NCBI RefSeq assembly: GCF_000317025.1
Contig: NC_019689.1
Coordinates: forward strand, 62,001-126,000
Length of the DNA: 64,000 nt
Reading direction: 5' to 3'
DNA from: Pleurocapsa sp. PCC 7327
Lineage (GTDB): Bacteria; Cyanobacteriota; Cyanobacteriia; Cyanobacteriales; Microcystaceae
Below, piece after piece: positions 1-64,000 of the stretch. The notes under the pieces are model-generated. The model was not told the DNA's origin. It made no database searches and worked only from the letters and a program-made list of their open reading frames with translations. How positions within the stretch are numbered: the stretch's first letter is position 1; each line of letters begins with the position of its first letter. A program made the position numbers and the translations under genes.

Positions 1-985
1 TCATGCGAGCCGCTCCTTGGTGCTTCTGCCAAAGGCTCATGACTTTTTCCAAGAGCGATTTAGGTAGGATGGCAGATTGATAAAAGGCAGTCTTTTCTTG
101 TGCTCCTTGGGGATTGAGGAAATATTTCGCCCACTGACCTGCCCTAATCCTAAACCGAAGCCCGATGACGTGTTTGTTGCCAAAGGAATCTTCTTGAAAG
201 CGGTGTTCGATGCTCAGTAGGTGCCAGAGTCGGCTTTCTTCTACTGTAAAGGCTCTGAGGCGCTCCTGTTGGGGAAAGCGAATAGAAGCGAGCAGTTGGC
301 AGGGTTGCCGAGCTAGAAATTTAATTAGGGCTAGTTTGTCGTGTCTGGATAGGTCTTTACGTTCGTCTAATCTTAAATAAGCTTCAATCTGTCCGTCGTC
401 AATGACGAATGCTTCTTCCCAAGGACGTTCCAAAGTCGTCGCACAAGCAGCATAGATGAGGTGCATGCAAGCAGCTCTCAGATTAAATAGTTCGATCGCT
501 CGCCAAGCTGCATCGCCGCTAAGGGAATTGGGACATTCGCCTTCTAAATTTTCGGCAAGGCGGAAGCGGATCTTTCCCTTGCCATACCGAAATTGCTGGC
601 TGTAGGAAACTTTTCCATCCGGTTCGGTTAGCCAAGGAAGCAAACTCGATTGAGCTAGGAGATTGCAAGCTTCCCAAACGATCCTTGCTGCCGCGATCGC
701 AGTTGTCTTTCCATCTAAAAATAGTTCTGGGTTAGCGAGGCTTTCTTTGTCCGACCAGCGACATTTTTTCCTCTTAATTTTAAAGGACGGATCGATTTCT
801 AAGGGAACCGGATGGAGAGTCGGACATAGCACTACGCATAGCGGATCGGGATAATATTCCAGACAGTTATTGCAGAGATAGGGATCGATTTGATAGAGAT
901 TTTCTCTTCTCGCGATCGCTTCTGTCGGACATCGAGGACGGCAAGCATCGCAGGCGATACACTCAGTCACGATTGTATAGGTCAT
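1..985 (-). CDS. cnfR: CnfR/PatB-type regulator with two [4Fe-4S] clusters (3' end cut by window edge)
   Basis: The frame is open for 328 codons and leaves the window at its left edge. Two ferredoxin-type cysteine sets are visible: C9, C12, C15, C19P and C38, C41, C50, C54P. The eight-residue gap between C41 and C50 is typical of the 2[4Fe-4S] proteins of nif regions. The following domain contains IDDGQIEAYLRL and FTVEESRLWHLL, which I recall from the CnfR/PatB family. Those proteins fuse a ferredoxin to a DNA-binding domain and activate nif (or chlL) genes at low oxygen. The DNA-binding part would lie outside the window. An NtcA-type promoter stands upstream. Alternative: another ferredoxin-fused protein of nitrogen metabolism. 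Confidence 0.62.
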   Translation of the reverse strand, partial: MTYTIVTECIACDACRPRCPTEAIARRENLYQIDPYLCNNCLEYYPDPLCVVLCPTLHPVPLEIDPSFKIKRKKCRWSDKESLANPELFLDGKTTAIAAARIVWEACNLLAQSSLLPWLTEPDGKVSYSQQFRYGKGKIRFRLAENLEGECPNSLSGDAAWRAIELFNLRAACMHLIYAACATTLERPWEEAFVIDDGQIEAYLRLDERKDLSRHDKLALIKFLARQPCQLLASIRFPQQERLRAFTVEESRLWHLLSIEHRFQEDSFGNKHVIGLRFRIRAGQWAKYFLNPQGAQEKTAFYQSAILPKSLLEKVMSLWQKHQGAARM

Positions 986-1087
986 TGCGTTACCCAGAGT
1001 TCGTTATTTGCCGATCGCTAAGCTGGCAAATATCTGGGTTTGATGAGCAATCTTAATTGCTTCATCTCAACTCAGGTTACTTTCAGT

Positions 1088-1130
1088 ATGCTATGAAACT
1101 GTCTAGATTTCTGTTCGTAGCAAGCACTAC
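1088..1130 (-). promoter_or_regulatory. NtcA-activated (class II) promoter for the cnfR-like gene
   Basis: Read on the minus strand, GTAGTGCTTGCTAC fits the NtcA consensus GTA-N8-TAC exactly (1117-1130). It is followed after 23 bp by TAGCAT (1088-1093), which fits the -10 form TAN3T. This spacing is the known NtcA class II layout. The site sits about 130 bp upstream of the start codon, leaving a leader of roughly 95 nt. The NtcA box lies in a larger palindrome (TTCGTAG/CTACGAA). Function is inferred from consensus only. Confidence 0.65.
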
Positions 1131-1157
1131 GAAGAAAAATTCCTCAAAAAATTGGAG

Positions 1158-2603
1158 TTAGGAAGCCACCGTTTCCGTTTGGGGAGATTCGGGAAACAAA
1201 CGCGCTAGCGCACCTTTGACGAAACCTTGTAGAAGTGCGCCCCGTTGATTTTGCTCGAATACCTGTTTGAGCTTTTGTGCCAATTTTTCTGGATTCAAAC
1301 CGTCTCCTGAAGCGATACCGATTTCTTGTTCTTGGAAATATTCGATCAGACTTAACCCTGCCAGGCGAGTCAGATAGGCGGCACTAACTCCCTGTACCGC
1401 ACCGCCGGCAACGTAGGTTATGGCATTACTTTTCAGTAAGCTGCCGATCGTTTGGGTAGACAGTTCGACTAATCCTAACTGCACCATCAGCTTGCCAATC
1501 GTGCCAGAAGCCGCTTGTGCTTGGGAGAGAGAGAATTTTTGCTGGTAGATGTCGCTCAAATCGACTAGCATTTGAGCGTTAATCGCAGCCGTTGCTAATA
1601 AATCGAGGGCAGCAACGGGGTTGGCAAAGGCGGCAGCAGCAGCAATCCACTGATATTGTTCGATGACTGGAATGGCGCGATCGCATCTGACTTCATTGAG
1701 AATTGTTTTGACTTGTTGCTTTAACTCTATTGCTTCTCGCCAAGTCGTTCCCCAGATCAGTTGTTCTCTTTGTTGGATCAGAATTTGCTTGAGGCGATCG
1801 CGCAACGCGCCGATTTCTGCTGGCGGGTTTTCCATCCATTCTTGCACGGAACCATCGTCTCGATGTTGTCTAACTTTCACTGGGTTGGGAGCGGCAGCGA
1901 TCGCGATAACATTTTCCAGGGGGAGAATCTCTCTGACTCGCTGCTGCAATTGTTGTAAGATTTCTTCCCGTTCGTGGGGAAGGTATTGGTCTTGTTTGTT
2001 AAATAGCAGGACGATTTGCTGATGGGATCCTCTCAGTTGCTGTATGATTTGTCGTTCTGAATCGGTTAAATCTCCAGTTGTTAGGAATAATACTAAGTCA
2101 GATGCTAGAGCAACTTCTTTGGCGGCAGTATCGGTTGTATCCGTTTCGGATAAGAAAGCGGCTGTTTCTACCCATTGGATATTTTCGGCAATCTTTTGGC
2201 TTTCTAGGACTTGTTTTAAGGTGGTTTTGCCGACTTTTTTGCCGCCGGCGATCGCCAGTCGTAATGTTTGCCGCTTAAACGATTCGGACAATTGAGCGAC
2301 TTGTTGTTTTAAGGAGGAGATATCTCGATCTGGGGCTTCTGTTGCCAAAGCTGCGATCGCTGCTTCAGCTTGAGCGATTGCCCGATCGACGGTTTCTCGT
2401 TTTAGAGGCGAAAGTAACTGTAGGGATTTGCTGCGAGAGGCTTTTTGTTGTAGCATCCAAGAACCCATTCCCAACGCAATCGCTCCTAAAATGCCCCACT
2501 CTCCCACTTCGAGCATTTCTTCGTGAAGACCATCCCACAGCCAGAGTAGGATGGATACGCCGATGCCTGCGACTAAGATCGGCTTGCGTAATTTAACCGC
2601 CAT
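1158..2603 (-). CDS. Membrane-anchored GTPase-like protein with C-terminal DUF697 domain
   Basis: 481 residues. Two N-terminal hydrophobic segments (about 9-24 and 36-51) suggest membrane anchoring. A P-loop follows at 120-127 (G-GKKV-GKT), and further on a G4-type NKQD, so a P-loop GTPase fold is present. The G3 motif is not obvious. The C-terminal half (Ala-rich helices around VAALDLLATAAINAQML and later amphipathic helices) matches the DUF697/YcjF type found in many cyanobacteria. Cellular role is unknown; members are thought to work at membranes. The gene is divergent from the parA-like gene. GTP binding is supported by motifs, the rest by family resemblance. Confidence 0.7.
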   Translation of the reverse strand: MAVKLRKPILVAGIGVSILLWLWDGLHEEMLEVGEWGILGAIALGMGSWMLQQKASRSKSLQLLSPLKRETVDRAIAQAEAAIAALATEAPDRDISSLKQQVAQLSESFKRQTLRLAIAGGKKVGKTTLKQVLESQKIAENIQWVETAAFLSETDTTDTAAKEVALASDLVLFLTTGDLTDSERQIIQQLRGSHQQIVLLFNKQDQYLPHEREEILQQLQQRVREILPLENVIAIAAAPNPVKVRQHRDDGSVQEWMENPPAEIGALRDRLKQILIQQREQLIWGTTWREAIELKQQVKTILNEVRCDRAIPVIEQYQWIAAAAAFANPVAALDLLATAAINAQMLVDLSDIYQQKFSLSQAQAASGTIGKLMVQLGLVELSTQTIGSLLKSNAITYVAGGAVQGVSAAYLTRLAGLSLIEYFQEQEIGIASGDGLNPEKLAQKLKQVFEQNQRGALLQGFVKGALARLFPESPQTETVAS

Positions 2604-2916
2604 TTTTTCTCCCCTACGGTTACTCTCGTGAAGATTTTATCTCTATTATGCTACGTCTTAAGGGGCTATCTTTTCTAGTAATCGATAGAAATTGCAACGC
2701 TAAGCTTGACTTGCGAAAACTTTCGCTGATTCTCCCTGACAAACAGATCTTGATAAAAGCATCGAACCTCGGTTGATTTTAAATGTCCGTGTCGCAATAA
2801 ATTCTCCCAACTCCGACTTTCTGTAGGACAAGCGTTGCAGCACATAACAAATCGATAATATAGCTACATATAATGTTAATTATTCTCGATTCTTCTAATT
2901 GCTAACTTCTCCATCA
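2604..2916. other. Divergent intergenic region, no gene seen
   Basis: This stretch separates the DUF697 GTPase (minus) from the ParA gene (plus) and must hold both promoters. A small perfect hairpin GCGAAA-AC-TTTCGC lies at 2713-2726. No tRNA, small ORF with a ribosome binding site, or mobile-element end was recognised. Confidence 0.4.
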
Positions 2917-3792
2917 ATGGGATCTATTATCGCCATAGTCAACATGAAAGGTGGCGTTGGGAAAACCACAGTTACTATCAATTTAGCAACTTGTCTAGCA
3001 AAAAATTATGGCAAGAGAGTATTAGTTGTTGACTTGGATACCCAAATTAATGCCACGCTGAGTTTAATGTCTCCTTTTCAATTTGCCAAACTCAAACAAG
3101 AAAAACGAACTATAAAAACTTTAATTCATCAAGCAACCGAACTAGATAATTCTTTATCTCTATCGATTCTTGAAATCATTCAACCAAATATTTGCCATAC
3201 TAAAGGTCTTGATTTATTGCCAGGAGATGTGGAGATTTATCAGGATTTTTTACTGGCAGAAATAATCGTGGCAAAATCTCAAGGTAAACATCAAGAATTC
3301 AAAAATAACTGGCATCAATTAGAGGATACATTAATTGCTAGTATCCTCAAACCAGTTATTAATAACTATGACTTTATTTTCATGGACTTTTCTCCAGAAG
3401 ATAACTTAATTACTCGCAGCGGCATTCTAGCTAGTCATTTTTATCTAGTGCCTGCCAAACCCGAACCTTTATCAGTAATAGGAGTTGGCATGTTAGAAGG
3501 TCGAATTCAGCAATTCAAAGATCGCGATCGCTCTCACCTTAATTTACTAGGAATTATCTTCACTTCTTTAGGACATGCTAGTAATATGGGAGAAAAAATC
3601 AGACGTAGATTGAGTGAGGATTTTGGCGAACGAGCAATTTTTCAGACAGAAATTCCGCTTAACATTGCGGTGGCAAGAGCTGTTGAAGAATATAAACCCG
3701 TCGTTTTAACAGAACCTCAATCTCCCGGTGCTAAAGCTTTTTATTGCTTAAGCCATGAATTTTTAGAAAAATTTACTTGTTGGTCGCGATAA
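2917..3792 (+). CDS. Orphan ParA-family ATPase
   Basis: ParA/MinD-like deviant Walker ATPase of 291 residues. The N-terminus MGSIIAIVNMKGGVGKTT gives the KGGVGKTT deviant P-loop with its signature lysine. VLVVDLDTQ is the switch/Walker A'-type aspartate motif and FIFMDFSPEDN the Walker B region. I chose the ATG at 2917 because it places the P-loop right at the N-terminus; a TTG at 2899 would add six residues. No parB gene or parS-like repeat is nearby, so it is probably not a classical segregation pair. It may position another cargo. Family assignment is firm, function is not. Confidence 0.8.
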   Translation: MGSIIAIVNMKGGVGKTTVTINLATCLAKNYGKRVLVVDLDTQINATLSLMSPFQFAKLKQEKRTIKTLIHQATELDNSLSLSILEIIQPNICHTKGLDLLPGDVEIYQDFLLAEIIVAKSQGKHQEFKNNWHQLEDTLIASILKPVINNYDFIFMDFSPEDNLITRSGILASHFYLVPAKPEPLSVIGVGMLEGRIQQFKDRDRSHLNLLGIIFTSLGHASNMGEKIRRRLSEDFGERAIFQTEIPLNIAVARAVEEYKPVVLTEPQSPGAKAFYCLSHEFLEKFTCWSR

Positions 3793-3905
3793 CCAATTTT
3801 TTTTGCAATAGTTAAAAGGCTAAAGTCTGTCTTAGAGGACTTTATGTTTGGGTTCCTAGGAACTTCTTTCTTGATGAGATCGAGTCAGGATGAAATCACC
3901 CTGAC

Positions 3906-4289
3906 TTATTCAACGCCTGAAACAAATTCACGCAATCTAAGCAAACTTAAAGTTTGTCCCAAATTTAACGGCAGCAGAGAAATTCCTTCTAAGCGAGACT
4001 GTACCCACCCCTCTCCCCAAGACCATTCGTGATATCCATCGATTCCCTGACTCAATAACAAGCGCAAACAGTTTTTATCTACCACTTCTATTTGGTGATG
4101 GATGGAAAATGGTCCCACCCAGCTCGTAAAAACTAATCCTGAATGTAATTTTTCTGGCAATCCTGGAGAAAAACGCTGAGGAAAAAGCCATTGTTTCAGT
4201 TTGCTCGTATTGAGCAAACTATCTCGGATTGTACTTTCATTGGCTTCTAACTCGATGCGGAGATGGCTTTGTTGGAAAGTTCCGAACAT
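3906..4289 (-). CDS. SRPBCC-like conserved cyanobacterial protein
   Basis: 127 residues without signal peptide or membrane segment. The alternating pattern (HLRIELEANESTIRDSLL, then a Trp/Phe/Pro-rich core with EVVDKNCLRLLL and GWVQSRLEGISL) fits the helix-grip SRPBCC fold used for binding lipids or other hydrophobic ligands. I assign this by pattern and memory of similar cyanobacterial proteins, not by a catalytic motif. It stands alone between the ParA gene and desC, and its 3' end faces the end of parA. Confidence 0.5.
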   Translation of the reverse strand: MFGTFQQSHLRIELEANESTIRDSLLNTSKLKQWLFPQRFSPGLPEKLHSGLVFTSWVGPFSIHHQIEVVDKNCLRLLLSQGIDGYHEWSWGEGWVQSRLEGISLLPLNLGQTLSLLRLREFVSGVE

Positions 4290-4339
4290 ATTGGCGCAAT
4301 GCGATCGTTTAGCATTCTTATTGTAACCATATCCAAAAA

Positions 4340-4385
4340 GTTAAAAATCAAACCCCTCTTCATTGCTTAACTTCATGAAGAAGGG
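4340..4385 (-). terminator. Intrinsic terminator of the downstream desC copy
   Basis: On the minus strand the arms CCCTTCTTCAT and ATGAAGAGGGG pair over 11 positions around a ten-base loop and are followed by TTTGATTTTTAAC. It begins 34 nt after the stop codon of the 4419-5234 gene. Confidence 0.6.
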
Positions 4386-4418
4386 CTTTGAGATTGTAAA
4401 GGAATTTATTATAAATTC

Positions 4419-5234
4419 CTATTGCTTTGGCGCTAACTTAACATTTTTTGCCAAACCAAGAATTTGTAAAACGCGAATCGTCATCCAAGTGAGATCGATT
4501 TCCCACCACTCCAAACCGTGACGTGCCGAATATTGATAGGCGTGATGATTGTTGTGCCATCCTTCGCCAAAAGTTAGCAAGGCAACCCACCAACAGTTTC
4601 TCGAATTATCGTTAGATTCATAACTTTGATAGCCAAATTTGTGAGTGGCGCTGTTAACAAACCATGTGAAATGAAATACGACGACTAAACGCACAAAAAT
4701 TCCCCAAATTACAAACGACCAACCGCCCCACCAGTAGAGCAGTAATCCTAAGACAATTTGAATGGGAATGAAATATTTTTCACAAAATTGATAGAAAGGA
4801 TCGTCTTGGATATCTTTGGTGTAGCGAGGAATCTCTGTCCTTGCTGGATTTTGGCATAACATCCAGCCCATATGACTCCACCAAAAACCTTTATTAGAAT
4901 CGTGGGGATCTAATTCGGTATCGGAATATTTATGATGGATTCGATGTCCGCCAATCCAATAAAGTGGACCACCCTGACAGGCAAGCGTACCACAAAAAAC
5001 TAGGATATACTCTAACCATTTGGGAACTTCAAAACTTCGGTGAGAAACTAAGCGATGAAATCCTAATGTAATTCCTATACCGCCAGTTAACCAATACAGT
5101 ACAAAGCTAATGCCTAAAGCACCCCAGCTAAAGTTACTGGGAAATAAAGCGAGTAAGGCTACGAGATGAATCGTAGCCATGTAAATAATAATGCTCCAAG
5201 CCGGAAAAAGTTTGTCAGATGTGGCAACAGTCAT
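4419..5234 (-). CDS. desC: Acyl-lipid delta-9 desaturase, copy 1 of tandem pair
   Basis: 271 residues, membrane-bound di-iron desaturase that introduces the first double bond into lipid-bound fatty acids. All three histidine boxes are present: HRLVSH, HRIHHK and HNNHH (in EGWHNNHHAYQ). Hydrophobic segments flank them (near residues 14-30, 35-55, 160-200). From IPRYTKDIQDD to NVKLAP it is identical in protein sequence to the neighbour at 5314-6141. Over 4476-4832 the DNA is identical too, while the N-terminal third and the stretch around the second half-box differ. This is typical of duplication with later gene conversion. Its own leader and terminator suggest separate expression. DesC1 versus DesC2 type cannot be decided here. 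Confidence 0.9.
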   Translation of the reverse strand: MTVATSDKLFPAWSIIIYMATIHLVALLALFPSNFSWGALGISFVLYWLTGGIGITLGFHRLVSHRSFEVPKWLEYILVFCGTLACQGGPLYWIGGHRIHHKYSDTELDPHDSNKGFWWSHMGWMLCQNPARTEIPRYTKDIQDDPFYQFCEKYFIPIQIVLGLLLYWWGGWSFVIWGIFVRLVVVFHFTWFVNSATHKFGYQSYESNDNSRNCWWVALLTFGEGWHNNHHAYQYSARHGLEWWEIDLTWMTIRVLQILGLAKNVKLAPKQ

Positions 5235-5256
5235 GCAATAACCTAGAGAAAAAAAT

Positions 5257-5280
5257 GGAAAAAATCGCGTTTTTAACGCG
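5257..5280 (-). terminator. Terminator between the two desC copies
   Basis: On the minus strand the hairpin CGCGTT-AAA-AACGCG is followed directly by ATTTTTTCC. It lies downstream of the 5314-6141 gene and upstream of the second copy, so the copies are likely transcribed separately. Confidence 0.65.
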
Positions 5281-5313
5281 AAATAAATAGGGTATTTAGC
5301 TATGAAAAAAAAC

Positions 5314-6141
5314 TTAGTCGCTCGATCGCGTTGGCGCTAACTTAACATTTTTTGCCAACCCAAGAATTTGTAGAACTCGAATCGTCATCCAAGTGAGATC
5401 GATTTCCCACCACTCCAAACCGTGACGTGCCGAATATTGATAGGCGTGATGATTGTTGTGCCATCCTTCGCCAAAAGTTAGCAAGGCAACCCACCAACAG
5501 TTTCTCGAATTATCGTTAGATTCATAACTTTGATAGCCAAATTTGTGAGTGGCGCTGTTAACAAACCATGTGAAATGAAATACGACGACTAAACGCACAA
5601 AAATTCCCCAAATTACAAACGACCAACCGCCCCACCAGTAGAGCAGTAATCCTAAGACAATTTGAATGGGAATGAAATATTTTTCACAAAATTGATAGAA
5701 AGGATCGTCTTGGATATCTTTGGTGTAGCGAGGAATATCTTCTTTTACGGAAGCATTTTCCCATAACATCCAACCGAGATGGCTCCACCAAAAACCTTTA
5801 TTAGAATCGTGGGGATCTAATTCGGTATCGGAATATTTATGATGGATTCGATGTCCGCCAATCCAATAAAGTGGACCACCCTGACAGGCGAGCGTACCAC
5901 AAAAAACTAGGACATACTCTAACCATTTGGGAACTTCAAAACTTCGGTGAGAAACTAAGCGATGAAATCCTAATGTAATTCCCATGCAAGCAGTTAGCCA
6001 GTAAAGCACGAAAGCGACTCCTACGGCTCCCCAGCTAAAGCTACTAGGAAATAAAGCGAGTAAGGCTATCAGATGAACCGTAGCTATGTAAATAATAATG
6101 CTCCAAGCCGGAGAAAGTTTGTCAGATGTGGCAACAGTCAT
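5314..6141 (-). CDS. desC: Acyl-lipid delta-9 desaturase, copy 2 of tandem pair
   Basis: 275 residues with the same three histidine boxes as its neighbour (HRLVSH, HRIHHK, HNNHH) and the same topology. The two proteins diverge mainly in residues 10-60 and at SHLGWMLWENASVKEDIPRY versus SHMGWMLCQNPARTEIPRY, and at the last residues (RSSD versus KQ). The leader is AT-rich and about 80 nt separate the two genes. A tandem pair could provide isozymes for different lipid positions or temperatures, as known for desC1/desC2. That is inference; the shared C-terminal half shows recent exchange between the copies. Confidence 0.9.
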   Translation of the reverse strand: MTVATSDKLSPAWSIIIYIATVHLIALLALFPSSFSWGAVGVAFVLYWLTACMGITLGFHRLVSHRSFEVPKWLEYVLVFCGTLACQGGPLYWIGGHRIHHKYSDTELDPHDSNKGFWWSHLGWMLWENASVKEDIPRYTKDIQDDPFYQFCEKYFIPIQIVLGLLLYWWGGWSFVIWGIFVRLVVVFHFTWFVNSATHKFGYQSYESNDNSRNCWWVALLTFGEGWHNNHHAYQYSARHGLEWWEIDLTWMTIRVLQILGLAKNVKLAPTRSSD

Positions 6142-6359
6142 GCAATAACCTAAAATGGAATTTTCGTCGAAAAAGATAGGAAATTCAGTGATGTAAATCT
6201 TCGCTCGAAGAACTTAATACATAAATTGGTAAATATGGCAAGCAATTTAAGATTTTATTTACATAACTGAATGAGGAAAAACCTTTATTGATTTGACCCA
6301 GGGGTAGGTTGGGGTATTAAATCAATAACCGGCAACAAAATTTTACTTTCACTGAGTAA

Positions 6360-7592
6360 ATGGACGATTTATCGCTACTTAAAGCAGCAGAAACAGCCCT
6401 CTTACCGATTTTTTCTGAAATTGACACCCAGGTCAAGCAAAATCTCAAAAAAGTTTTGGAAGCTTTTCGCAGCTATCGAGTTGGCGTTCATCATTTCTCC
6501 AGCGTGAGCGGTTACGGACACGACGACCTCGGACGGGAGACGCTGGATAAGGTTTTTGCTCGTGCGATGGGAGCAGAAGCTGCTGCCGTGCGGGTACAGT
6601 TTGTATCGGGAACTCACGCGATCGCATGTGCTTTGTTTGGCGTGCTTCGCCCTGGAGACGAAATGCTAGCCGTCGCAGGCGCACCCTACGATACCCTCGA
6701 AGAAGTCATTGGTCTGCGAGGCATCGCTCAAGGTTCCCTCGCTGAGTTTAACATTAAATATCGGGAATTAGCCCTAACCAAAAGAGGGACGATAGATTGG
6801 CAAGCGCTTAACACTGCGGTAAAAGACAATACCCGTCTGGTATTAATTCAGCGTTCCTGCGGCTATTCCTGGCGACAGAGTTTATCGATTGAGGAAATAG
6901 AAAAGATTATTTATGTAGTCAAACAACAAAATCCCAATACCGTTTGCTTTGTCGATAATTGTTATGGAGAATTTATCGAAGATCGAGAACCGACAGATGT
7001 AGGAGCAGATCTAATGGCAGGTTCTCTGATTAAAAATCCGGGGGGAACCATCGTCACGGCAGGGGGCTATATTGCAGGAAAAGAAGAATTGGTAGAAGCG
7101 GCGGCATGTCGTTTGACGGCACCTGGAATTGGCAGTAGTGGCGGGGCAACTTTTGACCAAAATCGCTTGCTATTTCAAGGTCTATTCCTAGCACCGCAAA
7201 TGGTCGGCGAAGCGATGAAAGGCAGTCATCTCATTGCCTATGTCTTTGATAAATTGGGCTATCCCGTCAACCCGCCGCCGCTGGTTCCCCGTCGGGATGT
7301 GATTCAAGCGATTCAATTGGGTTCGCCAGAAAAGCTAATTGCCTTTTGTCGGGCGATTCAACGTTATTCTCCCGTCGGTTCTTATCTAGACCCCGTTCCC
7401 GCAGAAATGCCAGGATATGAGAGTCAGTTAGTCATGGCTGGTGGAACGTTTATCGATGGGAGTACTTCTGAATTTTCTGCCGACGGTCCCCTACGAGAGC
7501 CTTATATCGTTTTCTGTCAGGGGGGGACCCATTGGACTCACGTCGCGATCGCGCTAGAATCGGCGATCGAAGCAGTGGGAAAAGCAGACTAG
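6360..7592 (+). CDS. PLP-dependent methionine gamma-lyase/aluminium-resistance family enzyme
   Basis: 410 residues of the COG4100 family (Cys/Met-metabolism PLP enzymes, first linked to aluminium resistance). The N-terminal part has FSSVSGYGHDDLGRETLD and FVSGTHAIACALFG. The Schiff-base lysine is K225 in GSLIKNPGG, preceded by the aspartate in CFVDNCYGEF that would contact the pyridine nitrogen. GGYIAGKEELVEAAACRLTAPG follows. The length is normal for the family. Substrate is uncertain; a carbon-sulfur lyase reaction is likely. It is a single gene divergent from the desC pair. Confidence 0.85.
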   Translation: MDDLSLLKAAETALLPIFSEIDTQVKQNLKKVLEAFRSYRVGVHHFSSVSGYGHDDLGRETLDKVFARAMGAEAAAVRVQFVSGTHAIACALFGVLRPGDEMLAVAGAPYDTLEEVIGLRGIAQGSLAEFNIKYRELALTKRGTIDWQALNTAVKDNTRLVLIQRSCGYSWRQSLSIEEIEKIIYVVKQQNPNTVCFVDNCYGEFIEDREPTDVGADLMAGSLIKNPGGTIVTAGGYIAGKEELVEAAACRLTAPGIGSSGGATFDQNRLLFQGLFLAPQMVGEAMKGSHLIAYVFDKLGYPVNPPPLVPRRDVIQAIQLGSPEKLIAFCRAIQRYSPVGSYLDPVPAEMPGYESQLVMAGGTFIDGSTSEFSADGPLREPYIVFCQGGTHWTHVAIALESAIEAVGKAD

Positions 7593-7964
7593 AATTACTT
7601 CAACTAATAAATCAATGATTCAAGGCTAAGGATTAATAGGGTTTAGCCAGCTTTGGAAAATTAAACGACCAGATTGAGAACCTGAGTCGAAAGGTTGAAA
7701 TAACTCAGGTAGGGAAAACATCTCTAAAGTTCCACTTATACTCATCTGAGATCGGAGCGAGACAATATCGATTTGAGTAGCATTTTGCAACACAACCCCG
7801 ACAGGTTAATATCTAAATGTCAGTATCAATACTGAATCTAAGTATAAATACCTCGATATTTACACTGAGACAGAAGTTAAAAGTAATTCTTAGCATACCT
7901 TCAGATCTTTAACATCTTGCTAATTAAATTACTGTAGATATTTTTTATTATCCAGAATCGAGCA
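7593..7964. other. Leader/promoter region of the first GAF-array gene
   Basis: 372 bp, AT-rich, with no supported ORF and no RNA gene recognised. The repeated TTAGC/TAACATCTTGC stretches and the 3' AT-rich run before ATG 7965 are compatible with a promoter and leader. No clear -35/-10 pair or strong Shine-Dalgarno sequence was found. Confidence 0.35.
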
Positions 7965-10900
7965 ATGACTCAACTTTTCTCTCCCGATCCAAACAGCGAC
8001 AAAGATCCCTCTGGTCTCCAGCTTCATAGGGATGAAATTTCCTCTCAACTACAAGCCGAACAAGAATCTGCTCTCTCGTTAACTGTTGAAGAAAATGAAG
8101 AGTCATCGCCTGCTGAGGACTTACCCACGCTAGAGCCGCCAAAAATATCTTTAAAAGCCAAAGTAGCAGCTCTAGCAGGTATTGCGGTTATGCTTCCGGT
8201 TCTGGCTGTGGGAACGGCAACTTATTACTTTGGCAATCGAGCAATTAGCGAACAAACAATCCTGTCAAGACGAGCTGATACTACGGGCGTAGTCGAACCG
8301 AAATTAGTACAGCAAAAACGACTGCTGGCTACTTTGTTAATTGGAACTGGTGGAACAGCTTTGCTAGGTGGCGCACTTGCCGCACTCTTGGCTCGCCGTA
8401 CTTTTCGTTCGGCTGCAATTGCCGACGCAGCCACTGTAGAGCGAGGAGATGAAGAAGGAATACAGTTAATTAGAGAAGGAATTCAACCGCCACATCCATC
8501 TTACGATTCCGAAGAGATTCTTAAGATGAGCGTCGAAGAAGTCAGAAAAACCCTCAACTGCGATCGCGTCGTCGTCTACAGTTTAGACCAAGACTCCTAT
8601 GGAATAGTAGCAGCCGAATCGGTTCTCCCAGGCTATCCCCAAGCTTTAGGAAGAAAGATTGAAGACCCTTGTTTTGAAGCTAGATATCTAGACAAATATA
8701 AAAATGGTCGCGTCAGAGCGCTAGACAATATCTACGAAGCGGGGATGACTCCATGCTATATCGAGCAGTTGGAAACCTTAGAAGTCAAGGCAAATTTGGT
8801 TGCGCCGATCCTCAATGAAGGCAAGTTATTTGGTTTATTGGTCGCCCATCAGTGTTCGGGGACGCGTACTTGGCAGCAAAAAGAAATTGTGTTCGTCACT
8901 CAGATGGCAGCCCAAATGGGCTTTATGCTTGATTATGCCAAGCTTGTAGGCGATCGCGATCGACTGCAAAAACAAGCAGAAATCGAAGCGCAATGGACTC
9001 AATACTTTACCGACGCAATCCAACACATTCGCTCCTCGCTTAATCGAGAAGACATTCTCGAAGTCAGCACCGAAGAAGTCAGAAGAGTCCTCAACTGCGA
9101 TCGCGTTGTGGTCTACAGTCTAGATCGGAACTCTTATGGCGTGGTAATTGCCGAATCAGTGGCTCCAGGCTGGAGTAGAGCTTTAGGAAGAACGATAGAA
9201 GACCCCTGTTTTGAAGCGCGGTATTTGGAAAAGTATAAAAATGGTCGCGTCAGGGCGCTCAACAATATCCGCCAAGCGGGGATGACTCCATGTTATATCG
9301 AGCAATTGGAAACTCTCGAAGTCAAGGCGAATTTGGTTGCACCGATCCTCAACGAAGGCAAGTTATTTGGCTTATTGGTGGCGCATCAGTGTTCTGAACC
9401 TCGGATCTGGAAGCAGTATGAAATCAGATGGGTAGCGCAGAGTGCCACCCAAGTTGGCTTTGCTCTCGATAATGCCAACCTACTCGCCAACGCCACTCGC
9501 CTACAACAACAGCTAGAGACAGAAACCCAATGGACACAATACTTCACCGACGCGATCCAATATATTCGCTCCTCGCTCAATCGAGAGGATATTCTCGAAG
9601 TTAGCACTGAAGAAGTTAGAAGAGTCCTCAATTGCGATCGCGTCGTCGTCTACAGTCTAGATAGCAATTCCTATGGAGTGGTGGTAGCCGAATCAGTTCT
9701 CCCAGGCTACCCCAAGGCTTTAGGAAGAACCATTGAAGACCCCTGTTTTGAAGCTAGATATCTAGACAAATATAAAAATGGTCGCGTCAGGGCACTCAAC
9801 AATATCCGCCAAGCGGGGATGACTCCATGTTATATCGAGCAGTTAGAAACTCTCGAAGTCAAGGCGAATTTGGTTGTACCTATCCTCAATGAAGGCAAGT
9901 TATTTGGGTTGTTAGTCGCCCATCAGTGTTCGAGTCCGCGCGAGTGGAAACAGCATGAAATCAGATGGGTAGCGCAGATCGCCACCCAAATCGGCTTTGC
10001 TCTCGACAATGCCAAACTTTTAGTCAACTCTACTCATTTACAACAACAGGCAGCAATCGAAACTCAGTTAACACAGCAATTTACCGACGCAATCCAACAC
10101 ATTCGCTCCTCGCTTAATCGAGAAGACATTCTCGAAGTCAGCACCGAAGAAGTCAGAAGAGTCCTCAACTGCGATCGCGTCGTCATCTACAGTCTAGATC
10201 GGAACTCTTACGGCGTGGTAATTGCCGAATCAGTGGCTCCAGGCTGGAGTAGAGCTTTAGGAAGAACGATAGAAGACCCCTGTTTTGAAGCGCGGTATTT
10301 GGAAAAGTATAAAAATGGTCGCGTCAGGGCACTCAATAATATCCGCGAAGCTGGGATGACCCAATGCTACATCGAGCAATTAGAAACGTTGCAAGTTAAA
10401 GCTAATTTGGTTACGCCGCTCCTCAACGAAGGCAAGTTATTTGGCTTATTAGTTGCTCATCAGTGTTCTGAACCTCGCGTTTGGCAACAATTAGAAATTA
10501 GATGGGTAACGCAAATTGCTACCCAAGTCGGCTTTGCTCTCGATAATGCCACGCTTCTACGACAACTGGAGACTGAGGGCATGCAAAATCGATTGCTGAA
10601 AAACTTTACTCTCCGCATTCGGGAAAAGCTCAACGAAAAAAATCTTCTCAAAGTCACTGTTGAAGAAACCCGTAAAGCCATTGGTACTGACCGCGCCATC
10701 GTTTATCGCTTCGATGCCAATTGGGAGGGAACTGTTGTAGCAGAATCGGTTCTTCCTAGCTTCCCAAGAGCGCTGCGAGCGACAATCAAAGACCCTTGTT
10801 TTGCCAAGGAATATGCTCAAAAATATCGCGACGGTCGTATCCGGGCGATCGACAATATTTATGAGGCAGATCTGACCGAATGTCACCGAGAGCAACTAGA

Positions 10901-11819
10901 AGCCTTTGCTGTCAAAGCCAATTTGGTAGCACCGATTCTGACGGGCGATCGACTATATGGTTTATTAATTGTCCATCAATGCTCCGCACCCCGAAACTGG
11001 CAGAATTTTGAAATCGATCTATTGACTCAACTCGCTTTACAAACAGGACTGGCTCTCGATCGCGCTAGTCTGCTCAAAGAGGTAGAGCAAGCGCGGCAGC
11101 TAGCTCAAAAAGCTTCTCAAGAACAGTTGCGACAAAAAGAATTGCTCGCTCAGCAGATATCAGAACTGCTGAGCAATAGCAAAACGGCTTTCGATAGCCT
11201 CTGTGCCAAGATTACTCGTCACTCGCAAGCGATTGCAGATTTTCTCGCTCAAATGCAGGCAGTGACAGACTCGATTAGGGAAAAGACGACTAGCCTCAAA
11301 CAAGTAAAACTTCAACAGGGACAATCGAGTCAGACAGTACCAACCGAACAAAAAAACGTCGATTGGGTCGAGGATAGCATTGCCACAATCGAGGAAACCA
11401 TCGCGGAAGCTACTGAAAAAATGCAGCACCTGAGCCAGTCTTACCAACAACTGTTCGAGATGGTGAATTTCGTCAACGATCTCAGAGGACAGATGAACTA
11501 TCCACTCAGCAATGTATCGGTTGAAAGCGAACGAGGGGAAGAGGTAAGCCAGAGTTCGATTGTTTCCATTGGTAGGACAGTAAGTCCTTTAACGCATCGG
11601 TTAGCCAAACAGACGGCACAAATCGAATCTCTTATTAGAGAAATTGATATAGAAGCCAATGACGAACAAGCTCAGTCTCTAGCGTTTATCAACCAATTCG
11701 TTCGAGAAATCGCTAGCCTTGCCAGCCAGATTTCCGAACAATCTATGGCAGTAACGGAATCTTTTAATAAACTAGCGGAATTCGCCCAAGACCTGCCGAC
11801 CGATACCGATCTGTTGTAG
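7965..11819 (+). CDS. Membrane sensor with five tandem dual-Cys (DXCF-type) GAF domains and degenerate chemoreceptor tail
   Basis: 1284 residues. A charged N-terminus is followed by two membrane segments (about 67-88 and 119-143). Five GAF domains follow with a 179-residue period. Each has DPCF (C236, C415, C594, C773, C945) and a second cysteine exactly 28 residues later (C264, C443, C622, C801, C973). This is the Cys-Cys geometry of DXCF cyanobacteriochromes such as PixJ. The second Cys is followed by Tyr in GAF1-4 and by His in GAF5. After about residue 1040 comes a long helical region resembling a methyl-accepting signalling domain, but the conserved tip sequence is absent. Light sensing through a bilin is inferred. 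GAF2 and GAF4 share near-identical DNA. Non-binding, purely structural GAFs are the alternative. Confidence 0.8.
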   Translation: MTQLFSPDPNSDKDPSGLQLHRDEISSQLQAEQESALSLTVEENEESSPAEDLPTLEPPKISLKAKVAALAGIAVMLPVLAVGTATYYFGNRAISEQTILSRRADTTGVVEPKLVQQKRLLATLLIGTGGTALLGGALAALLARRTFRSAAIADAATVERGDEEGIQLIREGIQPPHPSYDSEEILKMSVEEVRKTLNCDRVVVYSLDQDSYGIVAAESVLPGYPQALGRKIEDPCFEARYLDKYKNGRVRALDNIYEAGMTPCYIEQLETLEVKANLVAPILNEGKLFGLLVAHQCSGTRTWQQKEIVFVTQMAAQMGFMLDYAKLVGDRDRLQKQAEIEAQWTQYFTDAIQHIRSSLNREDILEVSTEEVRRVLNCDRVVVYSLDRNSYGVVIAESVAPGWSRALGRTIEDPCFEARYLEKYKNGRVRALNNIRQAGMTPCYIEQLETLEVKANLVAPILNEGKLFGLLVAHQCSEPRIWKQYEIRWVAQSATQVGFALDNANLLANATRLQQQLETETQWTQYFTDAIQYIRSSLNREDILEVSTEEVRRVLNCDRVVVYSLDSNSYGVVVAESVLPGYPKALGRTIEDPCFEARYLDKYKNGRVRALNNIRQAGMTPCYIEQLETLEVKANLVVPILNEGKLFGLLVAHQCSSPREWKQHEIRWVAQIATQIGFALDNAKLLVNSTHLQQQAAIETQLTQQFTDAIQHIRSSLNREDILEVSTEEVRRVLNCDRVVIYSLDRNSYGVVIAESVAPGWSRALGRTIEDPCFEARYLEKYKNGRVRALNNIREAGMTQCYIEQLETLQVKANLVTPLLNEGKLFGLLVAHQCSEPRVWQQLEIRWVTQIATQVGFALDNATLLRQLETEGMQNRLLKNFTLRIREKLNEKNLLKVTVEETRKAIGTDRAIVYRFDANWEGTVVAESVLPSFPRALRATIKDPCFAKEYAQKYRDGRIRAIDNIYEADLTECHREQLEAFAVKANLVAPILTGDRLYGLLIVHQCSAPRNWQNFEIDLLTQLALQTGLALDRASLLKEVEQARQLAQKASQEQLRQKELLAQQISELLSNSKTAFDSLCAKITRHSQAIADFLAQMQAVTDSIREKTTSLKQVKLQQGQSSQTVPTEQKNVDWVEDSIATIEETIAEATEKMQHLSQSYQQLFEMVNFVNDLRGQMNYPLSNVSVESERGEEVSQSSIVSIGRTVSPLTHRLAKQTAQIESLIREIDIEANDEQAQSLAFINQFVREIASLASQISEQSMAVTESFNKLAEFAQDLPTDTDLL

Positions 11820-12138
11820 TAACTATCTTGAGCGTCAACCCCTCGTGAGGTTAGTGAAATTACTATTGACATACTTATTTAGTATCTCAAGAAACTCTGA
11901 GCGAGAGAAAGGTTTTGTTAGATAGTCAGTTGCTCCAGCCATTCTGGCTTTAGCGCGATCGATAAGTCCTGTATTTCCCGTCATCATTACGACTGGCTTT
12001 GTCTTGAGTAAAGAATGATTTCTAATCAAACGACAGAGTTGGTAGCCATCTATTTATTCCTGGCATGTTTACGTCCATCATAATTAGATCGGGTTCAATG
12101 CGAATCATTTCTCTCAAAGCATTTATTGGATTGTTAAT

Positions 12139-12999
12139 TATAGCAGTCCTATTTGATATAAGAGAAGAAAATTATCTTTCTTCTCTTGAAAAACAAGAAG
12201 TAATTCAATGGTTACAGCACAAAGGAGAATGGAACTGGGAAGAATTAATCGAATATCTCCAAAAACAGTATCAAGTAAGCTATAGTTCGTTACAGAGTTA
12301 CTATCAATTGTTTAATGATGCTGGAATTAGCTGGCATAAAGGAGTAAAAAAAAACAAAGCAAGACTTAGAACAAGTCAAAGCAGTCAATCAAGATATCCA
12401 TTCTCTCTTAAAAGAAAATCAATCAGCCATTAAGTCTGGAGAAATTGCAGCATTTGTCATTGATGAATGTCATCTTATGAGTGGAGATATTTGCGGTTAT
12501 GGGTGGGGAAACTGCAAAGAAAGAAGAACTGTCGATGTTCTCAATTATCGTGACCGTCAAACCTATTATGGTGCAGTGGATTTGTTTTCTCAACAATTAT
12601 TGATTCAAAAAACCAAAACTGCTGATGGAACACAGACCTTAAACTTTGTAAAATATCTTCAATCTCAAAGACCCAATAGCCGTTTAATCCTGATTTGGGA
12701 TGGAGCGAGTTATCATCGTGGTCAAGAATTTCAGGATTACTTGGCTGAGGTTAATCATCATTGTCAAGACAATGCAAGGCAGATTCATTGTCAACTATTT
12801 GCCCCTTATGCGCCGTCTGAGAATCCAATTGAAAATATTTGGTCACAAGTCAAAAATTTCTTGAAAAGATTTCATCGTTTCTGTAAATCCTTTTCGATCG
12901 CAAAACGATTATTTGAGTTATTTATTGATTCCCATTTATTTACGATGCCTAACTTAAATCATTATGACGCTTTCTCTCATTTATTTTAGGATTGCTATA
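12139..12999 (+). mobile_element. IS630-family element, 857 bp, with TA target duplication
   Basis: The element runs from 12141 (TAGCAGTCCT) to 12997 (AGGATTGCTA). These inverted ends match at 9 of 10 positions. It is flanked by TA on both sides (12139-12140 and 12998-12999), the target duplication of the IS630/Tc1-mariner superfamily. Excision restores the reading frame of the host gene, which fixes the borders. It is shorter than most IS630 elements of this subtype. Inside there is no ATG, GTG or TTG start ahead of the transposase similarity, so it looks like a copy with its left part deleted. Confidence 0.9.
12143..12989 (+). pseudogene. IS630 DDE transposase, two frames, start lost
   Basis: Frame 1 (to 12433) carries SLQSYYQLFNDAGISWHK, the end of the DNA-binding region. 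The DDE catalytic part continues in another frame (FVIDECHL, LIWDGASYH, SENPIENIW, i.e. D, D and E) to 12989. The switch falls on a run of nine A at 12346-12354. The change needed is +1 (or -2), because -1 meets a stop after five codons. A-run slippage of polymerase is known in IS630-type elements and could join the frames. The usual N-terminal helix-turn-helix of about 60 residues is missing and the first frame has no start codon inside the element, so the copy is probably not autonomous. Confidence 0.75.
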
Positions 13000-13377
13000 G
13001 AAAAACTGAGCCATCATATCCTTCTAACAAACGATTAATTTCTCGAAGAACGATCGGGCTATCATCAATACATAAAATTTTGTAGGTTGACTGAGAGACT
13101 TTTTTTAGTTCTCCTTCAGAAAGGGTGATTTGATTATGCTTTAACATTTTTTTTAGAGTCTCCCAATTTTCTTGCTGATTTTTTCTAAACCAGCTTTGCA
13201 CCATTGGGAGACTATTTGATGGCTGAATCTTGAAGCGCATTAACAAGATAGCTAAGATTTCTTCCTTGGTATTCATTAGTCTTAAAAATTTTATCTTTTA
13301 CCTCTCCAATGCCAATTATCATCTATTTTCTTCTGCTGGCTTGTGATATCGATCGCTCTATTTAAAACTCATCAAAC

Positions 13378-14421
13378 TCAACGAATCGGAATAAATCCAG
13401 CTCTAGCAATCAGTTTCTGACCCTGGGGCGTGAGGAGAAAATTCGCATAAGCTTCTCCTACTCGCTCTTCAATGCCACCGTTCTGCTTGATTATTACGTA
13501 TAGGTAATGCGTAAGCGGATATTGTGCGGTTTGAAAAGCCTCGATATTTATCTCATTGCGTCGATTGGGACATTTAGTTGAAGAGATGAAAGGCTTTTGG
13601 TAAGGAGAAATCAATTCGCCTGGTTTTTGACCTAGTGGTAATGTCTTAATCGTACATTGAGGCAAAACTACGGCAGCAGAATCATAGTAAATCCCACCTG
13701 GGTTGTCTGCTAGCTGGCGCAGCGCTTCTGTTGTTGTCGAGACGAACCCAACATTCGAGTCAAACGCTTGACCTTTTAAAATTTTTTCCTCAAACCACTC
13801 AACTGTACCGCCGACACTCGCTGGACGAGAATAGGGCACAATTTGTAGGTCAGGTCCGCCAATCTGCTGCCAATTAACTATTTGACCGTTGTAGATCGAT
13901 CGCAATTGGTCGAGGGTTAACCCAGAAATATCCAAGTCTCGATGAACGGCTACAACGACACTATCAACAGCAACAGGAATTTGTTTGAGATTAAAACCTC
14001 GTTGTCTAGCTAGCTCGTATTCCTCTTCGCGCAAAGGATGGGAAGACTGAGCAAAGGTCAGTTGACCCTCTAGTAACATTCGGATTCCCGTTCGAGAACC
14101 GGGAGGCTCATGTTTGGGTTGTATGTAGCGCAACTGCAATTCAGGTCGTTCTGCTTGAATGGCTGAATCTACCAACAGCCGAAGCGGTGCCCATTCCGTG
14201 CTGCCGCCGTAATTAAAAACTCCAGTAGCCACATTTTTTACTTGAGCAAAACTGTTAGGAATTCTGACTTCAGATTGCGCGGACTGCGCGTTTGACTCTT
14301 GGACTAACTGCCAAAGTCCTTTGCCGATTAATCCTAGCGACCAGATTAGAGAAATCGCAATTGCGATACTAATTCCCATTACAGTCGGCGAAATCACTCG
14401 TTTATGTTTTTCTTTGCTCAT
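13378..14421 (-). CDS. PstS-like phosphate-binding protein, membrane-anchored
   Basis: 347 residues. One N-terminal hydrophobic segment (about 14-35) works as signal anchor. The rest is a periplasmic binding fold of the PstS type: FNYGGSTEWAPLRLLVDSAI, TFAQSSHPLREEEYELARQRG, PVAVDSVVVAVHRDLDISGLTLDQLRSIYNG and YPLTHYLYVII are family hallmarks. No pstCAB genes adjoin, so it is an orphan binding protein. It may hand phosphate to a distant Pst system or act as a sensory subunit. It is transcribed away from the second GAF-array gene, sharing a 221-bp divergent region with it. Confidence 0.8.
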   Translation of the reverse strand: MSKEKHKRVISPTVMGISIAIAISLIWSLGLIGKGLWQLVQESNAQSAQSEVRIPNSFAQVKNVATGVFNYGGSTEWAPLRLLVDSAIQAERPELQLRYIQPKHEPPGSRTGIRMLLEGQLTFAQSSHPLREEEYELARQRGFNLKQIPVAVDSVVVAVHRDLDISGLTLDQLRSIYNGQIVNWQQIGGPDLQIVPYSRPASVGGTVEWFEEKILKGQAFDSNVGFVSTTTEALRQLADNPGGIYYDSAAVVLPQCTIKTLPLGQKPGELISPYQKPFISSTKCPNRRNEINIEAFQTAQYPLTHYLYVIIKQNGGIEERVGEAYANFLLTPQGQKLIARAGFIPIR

Positions 14422-14642
14422 TTATGACAATGATAAATAATTGCTAAATAGATTACTGACTTTATTGCTATGGTGTGTTGGTATTATTTATAGTTAAGTG
14501 TAAACACTTACGGGTTTTTACGGAATTTATTTACCGTGCATTTTCCTTTGTAGATTACAACCTTTAAATTTTGGAAACTTACTGTTTGTCAATCTCTCTT
14601 TAGATAGAAACTTTATCATTTAACAGTTGAGAAAATTTATCG

Positions 14643-17600
14643 ATGACTCAGACTCCTCCTCCTGAGCCTAGCGATGGGCAAAACCACTTTAGTCAGACCT
14701 CTCATGGCAATAACCCCCCCATAGAGAACTTGGCTAAAACCAACTCGCAATCCCAAGTAGAAACAAGACAGTTATTTGAAGAAGCGATTAGGCGACTGCA
14801 TCAAGCTTCTAAAGAAGAAGACATTTTAAAAGTCATCGTAGAAGAAGCGCGAAAAGTATTCGATTGCGATCGCGTCGTCGTTTATAGTTTAGACCGAGAC
14901 TCCTATGGGGTAGTAGTCGCCGAATCCGTCGCCCCAAGCTGGTCAAAAGCGCTAGGAAGAACGATTGAAGACCCCTGTTTTGAATCCAGATATCTAGAAG
15001 AGTACAAAAACGGTCGCGTTAGGGCGATCGACAATATTTACAAAGCTGGAATGACTTCATGCTACCTCGAACAGTTAGAGAAGCTGGAAGTCAAAGCCAA
15101 TTTAGTTGCGCCAATTCTCGATCGCGGCAGGTTATTTGGCTTGTTAGTAGCGCATCAATGTTCTGGGACGAGGATTTGGCAACAAGTGGAAATTGCCTTT
15201 TTAACCCAGCTAGCCAAACAAGCTGGGTTTTTACTCGATCGCGCTCAAAATAAAGAGGAGACTGCTCGCTTGCAACAACAAACAGAAACAGAAACTCAGT
15301 GGACGAATTTATTGGCAGATATTAGCCAGCAACTCTATCAATCTCGTAACGAAGAAGACATCCTCAAAGCCAGCGTCAGAGAAGTTAGAAGAGTTCTCAA
15401 TTGCGATCGCGTCGTCGTCTACGGTTTAAACCAAGACTCCTATGGAGTGGTAATAGCCGAATCGGTGGCTCCAGGCTGGACGAAATCTTTGGGAATAACC
15501 ATCAAAGACCCGTGTTTTGAAGCCAAGTACCTCGAAAAGTACAAAAATGGTCGCGTCAAGGCATTAAACAATATCTACGAGTCGGGAATGACTCCGTGCT
15601 ACATCGAGCAACTAGAGAAATTGGAAGTCAAGGCAAATTTGGTCGCGCCGATTCTCGATCGAGGTAAAATATTCGGCTTATTAGTCGCGCATCAGTGTTC
15701 GAGTTCGCGCGAGTGGAAGCAGCACGAGATTGCATGGATGGCACAAGTTGCCATGCAAGTCGGTTTTGCTCTCGACAATGCCAAATTATTAGCCGAACGC
15801 GATCGCCTGCAACAACAAGCCGAGACGGAAACGCAGTGGACGCAATACTTTACCGACGCAATCCAGTATATTCGTCAATCTCCTAATGAAGAAGATATTC
15901 TCAAAGCGAGTGTCAGAGAAGTTAGAAGAGTCCTCAATTGCGATCGCGTCGTCGTCTACGGTTTAAACCAAGACTCCTATGGAGTGGTAATAGCCGAATC
16001 GGTGGCTCCAGGCTGGACAAAATCTTTGGGAATAACCATCAAAGACCCGTGTTTTGAAGCCAAGTACCTCGAAAAGTACAAAAATGGTCGCGTCAAGGCA
16101 TTAAACAATATCTACGAGTCGGGAATGACTCCGTGCTACATCGAGCAACTAGAGAAATTGGAAGTCAAGGCAAATTTGGTCGCGCCGATTCTCAACGAAG
16201 GCAAGTTATTTGGGTTACTGGTGGCGCATCAGTGTTCGGAGGTGCGCGATTGGAAACAGTACGAAATCAGATGGGCAGCGCAAATTGCCACCCAAGTCGG
16301 CTTTGCTCTCGACAATGCCAAACTCCTAAACAACTCTAGCGATTTGCAAAAGCGATCCGATAGCGAAACCCAATGGATGCAGGTGTTACAGGAATGCCTT
16401 CAGCATCTGCGTCAATCGAGCGATCGCGAAGAAATTCTCGAAGCGACCGTTGAAGAAGCTCGAAGAATCCTCAACTGCGATCGCGTTCTCGTGTACGGTC
16501 TCGATCGAGATTCCTATGGAGTAGTAGTAGCCGAATCGGTGGCTCCAGGCTGGATGAGAGCTTTGGGGATAACCATCAACGACCCGTGTTTTGAAGTCAG
16601 ATACCTAGAAAAGTATCGCAATGGTCGCGTCAAGGCATTAAACAACATCTACGAAGCGGGGATGACCCAATGTTATATCGAGCAGCTAGAAAAGCTGGCA
16701 GTCAAAGCCAATTTAGTTGCGCCGATTTTATATGAAGGCAAAGTATTTGGATTGTTGGTAGCACATCAGTGTTCTGGAGCGAGGATATGGCAGCCAGAAG
16801 AAATTGAGTTTTTGACTCGGCTAGCTGCACAAGTGGGCTTTGTGCTTGAGTACGCCAAGCTCATGAGCGATCGCGAACAACTGCAAAAACAAGTACAGAT
16901 TGAGGTTGAATTGACGCAATATTTTACCGATGCCATCCAACATATCCGCTCCTCGCTCAATCAGAAACATATTCTCGAAGTCAGCACTGAAGAAGTCAGA
17001 AGAGTCCTCAACTGCGATCGCGTCGTCGTCTACAGCCTCAATCGAGACTCCTATGGCGTGGTAGTTGCCGAATCAGTTCTCCCAGGCTATCCCAAAGCTT
17101 TGGGGCGGACGATAGAAGACCCCTGTTTTGAAGCTCGCTATCTAGACAAATATAAAAATGGTCGCGTCCGGGCACTCAACAATATCCGCGAAGCGGGAAT
17201 GACCCAATGCTATATCGAGCAGCTAGAAAAGCTGGCAGTCAAGGCAAATTTAGTTATGCCAATTCTCAACGAAGGCAAGTTATTTGGCTTATTGGTAGCG
17301 CATCAGTGTTCGAGTCCGCGCGAGTGGAAGCAGTATGAAATCAGATGGGTAGCGCAAATTGCCACTCAAGTCGGCTTTGCTCTCGATAATGCCACCCTCC
17401 TACGACAAGTCAAGCAATCTTCTCAGGCAGCGGAGCATAGCTCAAAAGAGCAACATAAACAAATAGAACTGCACAAGCAGGAAATCTCAGAAATGCTCAG
17501 CCAAACAGATTGCCAGAAGCTTTCGACTGAAGCCCTTCGCCAGTCGGAAGCCATTATTAATATCCTTCATAAAATTCAAGGGGTTGTCGATTTCGCCAGA

Positions 17601-18263
17601 GGAGTTGTTTTCAGCGCTCAACAAATAAAACTGCAAGAACAGCAGGCTAATTTGACAGTACAAGCCGTTCGAGAAACCCTCAACCAGTCGTTAGATAGTA
17701 TTTCTGCTATCGGGGACGCATTTAAAGATGCCTCGGTGAAAGTCATGCGTCTGAGTCAGTCTTCCCAAAAGCTCTTTGAGGCAGTACGCACAATTAAGGA
17801 ATTAGCAAAGCAAATGACCCAACAATCGATGAATGTAACAATTATGGCAGGTCGAACCGGATATGTTGGGCAAGACTCTGTTGGCGAACTGGCTGAGAGC
17901 GTGCTATCTCTAACGCAGAAATTAGTCGAGGCGACAGCAAACATAGAACCGCTCTTTAGTGCGATCGAACTAGAAATCAAAGAACTGGCTTTTGGGATGG
18001 AGGAAGGGAAGCAACGGTTGTTTGGCGGAACTGAACCGATCGAAGAAACTCGGCAAAAGCTTGATTGGGTGATGACTGTCAATGACAAAACGAATGCTCT
18101 GGCAGACAAAATCGCCCAAGCTGCGACTAAAGGAGTTCAAACTTCGACCTCCGCTAGTCAATCGGTTCAGGAAGTTGCTAACCTTGCCAACCAGATTTTA
18201 GAGCAATCCATAGCTGTAACCGAATCCTTTAACAAGCTGGCAGCATTGACTCAAAAGCTTTAA
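14643..18263 (+). CDS. Soluble sensor with five tandem dual-Cys (DXCF-type) GAF domains and degenerate chemoreceptor tail
   Basis: 1206 residues without membrane segments, so probably cytoplasmic, unlike its paralogue at 7965. Five GAF domains repeat every 179 residues. DPCF cysteines are C112, C291, C470, C649 and C828; the partners 28 residues on are C140, C319, C498, C677 and C856, each followed by Tyr. GAF2 and GAF3 are nearly identical in DNA across about 260 nt, a recent internal duplication. From about 930 on there are long helices with heptads, including SQSSQKLFEAVRTIKELAKQ and VQEVANLANQILEQS. These resemble a chemoreceptor signalling hairpin whose conserved tip is lost. It probably forms an operon with the CheA-like gene 43 nt downstream. 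Confidence 0.82.
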   Translation: MTQTPPPEPSDGQNHFSQTSHGNNPPIENLAKTNSQSQVETRQLFEEAIRRLHQASKEEDILKVIVEEARKVFDCDRVVVYSLDRDSYGVVVAESVAPSWSKALGRTIEDPCFESRYLEEYKNGRVRAIDNIYKAGMTSCYLEQLEKLEVKANLVAPILDRGRLFGLLVAHQCSGTRIWQQVEIAFLTQLAKQAGFLLDRAQNKEETARLQQQTETETQWTNLLADISQQLYQSRNEEDILKASVREVRRVLNCDRVVVYGLNQDSYGVVIAESVAPGWTKSLGITIKDPCFEAKYLEKYKNGRVKALNNIYESGMTPCYIEQLEKLEVKANLVAPILDRGKIFGLLVAHQCSSSREWKQHEIAWMAQVAMQVGFALDNAKLLAERDRLQQQAETETQWTQYFTDAIQYIRQSPNEEDILKASVREVRRVLNCDRVVVYGLNQDSYGVVIAESVAPGWTKSLGITIKDPCFEAKYLEKYKNGRVKALNNIYESGMTPCYIEQLEKLEVKANLVAPILNEGKLFGLLVAHQCSEVRDWKQYEIRWAAQIATQVGFALDNAKLLNNSSDLQKRSDSETQWMQVLQECLQHLRQSSDREEILEATVEEARRILNCDRVLVYGLDRDSYGVVVAESVAPGWMRALGITINDPCFEVRYLEKYRNGRVKALNNIYEAGMTQCYIEQLEKLAVKANLVAPILYEGKVFGLLVAHQCSGARIWQPEEIEFLTRLAAQVGFVLEYAKLMSDREQLQKQVQIEVELTQYFTDAIQHIRSSLNQKHILEVSTEEVRRVLNCDRVVVYSLNRDSYGVVVAESVLPGYPKALGRTIEDPCFEARYLDKYKNGRVRALNNIREAGMTQCYIEQLEKLAVKANLVMPILNEGKLFGLLVAHQCSSPREWKQYEIRWVAQIATQVGFALDNATLLRQVKQSSQAAEHSSKEQHKQIELHKQEISEMLSQTDCQKLSTEALRQSEAIINILHKIQGVVDFARGVVFSAQQIKLQEQQANLTVQAVRETLNQSLDSISAIGDAFKDASVKVMRLSQSSQKLFEAVRTIKELAKQMTQQSMNVTIMAGRTGYVGQDSVGELAESVLSLTQKLVEATANIEPLFSAIELEIKELAFGMEEGKQRLFGGTEPIEETRQKLDWVMTVNDKTNALADKIAQAATKGVQTSTSASQSVQEVANLANQILEQSIAVTESFNKLAALTQKL

Positions 18264-18306
18264 ACGGTTGCAAAAACTTTCTTTCGTACCTAATAACAAG
18301 CAGGCT

Positions 18307-19707
18307 ATGGTTATCAATCCCGAATTAAGAGAGCAAGCCTACCAACTTTTTCGAGAAGAAGCTCTAGAACTCCTACAGCAGGTTGAAGAGATCTTGCAAG
18401 CGTTGCTAGACGACCCTAATTTAGCTAAACACGATGGCTTGAATCAAGCAATAAATTTTCTCGAAACCCTCCAAGACGGAGCTTCTCAACTTGACTTAAT
18501 TGAGGTTCAAATCTCAATTTATCATCTGCAATCTCTCTTAGGATCTCTCGAGCAAGAATCCGTTGAAATTAACCCCGAACTAACACGGGAACTCGAGCAA
18601 GCCAAAACCAATCTCCGGACAACGTTACTCGCTTGCTTCGACACGAACCCATCAGCAGAAAGCCCTGAGACTAGCAACAAAGACGAGCCATCGAATGCCG
18701 ACAAACCGAATATGGATATTCATGAGTCAATTTTATATATAGAACTAAGTCAGTCTCTCGAACGATTAGAAAAATTCCTATCCGCACCAGAGACGGATGT
18801 CCTAAAACTTAGGAGACATATAGAAGCCATTTTGGCTCTTGGGGAGATGTTGGGACTCTCTGAGTTAGTCGCGATCGCTCAAACTACTCTATCTGTTCTG
18901 CAAGCCAGCCCTAACATAGCTCGCACTATCGGTCAGCTAGCCTTAGTCTGCTTTTGTAGCGTTAGAGATCTACTCTCGCACAATAATCTGCCTACAGAAA
19001 TTTTAGAGCAATCTCTAACATTGATATCACAGTGGGATAAAAATCATCAAGACAAGGAGCCTGTGTCAGCAACAGTACAATTGTCTAAGCAGACATCGGA
19101 CAATCTTCTACTACCGGAAAAAACCCAAGCTCCAACTGAATTAGAGCTAAAAGCTTTAGCGAAGATGAATCCACCTGTCTCTTCAGAGTGGACGCTCAAG
19201 ACTTCCCAACTATTTGTTTGGTTAGTAGGAGATGCTATCTTTACCTTGCCCTGCAACAGGATTGAAGAAAATTTGCTGCCCAAAGTTATACAAATGATTC
19301 AATTTGAGAAGCGGCGGTTTTTGCAATGGCGCAAGCAAATTGCTCCAATTTATCAACTGTCCGAACTGCTAAGCAACTGTCCTTTGCCAGAACTAAATCC
19401 CAGCCAGGGTGGAGGAACTTCTTCTGGTGAGATAACGCTAACGCTGGTCATCAAACAAAGTCAGCAAATTATTGCCTTAGAGTCAGCGATCGACCATCTA
19501 ATTACCAAGTCAGAACTTGTTGTCAAGCCTTTCGATCCCGCACTCGTGCTTCCTAGTTATTGCTACGGCTACTGTGCCTGGGAAAGCGAGCGCCTTGTTA
19601 AAATCATCGATGTTGCTGCTCTGCTCGACGAGATCTTTTCTCAACATAAAATGTTAGAAAGGGGTAGTTTTGCCAAAACCCATCAAGGCGATCGCGTTTC
19701 AGTTTAG
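18307..19707 (+). CDS. CheA-like scaffold without kinase domain: HPt-like helices plus CheW-like C-terminus
   Basis: 466 residues from ATG 18307; a TTG at 18268 would add 13. The N-terminus (ELREQAYQLFREEALELLQQ) matches the first HPt helix of CheA, but the phospho-acceptor region reads INFLETLQDGASQL with no histidine. A second helical bundle (about 140-240) contains ALGEMLGLSELVAIAQ, again HPt-like without the histidine. The C-terminal 170 residues match the CheW-like domain of cyanobacterial CheA: FVWLVGDAIFTLPCNRIEE, FLQWRKQIAPIYQLSELL and SELVVKPFDPALVLPS. The dimerisation and HATPase domains are absent. It can at most be a coupling or decoy partner for the GAF-array receptors. The LRAT-like gene starts 8 nt after its stop. 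Confidence 0.75.
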   Translation: MVINPELREQAYQLFREEALELLQQVEEILQALLDDPNLAKHDGLNQAINFLETLQDGASQLDLIEVQISIYHLQSLLGSLEQESVEINPELTRELEQAKTNLRTTLLACFDTNPSAESPETSNKDEPSNADKPNMDIHESILYIELSQSLERLEKFLSAPETDVLKLRRHIEAILALGEMLGLSELVAIAQTTLSVLQASPNIARTIGQLALVCFCSVRDLLSHNNLPTEILEQSLTLISQWDKNHQDKEPVSATVQLSKQTSDNLLLPEKTQAPTELELKALAKMNPPVSSEWTLKTSQLFVWLVGDAIFTLPCNRIEENLLPKVIQMIQFEKRRFLQWRKQIAPIYQLSELLSNCPLPELNPSQGGGTSSGEITLTLVIKQSQQIIALESAIDHLITKSELVVKPFDPALVLPSYCYGYCAWESERLVKIIDVAALLDEIFSQHKMLERGSFAKTHQGDRVSV

Positions 19708-19715
19708 TCTATAGG

Positions 19716-20432
19716 ATGGGTTGTGTTGCCAAAAAATTATTCAATATGTCACGCGGGGATCAAATTTACGTCTACAGGGAATTAATTAACCTGCAAGGCG
19801 TTTACGAACATCACGGGATCGACTGCGGTGATGGGAGTGTCATTCATTATCGCAAACCCAGCGAAACCATCGAAAGAACCTCAATAGAAACTTTTACCAG
19901 AGGAAATCAAATTTACGTCAGAGAATATCCAACAGGATTTTGTTTTATTGCGGATGTCGTCGTCGATCGCGCCCAAAGTCGATTGGGCGAGCGAAAATAC
20001 AATTTACTATTCAATAATTGCGAGCATTTTGCAACTTGGTGTAAAACTGGCATTAGCGATAGCAAACAAATTAGAGAGTTTGTGCCAATCGTAACTCAAC
20101 TCAATACCTCTCAATTATACGAACCTCTCAAACAAGCTCTGCGAGGTTCAGATCCTAAAAATGCCCAACAGATCTTAAATGAAGCTTTGAGGGATATAAA
20201 AGTGGTCTGGGACGATATACAACCTCGCTATAAAGCAGCCCTTCAAGAAGTAGATGACTGGAATCGAGTAGCGGTAGAAGCCCTCAAGCTAAATCGAGAA
20301 GATTTAGCCAAGGAAGCCCTAAAACGAAAGCTAACCTCTAAAAAACAGGCTGGGGATCTGCAAGAACAATTGCAGCAGCTAGCAACAATAACAGAAACGC
20401 TGCTCCGTAACAGTCAGAATTTACAACCTTAA
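19716..20432 (+). CDS. LRAT/NlpC-type domain fused to a PspA-like helical tail
   Basis: 238 residues, or 228 if ATG 19746 is the true start, which is plausible because the fold begins at MSRGDQIYVY. The N-terminal domain has the lecithin:retinol acyltransferase layout: H33 (in EHHGIDCGDG), H44 (VIHY) and C102 in NNCEHFA, a Cys/His centre that usually acts on lipid acyl groups. Residues 165-238 are helical and resemble the PspA/Vipp1 coiled coil (LKLNREDLAKEALKRKL, then a Gln/Leu heptad run). Such proteins bind membranes. The gene lies 8 nt after the CheA-like gene, so both probably share a transcript. Acyltransfer at a membrane is an inference. Confidence 0.7.
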   Translation: MGCVAKKLFNMSRGDQIYVYRELINLQGVYEHHGIDCGDGSVIHYRKPSETIERTSIETFTRGNQIYVREYPTGFCFIADVVVDRAQSRLGERKYNLLFNNCEHFATWCKTGISDSKQIREFVPIVTQLNTSQLYEPLKQALRGSDPKNAQQILNEALRDIKVVWDDIQPRYKAALQEVDDWNRVAVEALKLNREDLAKEALKRKLTSKKQAGDLQEQLQQLATITETLLRNSQNLQP

Positions 20433-20510
20433 AAAACTTGACTGAGCGGTAAAACTTCAGAAAGCTGCTGATATGATTTTCCTAGCAAAATCCCCCTTAG
20501 CTGGAAACGA

Positions 20511-21395
20511 ATGACTTTTTCAAAACTCTCCTTGCCTTCGTGGTTGAACCTATTAGTGCGTCCTAGCATCTCATCGCAATTGATGCTCTTTGGACTAATT
20601 ATTACGGTTGTTTTCATCCTGCTAGCAATTTTCTGCCCGCTACTAACCGCTTGGGGACTCATCCCAGATCCTACCGATTTGTTAAGCAATAACCCTCTCG
20701 AACCCCCAGAAAGCCGCCATTGGTTCGGCACGAACGTTCGCGGCTACGACGTGTTTGCACGTACCCTCTATGGTTCTCAAGCAGCGTTAGAGGTCGTTCT
20801 TCTCGCTACCACTCTCTCCCTAATCATCGGCGTTCCCTTGGGGTTAATTAGCGGTTATCTCGGCGGTAGAGTCGATAAAATTCTGCTATTTTTAATGGAT
20901 ACTATTTATACGCTGCCGGGATTGTTGCTGTCGGTGACTCTAGCTTTCGTATTGGGGCGGGGAATTTTGAACGTCGCGATCGCAGTTAGCATTTCCTATA
21001 TCCCCCAATACTATCGCGTCGTTCGCAACCATACGACCAGCGTTAAAACAGAATTGTTCGTCGAAGCTGCACAAGCGATGGGGGCAACTCCTACTAGGGT
21101 TCTCTCCCGCTATCTATTTTTCAATGTCATTCAAAGCGTTCCCGTCCTATTTACCCTCAATGCAGCAGATGCGATTTTGATTTTAGGAGGATTGGGATTT
21201 TTGGGATTGGGACTGCCACAAGAAGTCCCGGAATGGGGACACGATTTAAAAGAAGCGATGCCAGATCTCTCGATCGGAATTTGGTGGACGACTTTGTTTC
21301 CCGGTCTTGCCTTGACTTTAATGGTAACGGGATTGTCTTTGTTAGGCGAGGGGTTGAGCGAGATCTTTAATCCTCGCTTGCGGAAAAAGATATGA
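20511..21395 (+). CDS. ABC transporter permease of the DppC/OppC peptide/nickel family
   Basis: 294 residues with about six membrane segments: one near 24-47, then a cluster from 95 onward. The EAA loop that contacts the ATPase is VEAAQAMGATPTRVLSRYLFF. HWFGTNVRGYDVFARTLYGSQ is the DppC-type motif after the first periplasmic loop, and FLGLGLPQEVPEWGHDLKEA is the usual C-terminal signature. The partner permease, ATPases and binding protein are not in the window, which is common in cyanobacteria, where these genes are scattered. The substrate (oligopeptide, or a compatible small molecule) cannot be read from sequence. Confidence 0.9.
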   Translation: MTFSKLSLPSWLNLLVRPSISSQLMLFGLIITVVFILLAIFCPLLTAWGLIPDPTDLLSNNPLEPPESRHWFGTNVRGYDVFARTLYGSQAALEVVLLATTLSLIIGVPLGLISGYLGGRVDKILLFLMDTIYTLPGLLLSVTLAFVLGRGILNVAIAVSISYIPQYYRVVRNHTTSVKTELFVEAAQAMGATPTRVLSRYLFFNVIQSVPVLFTLNAADAILILGGLGFLGLGLPQEVPEWGHDLKEAMPDLSIGIWWTTLFPGLALTLMVTGLSLLGEGLSEIFNPRLRKKI

Positions 21396-21564
21396 AGTGA
21401 GCTAACAGCATGTTGAGCGTCGCGATAGCACAGCGAAACATCTTCTACCAATTCGCAATTATCAGTTCGCAAAATTAGTCAGCATCTAATTAAATCTGTA
21501 TTAGGGGTAAAGAGGAGATACGTGCAAATTTGAATACAATGTAAAGATTTGTAACAATCGCCCT

Positions 21565-21822
21565 TCAAAGTAAGAGTATCCGTTCATCCAAGGATTGGGA
21601 AATCGCTTCCATATCAATCACATAATCCCCGAATCGTTTAATGTGAGTGGTTAAATAAGGACTCAAACAGGCCACATCCTCACGCTCCAGAAGATACCCC
21701 TCACTTTGAAGCTGCTGCAAAACCTCGGTCAAATCCACCACATTCTGGAAGATGACCGCATTAGCAATCAGGTCATTATACTTAATGCTCTTTTCCTGTT
21801 GTTCTGGGTCATTACTAGCAAT
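21565..21822 (-). pseudogene. Remnant of a Tn3-family transposase (C-terminal end only)
   Basis: An 85-codon open stretch without a start codon ends with TGA at 21565. It reads QEKSIKYNDLIANAVIFQNV, then EGYLLEREDVACLSPYLTTH and IKRFGDYVIDMEAI. This matches the extreme C-terminus of Tn3-type transposases (LVVNAIVLWNT...LSPL region). Upstream, the frame meets a stop at 21823-21825, only 16 bases before the phosphorylase start, so everything N-terminal has been lost. No 38-bp Tn3 terminal repeat was recognised nearby. The rest of this 445-bp gap holds nothing else I can name. Confidence 0.75.
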
Positions 21823-21840
21823 TTAATTTATAGTTAGAAA

Positions 21841-22620
21841 ATGAAACTTTATCACATCGGTTTTGGGACAGAAGATTTAGGCGACAATCCACCCAAGCTA
21901 GCATTTTTATCCGGGGAACCGGAGCGATCGCGCTACATTGCCCAAAACTACTTACGCGATTTTCGTTTATTATCAGACTATCGAGGACTCAATAGCTACT
22001 TGGGTTATCTATCTAACGGTCAACCTATTTTAGCTGCGACTAGCGGCATGGGCGCGCCTTCTCTTAGTATTGTCGTCAACGAATTGATTCAGGTTGGTAT
22101 TACCGAAATTATTCACGTTGGCACATGCGGTTCGATTCAGCCACACGTGCCAATAGGCAGTCTCGTTATCTCCCAAGCCGCTTTATGCCGACAGGGTGCT
22201 GCCAACGACATTGCCCCTCTAGAGTATCCTGCCGCCGCCGATCCCTTTTTGACCGTCGCTTTGGCGCGATCGGCGCAAGCATTGAAAGTCGATTATCATC
22301 TAGGCATTACTGCTTCTGTGGATACTTTTTATGAAGGTCAAGAGCGTTATGAATCTTCTGCTAATCCCCATCTGCAACGTTGGCTGCAAGGAATTACTCA
22401 AGAATATCGAAACTTAAATATTTTGAATTATGAAATGGAAGCAGGAACGTTGTTCAAAATGGCAGGAGTCTATGGCTTTTCTGCTGGCTGTATCTGTGCG
22501 GTAGTCGCTCAACGGATAGAAAAAGAAAGTATCGTTCTAGAGAGTAAAGGAGCTGCTGTTGAAAGCGCGATCGCAGTGGCAATGAAAGCAGCAGAAAGCG
22601 AGTTATATCAATTCCGTTAA
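21841..22620 (+). CDS. Nucleoside phosphorylase (uridine phosphorylase-like)
   Basis: 259 residues of the PNP/UDP superfamily, splitting nucleosides with phosphate into base and pentose-1-phosphate. Visible family motifs are the early phosphate-binding GEPERSRYIA, the GMGAPSLSIVVNEL loop, the strongly conserved IIHVGTCGSIQPHVPIGSLV, and NYEMEAGTLFKMA, where Glu-Met-Glu contacts the ribose. The order and spacing fit uridine phosphorylase and DeoD-like hexamers; base specificity is uncertain. It starts 19 bp after the Tn3 remnant, so its promoter region has been rebuilt by transposon loss or insertion. Confidence 0.85.
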   Translation: MKLYHIGFGTEDLGDNPPKLAFLSGEPERSRYIAQNYLRDFRLLSDYRGLNSYLGYLSNGQPILAATSGMGAPSLSIVVNELIQVGITEIIHVGTCGSIQPHVPIGSLVISQAALCRQGAANDIAPLEYPAAADPFLTVALARSAQALKVDYHLGITASVDTFYEGQERYESSANPHLQRWLQGITQEYRNLNILNYEMEAGTLFKMAGVYGFSAGCICAVVAQRIEKESIVLESKGAAVESAIAVAMKAAESELYQFR

Positions 22621-22746
22621 TATTGGAATTGTATACATAGTAGTTATAGTAGTGCGAGCATCCCGATCGCATATAGTCTTCCCTGCGTGAGTAAAACGAT
22701 AGAAATTCGTCTCTAGAGAACAACAATAATCACTATTAGCTCGACT

Positions 22747-23100
22747 TTACTTGCTGTGAATTGCGTGATTATCCCGATCCTGTGACTGTGAAGGTTCGAT
22801 CTGATACTTTACTAGATCGGCGAGATCCTGTAATTGAGCGATCGCTTCTGCGCCTTCTAGTTTCATCAATTCGCGATCGTCGCGCATTTCTGTCCAAGTG
22901 ATCCCATAATCGGACACCAAAAAGCGAATTAAATGATTCTCTCCCAGGCTAACCATAAATGAAGCGCTATTCATTTGGCTGCCGCAAGTATAGCAAGAAG
23001 CCAAATAGCCTCGGTTTTCAAGAACGATCGCCAATGCTTGGAGATTCATTACCAAGTCCCGAACAAATTGGCGGTGCTGTTGTGCTAGTCGTATAAACAC
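22747..23100 (-). CDS. DUF1815 family protein, GTG start
   Basis: 117 residues. I place the start at GTG 23100 because AGGAGG sits 7 nt upstream of it. An upstream GTG at 23121 would add seven residues and put the start before that ribosome binding site. The sequence begins VFIRLAQQHRQFVRDLVM and contains CYTCGSQMNSASFMVSL and LVSDYGITWTEMRDD, matching a small conserved cyanobacterial family (DUF1815) of unknown function. The two cysteines of CYTCG could bind a metal or be redox-active, which is a guess. Confidence 0.75.
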   Translation of the reverse strand: MFIRLAQQHRQFVRDLVMNLQALAIVLENRGYLASCYTCGSQMNSASFMVSLGENHLIRFLVSDYGITWTEMRDDRELMKLEGAEAIAQLQDLADLVKYQIEPSQSQDRDNHAIHSK

Positions 23101-23443
23101 CTCTATTCCTCCTAATAACACTCCTCATTATAAAACCTTAAGACTTTTTTAAGATTCTCGAGCGTGAAAATGATGTACCCTTTTGAAAATTAATAGACGC
23201 TATCCTCGCTGGCGAGCCACTATGCACTAGACTAGCTCGATTCTCTCGAATTGCCCAGTATCAAGAATTACACTTAAATTTCAGATAGCTACCTTAATCG
23301 ATCGTGCCCGTTTTTAAGAATTTAGGCATCATAGGCAATACATAATTTAACAAATGGAGCCAAACAAGGCGATTGTGCGTCGATCTAGCCGAAGGTGCTA
23401 CTCTAGTTGGGTGGAGTAGAATGCAGACTTCTAGATAGTAGCG
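23101..23443. other. Divergent intergenic region, no gene seen
   Basis: 343 bp between the DUF1815 gene (minus) and the ABA4-like gene (plus). It includes the DUF1815 ribosome binding site just inside its left end and the AT-rich run TTAAGACTTTTTTAAG. No tRNA-like or transposon-end sequence is evident. Confidence 0.35.
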
Positions 23444-23911
23444 ATGACGATTACTCAACTGTTTAATGTTTCCAATCTTTTCGTTTTGCCTTTCTGGGCA
23501 TTGATGATTCTCCTGCCTAACTGGGGAGTCACCAAAAAAGTGATGGAGTCCTTTCTTCCATTTGTAGCGCTTGCTGTGCTTTATATTTATTTTTTTGTTG
23601 GGGCTATTACGCCCGAATCGGCACAAGCCCTTGCCAGCCCTCAGTTAGCCGATCTCGCTAAGGCCTTTTCAGATGAAACAGTCATGGCAACGGGCTGGAC
23701 TCATTTTTTAGTAATGGATTTATTTGTCGGCAGGTGGATTTATTGGGAAGGACAGCGAACTGGCGTTTGGACGCTTCACTCTCTAATTCTTTGCCTGTTT
23801 GCTGGTCCTGTAGGGCTATTATCTCACATTTTGACGGCTTGGATTGCCAAGCGGTTTTTTTCGGCTATAGAAACAGAAGCGCCCTCTACTACAGCTACAA
23901 CTGAAAGTTAA
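23444..23911 (+). CDS. ABA4-like (DUF4281) membrane protein
   Basis: 155 residues, four predicted membrane helices (near 8-25, 36-56, 88-104, 110-135). LFNVSNLFVLPFWALMILLPNW and THFLVMDLFVGRWIYWEGQ are characteristic of the ABA4-like family. The plant member is needed for neoxanthin formation. Cyanobacterial homologues are of unsettled function, likely carotenoid-linked. The C-terminus ends in a Thr/Glu-rich soluble tail. The 3' end lies 4 bp from the convergent hydrolase gene. Confidence 0.8.
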   Translation: MTITQLFNVSNLFVLPFWALMILLPNWGVTKKVMESFLPFVALAVLYIYFFVGAITPESAQALASPQLADLAKAFSDETVMATGWTHFLVMDLFVGRWIYWEGQRTGVWTLHSLILCLFAGPVGLLSHILTAWIAKRFFSAIETEAPSTTATTES

Positions 23912-23915
23912 ATTT

Positions 23916-24785
23916 TTACCGGAAAAATTCTCGAATCGCCGAATATGTCTCTTCTGGGGCTTCTTCTGCGAGAAAATGACCGCAGTTAATAGCGTTTCCC
24001 TTCACGGCGATCGCCTTTTTCTTCCAAATTTCTAAAACATCACATTTGCGTCCAATTATTCCTTGTTCGCCCCAAAGTACCAAAAGCGGACAAGTGATTT
24101 TTTTGGCAAGATCTGCTTCATCATCAATGAGATCGATAGTAGCGCCAGCGCGATAGTCTTCACAGGTTGCATGAATCGTAGCGGGATCGTTAAAGCAACG
24201 AATATATTCTGCTAAAGCATCAGGGGTAAAAGCAGAAAAATCTTTACTCCAGGATTGCAAACAATGGCGTAAAAAATATTCGGGATTGGCACCGATTAAC
24301 GTTTCAGGTAGAGGATAGGGTTGTATGAGAAAAAACCAATGATAATAAGCACTAGCAAATTCTTTATCGGTAGTTTGGTAGAGATCGTAGGTAGGAAGGA
24401 TATCTAAGACAGCTAATTTTTTAACTTTTTCGGGATAATCTAGAGTTAAACGATGGGCAACTCTTGCTCCGCGATCGTGGCCGACGAGATAAAATTCTTC
24501 ATAGCCTAATTGCGACATAACTTCAACCCAATCTCGTGCCATTGCCCGTTTAGAATAATTGCTATGGTCTGGTTTTCCTTGAGGTTTAGAGCTGTCTCCA
24601 TAGCCTCTCAAATCAGCGATTATTACTGTAAAATCTTCGACTAAACGAGGTGCTATTTTGTGCCATATATAATGAGTTTGAGGATAGCCGTGGAGTAGTA
24701 AAAGAGGAAAACCTTTTCCAGCAGTAAATGTATTAATTTGAGCTTCAGTTGTATCAATGATTTTTTGTTGAAAGTTAGTTAGCAT
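23916..24785 (-). CDS. Fluoroacetate-dehalogenase-like alpha/beta hydrolase
   Basis: 289 residues from ATG 24785 (an upstream start at 24836 would add 17). The fold is alpha/beta hydrolase. With this start, residues line up almost one to one with the fluoroacetate dehalogenase active site as I remember it: nucleophile D104, R105 and R108 in GHDRGAR for the carboxylate, D128, the halide pocket H149-W150 in YYHWFF, Y211 and the catalytic H270 in CGHFLAEE. Family members defluorinate or dechlorinate 2-haloacids or act as epoxide hydrolases. A haloacetate substrate is likely; the natural compound is unknown. It is a single gene convergent with the ABA4-like gene. Confidence 0.82.
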   Translation of the reverse strand: MLTNFQQKIIDTTEAQINTFTAGKGFPLLLLHGYPQTHYIWHKIAPRLVEDFTVIIADLRGYGDSSKPQGKPDHSNYSKRAMARDWVEVMSQLGYEEFYLVGHDRGARVAHRLTLDYPEKVKKLAVLDILPTYDLYQTTDKEFASAYYHWFFLIQPYPLPETLIGANPEYFLRHCLQSWSKDFSAFTPDALAEYIRCFNDPATIHATCEDYRAGATIDLIDDEADLAKKITCPLLVLWGEQGIIGRKCDVLEIWKKKAIAVKGNAINCGHFLAEEAPEETYSAIREFFR

Positions 24786-24908
24786 GTATCTTTCGTTAAC
24801 TTCGGTAAATTTCGGTAAATTATTGACACCCGCCAAGAAATTAATTTCTTAGAACCAATAGATGAAGTCTACTTAACTAGAACGATTTTAGATGAATATC
24901 AAATCTGT

Positions 24909-27665
24909 TTAATTGGGAGGATCGAAACGATTGACAAAAGCTGACCAAAAGATCATCGGCGTACCGACTGCTAAACAAAACAACCATTGACTCCAGCTTA
25001 AAGGAGCCGTATAAAATACTTGATTAATTAAAGGAGCATGGGCAAAAACGATTTGTAAAACAATCGCCCCAATAATTCCAAAGCCAATGGCAGGAATTTC
25101 TATTTCTGTATCGCCTTCATCTTTCAGTTTTGCTCTTAAATTGGGGATCAATTGACTAATACTCAACAGGTAAAAGATCCGACCAGAAATTAAAGAATTA
25201 ATCGTCATCGTTCGGGCGAGATTTAAATCTCCCGTTGTCGCACGAATATATTCAAATACTCCAAAAATTAAGACCCAGTTAAATGCAGAAATAGCTAGAA
25301 TTCGTAGAAGGCGACTCTTGGTTAATAAAGGCTCGTTGGGATTGCGGGGAGGATTTTGCATTACATGACTAGCCTTTGGTTCAAAAGCGAGTGGAGTCGT
25401 CATGGTGATGGTATTAATCATATTAATCCAAAGAATTTGCAGAGAGAGAATTGGTAGATCTCTGGCGAGTAAAGTACTCAATAAAATTGTCATCGACTCT
25501 CCCCCATTGACGGGAAGAATGAAACAAATTGCATTCAATAAATTCTTATAAACTGACCGTCCTTCCTCAACGGCTGCTTCGATTGAAGCAAAGTTATCAT
25601 CGGCGAGTAGCATATCAGAAGCTTCTTTAGCTACTTCTGTTCCTACACCTCCCATAGCAATTCCGATATCAGCTTGTTTGAGGGCGGGTGCGTCGTTGAC
25701 ACCATCGCCCGTCATGGCAACGATTTCACCCCGCGATTGTAGGGCTTCTACGAGACGCAATTTTTGCTCTGGGGCGACGCGGGCAAAAACTGAGCCATCT
25801 TCTACCGCTTGGATTAATTGGTCGCTACTCATGGTAGCGAGTTGAGCGCCCGTAAATGCCACGATCTTGCCATTTTTATTGATGCCCATTTGTCGCGCGA
25901 TCGCGCTGGCAGTGACGGCATGATCCCCGGTAATCATCTTGACTTGAATTCCTGCACCCTGACAAGCTTTTACCGCTGCGATCGCGCTTTCGCGGGGCGG
26001 ATCGATCGCGCCTTGCAATCCCAAAAAGATTAATCCTTGCTCGATATCCTCACGATCTACTGTAGATTGACTCTCTGACATGGGTAATTTTGCTAGGGCT
26101 AACACTCTCAACCCTTGCCGTGCCATCCGTTGTACTTGTTCAGTAATATCAGCTTCAAGGGCTTCAATCAGTTCGCGATCGCCGGTTGCATTTAACCCAT
26201 ATTGACAGCGTTTGAGAATTGCCTCGACGGAACCTTTGATATAAATTATTCTACCGTTGGGGGTTTGGTGCAGGGTTGCCATATACTGATAGTCGGATTC
26301 AAAGGGTATTGAATCCAATCTCGGCATAGCTTTCTCTATGTCTGGCTGTTCTAACCCAGCTTTATGAGCGGCGACAATTAATGCACCTTCTGTGGGATCT
26401 CCCACGACGATCCATTGCTCGTTTTTGTATTCGATATGCGAGTCGTTGCACAATAAACCTGCAATTAAACATTCGCGTAAAGTGGGTTCGTTGGTAATGT
26501 CGATGGCGCGATCGTTGAGGAGAATTTCCCCAGTCATGTCTATGGGTTCGTTATTAAGGAAAATTTCTCCAGTTAAGTTATAACCTAGCCCCGTGAGACT
26601 GTAACATTTCACCCCAGCAAAAATCCTCTGGACAGTCATCTGATTTTCTGTAAGGGTTCCGGTTTTGTCGGAACAGATGACGGTAGCGCTTCCCAAGGTT
26701 TCCACAGCAGGTAGCTTGCGGATGATGGCGTGTCGTTTTGCCATGCGGCTGACACCGATGGCGAGGGTAATGGTGATGACGGCGGGCAATCCTTCAGGAA
26801 TGGCACTGACTGTTAAAGCAACCGCCGCTTCCGCCGCCTCTTTTATTCCTCGATGCTGTAAGCCAACGAGAAAGGTAATTGTTGTCAAACAAAGGACGAT
26901 TAAAAGCCATTTTTGAATAAATTTATTGAATTTACGGGTTAAAGGCGTAGATAAACCCGTATGCTCTTCCATTAGTTTAGAAATTTGCCCGGTTTCCGTC
27001 CGATTCCCCGTGGCAACGACAATCCCCATTCCTTGCCCAAAGGTAACGTATCCGCCGGCGTGGGCCATATTCGAGCGATCGCCCAAGGGAATATCGGCAG
27101 GTAGCATTTCTGTGGTTTTCTCGACGGCGATGGACTCTCCAGTTAAAGCAGATTCGTTAATTTGCAAGCTTCGCACCTTAAACAAGCGCAAATCAGCAGG
27201 AACTTTATCGCCTGAGTTGAGGATAACGATATCTCCTGGAACTAATTCACCGGAAGGAATGCGCTGTTTTTTGCCGGATCGAATCACTGTAGTTTCGGTT
27301 TGTACTGAAGAGGCTAAAGCTGCGATCGCTCCTTCTGCTTTAGACTCCTGAATAAAACTCAGTAGCGCATTGGTGGTGGTGACACCCCAAATTACCCCTG
27401 CATTCACCCATTCTCCCAAAATTGCCTTGGTTGCTCCTGCCCCCAGCAAGATATACAGCAGGGGTTGGTTGAATTGCAGCAAGAACTTTAACCACCAGGG
27501 CTTACCTTTTCGCCTTTGCAGTTTGTTTGCGCCATATTGCGCCAGTCTTTGCTTGACTTCCTCGGCATTTAAACCCCATTCTGGGTCACTATCAAGCAGG
27601 CTAATTGCTTTATCAATATCAAGATGATGCCAAATGACCGTCTCTTGGGAAGAAACTCTCGATTT
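24909..27665 (-). CDS. Cation-transporting P-type ATPase (type II), start codon not identifiable
   Basis: About 918 codons are open back to a stop at 27666-27668. Motifs in order: N-terminal cation-ATPase domain ([13 protein letters not shown]...LAQYGANKL), PEGLPAVIT in membrane helix 4, phosphorylation site [28 protein letters not shown], and the hinge [12 protein letters not shown]. The family is SERCA/PMR-like, but helix 6 reads [15 protein letters not shown] rather than the calcium-type sequence, so the ion is uncertain. No ATG, GTG or TTG precedes the N-terminal domain in frame; the first is TTG 27482, inside it. A GTT codon stands where a start is expected. The actuator-to-P-domain loop carries an imperfect 13-residue duplication ([26 protein letters not shown]). 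Confidence 0.8.
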
Positions 27666-27812
27666 TTATAGTGTCAACATAAATCTATATACAAAAAAAC
27701 TTATTTATAATTTAATAGCACTATTTAATAGTGCTGATAATCGAGATTAATAATTCTCTAATAAATCGACTGACACGATTAGATAGTTTTATGGTTGGCA
27801 TTGGTCGGGAAA

Positions 27813-28949
27813 ATGGTAATATCACCGAGCGATCTACAAACAGAAACAAGCGTGACGATCTCCAACATCTCTGCACCACTAGACTTATTTGGGCGACAGG
27901 TGCAGTTCCAGCAAATTACCCAGGCACTCGCACTAGATAGAGATGTCTTAATTGCAGGAGTGCCCGGTAGCGGACGACGAACGCTGGTAAGGCGTGCTGC
28001 TGCCGCTGTTGGGGCAAAAATGATAGAAGTAGACTGTATTCGCGCTATTGATAGCAAACGGTTCGTGCAACTGCTGTGCGAAGGCATCAGTCAAGGATGT
28101 AAGAGTCCAGAGTCGATCGCCCTATTGCACAAATGGGTAGAAGAAGAAAAGGATCTCTTTAGCCTCACAGAAGACGGTAAAGGCATCAAGCTGCGGCAAA
28201 GCGAGACTGTAGAGCAGCTTTGGCAAGCGTTTAAAAGCTTGCTCTGCCTTCCCCATCGCCTCGCCACGTCCTTGAATAAACAGGTTGTTCTCATCTTGTA
28301 TGGATTTCCCCACATTCGCCCTTGGGATCGCCAGGGAGAATGGGAAACCTTACTTAGAGAGGAAATTAAACGCCAGACAGCAGTAAGTTACGCGCTAGTA
28401 GCAACGATCGCAGAAACCAGCCATCCAACTGAAGCGATTGGCAAGAACTTAGAAATTATTCGACTAACCCCAGTCGCTAATGAAGTAGTGGCAGCTTGGG
28501 CACAGGAAGTTTTAAACCAAGAAGGGTTAGCCTTCGATCCGCGATCGCAAGCTTTGGACACTTTTTTGGATGCGGTACAGGGACATATTGCCGATGCGAC
28601 AGCCTTAATAGGGCGCTTGCGTGCCGTGCGCGTCAGTAAGAAACTAATTGGCAATGCAGAAATCGAACAAGCCATTCAAGCATTACTCGCAGATTTATCG
28701 ACCACCTTTGAATCCTTGCTGGTGCTGCTTCCTCCTTCTCAGGCACAACTATTAGAAAGTTTGGCGCTCGATCCTACCGATAAACCGCAGAGTCGAGATT
28801 ACATCAGCAAGCATTGCCTCTGTCGCGGGGGAAGTCTCCAAGGTGCGATCGCGGGGTTGCAACATAAAGGTTTGATCTATGGGTCAGAATTAGACTATCG
28901 CCTAGCGCTTCCCCTCTTTGCCCTATGGATTCGTCAGCGCCTTAGTTAG
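27813..28949 (+). CDS. AAA-type ATPase-like protein with degenerate Walker A and winged-helix tail
   Basis: 378 residues from ATG 27813 (TTG 27795 is an alternative). The nucleotide-binding loop reads GVPGSGRRTLVRRA, with Arg at the usual Lys position. VVLILYGFPHIRPW fits the Walker B strand, though without the usual acidic pair. The region after LIRLTPVANEVVAAWAQEVLNQEG looks like a lid domain. The C-terminus (LLPPSQAQLLESLALDP...GLQHKGLIYG) resembles a winged helix. The layout is like regulatory STAND/Orc-like ATPases. Function is unknown and no operon partner is present. ATP hydrolysis may be weak. Confidence 0.6.
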   Translation: MVISPSDLQTETSVTISNISAPLDLFGRQVQFQQITQALALDRDVLIAGVPGSGRRTLVRRAAAAVGAKMIEVDCIRAIDSKRFVQLLCEGISQGCKSPESIALLHKWVEEEKDLFSLTEDGKGIKLRQSETVEQLWQAFKSLLCLPHRLATSLNKQVVLILYGFPHIRPWDRQGEWETLLREEIKRQTAVSYALVATIAETSHPTEAIGKNLEIIRLTPVANEVVAAWAQEVLNQEGLAFDPRSQALDTFLDAVQGHIADATALIGRLRAVRVSKKLIGNAEIEQAIQALLADLSTTFESLLVLLPPSQAQLLESLALDPTDKPQSRDYISKHCLCRGGSLQGAIAGLQHKGLIYGSELDYRLALPLFALWIRQRLS

Positions 28950-29019
28950 TGGGATGGGAGAACAATTCAAAGTTAAAAGTTCAAAAAGAAAGCTCCCATA
29001 CGGGAACTTTGAACTAACA

Positions 29020-29115
29020 ATATCAAATCCGGTTGAACGACCATAAGAACCAGTAGTGCGACCATCTTGGTCGCAATCGGGACTTTGGGCAAAGCTAATT
29101 AAGAGGATTTGATAT
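29020..29115. repeat. 96-bp element with perfect 11-bp terminal inverted repeats
   Basis: The ends ATATCAAATCC (29020-29030) and GGATTTGATAT (29105-29115) are exact inverted copies. Inside are two further hairpins: GCGACCA-TCT-TGGTCGC and a weaker ACTTTG/CAAAGC pair. Size and structure suggest a small non-autonomous (MITE-like) or REP-type repeat. No target duplication is clear. Confidence 0.5.
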
Positions 29116-29198
29116 AATGAAAGAGCTGAGCGCGATCGCATGACGGGCTGGAAACAAGATAGTTAGATCGCTTAAAGTTTTTTTATTGATTAGTATGA

Positions 29199-29218
29199 GT
29201 CTCGCTCGCGAGCGAGAC
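29199..29218. repeat. 20-bp perfect palindrome
   Basis: GTCTCGCTCGCGAGCGAGAC is a perfect inverted repeat with no loop. It is rich in the CGAGCG words seen in dispersed cyanobacterial palindromes. Role unknown. Confidence 0.5.
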
Positions 29219-29251
29219 GCTCGCACTAAATTAAAAATAGACGTTTACAAA

Positions 29252-29270
29252 TCAAATAGGATTGCTATAC
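29252..29270 (-). mobile_element. Solo IS630 terminal relic
   Basis: The stretch ATCAAATAGGATTGCTATA matches the inverted left end of the IS630 copy at 12141 at 18 of 19 positions, including the terminal TA. No partner end is visible, so it is a leftover of a lost copy or part of a decayed MITE. It now lies directly upstream of the Mut7-C gene. Confidence 0.55.
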
Positions 29271-29297
29271 AGCCGGAATCTAAAACTTTTTTGCCTT

Positions 29298-30050
29298 ATG
29301 GCACGAGCAATTTTTTGCTTTCAAGCCGAACTCAATCATTTCCTCCCACCACACAGAAAAGGAGTAAGTTTTACTCACGAGTTTAAAGAACGCCCGTCGA
29401 TTAAAGACACCATAGAAGCATTAGGCGTTCCCCACCCAGAAGTTTATGCCATTGTCGCCAATGGAGTTGCGGTTGATTTTTCTTATAGTCTTCAAGATGG
29501 CGATCGCATTACTGTCTATCCTATCTCTGCCTCTCCTAAAATTCCGTCAGGTATCAGACTTCAGCCACCTTTACCCGAAGTTGCACGTTTTGTGTTAGAC
29601 GTTCATTTGGGAAAACTAGCTTCTCTATTGCGGATGCTGGGTTTTGATACTCTCTATCGCAATGACTATGAAGATGCCGAACTAGCTCAAATTTCGGCAC
29701 TAGAAGATAGGATTCTCTTAACTCGCGATAAAGGAGTATTAATGAGAAGTCTAGTAACCTACGGTTACTATGTAAGGGAAACCAACCCAGAAAAGCAAGT
29801 TGTCGAAGTGTTGCGACATTTTAACTTGTTTGATGCTATCAAGCCATTTCAAAGATGTATGCGTTGTAATGGTAATATCAAACCAATCGATAAAGCATCA
29901 ATTGTAGACTTGGTTCCCTCGCGAATAAGCAGAGAAATTGAAGAATTTCATTGCTGCACGGGTTGTAGCCAAATTTATTGGCAAGGGTCGCATTTTCAGC
30001 GAATGGAACGAGCGATCGAAAGGTTAATTTCTTCTGCTAGCCTCTCGTAA
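29298..30050 (+). CDS. Mut7-C RNase domain protein with N-terminal ubiquitin-like fold
   Basis: 250 residues from ATG 29298 (MARAIFCFQAEL), the start that fits the fold. Residues 1-85 form a MoaD/ThiS-like domain (IEALGVPHPEVYAIVANG, DGDRITVYPI). Then comes the PIN-like Mut7-C nuclease domain: FVLDVHLGKLASLLRMLGFD with its Asp, and RILLTRDKGVL. A zinc ribbon follows (CMRCNG and CCTGCSQIYW). The family is found widely in bacteria; RNA cleavage is predicted from the fold, the target is unknown. A short gap of 22 bp precedes the deacetylase gene, so the two may be co-transcribed. Confidence 0.8.
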   Translation: MARAIFCFQAELNHFLPPHRKGVSFTHEFKERPSIKDTIEALGVPHPEVYAIVANGVAVDFSYSLQDGDRITVYPISASPKIPSGIRLQPPLPEVARFVLDVHLGKLASLLRMLGFDTLYRNDYEDAELAQISALEDRILLTRDKGVLMRSLVTYGYYVRETNPEKQVVEVLRHFNLFDAIKPFQRCMRCNGNIKPIDKASIVDLVPSRISREIEEFHCCTGCSQIYWQGSHFQRMERAIERLISSASLS

Positions 30051-30072
30051 TTTTATCAACATTTTCTAGACC

Positions 30073-30990
30073 ATGTTTCCAGTTATTTACTCGGACGAAT
30101 TTCTCGCTCACGATACAGGACGCTATCATCCAGAAAGATCGGAACGCTTGACAGCAATTGTAGAAGCCCTAAAAACAGTTACCTGGGCGAATAAACTGGA
30201 CTGGCAATTGCCAACTCCCGTACCGAATAGGGATGTCATGCCATACATCCAAAAGGTACATGCTCGCGCCTACATAGATCGAGTACGCCAGATTGCAGAA
30301 AGCGGCGGAGGGTTGTTGGATCTCGATACTCCCGTTTGTCCTCGCAGTTACGATCTTGCCTTATTAGCTGTCAGCGCTTGGTTAGATGGAGTCGATAAGG
30401 TACTGGCAACCAATAACCCTGCTTTTGTCTTGGCGCGTCCGCCAGGACATCATGCAGAAAGAGAAAGAGGAATGGGATTTTGTCTGTTTTCTAATGCCGC
30501 GATCGCAGCTTATTATGCCTTAGAACAACCAGGGGTAAATCGGGTGGCAATCTTAGACTGGGACGTGCATCACGGCAATGGCACTGAAGCAATTGTCGAA
30601 ACCAATCCCAATATTATTTATTGCTCGCTCCATCAGTCTCCTTGCTATCCTGGAACGGGGAAGGCAAGCGATCGCGGCAAGTATAATAATGTCCTCAATA
30701 TTCCTATGGCACCAGGGAGTACCTTCGAGAGTTATCAACCCGCCTTTGAAAATTTAGTCGTTCCTTTCCTCAGCGATTTTCAGCCAGATATTTTAATCGT
30801 GAGTGCGGGTTACGATGCCAATTCCGACGATCCTTTAGCTGAGATAGCCTTGCAACCAAAGGATTATGGTTCGTTTACCGATTACCTATTAAAAATTACT
30901 CGCCGCATTCTCTTCGGACTCGAAGGAGGATATGCACTTAGGGCACTATCGCAATCCGTAGTTGCAACCATCGAAAAGTGTTTGTTGTAA
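30073..30990 (+). CDS. Histone-deacetylase-family (class II-like) amide hydrolase
   Basis: 305 residues of the arginase/deacetylase fold. The signature motifs are RPPGHHAERERGMGFCLFSN, with the catalytic His pair, and LDWDVHHGNGT, which supplies zinc ligands Asp and His. The third zinc ligand is the Asp in SAGYDANSDDP, and GLEGGYAL is the closing loop. All catalytic residues are present and the length is normal. Bacterial members remove acetyl groups from acetylpolyamines or other small amides, or from proteins. The substrate here is not known. It follows the Mut7-C gene closely. Confidence 0.88.
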   Translation: MFPVIYSDEFLAHDTGRYHPERSERLTAIVEALKTVTWANKLDWQLPTPVPNRDVMPYIQKVHARAYIDRVRQIAESGGGLLDLDTPVCPRSYDLALLAVSAWLDGVDKVLATNNPAFVLARPPGHHAERERGMGFCLFSNAAIAAYYALEQPGVNRVAILDWDVHHGNGTEAIVETNPNIIYCSLHQSPCYPGTGKASDRGKYNNVLNIPMAPGSTFESYQPAFENLVVPFLSDFQPDILIVSAGYDANSDDPLAEIALQPKDYGSFTDYLLKITRRILFGLEGGYALRALSQSVVATIEKCLL

Positions 30991-31120
30991 TTTTGAGCCA
31001 ATCATCGAGCCGATTTTAAAAATATATTGACTAAATCGCTCGTCAATCGAGCCGTTCAATTAACATGATAGTTAGAGATAGAACGCGATCGCGCTTGGAA
31101 TTCACTCATAATGAATAACA

Positions 31121-31744
31121 ATGACTAACGTAACCGCAAAAATTTTATCAGCACTACAAAAAATTCCCCCAGGTTACTTGAACATTATGGGCTATGTTGA
31201 TGAATCAGAAGTCAACGGACCTGGTTTTCGTGCTGTGGTTTGGGTGCAAGGATGCCCGCGAGAATGTCCTGGATGTTTTAATCCCTCTTCTTGGTCATTT
31301 GAAATCAATCAACTCGTCTCAGTCGAAGAACTCGCTCAAAAAATTCTCAGCAATCCTCGCAACACGGGCGTTACTTTTTCCGGTGGCGAACCTTTTTGGC
31401 AAGCGCCTGCCTTGACAGAGGTAGCTAAGCGAGTCAAAGCGGCGGGATTAAATGTCATGTCGTTTAGTGGCTTTACTTTAGAACAACTACAATCCAAATC
31501 TGCCCCGCTAGGTTCGTCAGAGTTATTAGAACAGCTAGATATTTTAATCGATGGTCCGTATATTGAATCTCTAGCCATTCACTCTCCCGAATCGCCTGTA
31601 TCCTCTAGCAATCAAAAAGTTCGCATCTTCAATCCCGCCTTCCAAGACAAAATTACTTGGGCATCCGACCAAATAGAAATTCACATCCTCAAAGATGGCA
31701 CTCGCATTATTTCGGGTTTTTGGGGTCAGATGGGACTGGAGTAA
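31121..31744 (+). CDS. NrdG-like radical SAM activating protein
   Basis: 207 residues. VWVQGCPRECPGCFNPSSW carries the CxxxCxxC motif that binds the radical-SAM [4Fe-4S] cluster, and GVTFSGGEPFWQAPAL is the SAM-contacting GGE motif. Short length and order match activases of anaerobic ribonucleotide reductase (NrdG) or a related glycyl-radical enzyme. No nrdD gene is in view, so the target enzyme must be elsewhere. Cyanobacterial genomes often carry this protein alone, where its partner is unclear. Confident as radical SAM activase, less so as true NrdG. Confidence 0.75.
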   Translation: MTNVTAKILSALQKIPPGYLNIMGYVDESEVNGPGFRAVVWVQGCPRECPGCFNPSSWSFEINQLVSVEELAQKILSNPRNTGVTFSGGEPFWQAPALTEVAKRVKAAGLNVMSFSGFTLEQLQSKSAPLGSSELLEQLDILIDGPYIESLAIHSPESPVSSSNQKVRIFNPAFQDKITWASDQIEIHILKDGTRIISGFWGQMGLE

Positions 31745-31803
31745 GTACCAGTTACCAGTTATCAGTTATTGCGCATCCCTGATAACTGATAACCGTTCGC
31801 TGC

Positions 31804-31905
31804 TTAAATTAGTTTAATGCTACGGAATCCAAAGTACAGTCCCAGAGCGATCGCAGTAAATAGCAATAGGATGGCTATGTAGGAGATGACTGCAAACATC
31901 GACAT
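31804..31905 (-). CDS. petL: Cytochrome b6f complex subunit PetL
   Basis: 33 residues: one membrane helix (AVISYIAILLLFTAIALGLY) and the short basic tail GFRSIKLI. The pattern AxxxYIAxLxLFTxIAxGLxFGxRSxKxx is what I recall for cyanobacterial PetL, a single-helix stabilising subunit of the cytochrome b6f complex in thylakoids. AAAGGAAAA precedes the ATG at 31905; a second in-frame ATG at 31899 is possible. It stands alone between the NrdG-like gene and aroB, on the opposite strand to both. Confidence 0.7.
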   Translation of the reverse strand: MSMFAVISYIAILLLFTAIALGLYFGFRSIKLI

Positions 31906-32013
31906 TTTTCCTTTAAACACTTACTAAACATTTGTTCTTTGCTATTGTACTCTTGAGAGATACCCCTATTCTCATATTCTCACCGCTCAAAATTTTCCCA
32001 GTTCTTATTCTTC

Positions 32014-33129
32014 ATGCTTTCTGTCATTGCGGTTAAGTTACCCGAAAACTCTTATGAAATTGCGATCGCGCCTGGTAGTCTCAGTCAACTGGGTAGCTAT
32101 ATCAGCAAGCTTAATTTAGGAAAAAAAATTTTACTTGTCTCCAATCGAGATATTTTTAGCCATTATGGTGAAATAGCCTTAACTTCTCTCAAAAATGCTG
32201 GCTTTGATGTCTTTACGCATGCGATCCCCGAAGGCGAAGTCAATAAAACCTTAGATTCAATCGCCCAAATCTACGATACCGCCTTAGAAAATTACCTGGA
32301 ACGTTCCTCTACCATGTTGGCTTTAGGAGGCGGCGTAATTGGCGATATGACGGGTTTTGCGGCGGCTACTTGGTTGAGAGGGATTAATTTCGTGCAAGTT
32401 CCTACCTCGTTACTGGCAATGGTTGATGCCTCTATTGGGGGTAAAACGGGTGTCAATCATCCCAAAGGAAAAAATCTCATTGGTGCATTTTATCAACCTC
32501 GTTTAGTATTAATCGATCCCCAAGTTTTAAAAACTTTACCCGTGAGAGAATTTCGTGCTGGGATGGCAGAAGTCATCAAATATGGCGTTATCTGGGATAG
32601 AGATTTATTCGCTAAATTAGAAGGAGCAGATCGTTTAGATGATATTGCTTATCTGAGCGAAGAATTATTACAAATCATTCTAACTCGTTCTTGCCAAGCG
32701 AAAGCCAATGTCGTTGGCAAGGATGAAAAAGAAGCCGGATTGAGAGCGATTTTAAACTACGGTCATACTATCGGTCATGCGATCGAAAGTTTGACTGGAT
32801 ATAGCGTCATTAATCACGGCGAAGCAGTAGCAATAGGAATGGTTGCCGCCGGAAAAATTGCGACTAAATTACAGATGTGGACTCAGGAGGAAGAAATCCG
32901 CCAAAATCATTTAATTCAAAAAGCAGGTTTGCCGACAAAAATTCCTACTAATTTGAATAGGGAAGCTGTTATTGAAACGTTGCAAACTGATAAAAAAGTA
33001 AAAGCAGGTAAGGTTCGATTTATTCTTCCTACTGAGATAGGGAAAGTGACAATAATCGACCGGGTTCCGTCGAATTTGATTCGGGAAGTTCTTGAAGAAA
33101 TCAGAAATCCTGTCAACTCTAAATATTAA
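32014..33129 (+). CDS. aroB: 3-dehydroquinate synthase
   Basis: 371 residues. Converts DAHP to 3-dehydroquinate, step two of the shikimate pathway, using NAD and zinc. The NAD-binding and substrate motif [19 protein letters not shown] is followed by [23 protein letters not shown], both diagnostic. The zinc ligands are expected in MAEVIKYG (Glu), [11 protein letters not shown] (His) and [10 protein letters not shown] (His), all present. Length is normal. It is expressed as a single gene; the downstream xse genes are convergent. Confidence 0.97.
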
Positions 33130-33181
33130 ATTGTTAGATTTCTACAAAAAAGGATTAATTATGCCTACCTAGTGACTTCTC

Positions 33182-33415
33182 TTAAAATTCAATGTCTTCT
33201 TCTTGTTCTAACGTTTCTATTAATAAATTCATTCTCTCTTTCCCAATCGCTAAAAAAGATTCGCATTCGCGCAAATGTTCGATCGCGATCGCGAACTTCT
33301 CAAAAACTTCTTCTAGGGGCAGCGAACCCGATTCGATCTGCTCGATAATTTTCTCAACTTGGGCTACGGTTTCCTCATAATTCCAATTTTTATTGTTTTT
33401 GCGATCGCTATTCAT
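33182..33415 (-). CDS. xseB: Exodeoxyribonuclease VII small subunit
   Basis: 77 residues. The helical pattern NYEETVAQVEKIIEQIESG, then SLPLEEVFEKFAIAIEHLRECE, is the conserved core of XseB, which bundles around the large subunit to form the single-strand DNA exonuclease. Its ATG overlaps the stop of xseA in ATGA, so the two are translationally coupled. The acidic C-terminus is typical. Confidence 0.93.
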   Translation of the reverse strand: MNSDRKNNKNWNYEETVAQVEKIIEQIESGSLPLEEVFEKFAIAIEHLRECESFLAIGKERMNLLIETLEQEEDIEF

Positions 33416-34566
33416 TGTAGAATTTCAATAATTTTTACTTTAATAACTCCCTGACCTAACTGAATTTTTAACGTTTGTTCCCTAGCTAAATTAGAACTAG
33501 AGCGCACAATAGTATCATTTTCTTCTCTTACCACCGCATAGCCTCTTTGTAAAACCGCTCGCGGGTCGAGAGCCATTAATTTTTGTTTCAATAACTGGCA
33601 GCGTGCAGTTGCTTGTAGTAGCTGTGGAGAAGTCGAGGGGAAACGTTTTAGGCGAGTTTCCAATTGTTCTAAACGTTTCGATTCTAGGTCAATTCGTCGC
33701 TGACATACTTCAATTAGCGCTTCGACTCGTTGTTGGTGTTCGATAACCAGTTGAGAATATAAAGGAACTGCTGTTTCTGCGGCAGCTGTTGGGGTATGAG
33801 CGCTAAAATCAGCAACTAAATCAGCTAATGACTCGTCTCGTTGATGACCGATTCCTGTAATAATGGGGATTTTACTTTGAGCGATCGCCCTCGCCACTCT
33901 TTCATCATTAAAACAAGATAAATCTTCCACTGCACCGCCACCTCTTGCTAGAATCAATACTTCAGCGCGACCATCTCGATTCACTTTTTCGATTGCCTCG
34001 ACAATAGAATCGGGTGCTTCAATTCCTTGAACGATTGCCGGGGATAGGAGAATATGCAATCCAGGATAGCGCCGTGCAAGAGTGCGTTGAATATCTCCCC
34101 AAGCAGCAGCAGTAGGAGAAGTGACTACGGCAATAGTTTGCGGATAGGGGGGAAGGGGACGTTTTCTTTCGAGATCGAACAATCCTTCAGCTTGTAGGCG
34201 CGATCGCAATTGTTGATATTGCAATGCTTGCCATCCCTCGCCGATGGCTACTGCTTGAAAAACCGTCAGTCGATATTCTCCTCGTTTCGGATAGAGACGA
34301 AGACTGCCTAGAACGATTAACAATTCTCCTCGCTGCGGTTGTTGTGCCAGTCGCGATCGCAGAGAATTCCAGACGACACATTGGATCGCAGCATCCTCAT
34401 AGGGATCGCAGAGGGTAAAAAACAATCCCCTAGAGTGTTCGTGAAGGCTGGAAACTTCGCCTGCCACTACAATCTGTTGCAGCAGGCGATCGCCTTCTAA
34501 AAGGTCTTGAATATAGGCAGTGAGTTCGGCGACTGATATAGCCGTATCGACAATCGAGGAGGTCAT
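33412..34566 (-). CDS. xseA: Exodeoxyribonuclease VII large subunit
   Basis: 384 residues, catalytic subunit of the single-strand exonuclease that trims DNA to oligonucleotides during repair. It has an N-terminal OB fold (VVAGEVSSLHEHSRGLFFTL). The central catalytic region reads TSPTAAAWGDIQRTLARRYP, ILARGGGAVEDLSCFNDE and GIGHQRDESLADLVADFSAHTPTAAAE, with the conserved Asp and His residues. A coiled-coil section follows. The C-terminus is somewhat short, as in other cyanobacteria. It forms a two-gene operon with xseB. Confidence 0.95.
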   Translation of the reverse strand: MTSSIVDTAISVAELTAYIQDLLEGDRLLQQIVVAGEVSSLHEHSRGLFFTLCDPYEDAAIQCVVWNSLRSRLAQQPQRGELLIVLGSLRLYPKRGEYRLTVFQAVAIGEGWQALQYQQLRSRLQAEGLFDLERKRPLPPYPQTIAVVTSPTAAAWGDIQRTLARRYPGLHILLSPAIVQGIEAPDSIVEAIEKVNRDGRAEVLILARGGGAVEDLSCFNDERVARAIAQSKIPIITGIGHQRDESLADLVADFSAHTPTAAAETAVPLYSQLVIEHQQRVEALIEVCQRRIDLESKRLEQLETRLKRFPSTSPQLLQATARCQLLKQKLMALDPRAVLQRGYAVVREENDTIVRSSSNLAREQTLKIQLGQGVIKVKIIEILQ

Positions 34567-34629
34567 TCGGTGTTGGATAAAAGGATTTTCAAGTTCTCAT
34601 AACAAACCTTCTCATCATACTCTTCTATC

Positions 34630-35160
34630 ATGAATGTAGCGATCGCCCTTAGTGAAACATCTAAGAGCATTGTAAACTCACCAAGCGAAAAGCCGATGAC
34701 TGTTAGCCCAACCCAGAATCCAACTTGTCTTGCTGCTGGAATGCTTCGTCGAGTTCACCACGTTGCCTTCAATGTTAAGGATATGCATGCCTCTCGATAT
34801 TTCTATGGAAAAATTCTTGGACTGCACGAGTTAACTGGAGAAGAAGTTCCTAAAACCCTAAAAAAATTGGTAGAAGAAGGAAAAGTTGCCAATTTCGTTA
34901 CGCCAGGCGGAACTGTCATCGATTTGTTTTGGGAACCCGATTTATCACCGCCCGATCCCGATCCCAAACGCGCGTTTACTCGTGCCAATCATCTTGCCTT
35001 TGATATCGATCCCACTTTATTCGATCGCGCCGTAGAAGTATTAAAACAAAATCAAGTCGCGATCGCTCGCGGTCCGGTTACTCGTCCGACTGGAAGAGGA
35101 ATCTATTTTTCCGATCCCGATGGCTTTTTATTAGAAATACGCTGCAATCCGGAAGATTAA
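34630..35160 (+). CDS. VOC-family (glyoxalase/bleomycin-resistance fold) protein
   Basis: 176 residues; ATG 34696 or 34741 (MLRRVHHVAF) are possible later starts, since the first 38 residues are low in conservation character. The core shows paired beta-alpha-beta units: RRVHHVAFNVKDMHASRYFYG, with a metal-ligand His, and RANHLAFDIDPTLFDRAVEVL. It ends in YFSDPDGFLLEIRC, where the Glu is a typical metal ligand. Members are dioxygenases, isomerases or resistance proteins, and the substrate cannot be told. The neighbouring genes give no pathway hint. Confidence 0.75.
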   Translation: MNVAIALSETSKSIVNSPSEKPMTVSPTQNPTCLAAGMLRRVHHVAFNVKDMHASRYFYGKILGLHELTGEEVPKTLKKLVEEGKVANFVTPGGTVIDLFWEPDLSPPDPDPKRAFTRANHLAFDIDPTLFDRAVEVLKQNQVAIARGPVTRPTGRGIYFSDPDGFLLEIRCNPED

Positions 35161-35432
35161 TCGCTCGACTAATCATCAAAATTTAAATCAAGCGAATGAG
35201 ATCCTTTTATTTATTTCTTTCGATTTTCCTGGGAATTTTATTTCAACAGGGATATCATTATTCTTTTCTCATAAAATATCTTGTTGCAGTTGTATGTTTT
35301 TTCCATTTATTGATGTCCGAGTCGATCGCAGAATTTTCTTGAACTTAAAAGTTTTCTATATTTTTTTAACATTTGTATAATTCATATTTACTGTTAAATT
35401 TTAAGAGAAATTCTTAACTTAAAAAAATTGAA

Positions 35433-36833
35433 ATGAGCTTAGTTATTGCAGGCGAACGTAGTGGGGTAGGAAAGACAACCGTTACCCTTGCAATGCTTTC
35501 ATTTTTGTCTCGTCAAAAAAGCAAGGTGCAGTCTTTTAAAATCGGTCCGGATTACATCGATCCGATGTTTCATACCTCAGTCACGGGTCGCCCTTGCCGC
35601 AATCTAGATCCGATCCTGACTTCAGAAGCTTATGTGCGATCCTGTTTTGCTTCCCATTGCCAAGGTATGGGCTATGCGTTGGTAGAAGGAGTCATGGGAT
35701 TATTTGACGGCGTTGCGTCATCTGGTGAAAACCAAGGACAAATAACAGATTTTGCTAGTACTGCTCATATCGCCCGACTGCTAGGTTTGCCCGTTGTATT
35801 AGTCATTGATTGCAGTCGCCTGTCGGGTTCGGTTGCTGCCATCGTCCACGGCTATCGTTCGCTCGATCCCAGAATCAATCTCGCTGGCGTAATTTTAAAT
35901 CGGGTTGGGAGCGATCGCCACTTAACTTTACTCAAAAATGCTCTAGAACCCCTCAAAATTTCAATTCTAGGTATTTTGCACCGCCACGACGAGATTGCCA
36001 TCCCAGACAGACACCTCGGCTTAATTCCAACCGCAGAATTAAACCACTTAGAAACTCTTTTCGATCGCTTAGCACAGTTAGCTCACAATAGTTTCGATTG
36101 GGAACGATTGCTACCTTTACTAAAAGTCTATCCTTCACCCAGTCTCCCAGTCTCCCAGTCTCCCAGTCTCCCAGTCTCTCAGTCTCCGATTAAAATCGCT
36201 ATTGCCCGCGATCGCGCCTTTAATTTTTATTATCAAGATAATCTCGACCTATTAGAAAAACTCGGCGCTGAACTTATTCCTTGGAGTCCCCTGGAAGACG
36301 CAAAACCGCCTGAAGCAGCTTGCGGACTCCACTTTGGTGGCGGGTTTCCTGAAGTCTTTGCTAGAGAGCTTGCTGAAAATCACTCGGCACGCGAAGCCGT
36401 TCGTCAAGCCGTTTTATCGGGAATGCCAACCTATGCCGAGTGCGGCGGTTTGATGTATCTGTGCGAAAAGCTAGTAGACTTTAACGAACAAACTTGGTCT
36501 ATGGTCGGGATTTTGCCTGCAAATGCCGCAATGGGAAAACATCTAACCCTTGGATACCGCCAAGCAACTGCTCTAGAAAACAGTTTACTCTTTAGGGCTA
36601 AAGAAACTGTTTGGGGACACGAATTTCATCGCTCTCAACTAACTTCCCAGCCTCAACCACCACTATTTGAAACTAGAGGCTGTTGGGTAAACAGTCCGGT
36701 TTTTCTAGAAGGATGGCGATTTCAACAAGTTCATGCCTCCTATATTCATTTGCATTTAGGTACCCAGCAAGCAATTGCTCAACGATTTCTTGCCCGCTGC
36801 CTTGCTTTTCACAAAGAAAATAGGTTAGGATGA
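35433..36833 (+). CDS. cbiA: Cobyrinate a,c-diamide synthase
   Basis: 466 residues. Uses glutamine and ATP to amidate the a and c carboxylates of cobyrinic acid in vitamin B12 synthesis. The ATP-binding domain starts VIAGERSGVGKTTVTLAM and continues with FKIGPDYIDPMFH and VEGVMGLFDG. The glutaminase domain (from about residue 253) has the nucleophile Cys in YAECGGLMYLCE and a late HEFHRS. The linker at about 234-252 encodes a Ser/Pro/Val-rich repeat (SPSLPVSQ twice) made by an octanucleotide tandem repeat, described separately. Confidence 0.93.
   Translation: MSLVIAGERSGVGKTTVTLAMLSFLSRQKSKVQSFKIGPDYIDPMFHTSVTGRPCRNLDPILTSEAYVRSCFASHCQGMGYALVEGVMGLFDGVASSGENQGQITDFASTAHIARLLGLPVVLVIDCSRLSGSVAAIVHGYRSLDPRINLAGVILNRVGSDRHLTLLKNALEPLKISILGILHRHDEIAIPDRHLGLIPTAELNHLETLFDRLAQLAHNSFDWERLLPLLKVYPSPSLPVSQSPSLPVSQSPIKIAIARDRAFNFYYQDNLDLLEKLGAELIPWSPLEDAKPPEAACGLHFGGGFPEVFARELAENHSAREAVRQAVLSGMPTYAECGGLMYLCEKLVDFNEQTWSMVGILPANAAMGKHLTLGYRQATALENSLLFRAKETVWGHEFHRSQLTSQPQPPLFETRGCWVNSPVFLEGWRFQQVHASYIHLHLGTQQAIAQRFLARCLAFHKENRLG
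36138..36187 (+). repeat. Octanucleotide tandem repeat inside cbiA
   Basis: Five copies of CCCAGTCT plus one variant (CTCAGTCT) and two further bases sit in the linker between the two catalytic domains of CbiA. Because 8 is not a multiple of 3, gain or loss of one unit would shift the reading frame. Three units (24 nt) give the eight-residue period SPSLPVSQ. The present copy number keeps the frame open. Confidence 0.9.
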
Positions 36834-36886
36834 CAGATGTCGTCTTTGAGACATAGACCGTTCAGGCAACAAAGGAGGTGATGCCC

Positions 36887-36958
36887 ATGGTAGAAAGTAG
36901 TAAAATCATGGGTCTCCTGGTTGATGATAGCCGGCTGCGTGCCGGGGCTGTTCTCTAG
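36887..36958 (+). CDS. 23-residue ORF with extended Shine-Dalgarno sequence
   Basis: ATG 36887 follows AAAGGAGGTGATGCCC, which is complementary to nearly the whole 3' tail of 16S rRNA (the full match would be AAAGGAGGTGATCC), with a normal spacing of about 7 nt. A second in-frame ATG lies at 36881. The peptide starts MVESSKIMGLLVDD and ends RAGAVL; it has no signal or membrane segment. I do not recognise it. Such a site points to strong translation, so it could be a small protein or a leader peptide. Confidence 0.45.
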   Translation: MVESSKIMGLLVDDSRLRAGAVL

Positions 36959-37032
36959 CAGTCAGTTTAACCTGTTTAAACTGCTGCTGGCGTTCCTTCC
37001 GGCAGTCAGGTTTCAACCAGAAGACCCACTAG

Positions 37033-37095
37033 ACCGCTCTCGCATCCCGTGTCGCCAAATGAGACACTATCCCTATGCGAGAGCGGGTAGCTTTT
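37033..37095 (+). terminator. Long intrinsic terminator between the short ORF and queF
   Basis: CCGCTCTCGCAT pairs perfectly with ATGCGAGAGCGG (12 bp). An inner GTGTC/GACAC stem lies between them, and GTAGCTTTTT follows. It ends about 45 nt before queF, so it would end the short-ORF transcript or act as an attenuator for queF. Confidence 0.7.
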
Positions 37096-37138
37096 TAAGG
37101 GCGATCGCTCCCCTAGGTAGGTTGATGAGAACGGTAAA

Positions 37139-37543
37139 ATGCAAGCACCCGAACGAGAAAAACCAGAAATGAAATACGGAGAACGCGCGATCGCACAAGG
37201 AGAGTTAATTACTTTCCCAAATCCCCGTATCGGTCGCCGTTACGATATTCACATTACTTTGCCAGAGTTTACTTGTAAATGTCCCTTTTCTGGCTATCCC
37301 GATTTTGCCACGATTTATATTACCTATTGTCCGGATGAAAAGGTCGTGGAGTTAAAAGCTCTGAAACTGTATATTAATAGCTACCGCGATCGCTATATTT
37401 CCCACGAAGAAGCAGTCAATCAAATTTTAGATGATTTTGTAGCTGCTTGCGATCCACTAGAGGCTAAAGTTAAAGGGGATTTTAACCCACGGGGGAACGT
37501 ACATACGGTAATTGAAGTTTGTCATCACAAGCAAAGTCCATAA
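37139..37543 (+). CDS. queF: NADPH-dependent preQ0 reductase
   Basis: 134 residues, short (type I) QueF. Reduces the nitrile of preQ0 to preQ1 on the way to queuosine in tRNA. The catalytic Cys lies in EFTCKCPFSGYPDFA, followed by the conserved VELKALKLYINSYRDRYISHEE that forms the substrate pocket, and a C-terminal FNPRGNVHTVIEV. A start at ATG 37169 would remove ten residues and still keep the fold; the longer start is used as in relatives I recall. A terminator hairpin follows. Confidence 0.95.
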   Translation: MQAPEREKPEMKYGERAIAQGELITFPNPRIGRRYDIHITLPEFTCKCPFSGYPDFATIYITYCPDEKVVELKALKLYINSYRDRYISHEEAVNQILDDFVAACDPLEAKVKGDFNPRGNVHTVIEVCHHKQSP

Positions 37544-38211
37544 ATTTCTGGCTGTCATAATTCCCCGTAGCGAGGGGTAGGGCGAATTGCCCTACCCCCT
37601 TGCTTTTTCTCAGGTTATTTAATCAACAGTTTTAATACCATTTCTAAAAAAGAACGCTACAGAAGCTCAATGAAAAAGCCTTACACCCAGAGCTGCTGAC
37701 TAATTGCAAACTGATAATTGCGAATTATGAATTAGTATAACTAATTCTACTCACTGTTAGCTCTCTACGGAATCCCTCGCTTCATAGAAATTTTAAATTT
37801 CTCTTGATTTTACCGAGTTTATTTTGAAGTTTTGATGAACTTCTCCCAAAAACGTAGACGGCTTTTTTTTAAGAGTGTTATTAAAGAATTAATCAAATTA
37901 ATTTTTTTCAAAATCCAAACTAACAATAGGAGCAAGCTTTTAATTCTCCGATCTATTTCTGCTATAACAGGCAGTTTTTAATCCTTATTGAGATTTATAA
38001 GGGATAAATAAATCTCTTTCTATCGACTTAATCCTGAAAGTTTCTAGTGCTTTTTTTTTTGAAAAGATCTCGTATTTTTTGACAAAAAAAATGTTGGTAC
38101 TATCCATAATTTTGCCGATAGGAAATAGCTTCCTTGTGTCATTACCATCTTTCAAACCGTGAGTAAAACGCGGGATAGCTCATTTCAAGGCTCTAGCTAC
38201 TGACTCGATTT
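37544..38211. other. AT-rich intergenic region between queF and the haloperoxidase gene
   Basis: 668 bp. It begins with the queF terminator. The rest is very AT-rich with many A/T runs (for example CTTTTTTTTTTG near 38050) and no supported ORF. The last 150 bp probably hold the haloperoxidase promoter. No tRNA or transposon end was recognised. Confidence 0.5.
37574..37612 (+). terminator. queF terminator
   Basis: GGGGTAGGGC-GAATT-GCCCTACCCC is a perfect 10-bp stem, followed by CTTGCTTTTTCTC. It begins 30 nt after the queF stop codon. Confidence 0.75.
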
Positions 38212-39873
38212 ATGAACCCAATCTCTCTATCAACTCGGCTTTCTCGTCGGATGCATAAATCTCATTTTTCATTTCTCTTGTCTGTTGGACTAGCCATTGC
38301 AGGAAGCGCGATCGACCTACCTGCGAACGCTGCTACCCTAGCCAGTAGCTGGGTGAGCGAAGCGCTAGAGGCAGTCAAATATAATCCTAAAATAGGTCCG
38401 ACAGGGGCTTCCCGCGCCTACGGCATTCTGGGAACCGCTATGTACGATGCTCGATCGGCTTATGAACTCACGCCCATCAGCACTCAACTGGGCGATAACC
38501 TACAACGCCCCGGCAGCGAAAACACGCTTGCCAATAAAGAAAAAGCCATTAGCTATGCCGCTTATCGAGTGCTTGCCGAACTGTTTCCCAATCGCATCGA
38601 TTCTCTCAATGCACGTATGTCGAGTCTGGGTTTTGACCCCAACAATCTCACTACCGACACGACAACAGCAGTGGGAATTGGTAATGTCATGGCAGATGCT
38701 CTCATGCAGTTGAGACGCTACGATGGATCTAACCAATTGGGAGGCTATGTAGATACGAGTGGGTATTCACCCATCAACAGTCCAGAGAACGTTATCGACA
38801 TCGAAAGATAGACGCCAGAATACATAAGCGATGAGGCAAGCGCGCCTTTGCAAGAATACCTTACGCCTCATTGGGGTGAAGTAATCCCCTTTGCTCTTGC
38901 TTCGGGGAATGAGTTTCGACCTCCTGCCCCAGAACCGTTTCTATTAGTCGAGGGAGCGACGGTCGATTTGGCAGCTAAAACCATCACGCTCCAAGATGGT
39001 TCGCAAGTGAATATAGATCGCTCCCTTATCGGAGGGATTATCAATCCTAGATTTATCCAACAAGCACAAGAACTAATCGATATCAGTGCCAAACTCACCG
39101 ACGAGCAAAAAGCGATCGCCGAATACTGGGAAAATCCGGGCGGAACACCTTTTCCTCCCGGTCATTGGATGTCCATCGGTCAACTGCTTTCCCAACAAAG
39201 GAATCACACTCTCGACGATGATATCCAGATGTTCTTTGCACTCGGCAATGCTGTCATGGATGCAGGGATTGCCACTTGGGAGGCAAAAGGGTTTTACGAT
39301 TATACCCGCCCCGTGAGAGCGATTCGCGAGTTAGGTAGATTGGGATTGATTGGTACCGATGATGGCACTGGTACGTTTTTCATCGAGGCGTGGGGAGGTT
39401 CGGGAAAAGGAACTGTCACCATGCCAGCAACCCAGTTCATCACTTACCTTGGTGGTTCTTCGCCTCCGTTTGCCGAATATACGTCAGGACACAGTGCTTT
39501 TAGTTCGGCATCGGCTGAGATTCTGAAATTGTTTACCGGAAGCGATGCGTTTGGGGCATCGGTAACGTTTCATCCGGGGACATCTCGATTTGAACCTGGG
39601 ATGACTCCAAATGATCCGGTTACTCTTTCTTGGGGGACGTTTACTGAGGCTGCCGAAGAAGCTGGAATGTCTCGTCTTTATGGAGAAATTCACTTTAGCG
39701 ATGGAAATATCCAAAGCCAGATTATGGGACAAAAAGTTGGAGCGAAGGTTTGGCAGCGAACTCAATTTTACATTAATGGCGGAGTTACAGTGCCAGAACC
39801 AGCAACAACTACAGCCTGGCTAATCTTGGGATGGTTGTCCTTAGTAGGCGCGAGAAAATGTCGGCAACAATAG
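38212..39873 (+). pseudogene. Vanadium-dependent haloperoxidase (PAP2 superfamily), split by one in-frame TAG; PEP-CTERM anchor
   Basis: The two halves (38212-38811 and 38812-39873) are in one frame, separated only by TAG at 38809-38811. In homologues I expect a Trp (TGG) there, before TPEYIS. The N-terminus is a signal peptide cleaved after ANA. The C-terminal half has the vanadate-pocket motif FAEYTSGHSAFSSASAE, the upstream KGFYDYTRPVRAIREL and a late GEIHFSDGN. It ends in VPEPATTTAWLILGW plus a basic tail, the PEP-CTERM sorting signal. Products of such enzymes oxidise halides to hypohalous acids outside the cell. No other lesion is visible, so the stop may be recent, read through or a sequencing error. 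Confidence 0.85.
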
Positions 39874-39962
39874 ATCTGCTCTGTTTCTCGCGAACAAGCC
39901 AGCCTATAGACGCGATCGCAGATGAGATAAAAAGTCGCTAGTCGTTAGCACGATAAATAACT

Positions 39963-39978
39963 ATCCTAATGTTAGGAT
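39963..39978. repeat. Short palindrome upstream of pdhB
   Basis: ATCCTAA-TG-TTAGGAT is a perfect 7-bp inverted repeat 27 bp ahead of the pdhB start. It could be an operator half-site pair. No T-run follows, so it is not a terminator. Confidence 0.35.
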
Positions 39979-40004
39979 TACTTGTGCTGTAATTGGTAAA
40001 AACT

Positions 40005-40988
40005 ATGGCAGAAACATTACTTTTTAATGCGCTGCGCCAAGCTATAGATGAGGAAATGGCTCGCGACCAACGGGTATTTGTTCTTGGGGAAGATGTAGGA
40101 CACTATGGAGGGTCTTACAAAGTTACCAAAGATTTATATCAGAAATATGGCGAGCTAAGGGTTCTCGATACGCCCATCGCAGAAAATAGTTTTACCGGAT
40201 TAGCAGTAGGCGCAGCCATGACTGGGTTGCGACCGATTATTGAAGGAATGAATATGGGGTTTTTGCTCCTCGCCTTCAACCAAATTGCTAATAATGCGGG
40301 AATGCTACGCTACACCTCCGGCGGAAATTTTAAAATTCCGATGGTGATTCGCGGTCCTGGCGGCGTAGGCAGACAATTAGGGGCAGAACATTCCCAGCGT
40401 CTCGAAGCTTATTTTCATGCCGTTCCGGGCTTAAAAATCGTCGCCTGCTCGACTCCTTACAACGCTAAAGGATTGCTCAAGTCGGCGATTCGCGATGACA
40501 ATCCCGTACTCTTCTTCGAGCACGTCTTGCTTTATAACCTGAAAGAATATTTACCCGATAGGGAGTATTTAGTCCCGCTAGATAAAGCAGAAATCGTTCG
40601 TCCTGGCAAAGACGTAACGATTCTGACCTACTCGCGGATGCGTCACCATTGCTTGCAGGCATTGAAACAGTTGGAAAAAGAAGGTTACGATCCCGAAATT
40701 ATCGACTTGATTTCTCTCAAACCCTTCGACATGGAGACGATTAGCAACTCGATTCGCAAAACTCACCGGGTTATTATCGTCGAAGAATGTATGAAGACGG
40801 GGGGAATTGCGGCAGAATTAATTGCACTAATCAACGAGCAACTGTTTGATGAGTTAGACGCGCCAGTTGTCCGACTATCGTCTCAAGATATTCCCACGCC
40901 TTATAATGGCACCCTAGAGAGACTCACTATCGTCCAACCTCCCCAAATTGTTGAAGCCGTGAAGAACATGCTGGCGTTGCAGGTTTAG
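40005..40988 (+). CDS. pdhB: Pyruvate dehydrogenase E1 component, beta subunit
   Basis: 327 residues from ATG 40005 ([20 protein letters not shown]); an upstream start at 39993 would add four. The beta subunit of the thiamine-diphosphate E1 enzyme makes acetyl-CoA from pyruvate together with PdhA, E2 and E3. [17 protein letters not shown] holds the conserved Glu that activates Th[42 protein letters not shown] and the C-terminal [12 protein letters not shown] are typical. As in many cyanobacteria the other subunits are not adjacent. secD follows 76 bp later, after a hairpin. Confidence 0.96.
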
Positions 40989-40992
40989 TCAT

Positions 40993-41030
40993 TGGTCATT
41001 AGTCCTTGGTTTTCTGGCTAAGGACTAATG
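40993..41030 (+). terminator. Hairpin between pdhB and secD
   Basis: CATTAGTCCTT and AAGGACTAATG form a perfect 11-bp stem with a central TTTT. The sequence continues in GGACAAAGGACAG words common in cyanobacterial spacers. It lacks a following U-run, so it may be a processing or pause site rather than a full terminator. Confidence 0.4.
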
Positions 41031-41064
41031 ACTAAGGACAAAGGACAGAAGACAAAAGACAAAT

Positions 41065-42471
41065 ATGCAAAAACAAAGTTGGAAAATTGCCTTAATTTTG
41101 GCGCTAATCATCGGCGCGATCGCGACTATAATATTGATTCCCCCTCAGCTTGGCTTGGATCTCAGAGGCGGCGCACAACTGACGATTCAGGTACAAACTA
41201 CCAAGGAAGCCAAAGAGATTAAACCAGAAGATTTGACAGCTGTTAAAACGGTCATTGAAAATCGTATTAATGCGCTAGGCGTTTCAGAACCTCTCATCCA
41301 AACTGTCGGCGCCAATAAAATTTTAGTGCAGTTACCGGGCGTAACCGACTCTCAACAAGCCGAACGGATTTTAGGCGGTACGGCACAGCTAGAATTTCGA
41401 GCGCAGAAAAAGGGAACGGAAGCTCAGTTTAATGCCGAGTATGCTATTAAACGGCAGTTAGAAACAGAACTCACCCAGCTCAGAAAAAATCCTCAAGGAA
41501 ATGCTCAAAGGATTGCCGAATTAAACGAGTCTATCAAGAAATCGAACGCAGCGATCGCACCACTCTTTGAATCGGTCGGTTTAACCGGAAAAAATCTTAA
41601 AAACGCCTATCCGAGTTCTACTCAAGGCAGTGCTTGGGAAGTGGCCATTAGCTTTGATAGCGAAGGAGCCAACAAATTTGCCGAACTGACTAAGAACCTA
41701 GCAGGAACGCGGCGCAGTATTGGAATTTTCCTCGATAACGATCTTATCAGCGCTCCGATTGTTGACGTGAAATTTGCCACAACAGGGATTACTGGCGGCA
41801 ATGCCGTGATTACGGGCAACTTTACCGTTGAAACTGCTAACGAACTAGCCGTCCAGCTTCGCGGCGGTTCGCTTCCCTTTCCGGTAGAGGTCGTCGAAAA
41901 CCGAACTATTGGGGCAACTTTAGGACAAGACAGCATCCGTCGCAGTATCTATGCCGGAATGGCTGGCTTGATCTTGGTGTTAATTTTTATGGGAGTTTAC
42001 TATCGACTTCCCGGACTAATTGCCGATTTAGCCTTGGTTATCTATGCGTTGTTAACGCTAGCTTGTTTCGCTTTGGTAGGAGTGACCTTAACCTTACCTG
42101 GGATCGCGGGATTTATCCTCAGTATCGGCATGGCAGTGGATGCTAACGTACTCATTTTTGAGCGCACCAGAGAAGAACTCCGCGCTGGCAACACCCTCTA
42201 TCGGGCCGTTGAAGCCGGTTTTTACCGAGCTTTTTCTAGTATTTTGGATAGTAACGTTACTACATTGATTGCTTGCGGGGCGCTAGCTTGGCTCGGTTCG
42301 GGTTTGGTGAGGGGTTTTGCCGTTACGCTGGGCATTGGCGTAGGGGTCAGCATGTTCACTGCGCTGACTTGCAGTCGGACTTTCATGTTGCTATTGGTGT
42401 TGGGATTCCCAGGAATTCGACAAAAACCAGAACTCTTTTGTCCCAACTTACCTGCCTCGTTGAAGGGATGA
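41065..42471 (+). CDS. secD: Protein translocase subunit SecD
   Basis: 468 residues; works with SecF to pull proteins across the plasma or thylakoid membrane using the proton gradient. One membrane helix near 7-25 is followed by the hallmark LGLDLRGGAQLTIQV and the large periplasmic P1 head (KPEDLTAVKTVIENRINALG and a Gln/Asn-rich helical insert, typical of cyanobacteria). Five membrane helices follow with IAGFILSIGMAVDANVLIFE, the proton-channel region. It forms an operon with secF 41 bp downstream. Confidence 0.96.
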   Translation: MQKQSWKIALILALIIGAIATIILIPPQLGLDLRGGAQLTIQVQTTKEAKEIKPEDLTAVKTVIENRINALGVSEPLIQTVGANKILVQLPGVTDSQQAERILGGTAQLEFRAQKKGTEAQFNAEYAIKRQLETELTQLRKNPQGNAQRIAELNESIKKSNAAIAPLFESVGLTGKNLKNAYPSSTQGSAWEVAISFDSEGANKFAELTKNLAGTRRSIGIFLDNDLISAPIVDVKFATTGITGGNAVITGNFTVETANELAVQLRGGSLPFPVEVVENRTIGATLGQDSIRRSIYAGMAGLILVLIFMGVYYRLPGLIADLALVIYALLTLACFALVGVTLTLPGIAGFILSIGMAVDANVLIFERTREELRAGNTLYRAVEAGFYRAFSSILDSNVTTLIACGALAWLGSGLVRGFAVTLGIGVGVSMFTALTCSRTFMLLLVLGFPGIRQKPELFCPNLPASLKG

Positions 42472-42512
42472 GATGAAGTCAGAAGTCAGAAATCAGAAAT
42501 AATCAATGACAA

Positions 42513-43457
42513 ATGACAATGAAATTTAGCGCTATCAAACAGCAACGCATCTGGTGGACGATATCTTTACTGATAATTTTGGCTGGTGTCGCTGCCATGG
42601 TCGTTTCCTTTTCACAATTTCAAGCACCGCTGCGTCCTGGCTTGGATTTCATTGGCGGTACTCGGTTGCAACTCGAACTCGATTGTTCTGTAGCGGGAAA
42701 CTGCGATCGCCCGATTGACAGTGCCAAAGTTCGAGCAATTCTCTCCGAGCAAGATTTGGGAGATAGCAGCATCCAAGTTATCGAAAACTATGGTTTGTCG
42801 ATCCGCAGCAAAACCCTCAATGTAGACCAACGAACCCAGTTAGAAGCTAGCCTTAACCAACAAATTGGCAAATTCGATCCCCAAAAGACTCAAATCGATA
42901 CAGTCGGTCCAACCATCGGTCGGGAGTTGTTTGTGTCGGGGATGCTGGCGTTAATTGTTTCCTTCTTCGGCATTCTAGTCTATCTGAGCGTCCGCTTCCA
43001 ATTTGACTGCGCTTTTTTTGCATTCATAGCCCTATTCCACGATGTCTTGGTTACGGCTGGCATTTTTTCTATTTTGGGTTTGGTCGCAGGCGTAGAGGTC
43101 GATAGCTTGTTTTTGGTGTCGCTGTTGACCATTATCGGTTTCTCGGTTAACGATACGGTAGTCATCTACGATCGCATTCGGGACAATCTGGTTCAGTTCC
43201 CCGATCTCTCGATTAACGAAACGGTTGATAATGCCGTCAATCAAACGTTAGGGCGATCGATCAACACGACCCTGACGACGTTACTCCCCCTAGTCGCTAT
43301 TTTTTTCCTGGGGGGAGAAACGCTCAAGTATTTCGCCCTAGCGTTGATTGTAGGTTTTATTGCGGGCGCGTATTCGAGTATCTTTATCGCCAGTACTCTC
43401 TTGGCTTGGTGGCGCAACCGCCAGCCCAAATCGGCAGTCGCGAAGTCCGGCTCTTAA
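42513..43457 (+). CDS. secF: Protein translocase subunit SecF
   Basis: 314 residues (ATG 42513 or the next one at 42519). It has [15 protein letters not shown] after the first membrane helix, a shorter periplasmic domain than SecD, and the helix-4 motif [22 protein letters not shown] with the conserved Asp-Arg pair. Its stop codon touches that of the convergent Ser/Thr kinase gene with no base between them, so the two 3' ends may overlap as antisense transcripts. Confidence 0.96.
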
Positions 43458-45806
43458 CTAGAAGATATAGATAGCGCCAGTTCGATGCACGTTAACCGTG
43501 CTGTCCCCCGCCCGAGCGCGATCGCCCGGTAAAATCGTAACGGTTAGCAGATTGTTAGAAGCGGCTACGTCAAACTTCAAGCTACTAGCGAACTCGCTAT
43601 TGCTTGGCGATGCAATGGGATTAATCAACAGGTTAGCATCGAGAGGAACGTAGGTTAAAGTAGCGCTTTCCCTTGACGCTAACTGTCTCGGCGAAAATTC
43701 ATTGGTCGTCAAGGCGTATTCAATCTGCTCGCCTGTCTGGTTGATCAATTTAACTTGAAAAGGACGTTGCGGGTCGATTCTGGCGGCAGGTTGCCAGTAA
43801 CCGGGCTTAAAAGTTTCAGCCGGCGGGTTAGTTTTTTTCGGAGCGGGAGTTGGGTTTTCAGATGCTGCCAGGGGTTGTGTTTCTGACAAGATAACCTCGT
43901 TTTTTTGGGCAGCGCTCAAATTGATTTGAGCTTGTGGCTTCGGTTGCGACTCATTGGCGTTGGAGTTGGCAGCAGCATCTGCAGGGGGTTGCTTTGGCGC
44001 AGGGGTTTCTCGAGCGGCGGGAGTTGGTTCGTCTTTTAAAGGAATCGAATCAGATCGTTCGAGAAGGGGGTTTTCGAGCGGTTCTGCTTGTCTGCTTTGA
44101 GGGGAGGCAGTCTCCTCAGACTGAGTTGCCTTTTTCTCGGAGTTTTCTTCGGGTGCTTTGGTTTGTCGCTCGACTTTTTGTTCTGTTTTTGCATTCACCG
44201 AAGATTCCGTTTGCTCCCCACCTCTTCGCGAAACTAGCTCGGAGATCTGACTTTGGAGGCGTCGCACTTTTTCGGTCAGCTCTTTTTGATAATTAGCGAA
44301 CTCTTCTTGGGATTGCGAGGTAGACTCTGGAGTAGTGCTAGGTACTTCAGACGCTCCAAGCGATGAGTCTTTAGTACCGCCGAGGCGATCGCTAATCTCT
44401 TGCAATTCTTTTTTGCCCTCGAAGGAAGACGCTTCAGCTACTTTCTTCTGCGCTTGGGCATCCCCTTTGGCAGTTTTTGGCAACGGTCGATCGCTGGCAC
44501 AGTTATTGAAAACTTCGCACACAAAGGCGATTTTAGAAGATCGCTCGCCAATCGCCCACCCTCCTATCAACGATCCCGCGACTAAAACGCCTGCGGTCAG
44601 CCAGCGCACAGAAGAGACAACCGACTGTCTTCTTCCAATTGGCTGAGAAGTTCGTTTTCTGCGCTGATGTTGGCTGGGAAGCTTACTTTTCGCTTTGGCT
44701 TGAACGCTCGTACCCCGGTCGATTTGAAGGCTCGTCCCTGGCTCTTGAATGACCGTGCGCTGCTGAGAAGGAAAACTTCTTTTCGCTGTCGATGAAGGGG
44801 GTTTGAGATAGGAATGAGCGATTAAGGTATCATCTTCGCTCCCAAACTCTGTCTGTTCTCCTTCGTTGCGATAGTAACTAGGGGGTTGGGCTAGACGAGG
44901 AGGCATCGATGAGAGCGAGCTTCTCTGCGGCAAAATAGTTGACAGAGCTATTAGGACTTCGCTGGCAGATTGAAAGCGGTCTTTGGGAATTTCTGCCAGC
45001 ATCTTGTCTAGAATCAGGCCGAGAGAAGGGTGAAGCTTGACAAATTTTCGCCACTGCCACTTGAGAGAGTATCCGTCGCATAGTTCGCTGGGATGTCTTC
45101 CTGTCAGAAGCACGAGAGCGGTTACTGCCAGGGAATAGAGATCGCTATTGGGATAGCATTGACCGAGACGCAGCTGTTCCGGCGGTGAATAGCCCGCCTT
45201 TCCTACCATCGTTCCCCGAACTGAAGCAGCCGTTTCTTCGCTCCCGATCTGACTTCCTATCTGAGTGATCACCTGCTTGACTACCCCAAAGTCGATCAAT
45301 ACAGGTTTGTTCCCCTGGTTTGGGAACATGATGTTATCTGGAGAAATGTCTCGATGAATGATGTGACGACTGTGGATGTTCTCTAGAACGGGCAGTAGGT
45401 CTTTAAGCCATTGCAGTACTTCGACTTCCGAGAAAACTTTTCCCAGGGCAAGACGTTCTTGGAGTAGTTCGCAATAAGTCTTGCCATCGATATACTCTTG
45501 TACGAGGAACAACCGTCCTCGGTCTTCAAAAAAGCCAAAACATTGAGGGATTTGAGGATGCTGGAGCTTGCACAGAACTTGTGCTTCTTGCTCGAAGAGC
45601 GAGTAACACTTTTGTATGACCGATTCTCTGTTGTCTGCTGGGGCAAATTCCTTCAGGACGCGGAGCTGAGCCGAATTCTGGTTGTCGAAAACTAGATAGG
45701 TACAACCGCAACTTCCATATCCTAATGTTCGTTGCACCAGGTAGCGATCGCCCACTAGAGTCCCAGGAGAAAGTTCTGCTGTTGCCCTCATAGAAGAAGC
45801 TCTCAA
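43458..45806 (-). CDS. Transmembrane Ser/Thr protein kinase (PknB-like) with long linker and C-terminal beta domain
   Basis: 782 residues. The N-terminal kinase domain keeps the Gly loop (29-33), the ATP lysine K52 (VLKEF), catalytic D153 in HRDISPDN and DFG at 172-174, so it should be active. A membrane helix (AGVLVAGSLIGGWAIG) sits near residue 410, after a basic, Ser-rich stretch. The following 300 residues contain a predicted coiled coil (LTEKVRRLQSQISELVSRR) and a Pro/Ala/Glu-rich linker. The final domain is beta-rich (PFQVKLINQTGEQIEYAL). Cyanobacterial kinases of this build probably sense cell-surface cues; the ligand is unknown. The start could also be ATG 45791. Confidence 0.88.
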   Translation of the reverse strand: MRASSMRATAELSPGTLVGDRYLVQRTLGYGSCGCTYLVFDNQNSAQLRVLKEFAPADNRESVIQKCYSLFEQEAQVLCKLQHPQIPQCFGFFEDRGRLFLVQEYIDGKTYCELLQERLALGKVFSEVEVLQWLKDLLPVLENIHSRHIIHRDISPDNIMFPNQGNKPVLIDFGVVKQVITQIGSQIGSEETAASVRGTMVGKAGYSPPEQLRLGQCYPNSDLYSLAVTALVLLTGRHPSELCDGYSLKWQWRKFVKLHPSLGLILDKMLAEIPKDRFQSASEVLIALSTILPQRSSLSSMPPRLAQPPSYYRNEGEQTEFGSEDDTLIAHSYLKPPSSTAKRSFPSQQRTVIQEPGTSLQIDRGTSVQAKAKSKLPSQHQRRKRTSQPIGRRQSVVSSVRWLTAGVLVAGSLIGGWAIGERSSKIAFVCEVFNNCASDRPLPKTAKGDAQAQKKVAEASSFEGKKELQEISDRLGGTKDSSLGASEVPSTTPESTSQSQEEFANYQKELTEKVRRLQSQISELVSRRGGEQTESSVNAKTEQKVERQTKAPEENSEKKATQSEETASPQSRQAEPLENPLLERSDSIPLKDEPTPAARETPAPKQPPADAAANSNANESQPKPQAQINLSAAQKNEVILSETQPLAASENPTPAPKKTNPPAETFKPGYWQPAARIDPQRPFQVKLINQTGEQIEYALTTNEFSPRQLASRESATLTYVPLDANLLINPIASPSNSEFASSLKFDVAASNNLLTVTILPGDRARAGDSTVNVHRTGAIYIF

Positions 45807-45999
45807 TTCAATAGAAACCGTGTTTTACGTTAAAAGTAAAAAGTAAAGAACTTGTTTAGGAAAATTTAATAATCTATTTTTTGGAATAGTCCTAATTGGA
45901 GGACTTTCCTTGATAGAGATTATGTTCCCTCGAAATGCTAATTTTATTTTTGTTAACTTAAACTCTTGCTTTGCTAACAGTTTAGCAGATAAAAGATCG

Positions 46000-47076
46000 A
46001 TGACCTACAAACGCCGCCAATTCTTAATATTTATCGTGGGAACTGTAGGCGGTTTGGGACTCGCGACCTGCGCTCGCCAAGCACTCCCGAATCGCGAAAC
46101 GACAACCGAACCGACCGCCTCGAACCCGTCAGCCGCCCCCAAAGGATTAACCGCTCCCGTGCGGGGGGACGCGCGCATCGTTGTCATCAGCGATCTCAAT
46201 AGTTCCTATGGCTCGACGAGTTACGAACCAGAAGTCGATCGCGCGATCGCGCTCATTCCCGATTGGCAACCCGATCTCGTTCTATGCGGCGGCGACATGG
46301 TAGCCGCTCAAAAGCGCTCCCTCAGCGAAGCTCAGCTTAAAGCCATGTGGGAAGCTTTCGATCGCCACGTAGCGGCTCCCCTGAGAAAAGCAGCCATTCC
46401 TCTGGGCTTTACTATCGGCAATCACGACGGTTCGGGAGCCTTAGCGCGAGGGAAATTTATCTTCGCGCGCGATCGCCAGTTAGCCGCCGCCTATTGGAAC
46501 GATCCCAATCATAATCCCGGCTTGCAATTTGTCGATCGCGCGGGTTATCCTTTCTACTACACCTTTACGCAGAACGGCATTTTTTATCTCGTTTGGGATG
46601 CTTCGACTCATATCATCCCCTCAGAACAAATCGCCTGGGCACAAAAAAGCCTTGCCAGTCCTGCGGCTAGGCAAGCTAAGATGCGAATCGCTCTCGGTCA
46701 TCTGCCTCTCTATGCCGTAGCAGCGGGCAGAGATACAGCCGGGAATTATCTTGCCGATGCCGAGCGCTTGCGCTCTCTACTGGAGAGCTATCGAGTTCAT
46801 ACCTACATTAGCGGACACCATCACGCCTATTTTCCGGGAAAGCAGGGCAAATTAGAGTTGCTTCATGCAGGGGCAATCGGAAGCGGTCCTCGCAAGTTAT
46901 TGAATAGCAATCTTCCGCCTCGCAAGACGCTAACAGTAGTCGATGTCAATCTCAAGTCCGAATCGACTGTCTACACTACCTACGACATGAAAACCCTCGC
47001 CATAGTTGACATCAAAACTTTACCGAGAATGATTGTCGGACCTAACGGAAAAGTGCTGCGTCGGGATCTGGGGTGA
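46000..47076 (+). CDS. Secreted metallophosphoesterase, Tat-like signal
   Basis: 358 residues from ATG 46000. The start MTYKRRQFLIFIVGTVGG has a basic pair and hydrophobic core like a twin-arginine or lipoprotein signal, ending in LATCARQ. The calcineurin-type phosphoesterase motifs follow in order: VVISDLNSS (first metal Asp), LVLCGGDMVA (bridging Asp), TIGNHDGSG (Asn-His), MRIALGHLPL and YISGHHHAYFPG. The enzyme should act on a phosphoester outside the cytoplasm. An upstream in-frame start at 45910 exists but would bury the signal peptide. It is divergent from the Ser/Thr kinase gene. Confidence 0.85.
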   Translation: MTYKRRQFLIFIVGTVGGLGLATCARQALPNRETTTEPTASNPSAAPKGLTAPVRGDARIVVISDLNSSYGSTSYEPEVDRAIALIPDWQPDLVLCGGDMVAAQKRSLSEAQLKAMWEAFDRHVAAPLRKAAIPLGFTIGNHDGSGALARGKFIFARDRQLAAAYWNDPNHNPGLQFVDRAGYPFYYTFTQNGIFYLVWDASTHIIPSEQIAWAQKSLASPAARQAKMRIALGHLPLYAVAAGRDTAGNYLADAERLRSLLESYRVHTYISGHHHAYFPGKQGKLELLHAGAIGSGPRKLLNSNLPPRKTLTVVDVNLKSESTVYTTYDMKTLAIVDIKTLPRMIVGPNGKVLRRDLG

Positions 47077-47238
47077 GAAGATTTAAGCAAACCCGATCTA
47101 TTGAGAGTCTTCTATCCCTTCTACATCTCCTTTCTGCATTCGGAAGGGTACGCTCCTATGCAACAATAGTAAGGTTATTCAAAAATGAATGCTCGATTAG
47201 GCTATGAAGCCGATCTAGTAAGAGAGAGAGAACCAAAG

Positions 47239-47460
47239 ATGAAAGTTGGCGATCGCGTTCGCGTTACTAAATCAGTTGTAGTTTATCATTACCCAAAAAG
47301 TAAAAACCAACCCTTGGATCTCAAAGGCATGGAGGGAGAAATCATCGATATCGTGACTAATTGGCAGGGAAGACCTGTCAGCGCCAACCTTCCGATTGTA
47401 GTTAAGTTTGAAAAAAACTTTAAAGCGCATTTTCGAGAAGACGAAGTAGAAGTTATTTAA
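47239..47460 (+). CDS. ftrV: Ferredoxin-thioredoxin reductase, variable chain
   Basis: 73 residues from ATG 47239, the start that matches the family; starting at 47185 would add 18 residues. MKVGDRVRVTKSVVVYHYP, GMEGEIIDIV and NLPIVVKFEKNFKAHFREDE are diagnostic of the SH3-like FtrV (alpha) chain. It supports the catalytic [4Fe-4S] subunit FtrC, which passes electrons from ferredoxin to thioredoxin in light regulation. ftrC lies elsewhere, as usual. Confidence 0.95.
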   Translation: MKVGDRVRVTKSVVVYHYPKSKNQPLDLKGMEGEIIDIVTNWQGRPVSANLPIVVKFEKNFKAHFREDEVEVI

Positions 47461-47500
47461 ATGCCGAAGTTTGAAAGTAGAATTCCGTGTTGCGATCGAA

Positions 47501-48811
47501 ATGACTATAGGCAAACGAGTCAGCCAACGCACGAGAGGAGTGAAAGCCAAAACGACACTCCTATGTGGCTTTCTGTCGCTCGCGATCGTTTTAATGGCGG
47601 TCTTGGGTTGGATAATCCCTGCCTTTACCCAACAAGTCGTCACTGTCTCGGTTTTAATGCACGCTCCCGAAGCCGCCGAGTGGAAACCTTCCGTTGAAGA
47701 ATTTCATCAAACTCACCCCAACATTCGCATAGAAGTTATTGAAGGTCCCAACGATGCCGACCAGCGAGAGGATCTCTACACTTCCTCTTTTCTGTTGGGA
47801 AATTCTCCCTACGATCTCGTTTTTATGGATGTTACCTGGGCATCGAAATTTGCGGCGGCAGGGTGGCTGATGGATCTATCGGATAGACTCTCTCCCGAAC
47901 GGTTATCTGCCTTTCTGGAGGGGGATGTCAATGGCGGTCGCTATCAAGGAAAACTCTATCGCATTCCCCTGCGTTCCGATGCAGGTATGCTTTACTATCG
48001 TAAAGATTTATTAGAACGAGCCGGGTACGCCCCCCCCGAAACCTTTGCAGAACTGGTTGAAATCTCTCGATCGCTACAACAACAAGGATTGGTCGATTGG
48101 GGCTACCTCTGGCAAGGCAAACAATATGAGGGTTTATCAGCAATGTTTGTCGAAATTCTCAAAGGATATGGAGGATTTTGGGTCGATCCACAAACTTTGG
48201 AAGTGGGACTCGATCGCCCGGAAGCCATACAAGCCGTCCAGTTTTTACGCAGTACTATTGAGAAAGGCATTTCTCCACCCGGCACAACCACCTATACCGA
48301 AGAAGAAACCCGCCTCTTATTCCAAAATGGCAAAGCGATTTTTTTGCGCAATTGGCCCTATGTTTTTAGCCTAGCTGCCCAAGAAGGTTCGGCAATTATC
48401 GGCAAGTATGGCATCAAACCCATGGTGCATGCCCCAGGACGCGATAGCGGGGCATGTCAAGGGGGATGGGGACTCGGTATCGCCAAAACCAGCCAACACC
48501 CCGATGAAGCTTGGAAAGTTATCGAATTTCTAACGAGCGAGGAAATCCAGCGCAAATTTATTCTAGCAACGGGCAAAGTTCCCAGTCTCAAGTCTCTTTT
48601 TAACGATCCGACCGTTGTTGCTAAGTATCCCCACTACCCGCAACTGTTAGAAGTTATCGAAAACGCTGCCCTTCGCCCTCCTATCGCCCAGTATGCCCAG
48701 GCTTCCGACATTTTACAACGTTACCTCAGTGCGGCGATCGCTAACAGAATCAGTCCAGAAAAAGCGATGAAAGCCGCCGCTGACGAAACTCGCAGGTTAT
48801 TAAATAGATAG
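47501..48811 (+). CDS. ABC-transporter sugar-binding protein
   Basis: 436 residues from ATG 47501, 41 nt after ftrV stops; a TTG at 47471 would add ten. One hydrophobic N-terminal segment (LLCGFLSLAIVLMAVLGWI) acts as signal. The mature part is a family-1 solute-binding fold: YDLVFMDVTWASKFAAAGWL, YRIPLRSDAGMLYYRKDLLERAG, GGWGLGIAKTSQHPDEAWKVIEFLTS (split here by my reading of family blocks). Such proteins bind malto-oligosaccharides, trehalose or glucosylglycerol. No permease genes adjoin, so the sugar cannot be told. Confidence 0.88.
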   Translation: MTIGKRVSQRTRGVKAKTTLLCGFLSLAIVLMAVLGWIIPAFTQQVVTVSVLMHAPEAAEWKPSVEEFHQTHPNIRIEVIEGPNDADQREDLYTSSFLLGNSPYDLVFMDVTWASKFAAAGWLMDLSDRLSPERLSAFLEGDVNGGRYQGKLYRIPLRSDAGMLYYRKDLLERAGYAPPETFAELVEISRSLQQQGLVDWGYLWQGKQYEGLSAMFVEILKGYGGFWVDPQTLEVGLDRPEAIQAVQFLRSTIEKGISPPGTTTYTEEETRLLFQNGKAIFLRNWPYVFSLAAQEGSAIIGKYGIKPMVHAPGRDSGACQGGWGLGIAKTSQHPDEAWKVIEFLTSEEIQRKFILATGKVPSLKSLFNDPTVVAKYPHYPQLLEVIENAALRPPIAQYAQASDILQRYLSAAIANRISPEKAMKAAADETRRLLNR

Positions 48812-48860
48812 AGAGATATATCTGGTTATTATAGAGATTCAAGAAATTCTAAAAATTGAG

Positions 48861-49514
48861 ATGACTTTAACTTGCCAACAACTCCTACAAAACCATCCTC
48901 AAGTTTGGCAACAAGCGACAGTACATCCTTTTCTCGAACAGTGCCATTTAGGAACGATTCAACCGCAACAATTTAATACCTGGCTAGTTCAAGATTATCT
49001 GTTTGTAGTGGAATTTACTCGCTTTGTTGCTAGAGTTCTTGCCAATGCGCCCCAGGAACATTTTGATGTTATTTTAGACGGTCTAAGCGCCCTGAAAGAC
49101 GAATTGATTTGGTTTGAGGCAAAAGCCGCCGAAAGGAAGCTCAACCTAAAAACCCAGAAACAGGCAACTACTACCGAATACTCGCAGTATATGGCTCAGA
49201 CGAATGAGATGCCTTATCCGGTTCAAGCGACTGCATTTTGGGCGATCGAACTCGCCTACAATCAAGCCTGGCAATTACCCGGAACAATGCCAGAACCTTA
49301 CGCAGAATTTGCCAATCGTTGGGGAAACCCAGGATTTACCGAATATGTAAAGTTGTTAGAAAAACAAGCTGACGAAGCTTTGGCAACCGCTTGCGATCGC
49401 ATTCAAAAGCAAGCCGAATCCGCTTTTATCCAAATTGCCTGTCTAGAAAAGGATTTTTGGAACATGGCATTCGATCGGGCTTCGCGATCGTCTGCAGATA
49501 ACCCCAAGAATTGA
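48861..49514 (+). CDS. TenA/thiaminase-II family protein, non-cysteine type
   Basis: 217 residues, all-helical haem-oxygenase-like fold. WLVQDYLFVVEFTRFVARVLA and ALKDELIWFEAKAAER match the conserved TenA helices. Tyr/Trp-rich FWAIELAYNQAWQL follows, then a final FWNMAF. The catalytic cysteine of classical TenA is not visible, so it belongs to the TenA_E-like branch, in which a Glu takes its place and which salvages pyrimidine from degraded thiamin. Substrate use is inferred from family only. Confidence 0.8.
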   Translation: MTLTCQQLLQNHPQVWQQATVHPFLEQCHLGTIQPQQFNTWLVQDYLFVVEFTRFVARVLANAPQEHFDVILDGLSALKDELIWFEAKAAERKLNLKTQKQATTTEYSQYMAQTNEMPYPVQATAFWAIELAYNQAWQLPGTMPEPYAEFANRWGNPGFTEYVKLLEKQADEALATACDRIQKQAESAFIQIACLEKDFWNMAFDRASRSSADNPKN

Positions 49515-49517
49515 AAT

Positions 49518-49540
49518 CATAGGGCTATCGCCCTACGATT
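49518..49540. terminator. Bidirectional hairpin between the TenA-like and PEP-CTERM genes
   Basis: TAGGGC-TATC-GCCCTA is a perfect 6-bp stem in the 30-bp gap between two convergent genes. T-rich flanks (GGGTTATTTTTGC on the plus side) make it a plausible shared terminator. Confidence 0.5.
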
Positions 49541-49544
49541 TGGG

Positions 49545-50162
49545 TTATTTTTGCTTTTGAGAAAGCCGTTTTTTGAAGAAGAAACCAAAGCCCAGTGCCG
49601 TTCCTGCACCTAGAATAGTGAAAGGTTCGGGAGCAGCAGCAGTCAGAACGCGCAACTCATCATACCCCGTCCCCCGAATGTTAAAGCTCAAATCTAACGT
49701 ATTTCCTTCACCGCTAATAAAGAAATCAGATAAGCCCTGGCGATCTTCAGATTCTAGCCCTCGCCAATTTCCCCCATAGGAAACGCCCGCAGCGCCAAAA
49801 AGCGCGTCACTTGCTTCGAGATTGCGGCGGCTCCAAATTAACCCCACAATAGGACTACTAAAGGTAATCGAACCGCTCGCAGTTTTCCAAGAATCAGAAT
49901 TGTTCTCAGTATCAAAGTAAATGTTATAGCTATTTACTAACGTTCCAGGAGCGATTTTTCCAGTATTTAAAACAATGCCGCCATCAGGGAAAGCAACATC
50001 GGTAGTTTCCTCAAATACTTGAATCGTATCGGCTGTTGGCAAATTCCCTTGAGTCGGTGCAGGGATTTGATTAATTCCAGTGGTACTGAGAATCCCTGCC
50101 AATGCTGGCGCAGGAATTAGGATAGATGTCAGTATAGCAATAGACAGCTTTAAGGCTTGCAT
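49545..50162 (-). CDS. PEP-CTERM exported protein
   Basis: 205 residues. A signal peptide (MQALKLSIAILTSILIPAPALA) is followed by a beta-rich body with SYNIYFDTENNSDSW and GSITFSSPIVGLIWSRR. It ends in AAPEPFTILGAGTALGFGFFFKKR, a PEP-CTERM anchor (Pro-Glu-Pro, membrane helix, basic tail), which exosortase would process for surface display. No enzymatic motif was recognised. It resembles the family of cyanobacterial surface proteins with a jelly-roll fold. Confidence 0.75.
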   Translation of the reverse strand: MQALKLSIAILTSILIPAPALAGILSTTGINQIPAPTQGNLPTADTIQVFEETTDVAFPDGGIVLNTGKIAPGTLVNSYNIYFDTENNSDSWKTASGSITFSSPIVGLIWSRRNLEASDALFGAAGVSYGGNWRGLESEDRQGLSDFFISGEGNTLDLSFNIRGTGYDELRVLTAAAPEPFTILGAGTALGFGFFFKKRLSQKQK

Positions 50163-50312
50163 AAAGGCTTTTAAGATTGATGAGTATTTAACAAGATAAG
50201 TAAATTCTATCTGGTAAAGATTGGAGGTCTAGCATACATTTTTACCGATTTCCGAAATTTTACGGAATCTTTAAAAAAGTGAGAAAATCTTCTTTTTATT
50301 GGTCAATACTTG

Positions 50313-50350
50313 TAAATAAAAAACTCCCACAGTTTGAATCTGCGGAAGTT
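50313..50350 (-). terminator. ndhD terminator
   Basis: Read on the minus strand, AACTTCCGCAG and CTGTGGGAGTT pair over 11 positions, with two G-U pairs, around ATTCAAA. TTTTTATTT follows. It lies 29 nt after the ndhD stop codon. Confidence 0.65.
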
Positions 50351-50378
50351 ACCAATCGAGATTGCTTGAAGCGATTAA

Positions 50379-51995
50379 TTAACCATCTCTTTTAGAAAGT
50401 TGTGGCGCGATCGCAGCTGTTGAGGATAGGACTTTTGACCAGTTAGTCTCAAAAAAGCTTTCTTGTTGTTGCACGATTACCGGGATGGCAGAGCGAACTT
50501 TCGTTGCGATTTCTACCGTCTTCAGATCGTAGGTATTCGTCGCCAACTTAGGATACAAACCGATACCGACAATCGGAATCAACAGACAGACAGTGATAAA
50601 TATCTCGCGAGGCTTTGCGTCGGCTTGAAATTTTTCTAGCATCAATTCCGGATTGTTTTTTCCATAGAAGACAACTCGCAGCATTGACAGCAGATAAATA
50701 GGAGTCAGAATCAACCCGACAGCCGTCAGGAAGATCGTCACGACTTTAAAGGTAGAAGTGTAAACATCGCTGGTGGCGACTCCGAGGAACACCGTCAACT
50801 CGCCTACAAAACCGCTCATTCCTGGCAACGCTAAAGAAGCCATTGAAGCTGCGGTAAAGAGGGCAAAAATCTTGGGCATAGACTTGGCCAACCCCCCCAT
50901 TTCATCCATCATCAGCGTATGAGTGCGATCGTAGGTGCTACCGCACAGGAAGAATAGGGCAGCCGCAATCAAGCCGTGAGAAACCATTTGCAGTACTGCG
51001 CCATTGATTCCCAAGTCGGTAAAGGCAGCGATACCGATGAGGACGAATCCCATGTGAGAAATGGAGGAGGAAGCGAGACGGCGCTTGAGGTTGGTTTGTC
51101 CGAAGGCAGTCAATGCACCGTAGACGACGTTGATTACGCCGAGAATGGCTAGCAGAGGAGCAAATTTAACGTGAGCGTGAGGCAGCATTTCCATATTCAT
51201 GCGGATCAGCCCATAGCCGCCCATTTTCAGCAACACTCCGGCTAGAATCATGGAAACTGGCGCAGATGCTTCGCTATGTGCGTCGGGAAGCCAAGTATGT
51301 AAGGGGAAGATCGGTAATTTGACTCCAAAGGCAATCAGAAAACCTGCATAGGCGAGTACTTCTAGCGCAAGGGGGAATTGCTTCATTCCCAGCTGAGTCA
51401 TATTAAAGGTAATGTTTCCGCCGTAGAATGCCATGCCTAAAGCAGCAACCAGGATAAAAATAGAAGCTAGCGCAGTATAGAGAATAAACTTAGTAGCGGC
51501 GTAGAGGCGCTTGTTGCCTCCCCAAATAGAGATCAGTATATAGACGGGTACTAATTCTAACTCCCACATGAGGAAGAATAGCAATAAATCTTGAGCGGCA
51601 AACACCCCGATTTGGGCGCTATATAATACCAGCATCAAGAAATAGGATAGTTTTGGCTTGTGCTCGATCTTCCAAGAAGCGAGAAGTGCCAGGGTACTAA
51701 TTAATCCCGATAAAACAATTAGTGGCATTGATATGCCATCAATGCCAACAGTCCAATTTAATCCGATTTGGGGAAGCCAGGAATAGGTTTCAACGAGTTG
51801 AAAGTTAGTATTGCGAAAGTCGTAGTTGCTCCAAAAAGCGTATGCGATCAGAGCGAAATTTGCTAAACCTACTCCTAGTGCATACCAGCGAACAGTTTTG
51901 CCATCTTTGTCGGGAATGAGGGGAATTGCCAAAGAGGCTAGTAGGGGAAAGAGAATGGTGGCAGTTAGCCACGGAAGTTGAAAGGTGTCCATCAT
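50379..51995 (-). CDS. ndhD: NAD(P)H-quinone oxidoreductase chain 4 (NdhD1/D2 type)
   Basis: 538 residues, about 14 membrane helices. Proton-pumping antiporter-like subunit of photosynthetic NDH-1 in thylakoids. Family landmarks: [20 protein letters not shown], the proton-channel Glu in [49 protein letters not shown] and [12 protein letters not shown]. The sequence looks like the NdhD1/D2 group used in respiration and cyclic electron flow rather than the D3/D4 CO2-uptake forms. I judge that from overall pattern. No ndhF adjoins. Confidence 0.92.
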
Positions 51996-52166
51996 GACAT
52001 AAGGAAAAATATTTATTTATTCCTCTTGTCATTATATTAAGTTTTGTAAAAATTGGAGAAGAGGGAGAATACCCAATCTTTGCGATCGCCTGGCTTGGAA
52101 ATAAGTAATTACACGCATGGGAGTATGGGGTGTGAGTATGGGGAGTTGGAGAGGCAATTAACGACT

Positions 52167-52233
52167 GTAGGGGCGGGTTTTTGACACTAATTGTTGGGAA
52201 ATCTCTCGTATTTTTAGATAAACCCGCCCCTAC
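52167..52233. repeat. Dispersed cyanobacterial inverted repeat
   Basis: GTAGGGGCGGGTTT (52167-52180) and AAACCCGCCCCTAC (52220-52233) are exact inverted copies around a 39-nt spacer. This GC-rich palindrome type is scattered through many cyanobacterial genomes. It lies between the start of ndhD and mazG, which are divergent. Confidence 0.7.
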
Positions 52234-52260
52234 CAACCACTAACCACTAACAAAGGACAA

Positions 52261-53172
52261 ATGACAAATGACCAAAATCTAGTTAAGAATAATGAAGTCA
52301 CCTTTGCAATTAACCTCATGTCTAGCTCTCAAGAAACGGCGAACCAGACTTACCAAGCGATATTAGAAGCGCTAGAACAGTTAATTAAAGTCGTTGCTCG
52401 ATTGCGATCGCCCGATGAAGGATGTCCTTGGGATTTGGCACAAACCCCACAAACGCTAATTCCCTACGTTATAGAAGAAGCTTATGAAGTTGTCGATGCG
52501 ATCGCCACTGAAGATCCCAACGCAATCGCAGAAGAATTAGGAGATTTACTCTTACAAGTCGTTTTACAAGCACAAATCGCCAGCGAATCCGGTCAGTTTA
52601 CCCTTAAAGAAGTCGCCCAAGGCATTACCCAGAAACTCATCCGCCGCCATCCTCACGTTTTCGGCGACGTAACTGTAGAAGATGCGGAACAAGTGCATCA
52701 GAATTGGGAAAAAATCAAAGCAGCAGAAAAGGGAGAAACTCCAGAAGAATTCCAATTACTCAGTCGCAAAATCAGTCGCTATGCGCGTACTTTGCCACCG
52801 CTGATGGCAGGAATGAAAATTTCTCAGAAAGCTGCCGCCGCTGGATTTGAATGGGATAATGTAGAAGGAGTTTGGGAAAAGTTTGAGGAAGAATTAGCAG
52901 AATTAAAAGAAGCTCTGCAAACTGAAGATAAGACCCACCAGGAAGCAGAATTAGGCGACGTTCTTTTTACTTTAATCAATATAGCTCGCTGGTATGGGTT
53001 AGATCCCTCAGAAGCTTTACGAGAGACGAATCGACGGTTTATTCAACGCCTCTCTAAAATGGAAACGTTTGTCGAACGTCCTTTGACGGACTATACGCTA
53101 GATGAGTTAGAGTGTCTTTGGCAAAAAGCAAAAGCCTACTTAAACGACGATCGGCGATCGAACAATTTATGA
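52261..53172 (+). CDS. mazG: Nucleoside triphosphate pyrophosphohydrolase MazG
   Basis: 303 residues (ATG 52318, MSSSQETAN, is another possible start). Two MazG domains hydrolyse (d)NTPs to monophosphates. The first has RLRSPDEGCPWDLAQTPQTL and the metal site YVIEEAYEVVDAI...EELGDLLLQV. The second has the related KFEEELAELKEAL...EAELGDVLFTLIN. This matches the full-length E. coli-type enzyme. It is divergent from ndhD, and lepB follows 55 bp later. Confidence 0.95.
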   Translation: MTNDQNLVKNNEVTFAINLMSSSQETANQTYQAILEALEQLIKVVARLRSPDEGCPWDLAQTPQTLIPYVIEEAYEVVDAIATEDPNAIAEELGDLLLQVVLQAQIASESGQFTLKEVAQGITQKLIRRHPHVFGDVTVEDAEQVHQNWEKIKAAEKGETPEEFQLLSRKISRYARTLPPLMAGMKISQKAAAAGFEWDNVEGVWEKFEEELAELKEALQTEDKTHQEAELGDVLFTLINIARWYGLDPSEALRETNRRFIQRLSKMETFVERPLTDYTLDELECLWQKAKAYLNDDRRSNNL

Positions 53173-53227
53173 TTCACAATTCACAATTGTTAATTTTGGT
53201 TTCGAGCAACTAACTTCAGTTACTGTT

Positions 53228-53866
53228 ATGACAATTGACAAAAAAGATTTAACGACAACCGATCGCTCTCAATCCGAACCAACCAACTCTCAAAAAGCTC
53301 GAACTACTGCAAGGTCTAAATTTTGGCAATCTGTTTGGGAAAATCTGCAAATTGTCATTATTGCCCTAGTTATTGCCTTCTTAATTCGGACTTTTATTGC
53401 GGAACCGCGCTATATTCCCTCTGATTCTATGTTACCGACGCTACAGGAAGGCGATCGCCTGGTGGTAGAAAAAGTTTCTTATTATTTCCATCCGCCGCGA
53501 CGAGGGGACATCATCGTGTTTGAACCGCCTTCGCAATTACAAATGCAAGGCTATGCCAAAGACCAAGCGTTTATCAAACGAGTTATCGGTCAAGCGGGTG
53601 AAATCGTTTCTGTCGATCGCGGTACTGTATACATTAATGATAAGCCTTTGCAAGAGAACTATATCCTCGACCCTCCCAACTACAATTTGCCACCTCTAAA
53701 AGTACCCGAAGGTCATTTATTCGTTATGGGAGATAATCGCAACAATAGCAATGATTCCCATATTTGGGGATTTTTGTCCCAGCAACATGCGATCGGTCGT
53801 GCTATTTTTCGTTTCTATCCTTTCAATAAAATTGGCAGGGTGGCTTCGATCGCTCCCCAGCGCTAG
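53228..53866 (+). CDS. lepB: Signal peptidase I
   Basis: 212 residues. A basic N-terminus is followed by one membrane helix (IVIIALVIAFLIRTFI). The catalytic Ser lies in YIPSDSMLPTLQEGDRL and the Lys in AFIKRVIGQAGE. GDNRNNSNDSHIWGF is box E. It removes signal peptides at the outer face of plasma or thylakoid membranes. A terminator lies 51 nt after the stop. Confidence 0.96.
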   Translation: MTIDKKDLTTTDRSQSEPTNSQKARTTARSKFWQSVWENLQIVIIALVIAFLIRTFIAEPRYIPSDSMLPTLQEGDRLVVEKVSYYFHPPRRGDIIVFEPPSQLQMQGYAKDQAFIKRVIGQAGEIVSVDRGTVYINDKPLQENYILDPPNYNLPPLKVPEGHLFVMGDNRNNSNDSHIWGFLSQQHAIGRAIFRFYPFNKIGRVASIAPQR

Positions 53867-53917
53867 ACGCAGGAATTTGTGGATTTGGCGCGATCGCGGG
53901 AACGATCGGCCTCGCAG

Positions 53918-53947
53918 ATTATTGCAAATTTTTTGCAATAATTTTAA
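53918..53947 (+). terminator. lepB terminator
   Basis: ATTATTGCAAA and TTTGCAATAAT form a perfect 11-bp stem with a TTT loop, followed by TTTAAG. AT-rich but well formed. Confidence 0.55.
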
Positions 53948-53998
53948 GATCGAAAAGCAATAACTTTATCTGTTCTCGTGCCAGTCACGTTGTCACTT

Positions 53999-54601
53999 AT
54001 GCAAACTACTCTAGCCAACGGCAAAAGGCTATATACATTTAAACCGCGCGATCTCATTCCGCTACCGAGAGATGTTGTGTGGTTATTGCAACAAGGAGCA
54101 GTAAAAACCCTGACTTGGAACGAAGAGGGCACATTAATAACGCTAGGATACTGGGGAGCTGGGGACGTAGTAGGTCAGCCATTCTCTCAAATAGCTCCTT
54201 ATCAAATTCAATGTTTGACTCGCGTCAAGGCGGTTTGTATTTCTTTGCATCAGTGGAATTGGTCGTCGGATGCCGTTCGTCGCTACATCCAGCAAACAGA
54301 GGAACTCTTGTATATTATCCGCTCGGATCGAATTCCCCAACGCTTATTCAAAATTCTGATTTGGTTGGCACAAAAATTCGGTCGGAAGGTTCAACAAGGA
54401 CAGTTAATTGAGTTACCGCTGACTCATCAAGAATTGGCAGAAGTAGCTGGTACGACGAGAGTAACCGTAACCAAGCTACTCAATCAATTTGAACGCAAAG
54501 GAACGATTTATCGTCCTTACCGCCGTGCAATTGTGGTGCGATCTTCTAACCCTTATTACCAAGCTGAGTTCGATCGAAACAAGATCGAGGCTATACCTTG
54601 A
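53999..54601 (+). CDS. Crp/Fnr-family transcriptional regulator
   Basis: 200 residues from ATG 53999; GTG 53978 would add seven. The N-terminal beta-roll (LPRDVVWLLQQGAVKTL...LGYWGAGDVVGQPF) is a cyclic-nucleotide-type sensor, though the consensus cAMP-binding residues are not evident. The C-terminus has the Crp winged helix-turn-helix: LPLTHQELAEVAGTTRVTVTKLL. It resembles NtcA-branch regulators but is a different paralogue; the ligand is unknown. The 3' end overlaps the convergent response-regulator gene by 11 bp. Confidence 0.85.
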   Translation: MQTTLANGKRLYTFKPRDLIPLPRDVVWLLQQGAVKTLTWNEEGTLITLGYWGAGDVVGQPFSQIAPYQIQCLTRVKAVCISLHQWNWSSDAVRRYIQQTEELLYIIRSDRIPQRLFKILIWLAQKFGRKVQQGQLIELPLTHQELAEVAGTTRVTVTKLLNQFERKGTIYRPYRRAIVVRSSNPYYQAEFDRNKIEAIP

Positions 54602-56480
54602 CAGAATCATTATTTTGTAATGGCTGATTGCTTGATGCTTCTGCCAATCTTTGCAGAAGTTTCAATCGCTCTAGACGATTGATAATACGAGCGATCAATT
54701 CGGGACCAACCACGGGCTTGCTAACAAAATCATCGGCGCCAGCAGCAAATACCCGATCGACCAACTTAGGGTTAATATTTGCCGTCAGAACGATAATGGG
54801 CAATCCTCCCCAATGACTATCGTTGCGAATCACTTGACACAGTTCGATGCCATTAACGTGAGGCATTTTAATATCCAAAATCAGCAAATCGGGAGCAACG
54901 GCTTCGAGGGTTTCCCAAAATCGACGAGGATCGTCGAGGGTCGTAACTTTGAGTCCCCAAGGTTCGAGCAAGGTTCGCAAAATCGCTAGAATTTTGGGAT
55001 CGTCGTCTACAACCATCACGTGAGCATCGGGCGGTTTTCCCCGGTGCAGCACCCGATCGACCGCGTTGAGGACTTGAGCCGGAGACATTGGCTTTTGCAG
55101 GAAGGCGCACCCTCCCGAACGAACGAATTCAAGCCGTTCTTCCAACCCATCTCGATCTGTAAAGATTAAAACAGGGACGGGAGGCCTTTGATGCGCCAGT
55201 TGTGCGACAAGCTCGAAACTCTCTTCAGGGGACTCGGATAGAAAAGGTTCGAGCAGCACAACATCGGGGCTTCGATCTTCAAGAATTTCTCTAGCGAGCG
55301 AGAGACTGGTAGCACTTTCTGCCTCCATTCCCCAGCTTTCGGCTTCTTTAGCTAACTGTTGTACGAGTTGACGATCGCTCTCCACCACCAATAGGAAGGG
55401 ACGCTCGTTTGACTGAGTTGCTCCTTCGGACAAAGAACTTTCCGAGGTGCGATCGATTTCGCGGCGCAAGGCTTTCACAAGCCGATGCAGTCGCAGGGTT
55501 TCTTTTTCCTCCCACAAGCGATCGATTTGCAATAATTGTTCGATTTTTCGCGCCAATTTAGACCCTTTAGATAACCCGAACGTGCCCAAGGCACCTGCTA
55601 GGGTATGAGCTTCTCGTTCGGCTTGCTCTTGCAGTTGTCGATCGTGCGATCGCGCCAACAGAACCGTGGCTACTTGCTCTATGACTTCCACCTGCTCGTA
55701 AATCCTAGATTGAAACCGCTTCCAAACCTCGGCTATGCCTGTTAGCGTCTGCTGTCGAGGATCGTCGTCACCAATGTTTTCTGCCGATTCGGGCAAACAC
55801 ATTGTTTCTTGTTCTTTGAGGCGGTAACCGATGCCGTAAACGGTTTCGATGATATCCGCCGGAGCGCCTATAGCTTTGAGTTTGTGGCGGAGTTCTTTAA
55901 TATGGGTTCTGACGGCGTTTTCTCCAGGCAGCTTCTCGAATTCCCACAGATGGTCGAGAATGGCACCGCAGCTAAACACGCGGCGAGGATTGCGCAAAAA
56001 AAGCTCTAGGATAGCATACTCTTTTGGCGTCAGGGATAGGGGTTGTTCTCCGTAGGTGACTTCATAGGTACTCGGTTCGAGTTGTAAGTCCCCCCACTTG
56101 AGAACGGGGAGCGAGGCAGAACTTCCCCGACGTAAGAGCGCCCGAACGCGAGCTAACAACTCCTGCGAATCGATGGGTTTGAGGAGATAATCGTCAGCTC
56201 CTGCGTCTAATCCGACGACCCCACTTTGGCCGCTGTCCGCTCTGGTTAGCAGAAGAATCGGCAGCGTTTGACCGCTAGAGCGGATTTGCTTGCACAGACT
56301 AATCCCGTCGAGTTTTGGTAGGGTGGCATCTACGATGATTAGATCGTAGGGAAAGACATCGATTAACTCCCATGCCGTTTCTCCATCGCTGACGGTTTCA
56401 ACGGTATAGTTTTGGCTGGAGAGAATTCTGTCGAGCGATTTGGCAGTCAGCTCGTCATTTTCTACCACAAGAATTTTCAT
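54591..56480 (-). CDS. Multi-module response regulator: REC-wHTH-HPt-REC-REC
   Basis: 629 residues. Residues 1-120 are a receiver with D51 and Lys in LLKPIDS. 125-222 are an OmpR-type winged helix (LTPKEYAILELFLRN, VYGIGYRL), so it binds DNA. 240-345 look like a histidine phosphotransfer domain with H292 in EAHTLAGALGTFG. 365-480 are a second receiver in which the acceptor Asp is replaced by E411 (VVLLEPFL) and the acidic pair is altered (VVESD). 495-615 are a third, intact receiver (D536, LILDIKMP). A phosphorelay within one protein controlling transcription is likely. No sensor kinase adjoins. Confidence 0.88.
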   Translation of the reverse strand: MKILVVENDELTAKSLDRILSSQNYTVETVSDGETAWELIDVFPYDLIIVDATLPKLDGISLCKQIRSSGQTLPILLLTRADSGQSGVVGLDAGADDYLLKPIDSQELLARVRALLRRGSSASLPVLKWGDLQLEPSTYEVTYGEQPLSLTPKEYAILELFLRNPRRVFSCGAILDHLWEFEKLPGENAVRTHIKELRHKLKAIGAPADIIETVYGIGYRLKEQETMCLPESAENIGDDDPRQQTLTGIAEVWKRFQSRIYEQVEVIEQVATVLLARSHDRQLQEQAEREAHTLAGALGTFGLSKGSKLARKIEQLLQIDRLWEEKETLRLHRLVKALRREIDRTSESSLSEGATQSNERPFLLVVESDRQLVQQLAKEAESWGMEAESATSLSLAREILEDRSPDVVLLEPFLSESPEESFELVAQLAHQRPPVPVLIFTDRDGLEERLEFVRSGGCAFLQKPMSPAQVLNAVDRVLHRGKPPDAHVMVVDDDPKILAILRTLLEPWGLKVTTLDDPRRFWETLEAVAPDLLILDIKMPHVNGIELCQVIRNDSHWGGLPIIVLTANINPKLVDRVFAAGADDFVSKPVVGPELIARIINRLERLKLLQRLAEASSNQPLQNNDSVKV

Positions 56481-56655
56481 CGCCGATGTCTCCGGTTTGC
56501 GCCCCCTTTCTAGAACCTAGCAGATCTGCACTCAACTATGCGCAACCCAATTATCAAGCTTTATCTTTTGCCAAAAATCTTTAAACTGCGATCGCATTTG
56601 AGTTACCATCTTTTGAATTTAATTTTTGTACGGGTGCATGGCAGTGCGCCCCTAC

Positions 56656-56991
56656 CTAAACCCTTTCATCAAATCTTGTATAAAAACCGCCGTACTTTAT
56701 CCAATATTGTTTGAGATCGCTATGAGGAGGAGTATGCAAGCTCGCTTTAGCTTGATAGAGAAGAACTTGCCGATGATTCCCAATCCAAACTTTTTTGATA
56801 GGCTCGACAGAAATTAAAGTGCCTCCCAAACTGGCAACGCACTCCTCAAATCGCTCTACTGCCGAGTATTCTAAGGTTTCAAAAATAAAAAAATTTCCCG
56901 AACAAATCAGGTGGCGACTTCGTATCCAAGCCTGCATTTTTTTGCGAGCTACTGGGGGTAGCATAATAGTTTCAAGTTCCGATACACTCAT
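56656..56991 (-). CDS. cpeR: CpeR, activator of phycoerythrin genes
   Basis: 111 residues, last gene of the linker-lyase operon, 38 bp after cpeT. Its position matches cpeR in the cpeCDESTR operon of Fremyella, where the small CpeR protein is needed for cpeBA transcription. The sequence (ARKKMQAWIRSRHLICSGNF, FEECVASLGGTLISVEPIKK, VLLYQAKASLHTPPH) has no classical DNA-binding motif, as is also true of CpeR. The call rests on size and gene order; the motif match is from memory. Confidence 0.68.
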   Translation of the reverse strand: MSVSELETIMLPPVARKKMQAWIRSRHLICSGNFFIFETLEYSAVERFEECVASLGGTLISVEPIKKVWIGNHRQVLLYQAKASLHTPPHSDLKQYWIKYGGFYTRFDERV

Positions 56992-57029
56992 CGATAAACC
57001 CGATTATTTAACCTTTAAATCTGATGAAA

Positions 57030-57614
57030 TTACAATGGAACTTCATCGGCAAAACTCTCTCGCTTCTCAAATCTCAAAGCTCCCGCAGTCGATCCCCACA
57101 CTTGCTCGTGGGTATTGACATCCATGCCTCGATCCCAACTGACAAAGATCTTTTCTGTCAGTTCTACTTCGCTAACTAAGTAGGTTTGACGACCATTGCG
57201 TTCGATAAAACAGCCATTTCCTTCAACATTTCCCCGAAAAATCTCGTTCTCTTTTCTAAAAATCATCGAACAGTTATATCGTCTTTGAAGGCAATCGGGA
57301 GTAATGGTTTTCAAAATTGCTAAATCTCGTCCCGCACCTGCATAGCGCAAGGGATCTTCAAGGCTGTAATTTTCTACATAGATGGAATCTCCGCGATCGA
57401 CCAAACGATGAACGCCTTGACGATAGGGACTCCAGAGATCGTAGTCATAGGTTTGCTCGGAATAAAACCCTATTCCACCAAAAAATTCCCAGGGTAAAGG
57501 ACGAAAAAAAACGCGAATGTGAGCGTAGGTTTTAGGGTCTTCATAGGACTGTTTTTGATTGCTAAAATCCCCAGCCAGATAACGAGCTAGAGTCAGCATT
57601 AAATCGTTTTTCAT
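57030..57614 (-). CDS. cpeT: Phycobiliprotein chromophore lyase CpeT/CpcT
   Basis: 194 residues of the CpcT/CpeT family, beta-barrel lyases that attach a bilin to a beta-subunit cysteine (Cys-153/165 class). LTLARYLAGDFSNQKQSYED, FFRPLPWEFFGGIGFYSEQ and YSLEDPLRYAGAGRDL are diagnostic. As it sits between cpeS and cpeR, it most likely adds phycoerythrobilin to phycoerythrin. It starts 3 bp after the cpeS stop, so the pair is translationally coupled. Confidence 0.85.
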   Translation of the reverse strand: MKNDLMLTLARYLAGDFSNQKQSYEDPKTYAHIRVFFRPLPWEFFGGIGFYSEQTYDYDLWSPYRQGVHRLVDRGDSIYVENYSLEDPLRYAGAGRDLAILKTITPDCLQRRYNCSMIFRKENEIFRGNVEGNGCFIERNGRQTYLVSEVELTEKIFVSWDRGMDVNTHEQVWGSTAGALRFEKRESFADEVPL

Positions 57615-57617
57615 CCT

Positions 57618-58154
57618 TCATCCCTCATTGTTTAAAAAACGAATTTCTGAAGAAAAAGAAGCGGTGACAACTCCCGAACCAGCACTGGTTTTAATCAGCG
57701 ATACTCGCAAGCGCAAGTTAGGAGTAGCAAACCAAATTCTTTCTTCTGCTGCTGCGCGATCGTACTCGGTTTCTAGGACGAATACGCTATCTTCGGTAAT
57801 GTGATACTTTCCCACCGAAGGAATGGTTTCTGCATACCCTTGGTCTCGGAGTAACCGTCCTTTGGTCGGGTTATCGGGATCGGGAATGGGAACGAGAACT
57901 GTCGTTCCTTTCAGTACCTCTTCTTCATTCCAATCCGACTCTCCTTCCCAACTCATGCGAAAGGGAGAAGTCGCAAGTTGGGGATCGATCTGGTAGGACT
58001 TACAGAGGTTAACGACCTCTGGATTATCTTTAGCCAAAGAAACAATATCGATGGTCGAAGTCACTGCTTCAAAGTGAGCAAAGGCGAGATGGTGAGCGCT
58101 GCGTTGCGATCGCCAACGTCCTAGAGAAAGTTTTACGAATTCGGTAAGATCCAT
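57618..58154 (-). CDS. cpeS: Phycobiliprotein lyase CpeS (CpcS family)
   Basis: 178 residues. The N-terminus FVKLSLGRWRSQRSAHHLAF is the family signature of CpcS/CpeS lyases, lipocalin-like barrels that load bilin on Cys-82/84 of phycobiliproteins. FRMSWEGESDW and the C-terminal NLRLRVSLIKTSAGSGVV also fit. Its place in the operon next to cpeT and phycoerythrin linkers argues for CpeS rather than CpcS or CpcU. Confidence 0.8.
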   Translation of the reverse strand: MDLTEFVKLSLGRWRSQRSAHHLAFAHFEAVTSTIDIVSLAKDNPEVVNLCKSYQIDPQLATSPFRMSWEGESDWNEEEVLKGTTVLVPIPDPDNPTKGRLLRDQGYAETIPSVGKYHITEDSVFVLETEYDRAAAEERIWFATPNLRLRVSLIKTSAGSGVVTASFSSEIRFLNNEG

Positions 58155-58234
58155 TACAAAATTGTTGAATTTAGCTAGATAAATTAAAACAAGAACTCAG
58201 TAAAGCAAGATAAAAAGGTTGGCGATCGCTCGGT

Positions 58235-58447
58235 TCATTTTTTTCCCATTAAAGGCGAAGAACTCATTTTAATGCCTGCAATTCGACCGCCCAGGCGATC
58301 GATCCACTTCATGGTTTGATTGAGTCGAGAATAGGGAATCATTAGGGTAAAAGTCCCTCGCCGCTTGAGTTCTTGATGGCAAAAACCCGTCACCTCGATC
58401 GCGACTTTGCGCTCGTCGAATCCGCTTTGACTAGAAAAACCAATCAT
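58235..58447 (-). CDS. Solo CpcD-domain rod-capping linker, 70 residues
   Basis: A single CpcD (pfam CpcD) domain without a large linker domain: RKVAIEVTGFCHQELKRRG, then TLMIPYSRLNQTMKWIDRLG and GRIAGI. The last part matches the classical PYxRMNxxMxxIxRLGGxI core of CpcD. A GGAG ribosome binding site precedes the ATG. Such caps end phycocyanin rods; inside a phycoerythrin operon it may cap a phycoerythrin disc instead. The N-terminus MIGFSSQSGFDE is unlike its neighbour, so the two are not a recent duplication. Confidence 0.75.
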   Translation of the reverse strand: MIGFSSQSGFDERKVAIEVTGFCHQELKRRGTFTLMIPYSRLNQTMKWIDRLGGRIAGIKMSSSPLMGKK

Positions 58448-58532
58448 GTTAGCTAATCTCCATAAACCACTGGATTTTAGGAAACTCAGAAATCAGCTAT
58501 CGGCTTAATCGCTAAAAACTGTGATAGTTGAA

Positions 58533-58748
58533 TTAGCTAATTTCGCTAATCCTGAGAATTTTTGCGCCCATTCTATGGATGTTTTGAATTTTCTGAGATA
58601 GTTGGTCGTAACTCACTTCGTATATGACAGAACTCGTTCTAAAGTTGGGGGCGCCAACGGTACTTACAGTAATGCGAAAACGTTTGCTTGTATTGCTGTA
58701 GGCACCTGTAGGCTTGCCTAAAGGAGTCGCTCCTTCTGAAGCAGCCAT
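58533..58748 (-). CDS. Solo CpcD-domain linker, 71 residues, phycoerythrin-type
   Basis: One CpcD domain after a Ser/Gly/Ala-rich N-terminus: KRFRITVSTVGAPNFRTSSV, then SYDQLSQKIQNIHRMG and AKILRISEIS. This core resembles the C-terminal CpcD domain of the CpeC/CpeE proteins encoded upstream (YNQLSQEYQRIHQQGG) more than standard CpcD. It therefore may have arisen by separation of that domain from a lost third linker (CpeD). An AGGAG ribosome binding site precedes the ATG. Confidence 0.72.
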   Translation of the reverse strand: MAASEGATPLGKPTGAYSNTSKRFRITVSTVGAPNFRTSSVIYEVSYDQLSQKIQNIHRMGAKILRISEIS

Positions 58749-58812
58749 ACAATTGCTCCTATGTTTAAAAAACGAATTAAAAATGCAAAAGCGCTCTTAA
58801 AAACTAGACAGA

Positions 58813-58839
58813 ATAGAGATGCAAAACTTGCATCTCTAT
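58813..58839 (-). repeat. Perfect 12-bp palindrome between cpeE and the small linkers
   Basis: ATAGAGATGCAA and TTGCATCTCTAT pair perfectly around a three-base loop 20 nt after cpeE stops. On the minus strand a GTTTTT run follows about 8 nt later. It may act as an attenuator or a 3' stabiliser that sets more linker than lyase mRNA. It also resembles dispersed cyanobacterial palindromes. Confidence 0.55.
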
Positions 58840-58858
58840 CCAGACAAAATGCCAGAAC

Positions 58859-59626
58859 TTATTGGATCTCTGTAATGCTGACAATCGTTCCGCCAGCTCG
58901 ATGAATTCGCTGAATTTGCGGGGTCATCTTAGCGCCTGAAACAACATACTCGGTATTGCTGCTGCGACGAGGACTATCAAATTTAGACCCCTTCACCACG
59001 ATCTTAAACATCTTTTCAGTTGCATCCTTATAGGCACCGCGACGACCGCCAGTACTCGGTAAAGTAATCTTATTGCCGCTATTGGTAGCGATAGCTTCGA
59101 CCAAGCGAGAATCCTTAAAAGCACTATCCACGCCTGCATAACCCTGATATAGAGAAAGCGTGCGATTATAGCCGACTTGCTTTTGTCCTACTTGACTTTT
59201 TGCGCCTTGATAGTAAGGAACGGTATTATCGCCGAATTTCTCTTGATACTCTTGGCTGTCGATATAGGAGTCGATTTCTGCGTCGTATCCTGCTTCAATA
59301 CAGATGCGAATATGCTCCGAAATCTCGCTGCGATCTAAGGGGGCACGACCGAGTAAATGTTTAAAATTTAGCTCTACAAAGCGATAGGGAGAGCAGGATT
59401 CAAAATAGCGATCGCGATATAAGTCAGATTTGGCAACGGCACGGACAAAATCGCGCACCGTTATACTACCATTTTTCAACTGCGATTCTGCCGTTACTAG
59501 GCGCTCGTTCTCCATCATGTGGGGATTGCCTAGCACTTGCTTGTACACTGCCCGAATCGCAATGTCTATATCGTCAAGGCTGCTATTAGGACGCAGTTCT
59601 ATTGGAGTATCTAAAACTACAGACAT
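58859..59626 (-). CDS. cpeE: Phycoerythrin-associated rod linker CpeE
   Basis: 255 residues. The linker domain runs over residues 18-150 (IDIAIRAVYKQVLGNPHMMENERL, FVRAVAKSDLYRDRYFESCSPYR, FVELNFKHLLGRAP, EIDSYIDSQEYQEKFGDNTV; blocks quoted separately). The C-terminal CpcD-like domain is at 205-255 (FKIVVKGSKFDSPRRSSNTE, MTPQIQRIHRAGG). The N-terminus MSVVLDTPIELRPNSSLD and the end ITEIQ match CpeE as I recall it from Calothrix. It joins phycoerythrin hexamers within the rod. Ribosome binding site AGGAG. Confidence 0.75.
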   Translation of the reverse strand: MSVVLDTPIELRPNSSLDDIDIAIRAVYKQVLGNPHMMENERLVTAESQLKNGSITVRDFVRAVAKSDLYRDRYFESCSPYRFVELNFKHLLGRAPLDRSEISEHIRICIEAGYDAEIDSYIDSQEYQEKFGDNTVPYYQGAKSQVGQKQVGYNRTLSLYQGYAGVDSAFKDSRLVEAIATNSGNKITLPSTGGRRGAYKDATEKMFKIVVKGSKFDSPRRSSNTEYVVSGAKMTPQIQRIHRAGGTIVSITEIQ

Positions 59627-59675
59627 TACAGTTCTCCTATTTTCAAATTTTCAATGCTTTTTGAATCAGTTATCC

Positions 59676-59701
59676 TAGGGGCAAAGCATGCTCTGCCCCT
59701 A
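59676..59701 (-). repeat. Palindrome between cpeC and cpeE
   Basis: TAGGGGCAAAGC and GCTCTGCCCCTA form 12-base arms with one mismatch around AT. No T-run follows on the minus strand, so it is more likely a REP-type palindrome or mRNA stabiliser than a terminator. Confidence 0.5.
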
Positions 59702-59719
59702 CAGTTTTTAGTGACTGAA

Positions 59720-60598
59720 TTAGCCAACGGGCGTAATGCTAGCAATTACACCGCCTTGTTGGTGGATGCGCTGATACTCTTGGGAGAGTTGATTGTAAGG
59801 GACAAAATAGACTTTGTTGCTTCGACGGAATTTAGAGACTTTGTTGACCCGACCCGGGGAACTGTAACCCGTTACTTCAACGCGGTAAACCTTGCCGTCT
59901 TCACCAGCACCTGCACCCAGACGAGTACGGGAAGCCAAGGGACTTTCTTGGAACGACCAACCATTGCCCGCAGAACCACCAGAAGGCGGAATGACGGGAA
60001 GGGGCGTTTCCTGAATGACGTATTTATTCAATACGGGAGTTTTTCCAGCAATACTTCCTTTTAGGTCGCTGCTAGAGGCTCCCCGCAAAAGCGCAAACAT
60101 ATGAGTAAACCCAACCATATTTTGTCCTGGCTGGGTTTTGTAGCCTCGGTAGTAGGGAACGATATTTTCTCCGTAGGCGTTTTGATACTCATCGCTATCG
60201 ATGTAAGAATCTATGTCTGCCTCAAATCCCTCGTTATCCAAGATGGTGCTGTGCGCTCTCATCTCTTCTAACCCGTCGGGAGCGCGACCGAGAAAATGTT
60301 TGAAATTTAACTCGGTATAGCGATAGCGAGGACAGGTCTCGAAGAAGCGAGAGCGGTAAAGATCGGATTTGGCAACCGCCCGTACAAACTCGCGCACGCT
60401 CAGTTCGCCTCGCTTGAATTTCGATTCGGGCACGAGCGCACGCTCGCTTTCCATCACATAGGCATTGCCTAAAATTTGCCGATAAACGGCTCGGATGACG
60501 GCTTCTGCTTCTTCTTCCGAGCAACCCGGTACCATTTCTACCGGAGGCGTGTCTTCAAATAAAGCAACACCTAATTGAGATGCGGGTCCAAAAGCCAT
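59720..60598 (-). CDS. cpeC: Phycoerythrin-associated rod linker CpeC
   Basis: 292 residues, first gene of the operon; AAGGAGAT lies upstream of the ATG. MAFGPASQLGVALFEDTPPV and SEEEAEAVIRAVYRQILGNA mark the phycoerythrin linker group, clearly distinct from CpcC. The linker domain continues with FVRAVAKSDLYRSRFFETCP, LNFKHFLGRAP and FEADIDSYIDSDEYQNAYGE. A Gly/Pro-rich region follows at about 180-230, then the CpcD domain (VYRVEVTGYSSPGRVNK, VYFVPYNQLSQEYQRIHQQG). cpeB and cpeA are not in the window, so they lie elsewhere. Confidence 0.8.
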   Translation of the reverse strand: MAFGPASQLGVALFEDTPPVEMVPGCSEEEAEAVIRAVYRQILGNAYVMESERALVPESKFKRGELSVREFVRAVAKSDLYRSRFFETCPRYRYTELNFKHFLGRAPDGLEEMRAHSTILDNEGFEADIDSYIDSDEYQNAYGENIVPYYRGYKTQPGQNMVGFTHMFALLRGASSSDLKGSIAGKTPVLNKYVIQETPLPVIPPSGGSAGNGWSFQESPLASRTRLGAGAGEDGKVYRVEVTGYSSPGRVNKVSKFRRSNKVYFVPYNQLSQEYQRIHQQGGVIASITPVG

Positions 60599-60938
60599 TC
60601 AGAAATCTCCTTAATGAGAACAAAGGTTTTGGGAATCAGTTTCTTATTTTTGTTACAAAACTTAACAAGCTCGACCGAAAGAGATCTTCATCGGAAGAAT
60701 TCCTCAAAACGCACAGCTTGTTATTTTAAAGTCTATTTTCTGAGAGCGACAGTCATCAAGTCTGCCAAATTACTCAAAACGCAGGAAATCTAAGCATCTT
60801 TTAGAAGATTTTAGCTTTCTACATTTTGTACGACCTGACAGCCAGACTGTGACCTGAGTGAATGTTAATACACTCTAACAAGTCTATTTATACAATGCTC
60901 CCTTAACCATTATTGTCAAAAATTGTAAAGATAGACAA
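60599..60938. other. Divergent region with the cpe operon promoter
   Basis: 340 bp between cpeC (minus) and the GNAT gene (plus). It contains the cpeC ribosome binding site and the cpe leader. No ORF with start and ribosome binding site and no repeat stands out. No binding site for a known chromatic-acclimation regulator was recognised. Confidence 0.4.
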
Positions 60939-61448
60939 ATGATCGTTGTTAGTCGCGAAATTCCTAATCATATCGCTGCAATTCGCTCTGTTCTAGAGAC
61001 AGCGTTCGATCGCCAAGCCGAAGCTAAGTTGGTCGATGCACTTCGCAGTCGAGGTGTCCTGACGATGTCCTTAGTGGCTAGCGAGAATGACCGAGTTGTT
61101 GGGCAGATTGCTTTTAGCCCCGTTGCTGTTGGAGCAGAAAGTTCGAGCCTCAATGCTGTCGGACTCGGTCCCCTAGCAGTTTTACCCGAATATCGGAATC
61201 GGGAAATTGGCTTGCAACTGGTGACAATTGGGATAGAAGAATGTCGGCAGGCTGGTTATGATGCAATCTTCGTGCTTGGCGATCCTGCTTTTTACTCTCG
61301 CTTCGGTTTTGCTCCTGCGTCAATTTATGGAATTGAGTTGGAGGGAGATTTCCCGCAAGAAGCTTTTATGGTTAGAGAACTGAATCAAGGGACATTCACC
61401 GATCGCGCGGGAGTAGTGCGATATCAGTCTGAGTTTGCAGAAGTATGA
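60939..61448 (+). CDS. GNAT-family N-acetyltransferase
   Basis: 169 residues. Acetyl-CoA-dependent acetyltransferase fold: RSVLETAFDRQAEAKLVDAL, VGQIAFSPV, then the CoA motif A region LGPLAVLPEYRNREIGLQLV, and VLGDPAFYSRFGFAPAS, which marks the YhbS-like group. The substrate (a small amine or a protein N-terminus) is unknown. ATG 60939 has only weak ribosome binding site similarity upstream. The gene stands alone between the cpe operon and the tnpB element. Confidence 0.85.
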   Translation: MIVVSREIPNHIAAIRSVLETAFDRQAEAKLVDALRSRGVLTMSLVASENDRVVGQIAFSPVAVGAESSSLNAVGLGPLAVLPEYRNREIGLQLVTIGIEECRQAGYDAIFVLGDPAFYSRFGFAPASIYGIELEGDFPQEAFMVRELNQGTFTDRAGVVRYQSEFAEV

Positions 61449-61603
61449 AACTTAAGTTTATATCTGATTCCTTAACTTTACCGAACAGCGATGGTGAAAG
61501 CCCTCCTCATTTATGGGAGGGATGAAACCGAGCAAGCGTCCAGCCAAGCTACTTTTAAGTAGCCAGTCTATAGTATAATGAGAGCAACAAGGAGGTGAGT
61601 TAA

Positions 61604-62934
61604 TTGTACGGATGCCAGCAAGTGTTATTAAAACCTAATAAAGAACTATCGGCTATTTTGGTATTTATTTGCCAACAAGCGCATAATTTAACCAATATGG
61701 GCATCTACTATGCACGACAACTCTACCTCAAAGCCAAACGCTACATCGGCAAGTACGACCTAGAAAAACTCTACAAGAATAATCTTCACTACAAGGTTTT
61801 CCATTCTCAAGCAGCGCAACAGATACTGGGGTCGGTGTATGAATCTTTTGTTTCGTATAAGAAGTTAGTTAAAGCCTATAAACAAGGACAGATAGAAGAC
61901 CAACCAAGACTTCCCAAGTACAGAAAGAAAGGAGGCTTGGCGTTAGTTTCCTATCCCGGACAAGCATTGAATTAAAAGACGGGAAGATTAGAGTACCGCT
62001 AGGCAAGCAAATTAAATGTTGGTTTGGACTAGACAGTTTTCAACTAACTATGCCTAGCAACATTAACTTCGCGGAGCTTAAAGAACTCAGAATTCTACCT
62101 AGAAATAAGTGTTTTTATGCCGAGTTGGTCTACAAAAAAGAAGTACCAACTCCAGAAGTAGATAAACAAAATGTACTGGGGATCGACCCAGGATTGAATA
62201 ACTGGCTAACTTGCGTCTCTAATGTAGGCACTAGTTTTATCATCGATGGCAAATATATTAAGTCGATGAATCGCTGGTATAACAAGCAGGTCTCGACTAT
62301 TAAAGATGGAAAGCCACAGGGGTTTTGGAGCAATAAGCTAGCAGCTATAACCGAGACAAGAAACAGACAAGTTCGCGATGGCATCAATAAGGCAGCTCGT
62401 CTCGTTATTAACCACTGCTTAGAAAATCAAATCGGGGCAGTTATTTTTGGTTGGAATAAAGGCAACAAGAGAGAGATAAAACTAGGCAAGAAAAATAATT
62501 CTGAATTTGTATTAATCCCAACAGCAAGATTAAAAGACAGAATTGAACAACTCTGTCGAGAATATGGCATTCAGTTTATTGAAACTGAAGAAAGTTATAC
62601 CAGCCAAGCTAGTTTCTTAGATGGCGACTATCTGCCTACTTATGGTGAGAAACCCGATGATTGGAAGCCTTCAGGAAAAAGAACCAAGCTTGGTTTGTAT
62701 AGAACTGCTAATAACTGGTATATCAACGCTGATGCAAACGGGGCTGCTAATGCCATCCGGAAAGTAAGCATGACACTGGGCATAGACCTAAGTGGAGTGT
62801 CTAGGGCGATTTTGACTTCGCCCCACAGGATAAAACTGTGGTCAGCTAATAAGCTCAAAACGTGGAGTGACGGTCTTTCAAGCCGTCACGAAACAACCTT
62901 ATTAGAATTCGCCCTCATTCATGGGGCGGAGTAG
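61604..62934 (+). pseudogene. tnpB: TnpB RNA-guided nuclease gene with a one-base frameshift
   Basis: Translation would start at TTG 61604, 7 nt after AAGGAGGTGAG. The first frame stops at 61975 (...PGQALN). The rest continues one frame over (LKDGKIRVPLG ... to 62934), so one base, probably an A, has been lost near 61972. The RuvC acidic residues are all encoded: GIDPGLNNW (Asp), IETEESYTSQASF (Glu) and INADANGAANA (Asp). The usual CxxC zinc ribbon between the last two is replaced by a Pro/Lys-rich loop (LDGDYLPTYGEKPDDW). Inactive as read unless frameshifting occurs. Confidence 0.85.
62820..62934 (+). ncRNA. Candidate TnpB guide-RNA (reRNA) scaffold region
   Basis: The 3' end of tnpB carries three stems in 115 nt: CCACAG/CTGTGG, GTGACGG/CCGTCAC and CGCCC/GGGCG. 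Known TnpB systems produce a guide RNA from exactly this part of the element, with the guide just beyond the right end. Expression is inferred. Confidence 0.4.
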
Positions 62935-62973
62935 TCAATTATGTTAATTTGCAATTTTAAGGTTAAAACTAAA

Positions 62974-63013
62974 TATAGCAATCTTAGATCTTAGATCGTT
63001 AAGGATTGCTATA
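62974..63013. mobile_element. 36-bp IS630-derived miniature relic with TA duplication
   Basis: TAGCAATC (from 62976) and GGATTGCTA (to 63011) are inverted ends matching those of the IS630 copy at 12141-12997. TA flanks both sides (62974-62975, 63012-63013). The interior is only about 19 bp, with a repeated TTAGATC. It is either a very small MITE or the collapsed remnant of a full copy. Confidence 0.65.
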
Positions 63014-63038
63014 ACTCTAATTGCAACAATCTGTAGCT

Positions 63039-64000
63039 ATGTTATTAAAAAGTTCGTACTCTCACACCAAAGTTCCAGTTTCTATACTCAAAGCGATCGC
63101 TTTACCTTTGGGTATGGGCATTTTGCTGCTATCGACTAACCAAAGGACTTCAGCTCAATCTCTTTGGACAAATTCCAATCCCAAATCGCCCAACTCTGCT
63201 ATTCAAGTCAGTCTAGAAGAAATCGGACGATCGCAACAAGAAAAGACAGAGGAAAACGAGCGATCGCGGCGAGACATCCCAGATGTTATTATCGATGATG
63301 AGAAATCTCAACCGGATGATTCATCCTCGACAACTTCTACCGATACTGAATCAGAAGACGAATCCACTCCTACTTCTACCGCTCCCGAACCTGAAGAAGA
63401 ATCCTCGACCTCTGCCAGCACCGAACCTCGCTTTACCTGTCAGACGGTCAATGGCGAATACACGGTAATGTATCATCCAGAAAGCCGTCCGGGCGAAGCT
63501 TATGCCTGGGCAATTCCCCGTCAAATGGGCGGCGGTTGGTCGGCAGAACGCCGCTGTAGTGAAATCAGTCGTCGCCTAGAGTTCTATCGACCAGACGGGC
63601 TGTTGGAGATGAGAACCGCCGTAGAAAATAATTACAATACCGTCTGCGTGACTACTCAGAAAAATTCGAGTTGCCGCATTGTCTTTACCGTACCGCCCGG
63701 TCAAGATCCGATGGTCACTCGCGATCGCGTTTTTGAAAATCTGACCGTTGCCGATAGCGGTCAACAAACTCAGGGAGTTAACACCTTGGTTGATAACGGT
63801 CGCTCTAACCCAATTCTCGGTCAACTCGGTCAAGTCTTGGGTCAAGACCTATCCAAACTAGCGATGCGTACTAAGTCATCTGAGGCAATTAATTTGCGTC
63901 CTTTCCTCGATCGAGCTGATGGCGGAACGGGAACGAGGTTGCAAGGCAGTCCGTTTGGTTCTCCTAACTCTCGTCCTCAACGTTTAAAACCTGAGAATTT
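63039..64000 (+). CDS. COP23-domain secreted protein (3' end cut by window edge)
   Basis: 320 codons to the window edge. A signal peptide (hydrophobic ALPLGMGILLLST, then SAQS) is followed by an acidic, Ser/Thr/Glu-rich linker (about 75-130). The COP23 domain follows: FTCQTVNGEYTVMYHPESRP, AYAWAIPRQMGGGWSAERRC, TVCVTTQKNSSCRIVFTVPP. Four cysteines could make two disulfides. The 23-kDa circadian oscillating polypeptide is membrane-associated in other cyanobacteria and essential there; its function is not settled. The C-terminal part beyond the domain is Gln/Gly-rich. Confidence 0.8.
   Translation, partial: MLLKSSYSHTKVPVSILKAIALPLGMGILLLSTNQRTSAQSLWTNSNPKSPNSAIQVSLEEIGRSQQEKTEENERSRRDIPDVIIDDEKSQPDDSSSTTSTDTESEDESTPTSTAPEPEEESSTSASTEPRFTCQTVNGEYTVMYHPESRPGEAYAWAIPRQMGGGWSAERRCSEISRRLEFYRPDGLLEMRTAVENNYNTVCVTTQKNSSCRIVFTVPPGQDPMVTRDRVFENLTVADSGQQTQGVNTLVDNGRSNPILGQLGQVLGQDLSKLAMRTKSSEAINLRPFLDRADGGTGTRLQGSPFGSPNSRPQRLKPEN

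Follow-up and report, generated by a model that had tools for sequence, protein, structure and literature searches.

Two long open reading frames in the window, the 64,000-nucleotide stretch of Pleurocapsa sp. PCC 7327 DNA that was analysed, encode receptors A and B, which we regard with good confidence as divergent PixJ/PtxD-type photoreceptors carrying tandem DXCF cyanobacteriochrome GAF domains (Table 1). The locus is probably a blue/green photosensory one, for which we infer bilin binding and identity, photocycle and output, as well as mechanism, partners and behaviour; what the analysis establishes is cysteine geometry, lineage, predicted fold, repeat spacing, purifying selection and the conservation of neighbouring genes. 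A multi-chromophore light sensor, as proposed in a preliminary description of this DNA, is supported as the likely function by the cysteine geometry, the match to TePixJ and the GAF tree.

Table 1. Features of the two-receptor locus, in window coordinates.
Feature	Position	Strand	Description
Receptor A	7965..11819	+	open ORF, 1284 aa; two hydrophobic stretches, five DXCF GAFs (four CY-type, one CH-type), degenerate MCP signalling domain
GAF A1	8466..8984	+	DPCF...CY
GAF A2	9003..9521	+	DPCF...CY
GAF A3	9540..10058	+	DPCF...CY
GAF A4	10077..10595	+	DPCF...CY
GAF A5	10593..11111	+	DPCF...CH
Response regulator, last part	11838..12053	-	receiver end; 39% identity to residues 365-425 of the L043 response regulator
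IS630-like element	12139..12999	+	imperfect 13-bp terminal inverted repeats, 12139-12151 and 12987-12999
Response regulator, first part	12995..13276	-	receiver start of a short response regulator; read from translation
PstS-like periplasmic binding protein (PBP)	13378..14421	-	between A and B; PBP_like_2, E 2.5e-27
Receptor B	14643..18263	+	open ORF, 1206 aa; five CY-type DXCF GAFs, degenerate MCP signalling domain
GAF B1	14772..15290	+	DPCF...CY
GAF B2	15309..15827	+	DPCF...CY
GAF B3	15846..16364	+	DPCF...CY
GAF B4	16383..16901	+	DPCF...CY
GAF B5	16920..17438	+	DPCF...CY
HPt-like + CheW protein	18268..19707	+	no kinase domain; CheW E 8.2e-9; follows receptor B

Assignment of the domains to the DXCF class relies on (i) phytochrome-type GAFs, five stretches being recognised in each receptor (Pfam GAF, E 2.8e-101 in A and 5.5e-105 in B), with TePixJ as best solved relative by sequence and a matching fold, and (ii) the canonical Cys and the second, DXCF Cys at the TePixJ spacing in 10/10 domains. 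The residue after the canonical Cys, usually but not strictly definingly His, departs from the class, being Tyr (CY) in nine domains and His (CH) in A5 alone. The motif positions thus bear out the count given earlier, that is, five GAFs per protein, all with DPCF and a further Cys 28 residues on, and Cys-Tyr in nine. The pairs are C236/C264, C415/C443, C594/C622, C773/C801 and C945/C973 in receptor A, and C112/C140, C291/C319, C470/C498, C649/C677 and C828/C856 in receptor B. Alignment reproduces the TePixJ numbering, 494 and 522, for both cysteines, and TePixJ entries are the best solved relatives of A5 (E 5e-42), and a stretch running from the middle of B3 to the middle of B4 matches TePixJ in two pieces (E 5e-37).

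An AlphaFold model of A2-A3 (mean pLDDT 90.5) predicts a helix, residues 138 to 189, linking both GAFs. A Foldseek search with it returned 8w26 (a Cph1-type GAF-PHY structure) first by E-value, followed by TePixJ 4fof and 3vv4, with 4glq in sixth place; TePixJ gives a matching fold (TMt 0.84-0.90, 43-45% identity), and the DXCF geometry that the preliminary description had likened to TePixJ agrees in spacing, sequence match, fold and tree. The likeness to TePixJ (PDB 3vv4, 4fof, 4glq) comprises the GAF fold, DPCF with the canonical Cys at +28 and the DXCF Asp, and most CY domains also share the Leu found at alpha4-helix position Te530. TePixJ differs in having Cys-His where nine domains have Cys-Tyr here, in arrays of five.

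The ten GAFs are homologous repeats with 44-88% pairwise identity, so their agreement does not represent ten independent events. The repeat unit is exactly 537 nt (179 aa) across A1-A4 and across B1-B5, and 516 nt (172 aa) between A4 and A5. The nine CY copies differ strongly at synonymous sites (dS 0.37-2.0, top values near saturation), and dN/dS ranges from 0.11 to 0.34 over all 36 pairs, the upper dS again being near saturation; two Mastigocoleus records yield 0.02-0.11 over 8 orthologous repeats. Both TAT and TAC encode the Tyr at C+1. Large dS, low dN/dS and mixed Tyr codons together point to selection rather than recent copying. Each of the nine CY copies retains the two Cys, the Asp and the Tyr.

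Tandem CY arrays are present in other cyanobacteria. Five copies in a row, earlier considered extreme, are surpassed by up to eight CY domains in Mastigocoleus, and seven GAFs are reported for Nostoc PtxD (PMC5812497, in excerpt). In a 194-GAF tree the main CY lineage contains 117 rows (support 94), namely 100 CY, 7 CH and 10 with neither. All 107 CY or CH members, including the nine of the window, have both Cys, followed by Tyr in 100 and by His in 7; the other 10/117 have no canonical Cys motif, among them the first GAFs of the second receptors in loci L031, L035, L036 and L037, where both Cys are missing. A5 sits in a different lineage, together with the last GAF of relatives' receptor A-type proteins (99*, 6 rows). 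Changes between His and Tyr number 13 on this tree by parsimony, and the starred branches force at least 5. Spacing is 179 residues in 55 of 69 CY-CY neighbour pairs, and in 3/19 of those including a CH domain.

Following DXCF chemistry (PMC11284453, in excerpt), each GAF would attach phycocyanobilin at its canonical Cys and probably isomerise it to phycoviolobilin. By analogy with the same family, the DPCF Cys would add to C10 in the dark, giving blue absorption, and blue light would flip the D ring, so that the second bond breaks and a green-absorbing state forms. Colour prediction from the alpha4-helix Phe is tentative, and the photoproduct of A5 might be teal-absorbing. Three matches to the bilin reductase family occur in the genome, so reduced bilins should be available.

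This availability, together with the second Cys of all ten domains, which goes with a blue-shifted dual-Cys cycle, makes it very unlikely that the CY domains take up biliverdin or some other bilin and respond to longer wavelengths, even though Tyr at C+1 is unusual and PixJ1, reconstituted in E. coli, is reported as potentially able to bind biliverdin (PMC5812497, in excerpt). The preliminary description had linked Tyr at this position to a few biliverdin-accepting family members, an argument that we reject since the published Tyr positions are others: the engineered biliverdin binder AnPixJg2_BV4 carries H293Y (C-28 with respect to Cys321) and H318Y (C-3), and keeps His at C+1 (H322), according to the excerpted PMC8156171. 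In the nine CY domains these two positions are occupied by Cys and Met and so lack the BV4-type Tyr, in a comparison restricted to AnPixJg2_BV4 and, among positions 293, 308, 318 and 336, to 293 and 318.

The residue at C+1 might alter the photocycle, as the preliminary description also suggested. In AnPixJ the His contacts both the propionate of the B ring and a D-ring water (PMC8156171, in excerpt), its TePixJ counterpart H523 shifts on photoconversion, and according to a review photoisomerisation can be suppressed by mutation of the residue that follows the Cys (PMC5578081, in excerpt). Considering that nine domains are devoid of the usual His, they might be poorly photoactive. Taken further, the array could be mostly optically silent, with GAFs that mainly set stalk length and oligomeric state and only some of them, such as A5, photoactive. 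We judge this unlikely: near-constant spacing, a predicted continuous linking helix and the lineage members devoid of the Cys motif would all fit it, but the residues retained under purifying selection in the nine CY copies, and both Cys in every CY or CH member of the lineage, speak against it. Among the matches listed in the open-access literature, none was recognised on Cys-Tyr DXCF domains, which is no proof of absence.

In each of the proposed blue/green photoreceptors, a single uninterrupted helix would connect the GAFs, with repeats of nearly constant length (179 residues, but 172 ahead of A5), and in such an arrangement the states of several domains could pass along a coiled-coil stalk to the degenerate chemoreceptor hairpin. 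Receptor A has hydrophobic stretches at aa 61-88 and 120-143, taken as transmembrane on hydropathy only and separated by ~31 residues; a hydropathy scan of receptor B gave no membrane-type stretch. The MCPsignal score is 20.7 bits in A, under the Pfam cut-off of 34.6, and 39.6 bits in B, over it. The tip is degenerate in both receptors and largely lost compared with some other MCPs of the same genome, where PF00015 has 11 matches, 10 of them over the cut-off. The tip losses, the score of A and the missing membrane stretch of B sit less easily with a photoreceptor of this type.

The same can be said of the output genes. The HPt-CheW reading frame begins with TTG, an ATG being present at 18307, and its protein has no Pfam match at 0.01 besides CheW; when aligned with L038, L043, L048 and L090, its HPt region appears without the phospho-acceptor His, a loss common to L038 and L090. 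With a CheW-like domain only by Pfam and this His missing, the gene does not qualify as a CheA histidine kinase. A structure model of the protein (pLDDT 56, 5 sequences) was set aside. The response regulator region is split by an IS630-like element whose ORF (12477-12989) scores 74.7 bits for transpos_IS630, under its cut-off of 100, and whose inverted repeats, missed by the repeat finder (minimum 14), were found as a 13-base pattern. No CheA gene lies beside receptors A and B, and three CheA-type matches are found elsewhere in the genome.

Degenerate tips, a dead HPt, an interrupted response regulator and the lack of an adjacent CheA could indicate a decaying locus with receptors that no longer signal. 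This is quite unlikely, as both long frames are intact and dN/dS between copies is well below 1. Moreover, by alignment the degenerate tip is common to relatives in other genera, and the HPt His is missing in the two relatives mentioned; being shared, the tip and HPt defects look like lineage states, and among the defects noted the interrupted response regulator is the one seen in the window only.

For signalling receptors, the kinase-less HPt-CheW protein is a candidate partner, and the likely output would be light-directed behaviour, for instance motility of dispersal cells. An output other than taxis, such as control of gene expression or second-messenger signalling by way of the same protein, is rather unlikely. 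It would accord with the lack of a kinase beside the receptors, with HPt-CheW-receiver fusions in L038, L048 and, by alignment, L090, and with the Ser/Thr kinases next to or near PBP relatives in some other genomes (L116, L117, L119). Nevertheless, CheA adjoins the same receptor type in L043 and L047. The L043 row runs from the response regulator through PBP, receptor and HPt-CheW to a CheA truncated where the contig ends, and upstream in L043 and L044 lies a 431-432-aa protein with a C-terminal receiver, a layout reminiscent of PixG.

Known phototaxis systems also frame the preferred reading. PtxD, the seven-GAF phototaxis receptor of Nostoc punctiforme, likewise has serial bilin GAFs fused to an MCP-type tail and sits in a taxis gene cluster, but two of its GAFs use a second Cys and six colours are covered (PMC5812497, in excerpt), whereas here all ten are DXCF, nine of them from a single lineage, the MCP tip is degenerate, and the receptors lie beside a PBP, an HPt-CheW protein devoid of a kinase domain and an interrupted response regulator. 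PixJ1/TaxD1 of the Synechocystis tax1 locus combines two transmembrane stretches, a blue/green bilin GAF and an MCP-type tail, comparable with what is proposed for receptor A, and it too has response regulator and CheW-type neighbours; it differs in having one bilin GAF versus five, and from the present locus in that no CheA is adjacent here; the excerpted source mentions no PBP for it (PMC5812497). Receptors that line up as many as eight similar dual-cysteine bilin domains offer a natural test of why one colour sensor is repeated, possible gains being more photon capture, a graded response or mechanical amplification. The role of the residue beside the bilin-binding Cys is likewise probed in nature by its recurrent switch between His and Tyr.

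Judging by relatives, the locus is rare but conserved, often beside a periplasmic binding protein and sometimes beside a stripped-down signalling protein. The PBP has an N-terminal hydrophobic anchor (aa 8-37, hydropathy), and its nearest solved relative by sequence is Sll0540 (9l8j). It adjoins the receptors in 11/17 relative loci examined; the other six, among them L046 with its upstream side cut off, show none, which together with the motif-less lineage GAFs belongs to the observations less favourable to the photoreceptor proposal. A PBP also adjoins a receptor in G003 and at one of the two G101 receptor loci. Among open-access matches listed, none was recognised on a PBP with a cyanobacteriochrome, again no proof of absence.

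This membrane-anchored PstS-like protein might be a partner of the membrane receptor. In a dual-input version, which we consider doubtful, it would report a periplasmic solute to the membrane stretch of A, four CY and one CH bilin domains would report blue/green light along a rigid stalk of 179-residue repeats, and the joint signal would leave through the degenerate tip to the kinase-less HPt-CheW scaffold instead of the normal CheA path. That a PstS-like binding protein works with a chemoreceptor is reportedly a known principle, as in CtpL and PstS of Pseudomonas phosphate taxis; CtpL is said to have a large periplasmic ligand domain, in contrast to the short segment between the hydrophobic stretches of receptor A. 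The conserved neighbour suggests that a single complex may sense both light and a solute; phototaxis and chemotaxis would then form one system.

The PBP was rejected as a general marker of cyanobacteriochrome MCP loci, with a single genome match (E <= 1e-40) versus the 11 PF00015 matches, and as exclusive to such receptors, since 17/39 genomes have a match. Ten PBP neighbourhoods elsewhere were fetched (L116-L125), and the neighbours were scanned in all but L122 and L124. L120, L121 and L123 have scanned neighbours of other kinds, and in five of the ten fetched a gene for signalling or for another binding protein adjoins the PBP or lies close to it: besides the Ser/Thr kinases already mentioned, Peripla_BP_6 in L117 and L118, and a histidine kinase in L125.

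Receptors A and B, with their GAF domains A1-A5 and B1-B5, are best explained as a PixJ/PtxD-type photoreceptor pair built on a repeated DXCF colour sensor. As the preliminary description had stated, all ten GAF domains carry DPCF and a second cysteine exactly 28 residues on, and nine of the ten present Cys-Tyr at this canonical cysteine (CY domains). The exception is A5, with Cys-His (CH). The repeat unit measures exactly 537 nt in A1-A4 and in B1-B5; from A4 to A5 the distance is 516 nt. Identity among the nine CY domains is 61-88%, and 44-51% between them and A5. For the 36 CY pairs, dN/dS ranges from 0.11 to 0.34 at dS of 0.37-2.0, the larger dS values being near saturation and rough, and the tyrosine is encoded by TAT as well as TAC. 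Silent sites of the CY copies have drifted, with the two cysteines and the tyrosine kept. By hydropathy alone, two hydrophobic stretches are found in A and none in B.

Coordinates of the receptor genes and of adjoining features in the window
Feature	Position	Strand	Remarks
Receptor A ORF	7965-11819		five GAF domains
Response regulator parts	12995-13276 and 11838-12053	-	flank the IS630-like element
IS630-like element	12139-12999		imperfect 13-base inverted repeats 12139-12151 and 12987-12999
Receptor B ORF	14643-18263		five GAF domains
HPt-CheW gene	18268-19707		follows B; CheW-like domain

Repeat spacing was evaluated in 83 adjacent pairs having both cysteines in both domains (the window and fetched loci L031-L058, L090, L139 and L140), with Cys-to-Cys distances of 179 residues in 60, 172 in five, 177 in four, 180 in five and other values in nine, these being counts of repeats that arose by duplication and are not independent. 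All five distances of 172 correspond to the last step of A-type receptors (A itself, L031, L032, L035 and L037). In a second set, comprising the window, L031-L058 and further loci from the initial genome searches, the 179 spacing occurs in 55 of 69 CY-CY pairs versus 3 of the 19 that include a CH domain, 13 of the latter being at 171-174. The difference between 179 and 172 is seven, one heptad, and L048 has one pair at 186. The repeat length is nevertheless conserved across genera, as a coiled-coil stalk would predict.

In the AlphaFold model of A2-A3 (mean pLDDT 90.5, pTM 0.62, 63 aligned sequences), a single 52-residue helix connects the two GAFs, and the fold matches that of TePixJ (TM-score on target 0.84-0.90). 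Ranked by E-value, Foldseek placed 8w26, a GAF-PHY segment from a Cph1-type phytochrome, first; the TePixJ entries 4fof and 3vv4 came next and 4glq was in sixth place. TePixJ entries are also the nearest PDB sequences, both for A5 and for a CY query that runs, badly cut, from mid-B3 to mid-B4 and was matched in two pieces. Both cysteines are predicted to face the pocket from their alignment with TePixJ C494 and C522.

A GAF tree was built with 194 domains (112 CY, 57 CH and 25 other) by a quick method without bootstrap and with the motif columns excluded. One group of 117 rows (SH-aLRT 94, not starred) gathers 100 CY, seven CH and ten other domains, including the nine of the window. A5 falls outside it, in a six-member group (99*) with the last GAFs of A-type receptors from other species, whose one CY member belongs to L037. 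Since parsimony yields 13 H/Y state changes on this tree, with at least five forced by well supported branches alone, tyrosine and histidine have been swapped more than once. Residues of the 100 CY domains in this group were set against those of the 43 CH domains that fall outside it. TePixJ position 457 is Cys in 97 of the 100 CY domains; position 465 is Leu in 67 of them and Phe in 39 of the 43 CH domains; and position 530, assigned to helix alpha4 by residue counting, is Leu or Ile in 99 CY domains and Phe in 36 CH ones. According to PMC5240096, Phe residues on helix alpha4 and on beta2 are associated with the trapped-twist mechanism in teal-type DXCF domains. TePixJ, which is blue/green, has Leu at 530. 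These residues suggest that the nine CY domains have blue/green cycles, whereas A5 may form another photoproduct.

The Cys-Tyr pair had also been taken as a hint of biliverdin binding, an idea that finds no support in the one case compared among biliverdin binders. AnPixJg2_BV4, as described in PMC8156171, carries the changes H293Y, F308T, H318Y and I336V, whereas H322, next after Cys321, is unchanged. Its new tyrosines thus lie at C-28 (293) and C-3 (318), where the CY domains of the window have Cys and Met, so that a link between tyrosine at C+1 and biliverdin is unsupported by this source. Three hits to the ferredoxin-dependent bilin reductase family occur in the genome, and two of these lie immediately beyond the window end (G000:C1:126160-127637). 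A phycoerythrin-type cluster with CpeT, CpeS and two rod linkers lies at 57030-60598 (minus strand).

The CY type is rare, yet distributed over several groups. When the nine CY domains were used to scan genome contigs, 41 pattern matches resulted; 31 of these encode a relative and represent 28 distinct loci of other cyanobacteria, selected partly for CY since the patterns held either the CY or the DPCF motif. CY-type loci appear among Pleurocapsa, Xenococcaceae, Hydrococcus, Hyella, Mastigocoleus, Calothrix, Scytonema, Aliterella and Chamaesiphon records, the longest arrays, of eight CY domains, being in two Mastigocoleus records. With up to nine candidates scored in each of 386 genomes sampled across the phylum, 2 had a match at E <= 1e-72, the genome of the window (G000) and G101; this search did not pick out the same-genus G001 and G003. 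A separate search of 39 relatives gave matches at this threshold in G000, G001 and G003. Loci L049-L051 and L053-L057 hold two-GAF frames 395-489 aa long, some truncated at contig ends, which form their own tree branch (SH-aLRT 84); seven of the eight have at least one CY-type domain with an intact Cys pair. In the second receptor of L031, L035, L036 and L037 the first GAF, which in L035 has an overlapping frame of its own, lacks both cysteines, and relatives' arrays can therefore include putatively dead first domains.

Between A and B, a PstS-like periplasmic binding protein (PBP) with an N-terminal hydrophobic anchor is encoded on the minus strand; at E <= 1e-40 the window's genome contains no more than one match to it. 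In a survey of 17 of the 28 relative loci (leaving out L033 and L049-L058, with frames of one or two GAFs), a PBP homologue adjoins the receptor in 11 (L031, L032, L034-L038, L040, L043, L044 and L047) and was not found at L039, L041, L042, L045, L046 (truncated on the upstream side) and L048. It also adjoins the receptor in G003 and at one of two G101 loci; L038 and G001, being the same contig, were counted once. The receptor, PBP (minus strand), receptor order of the window recurs in L031, L032, with an extra small gene, and L034-L037. L044 shows the row response regulator, PBP, receptor, and L043 continues it with HPt-CheW and then a CheA that is truncated where the contig ends. The PBP family may serve various kinds of signalling protein, because in five of ten neighbourhoods of its relatives elsewhere (L116-L119 and L125) a Ser/Thr kinase, another type of binding protein (Peripla_BP_6) or a histidine kinase is near or beside it. 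In the window, the short minus-strand response regulator beside the PBP (11838-13276) is interrupted by the IS630-like element. A lone third copy of the 13-base IS end at 29257-29269, for which no chance matches are expected, is perhaps a relic of another element.

Regarding output, the Pfam MCP signalling domain scores slightly over the cut-off in B and under it in A, and the tip is strongly altered in both and in eleven receptors of relatives. When nine loci of the genome's other MCPs were scanned with one regular expression, the tip was usual in L095, L097 and L098 and changed in L099 and L102; this single expression found nothing in L094, L096, L100 or L103, though the first two of these rank with the top Pfam matches. 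A and B would signal through a divergent chemoreceptor hairpin. An HPt-CheW homologue or CheA follows the receptor in L038, L043, L047 and L048, many other loci ending shortly past it. The window's HPt-CheW product aligns with the HPt-CheW(-receiver) proteins of L038, L043, L048 and L090; Pfam detected no kinase domain in the three scanned (L038, L043 and L048). In the alignment, the HPt histidine is kept in L043 and L048 and missing in the window, L038 and L090. A gene at 19716-20432 (plus strand) encodes an LRAT domain and then a PspA/IM30-like stretch under the Pfam cut-off.

By family, a role in light-directed movement may be inferred: pix-type genes are listed for a baeocyte-forming Pleurocapsales species in a genome paper (PMC8580901) and PtxD and PixJ1 are involved in phototaxis according to PMC5812497. 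Apparently new are the CY lineage and its arrays of fixed length, the arrangement with two receptors, the PBP neighbour and the kinase-less partner. Elsewhere in the window, 54591-56480 (minus strand) encodes an unusual hybrid regulator of 629 aa that combines three receiver matches with an OmpR-type DNA-binding domain and an HPt domain, and two neighbouring desaturase-like genes at 4419-6141 (minus strand), of 271 and 275 aa and very alike in translation, represent a tandem duplication.
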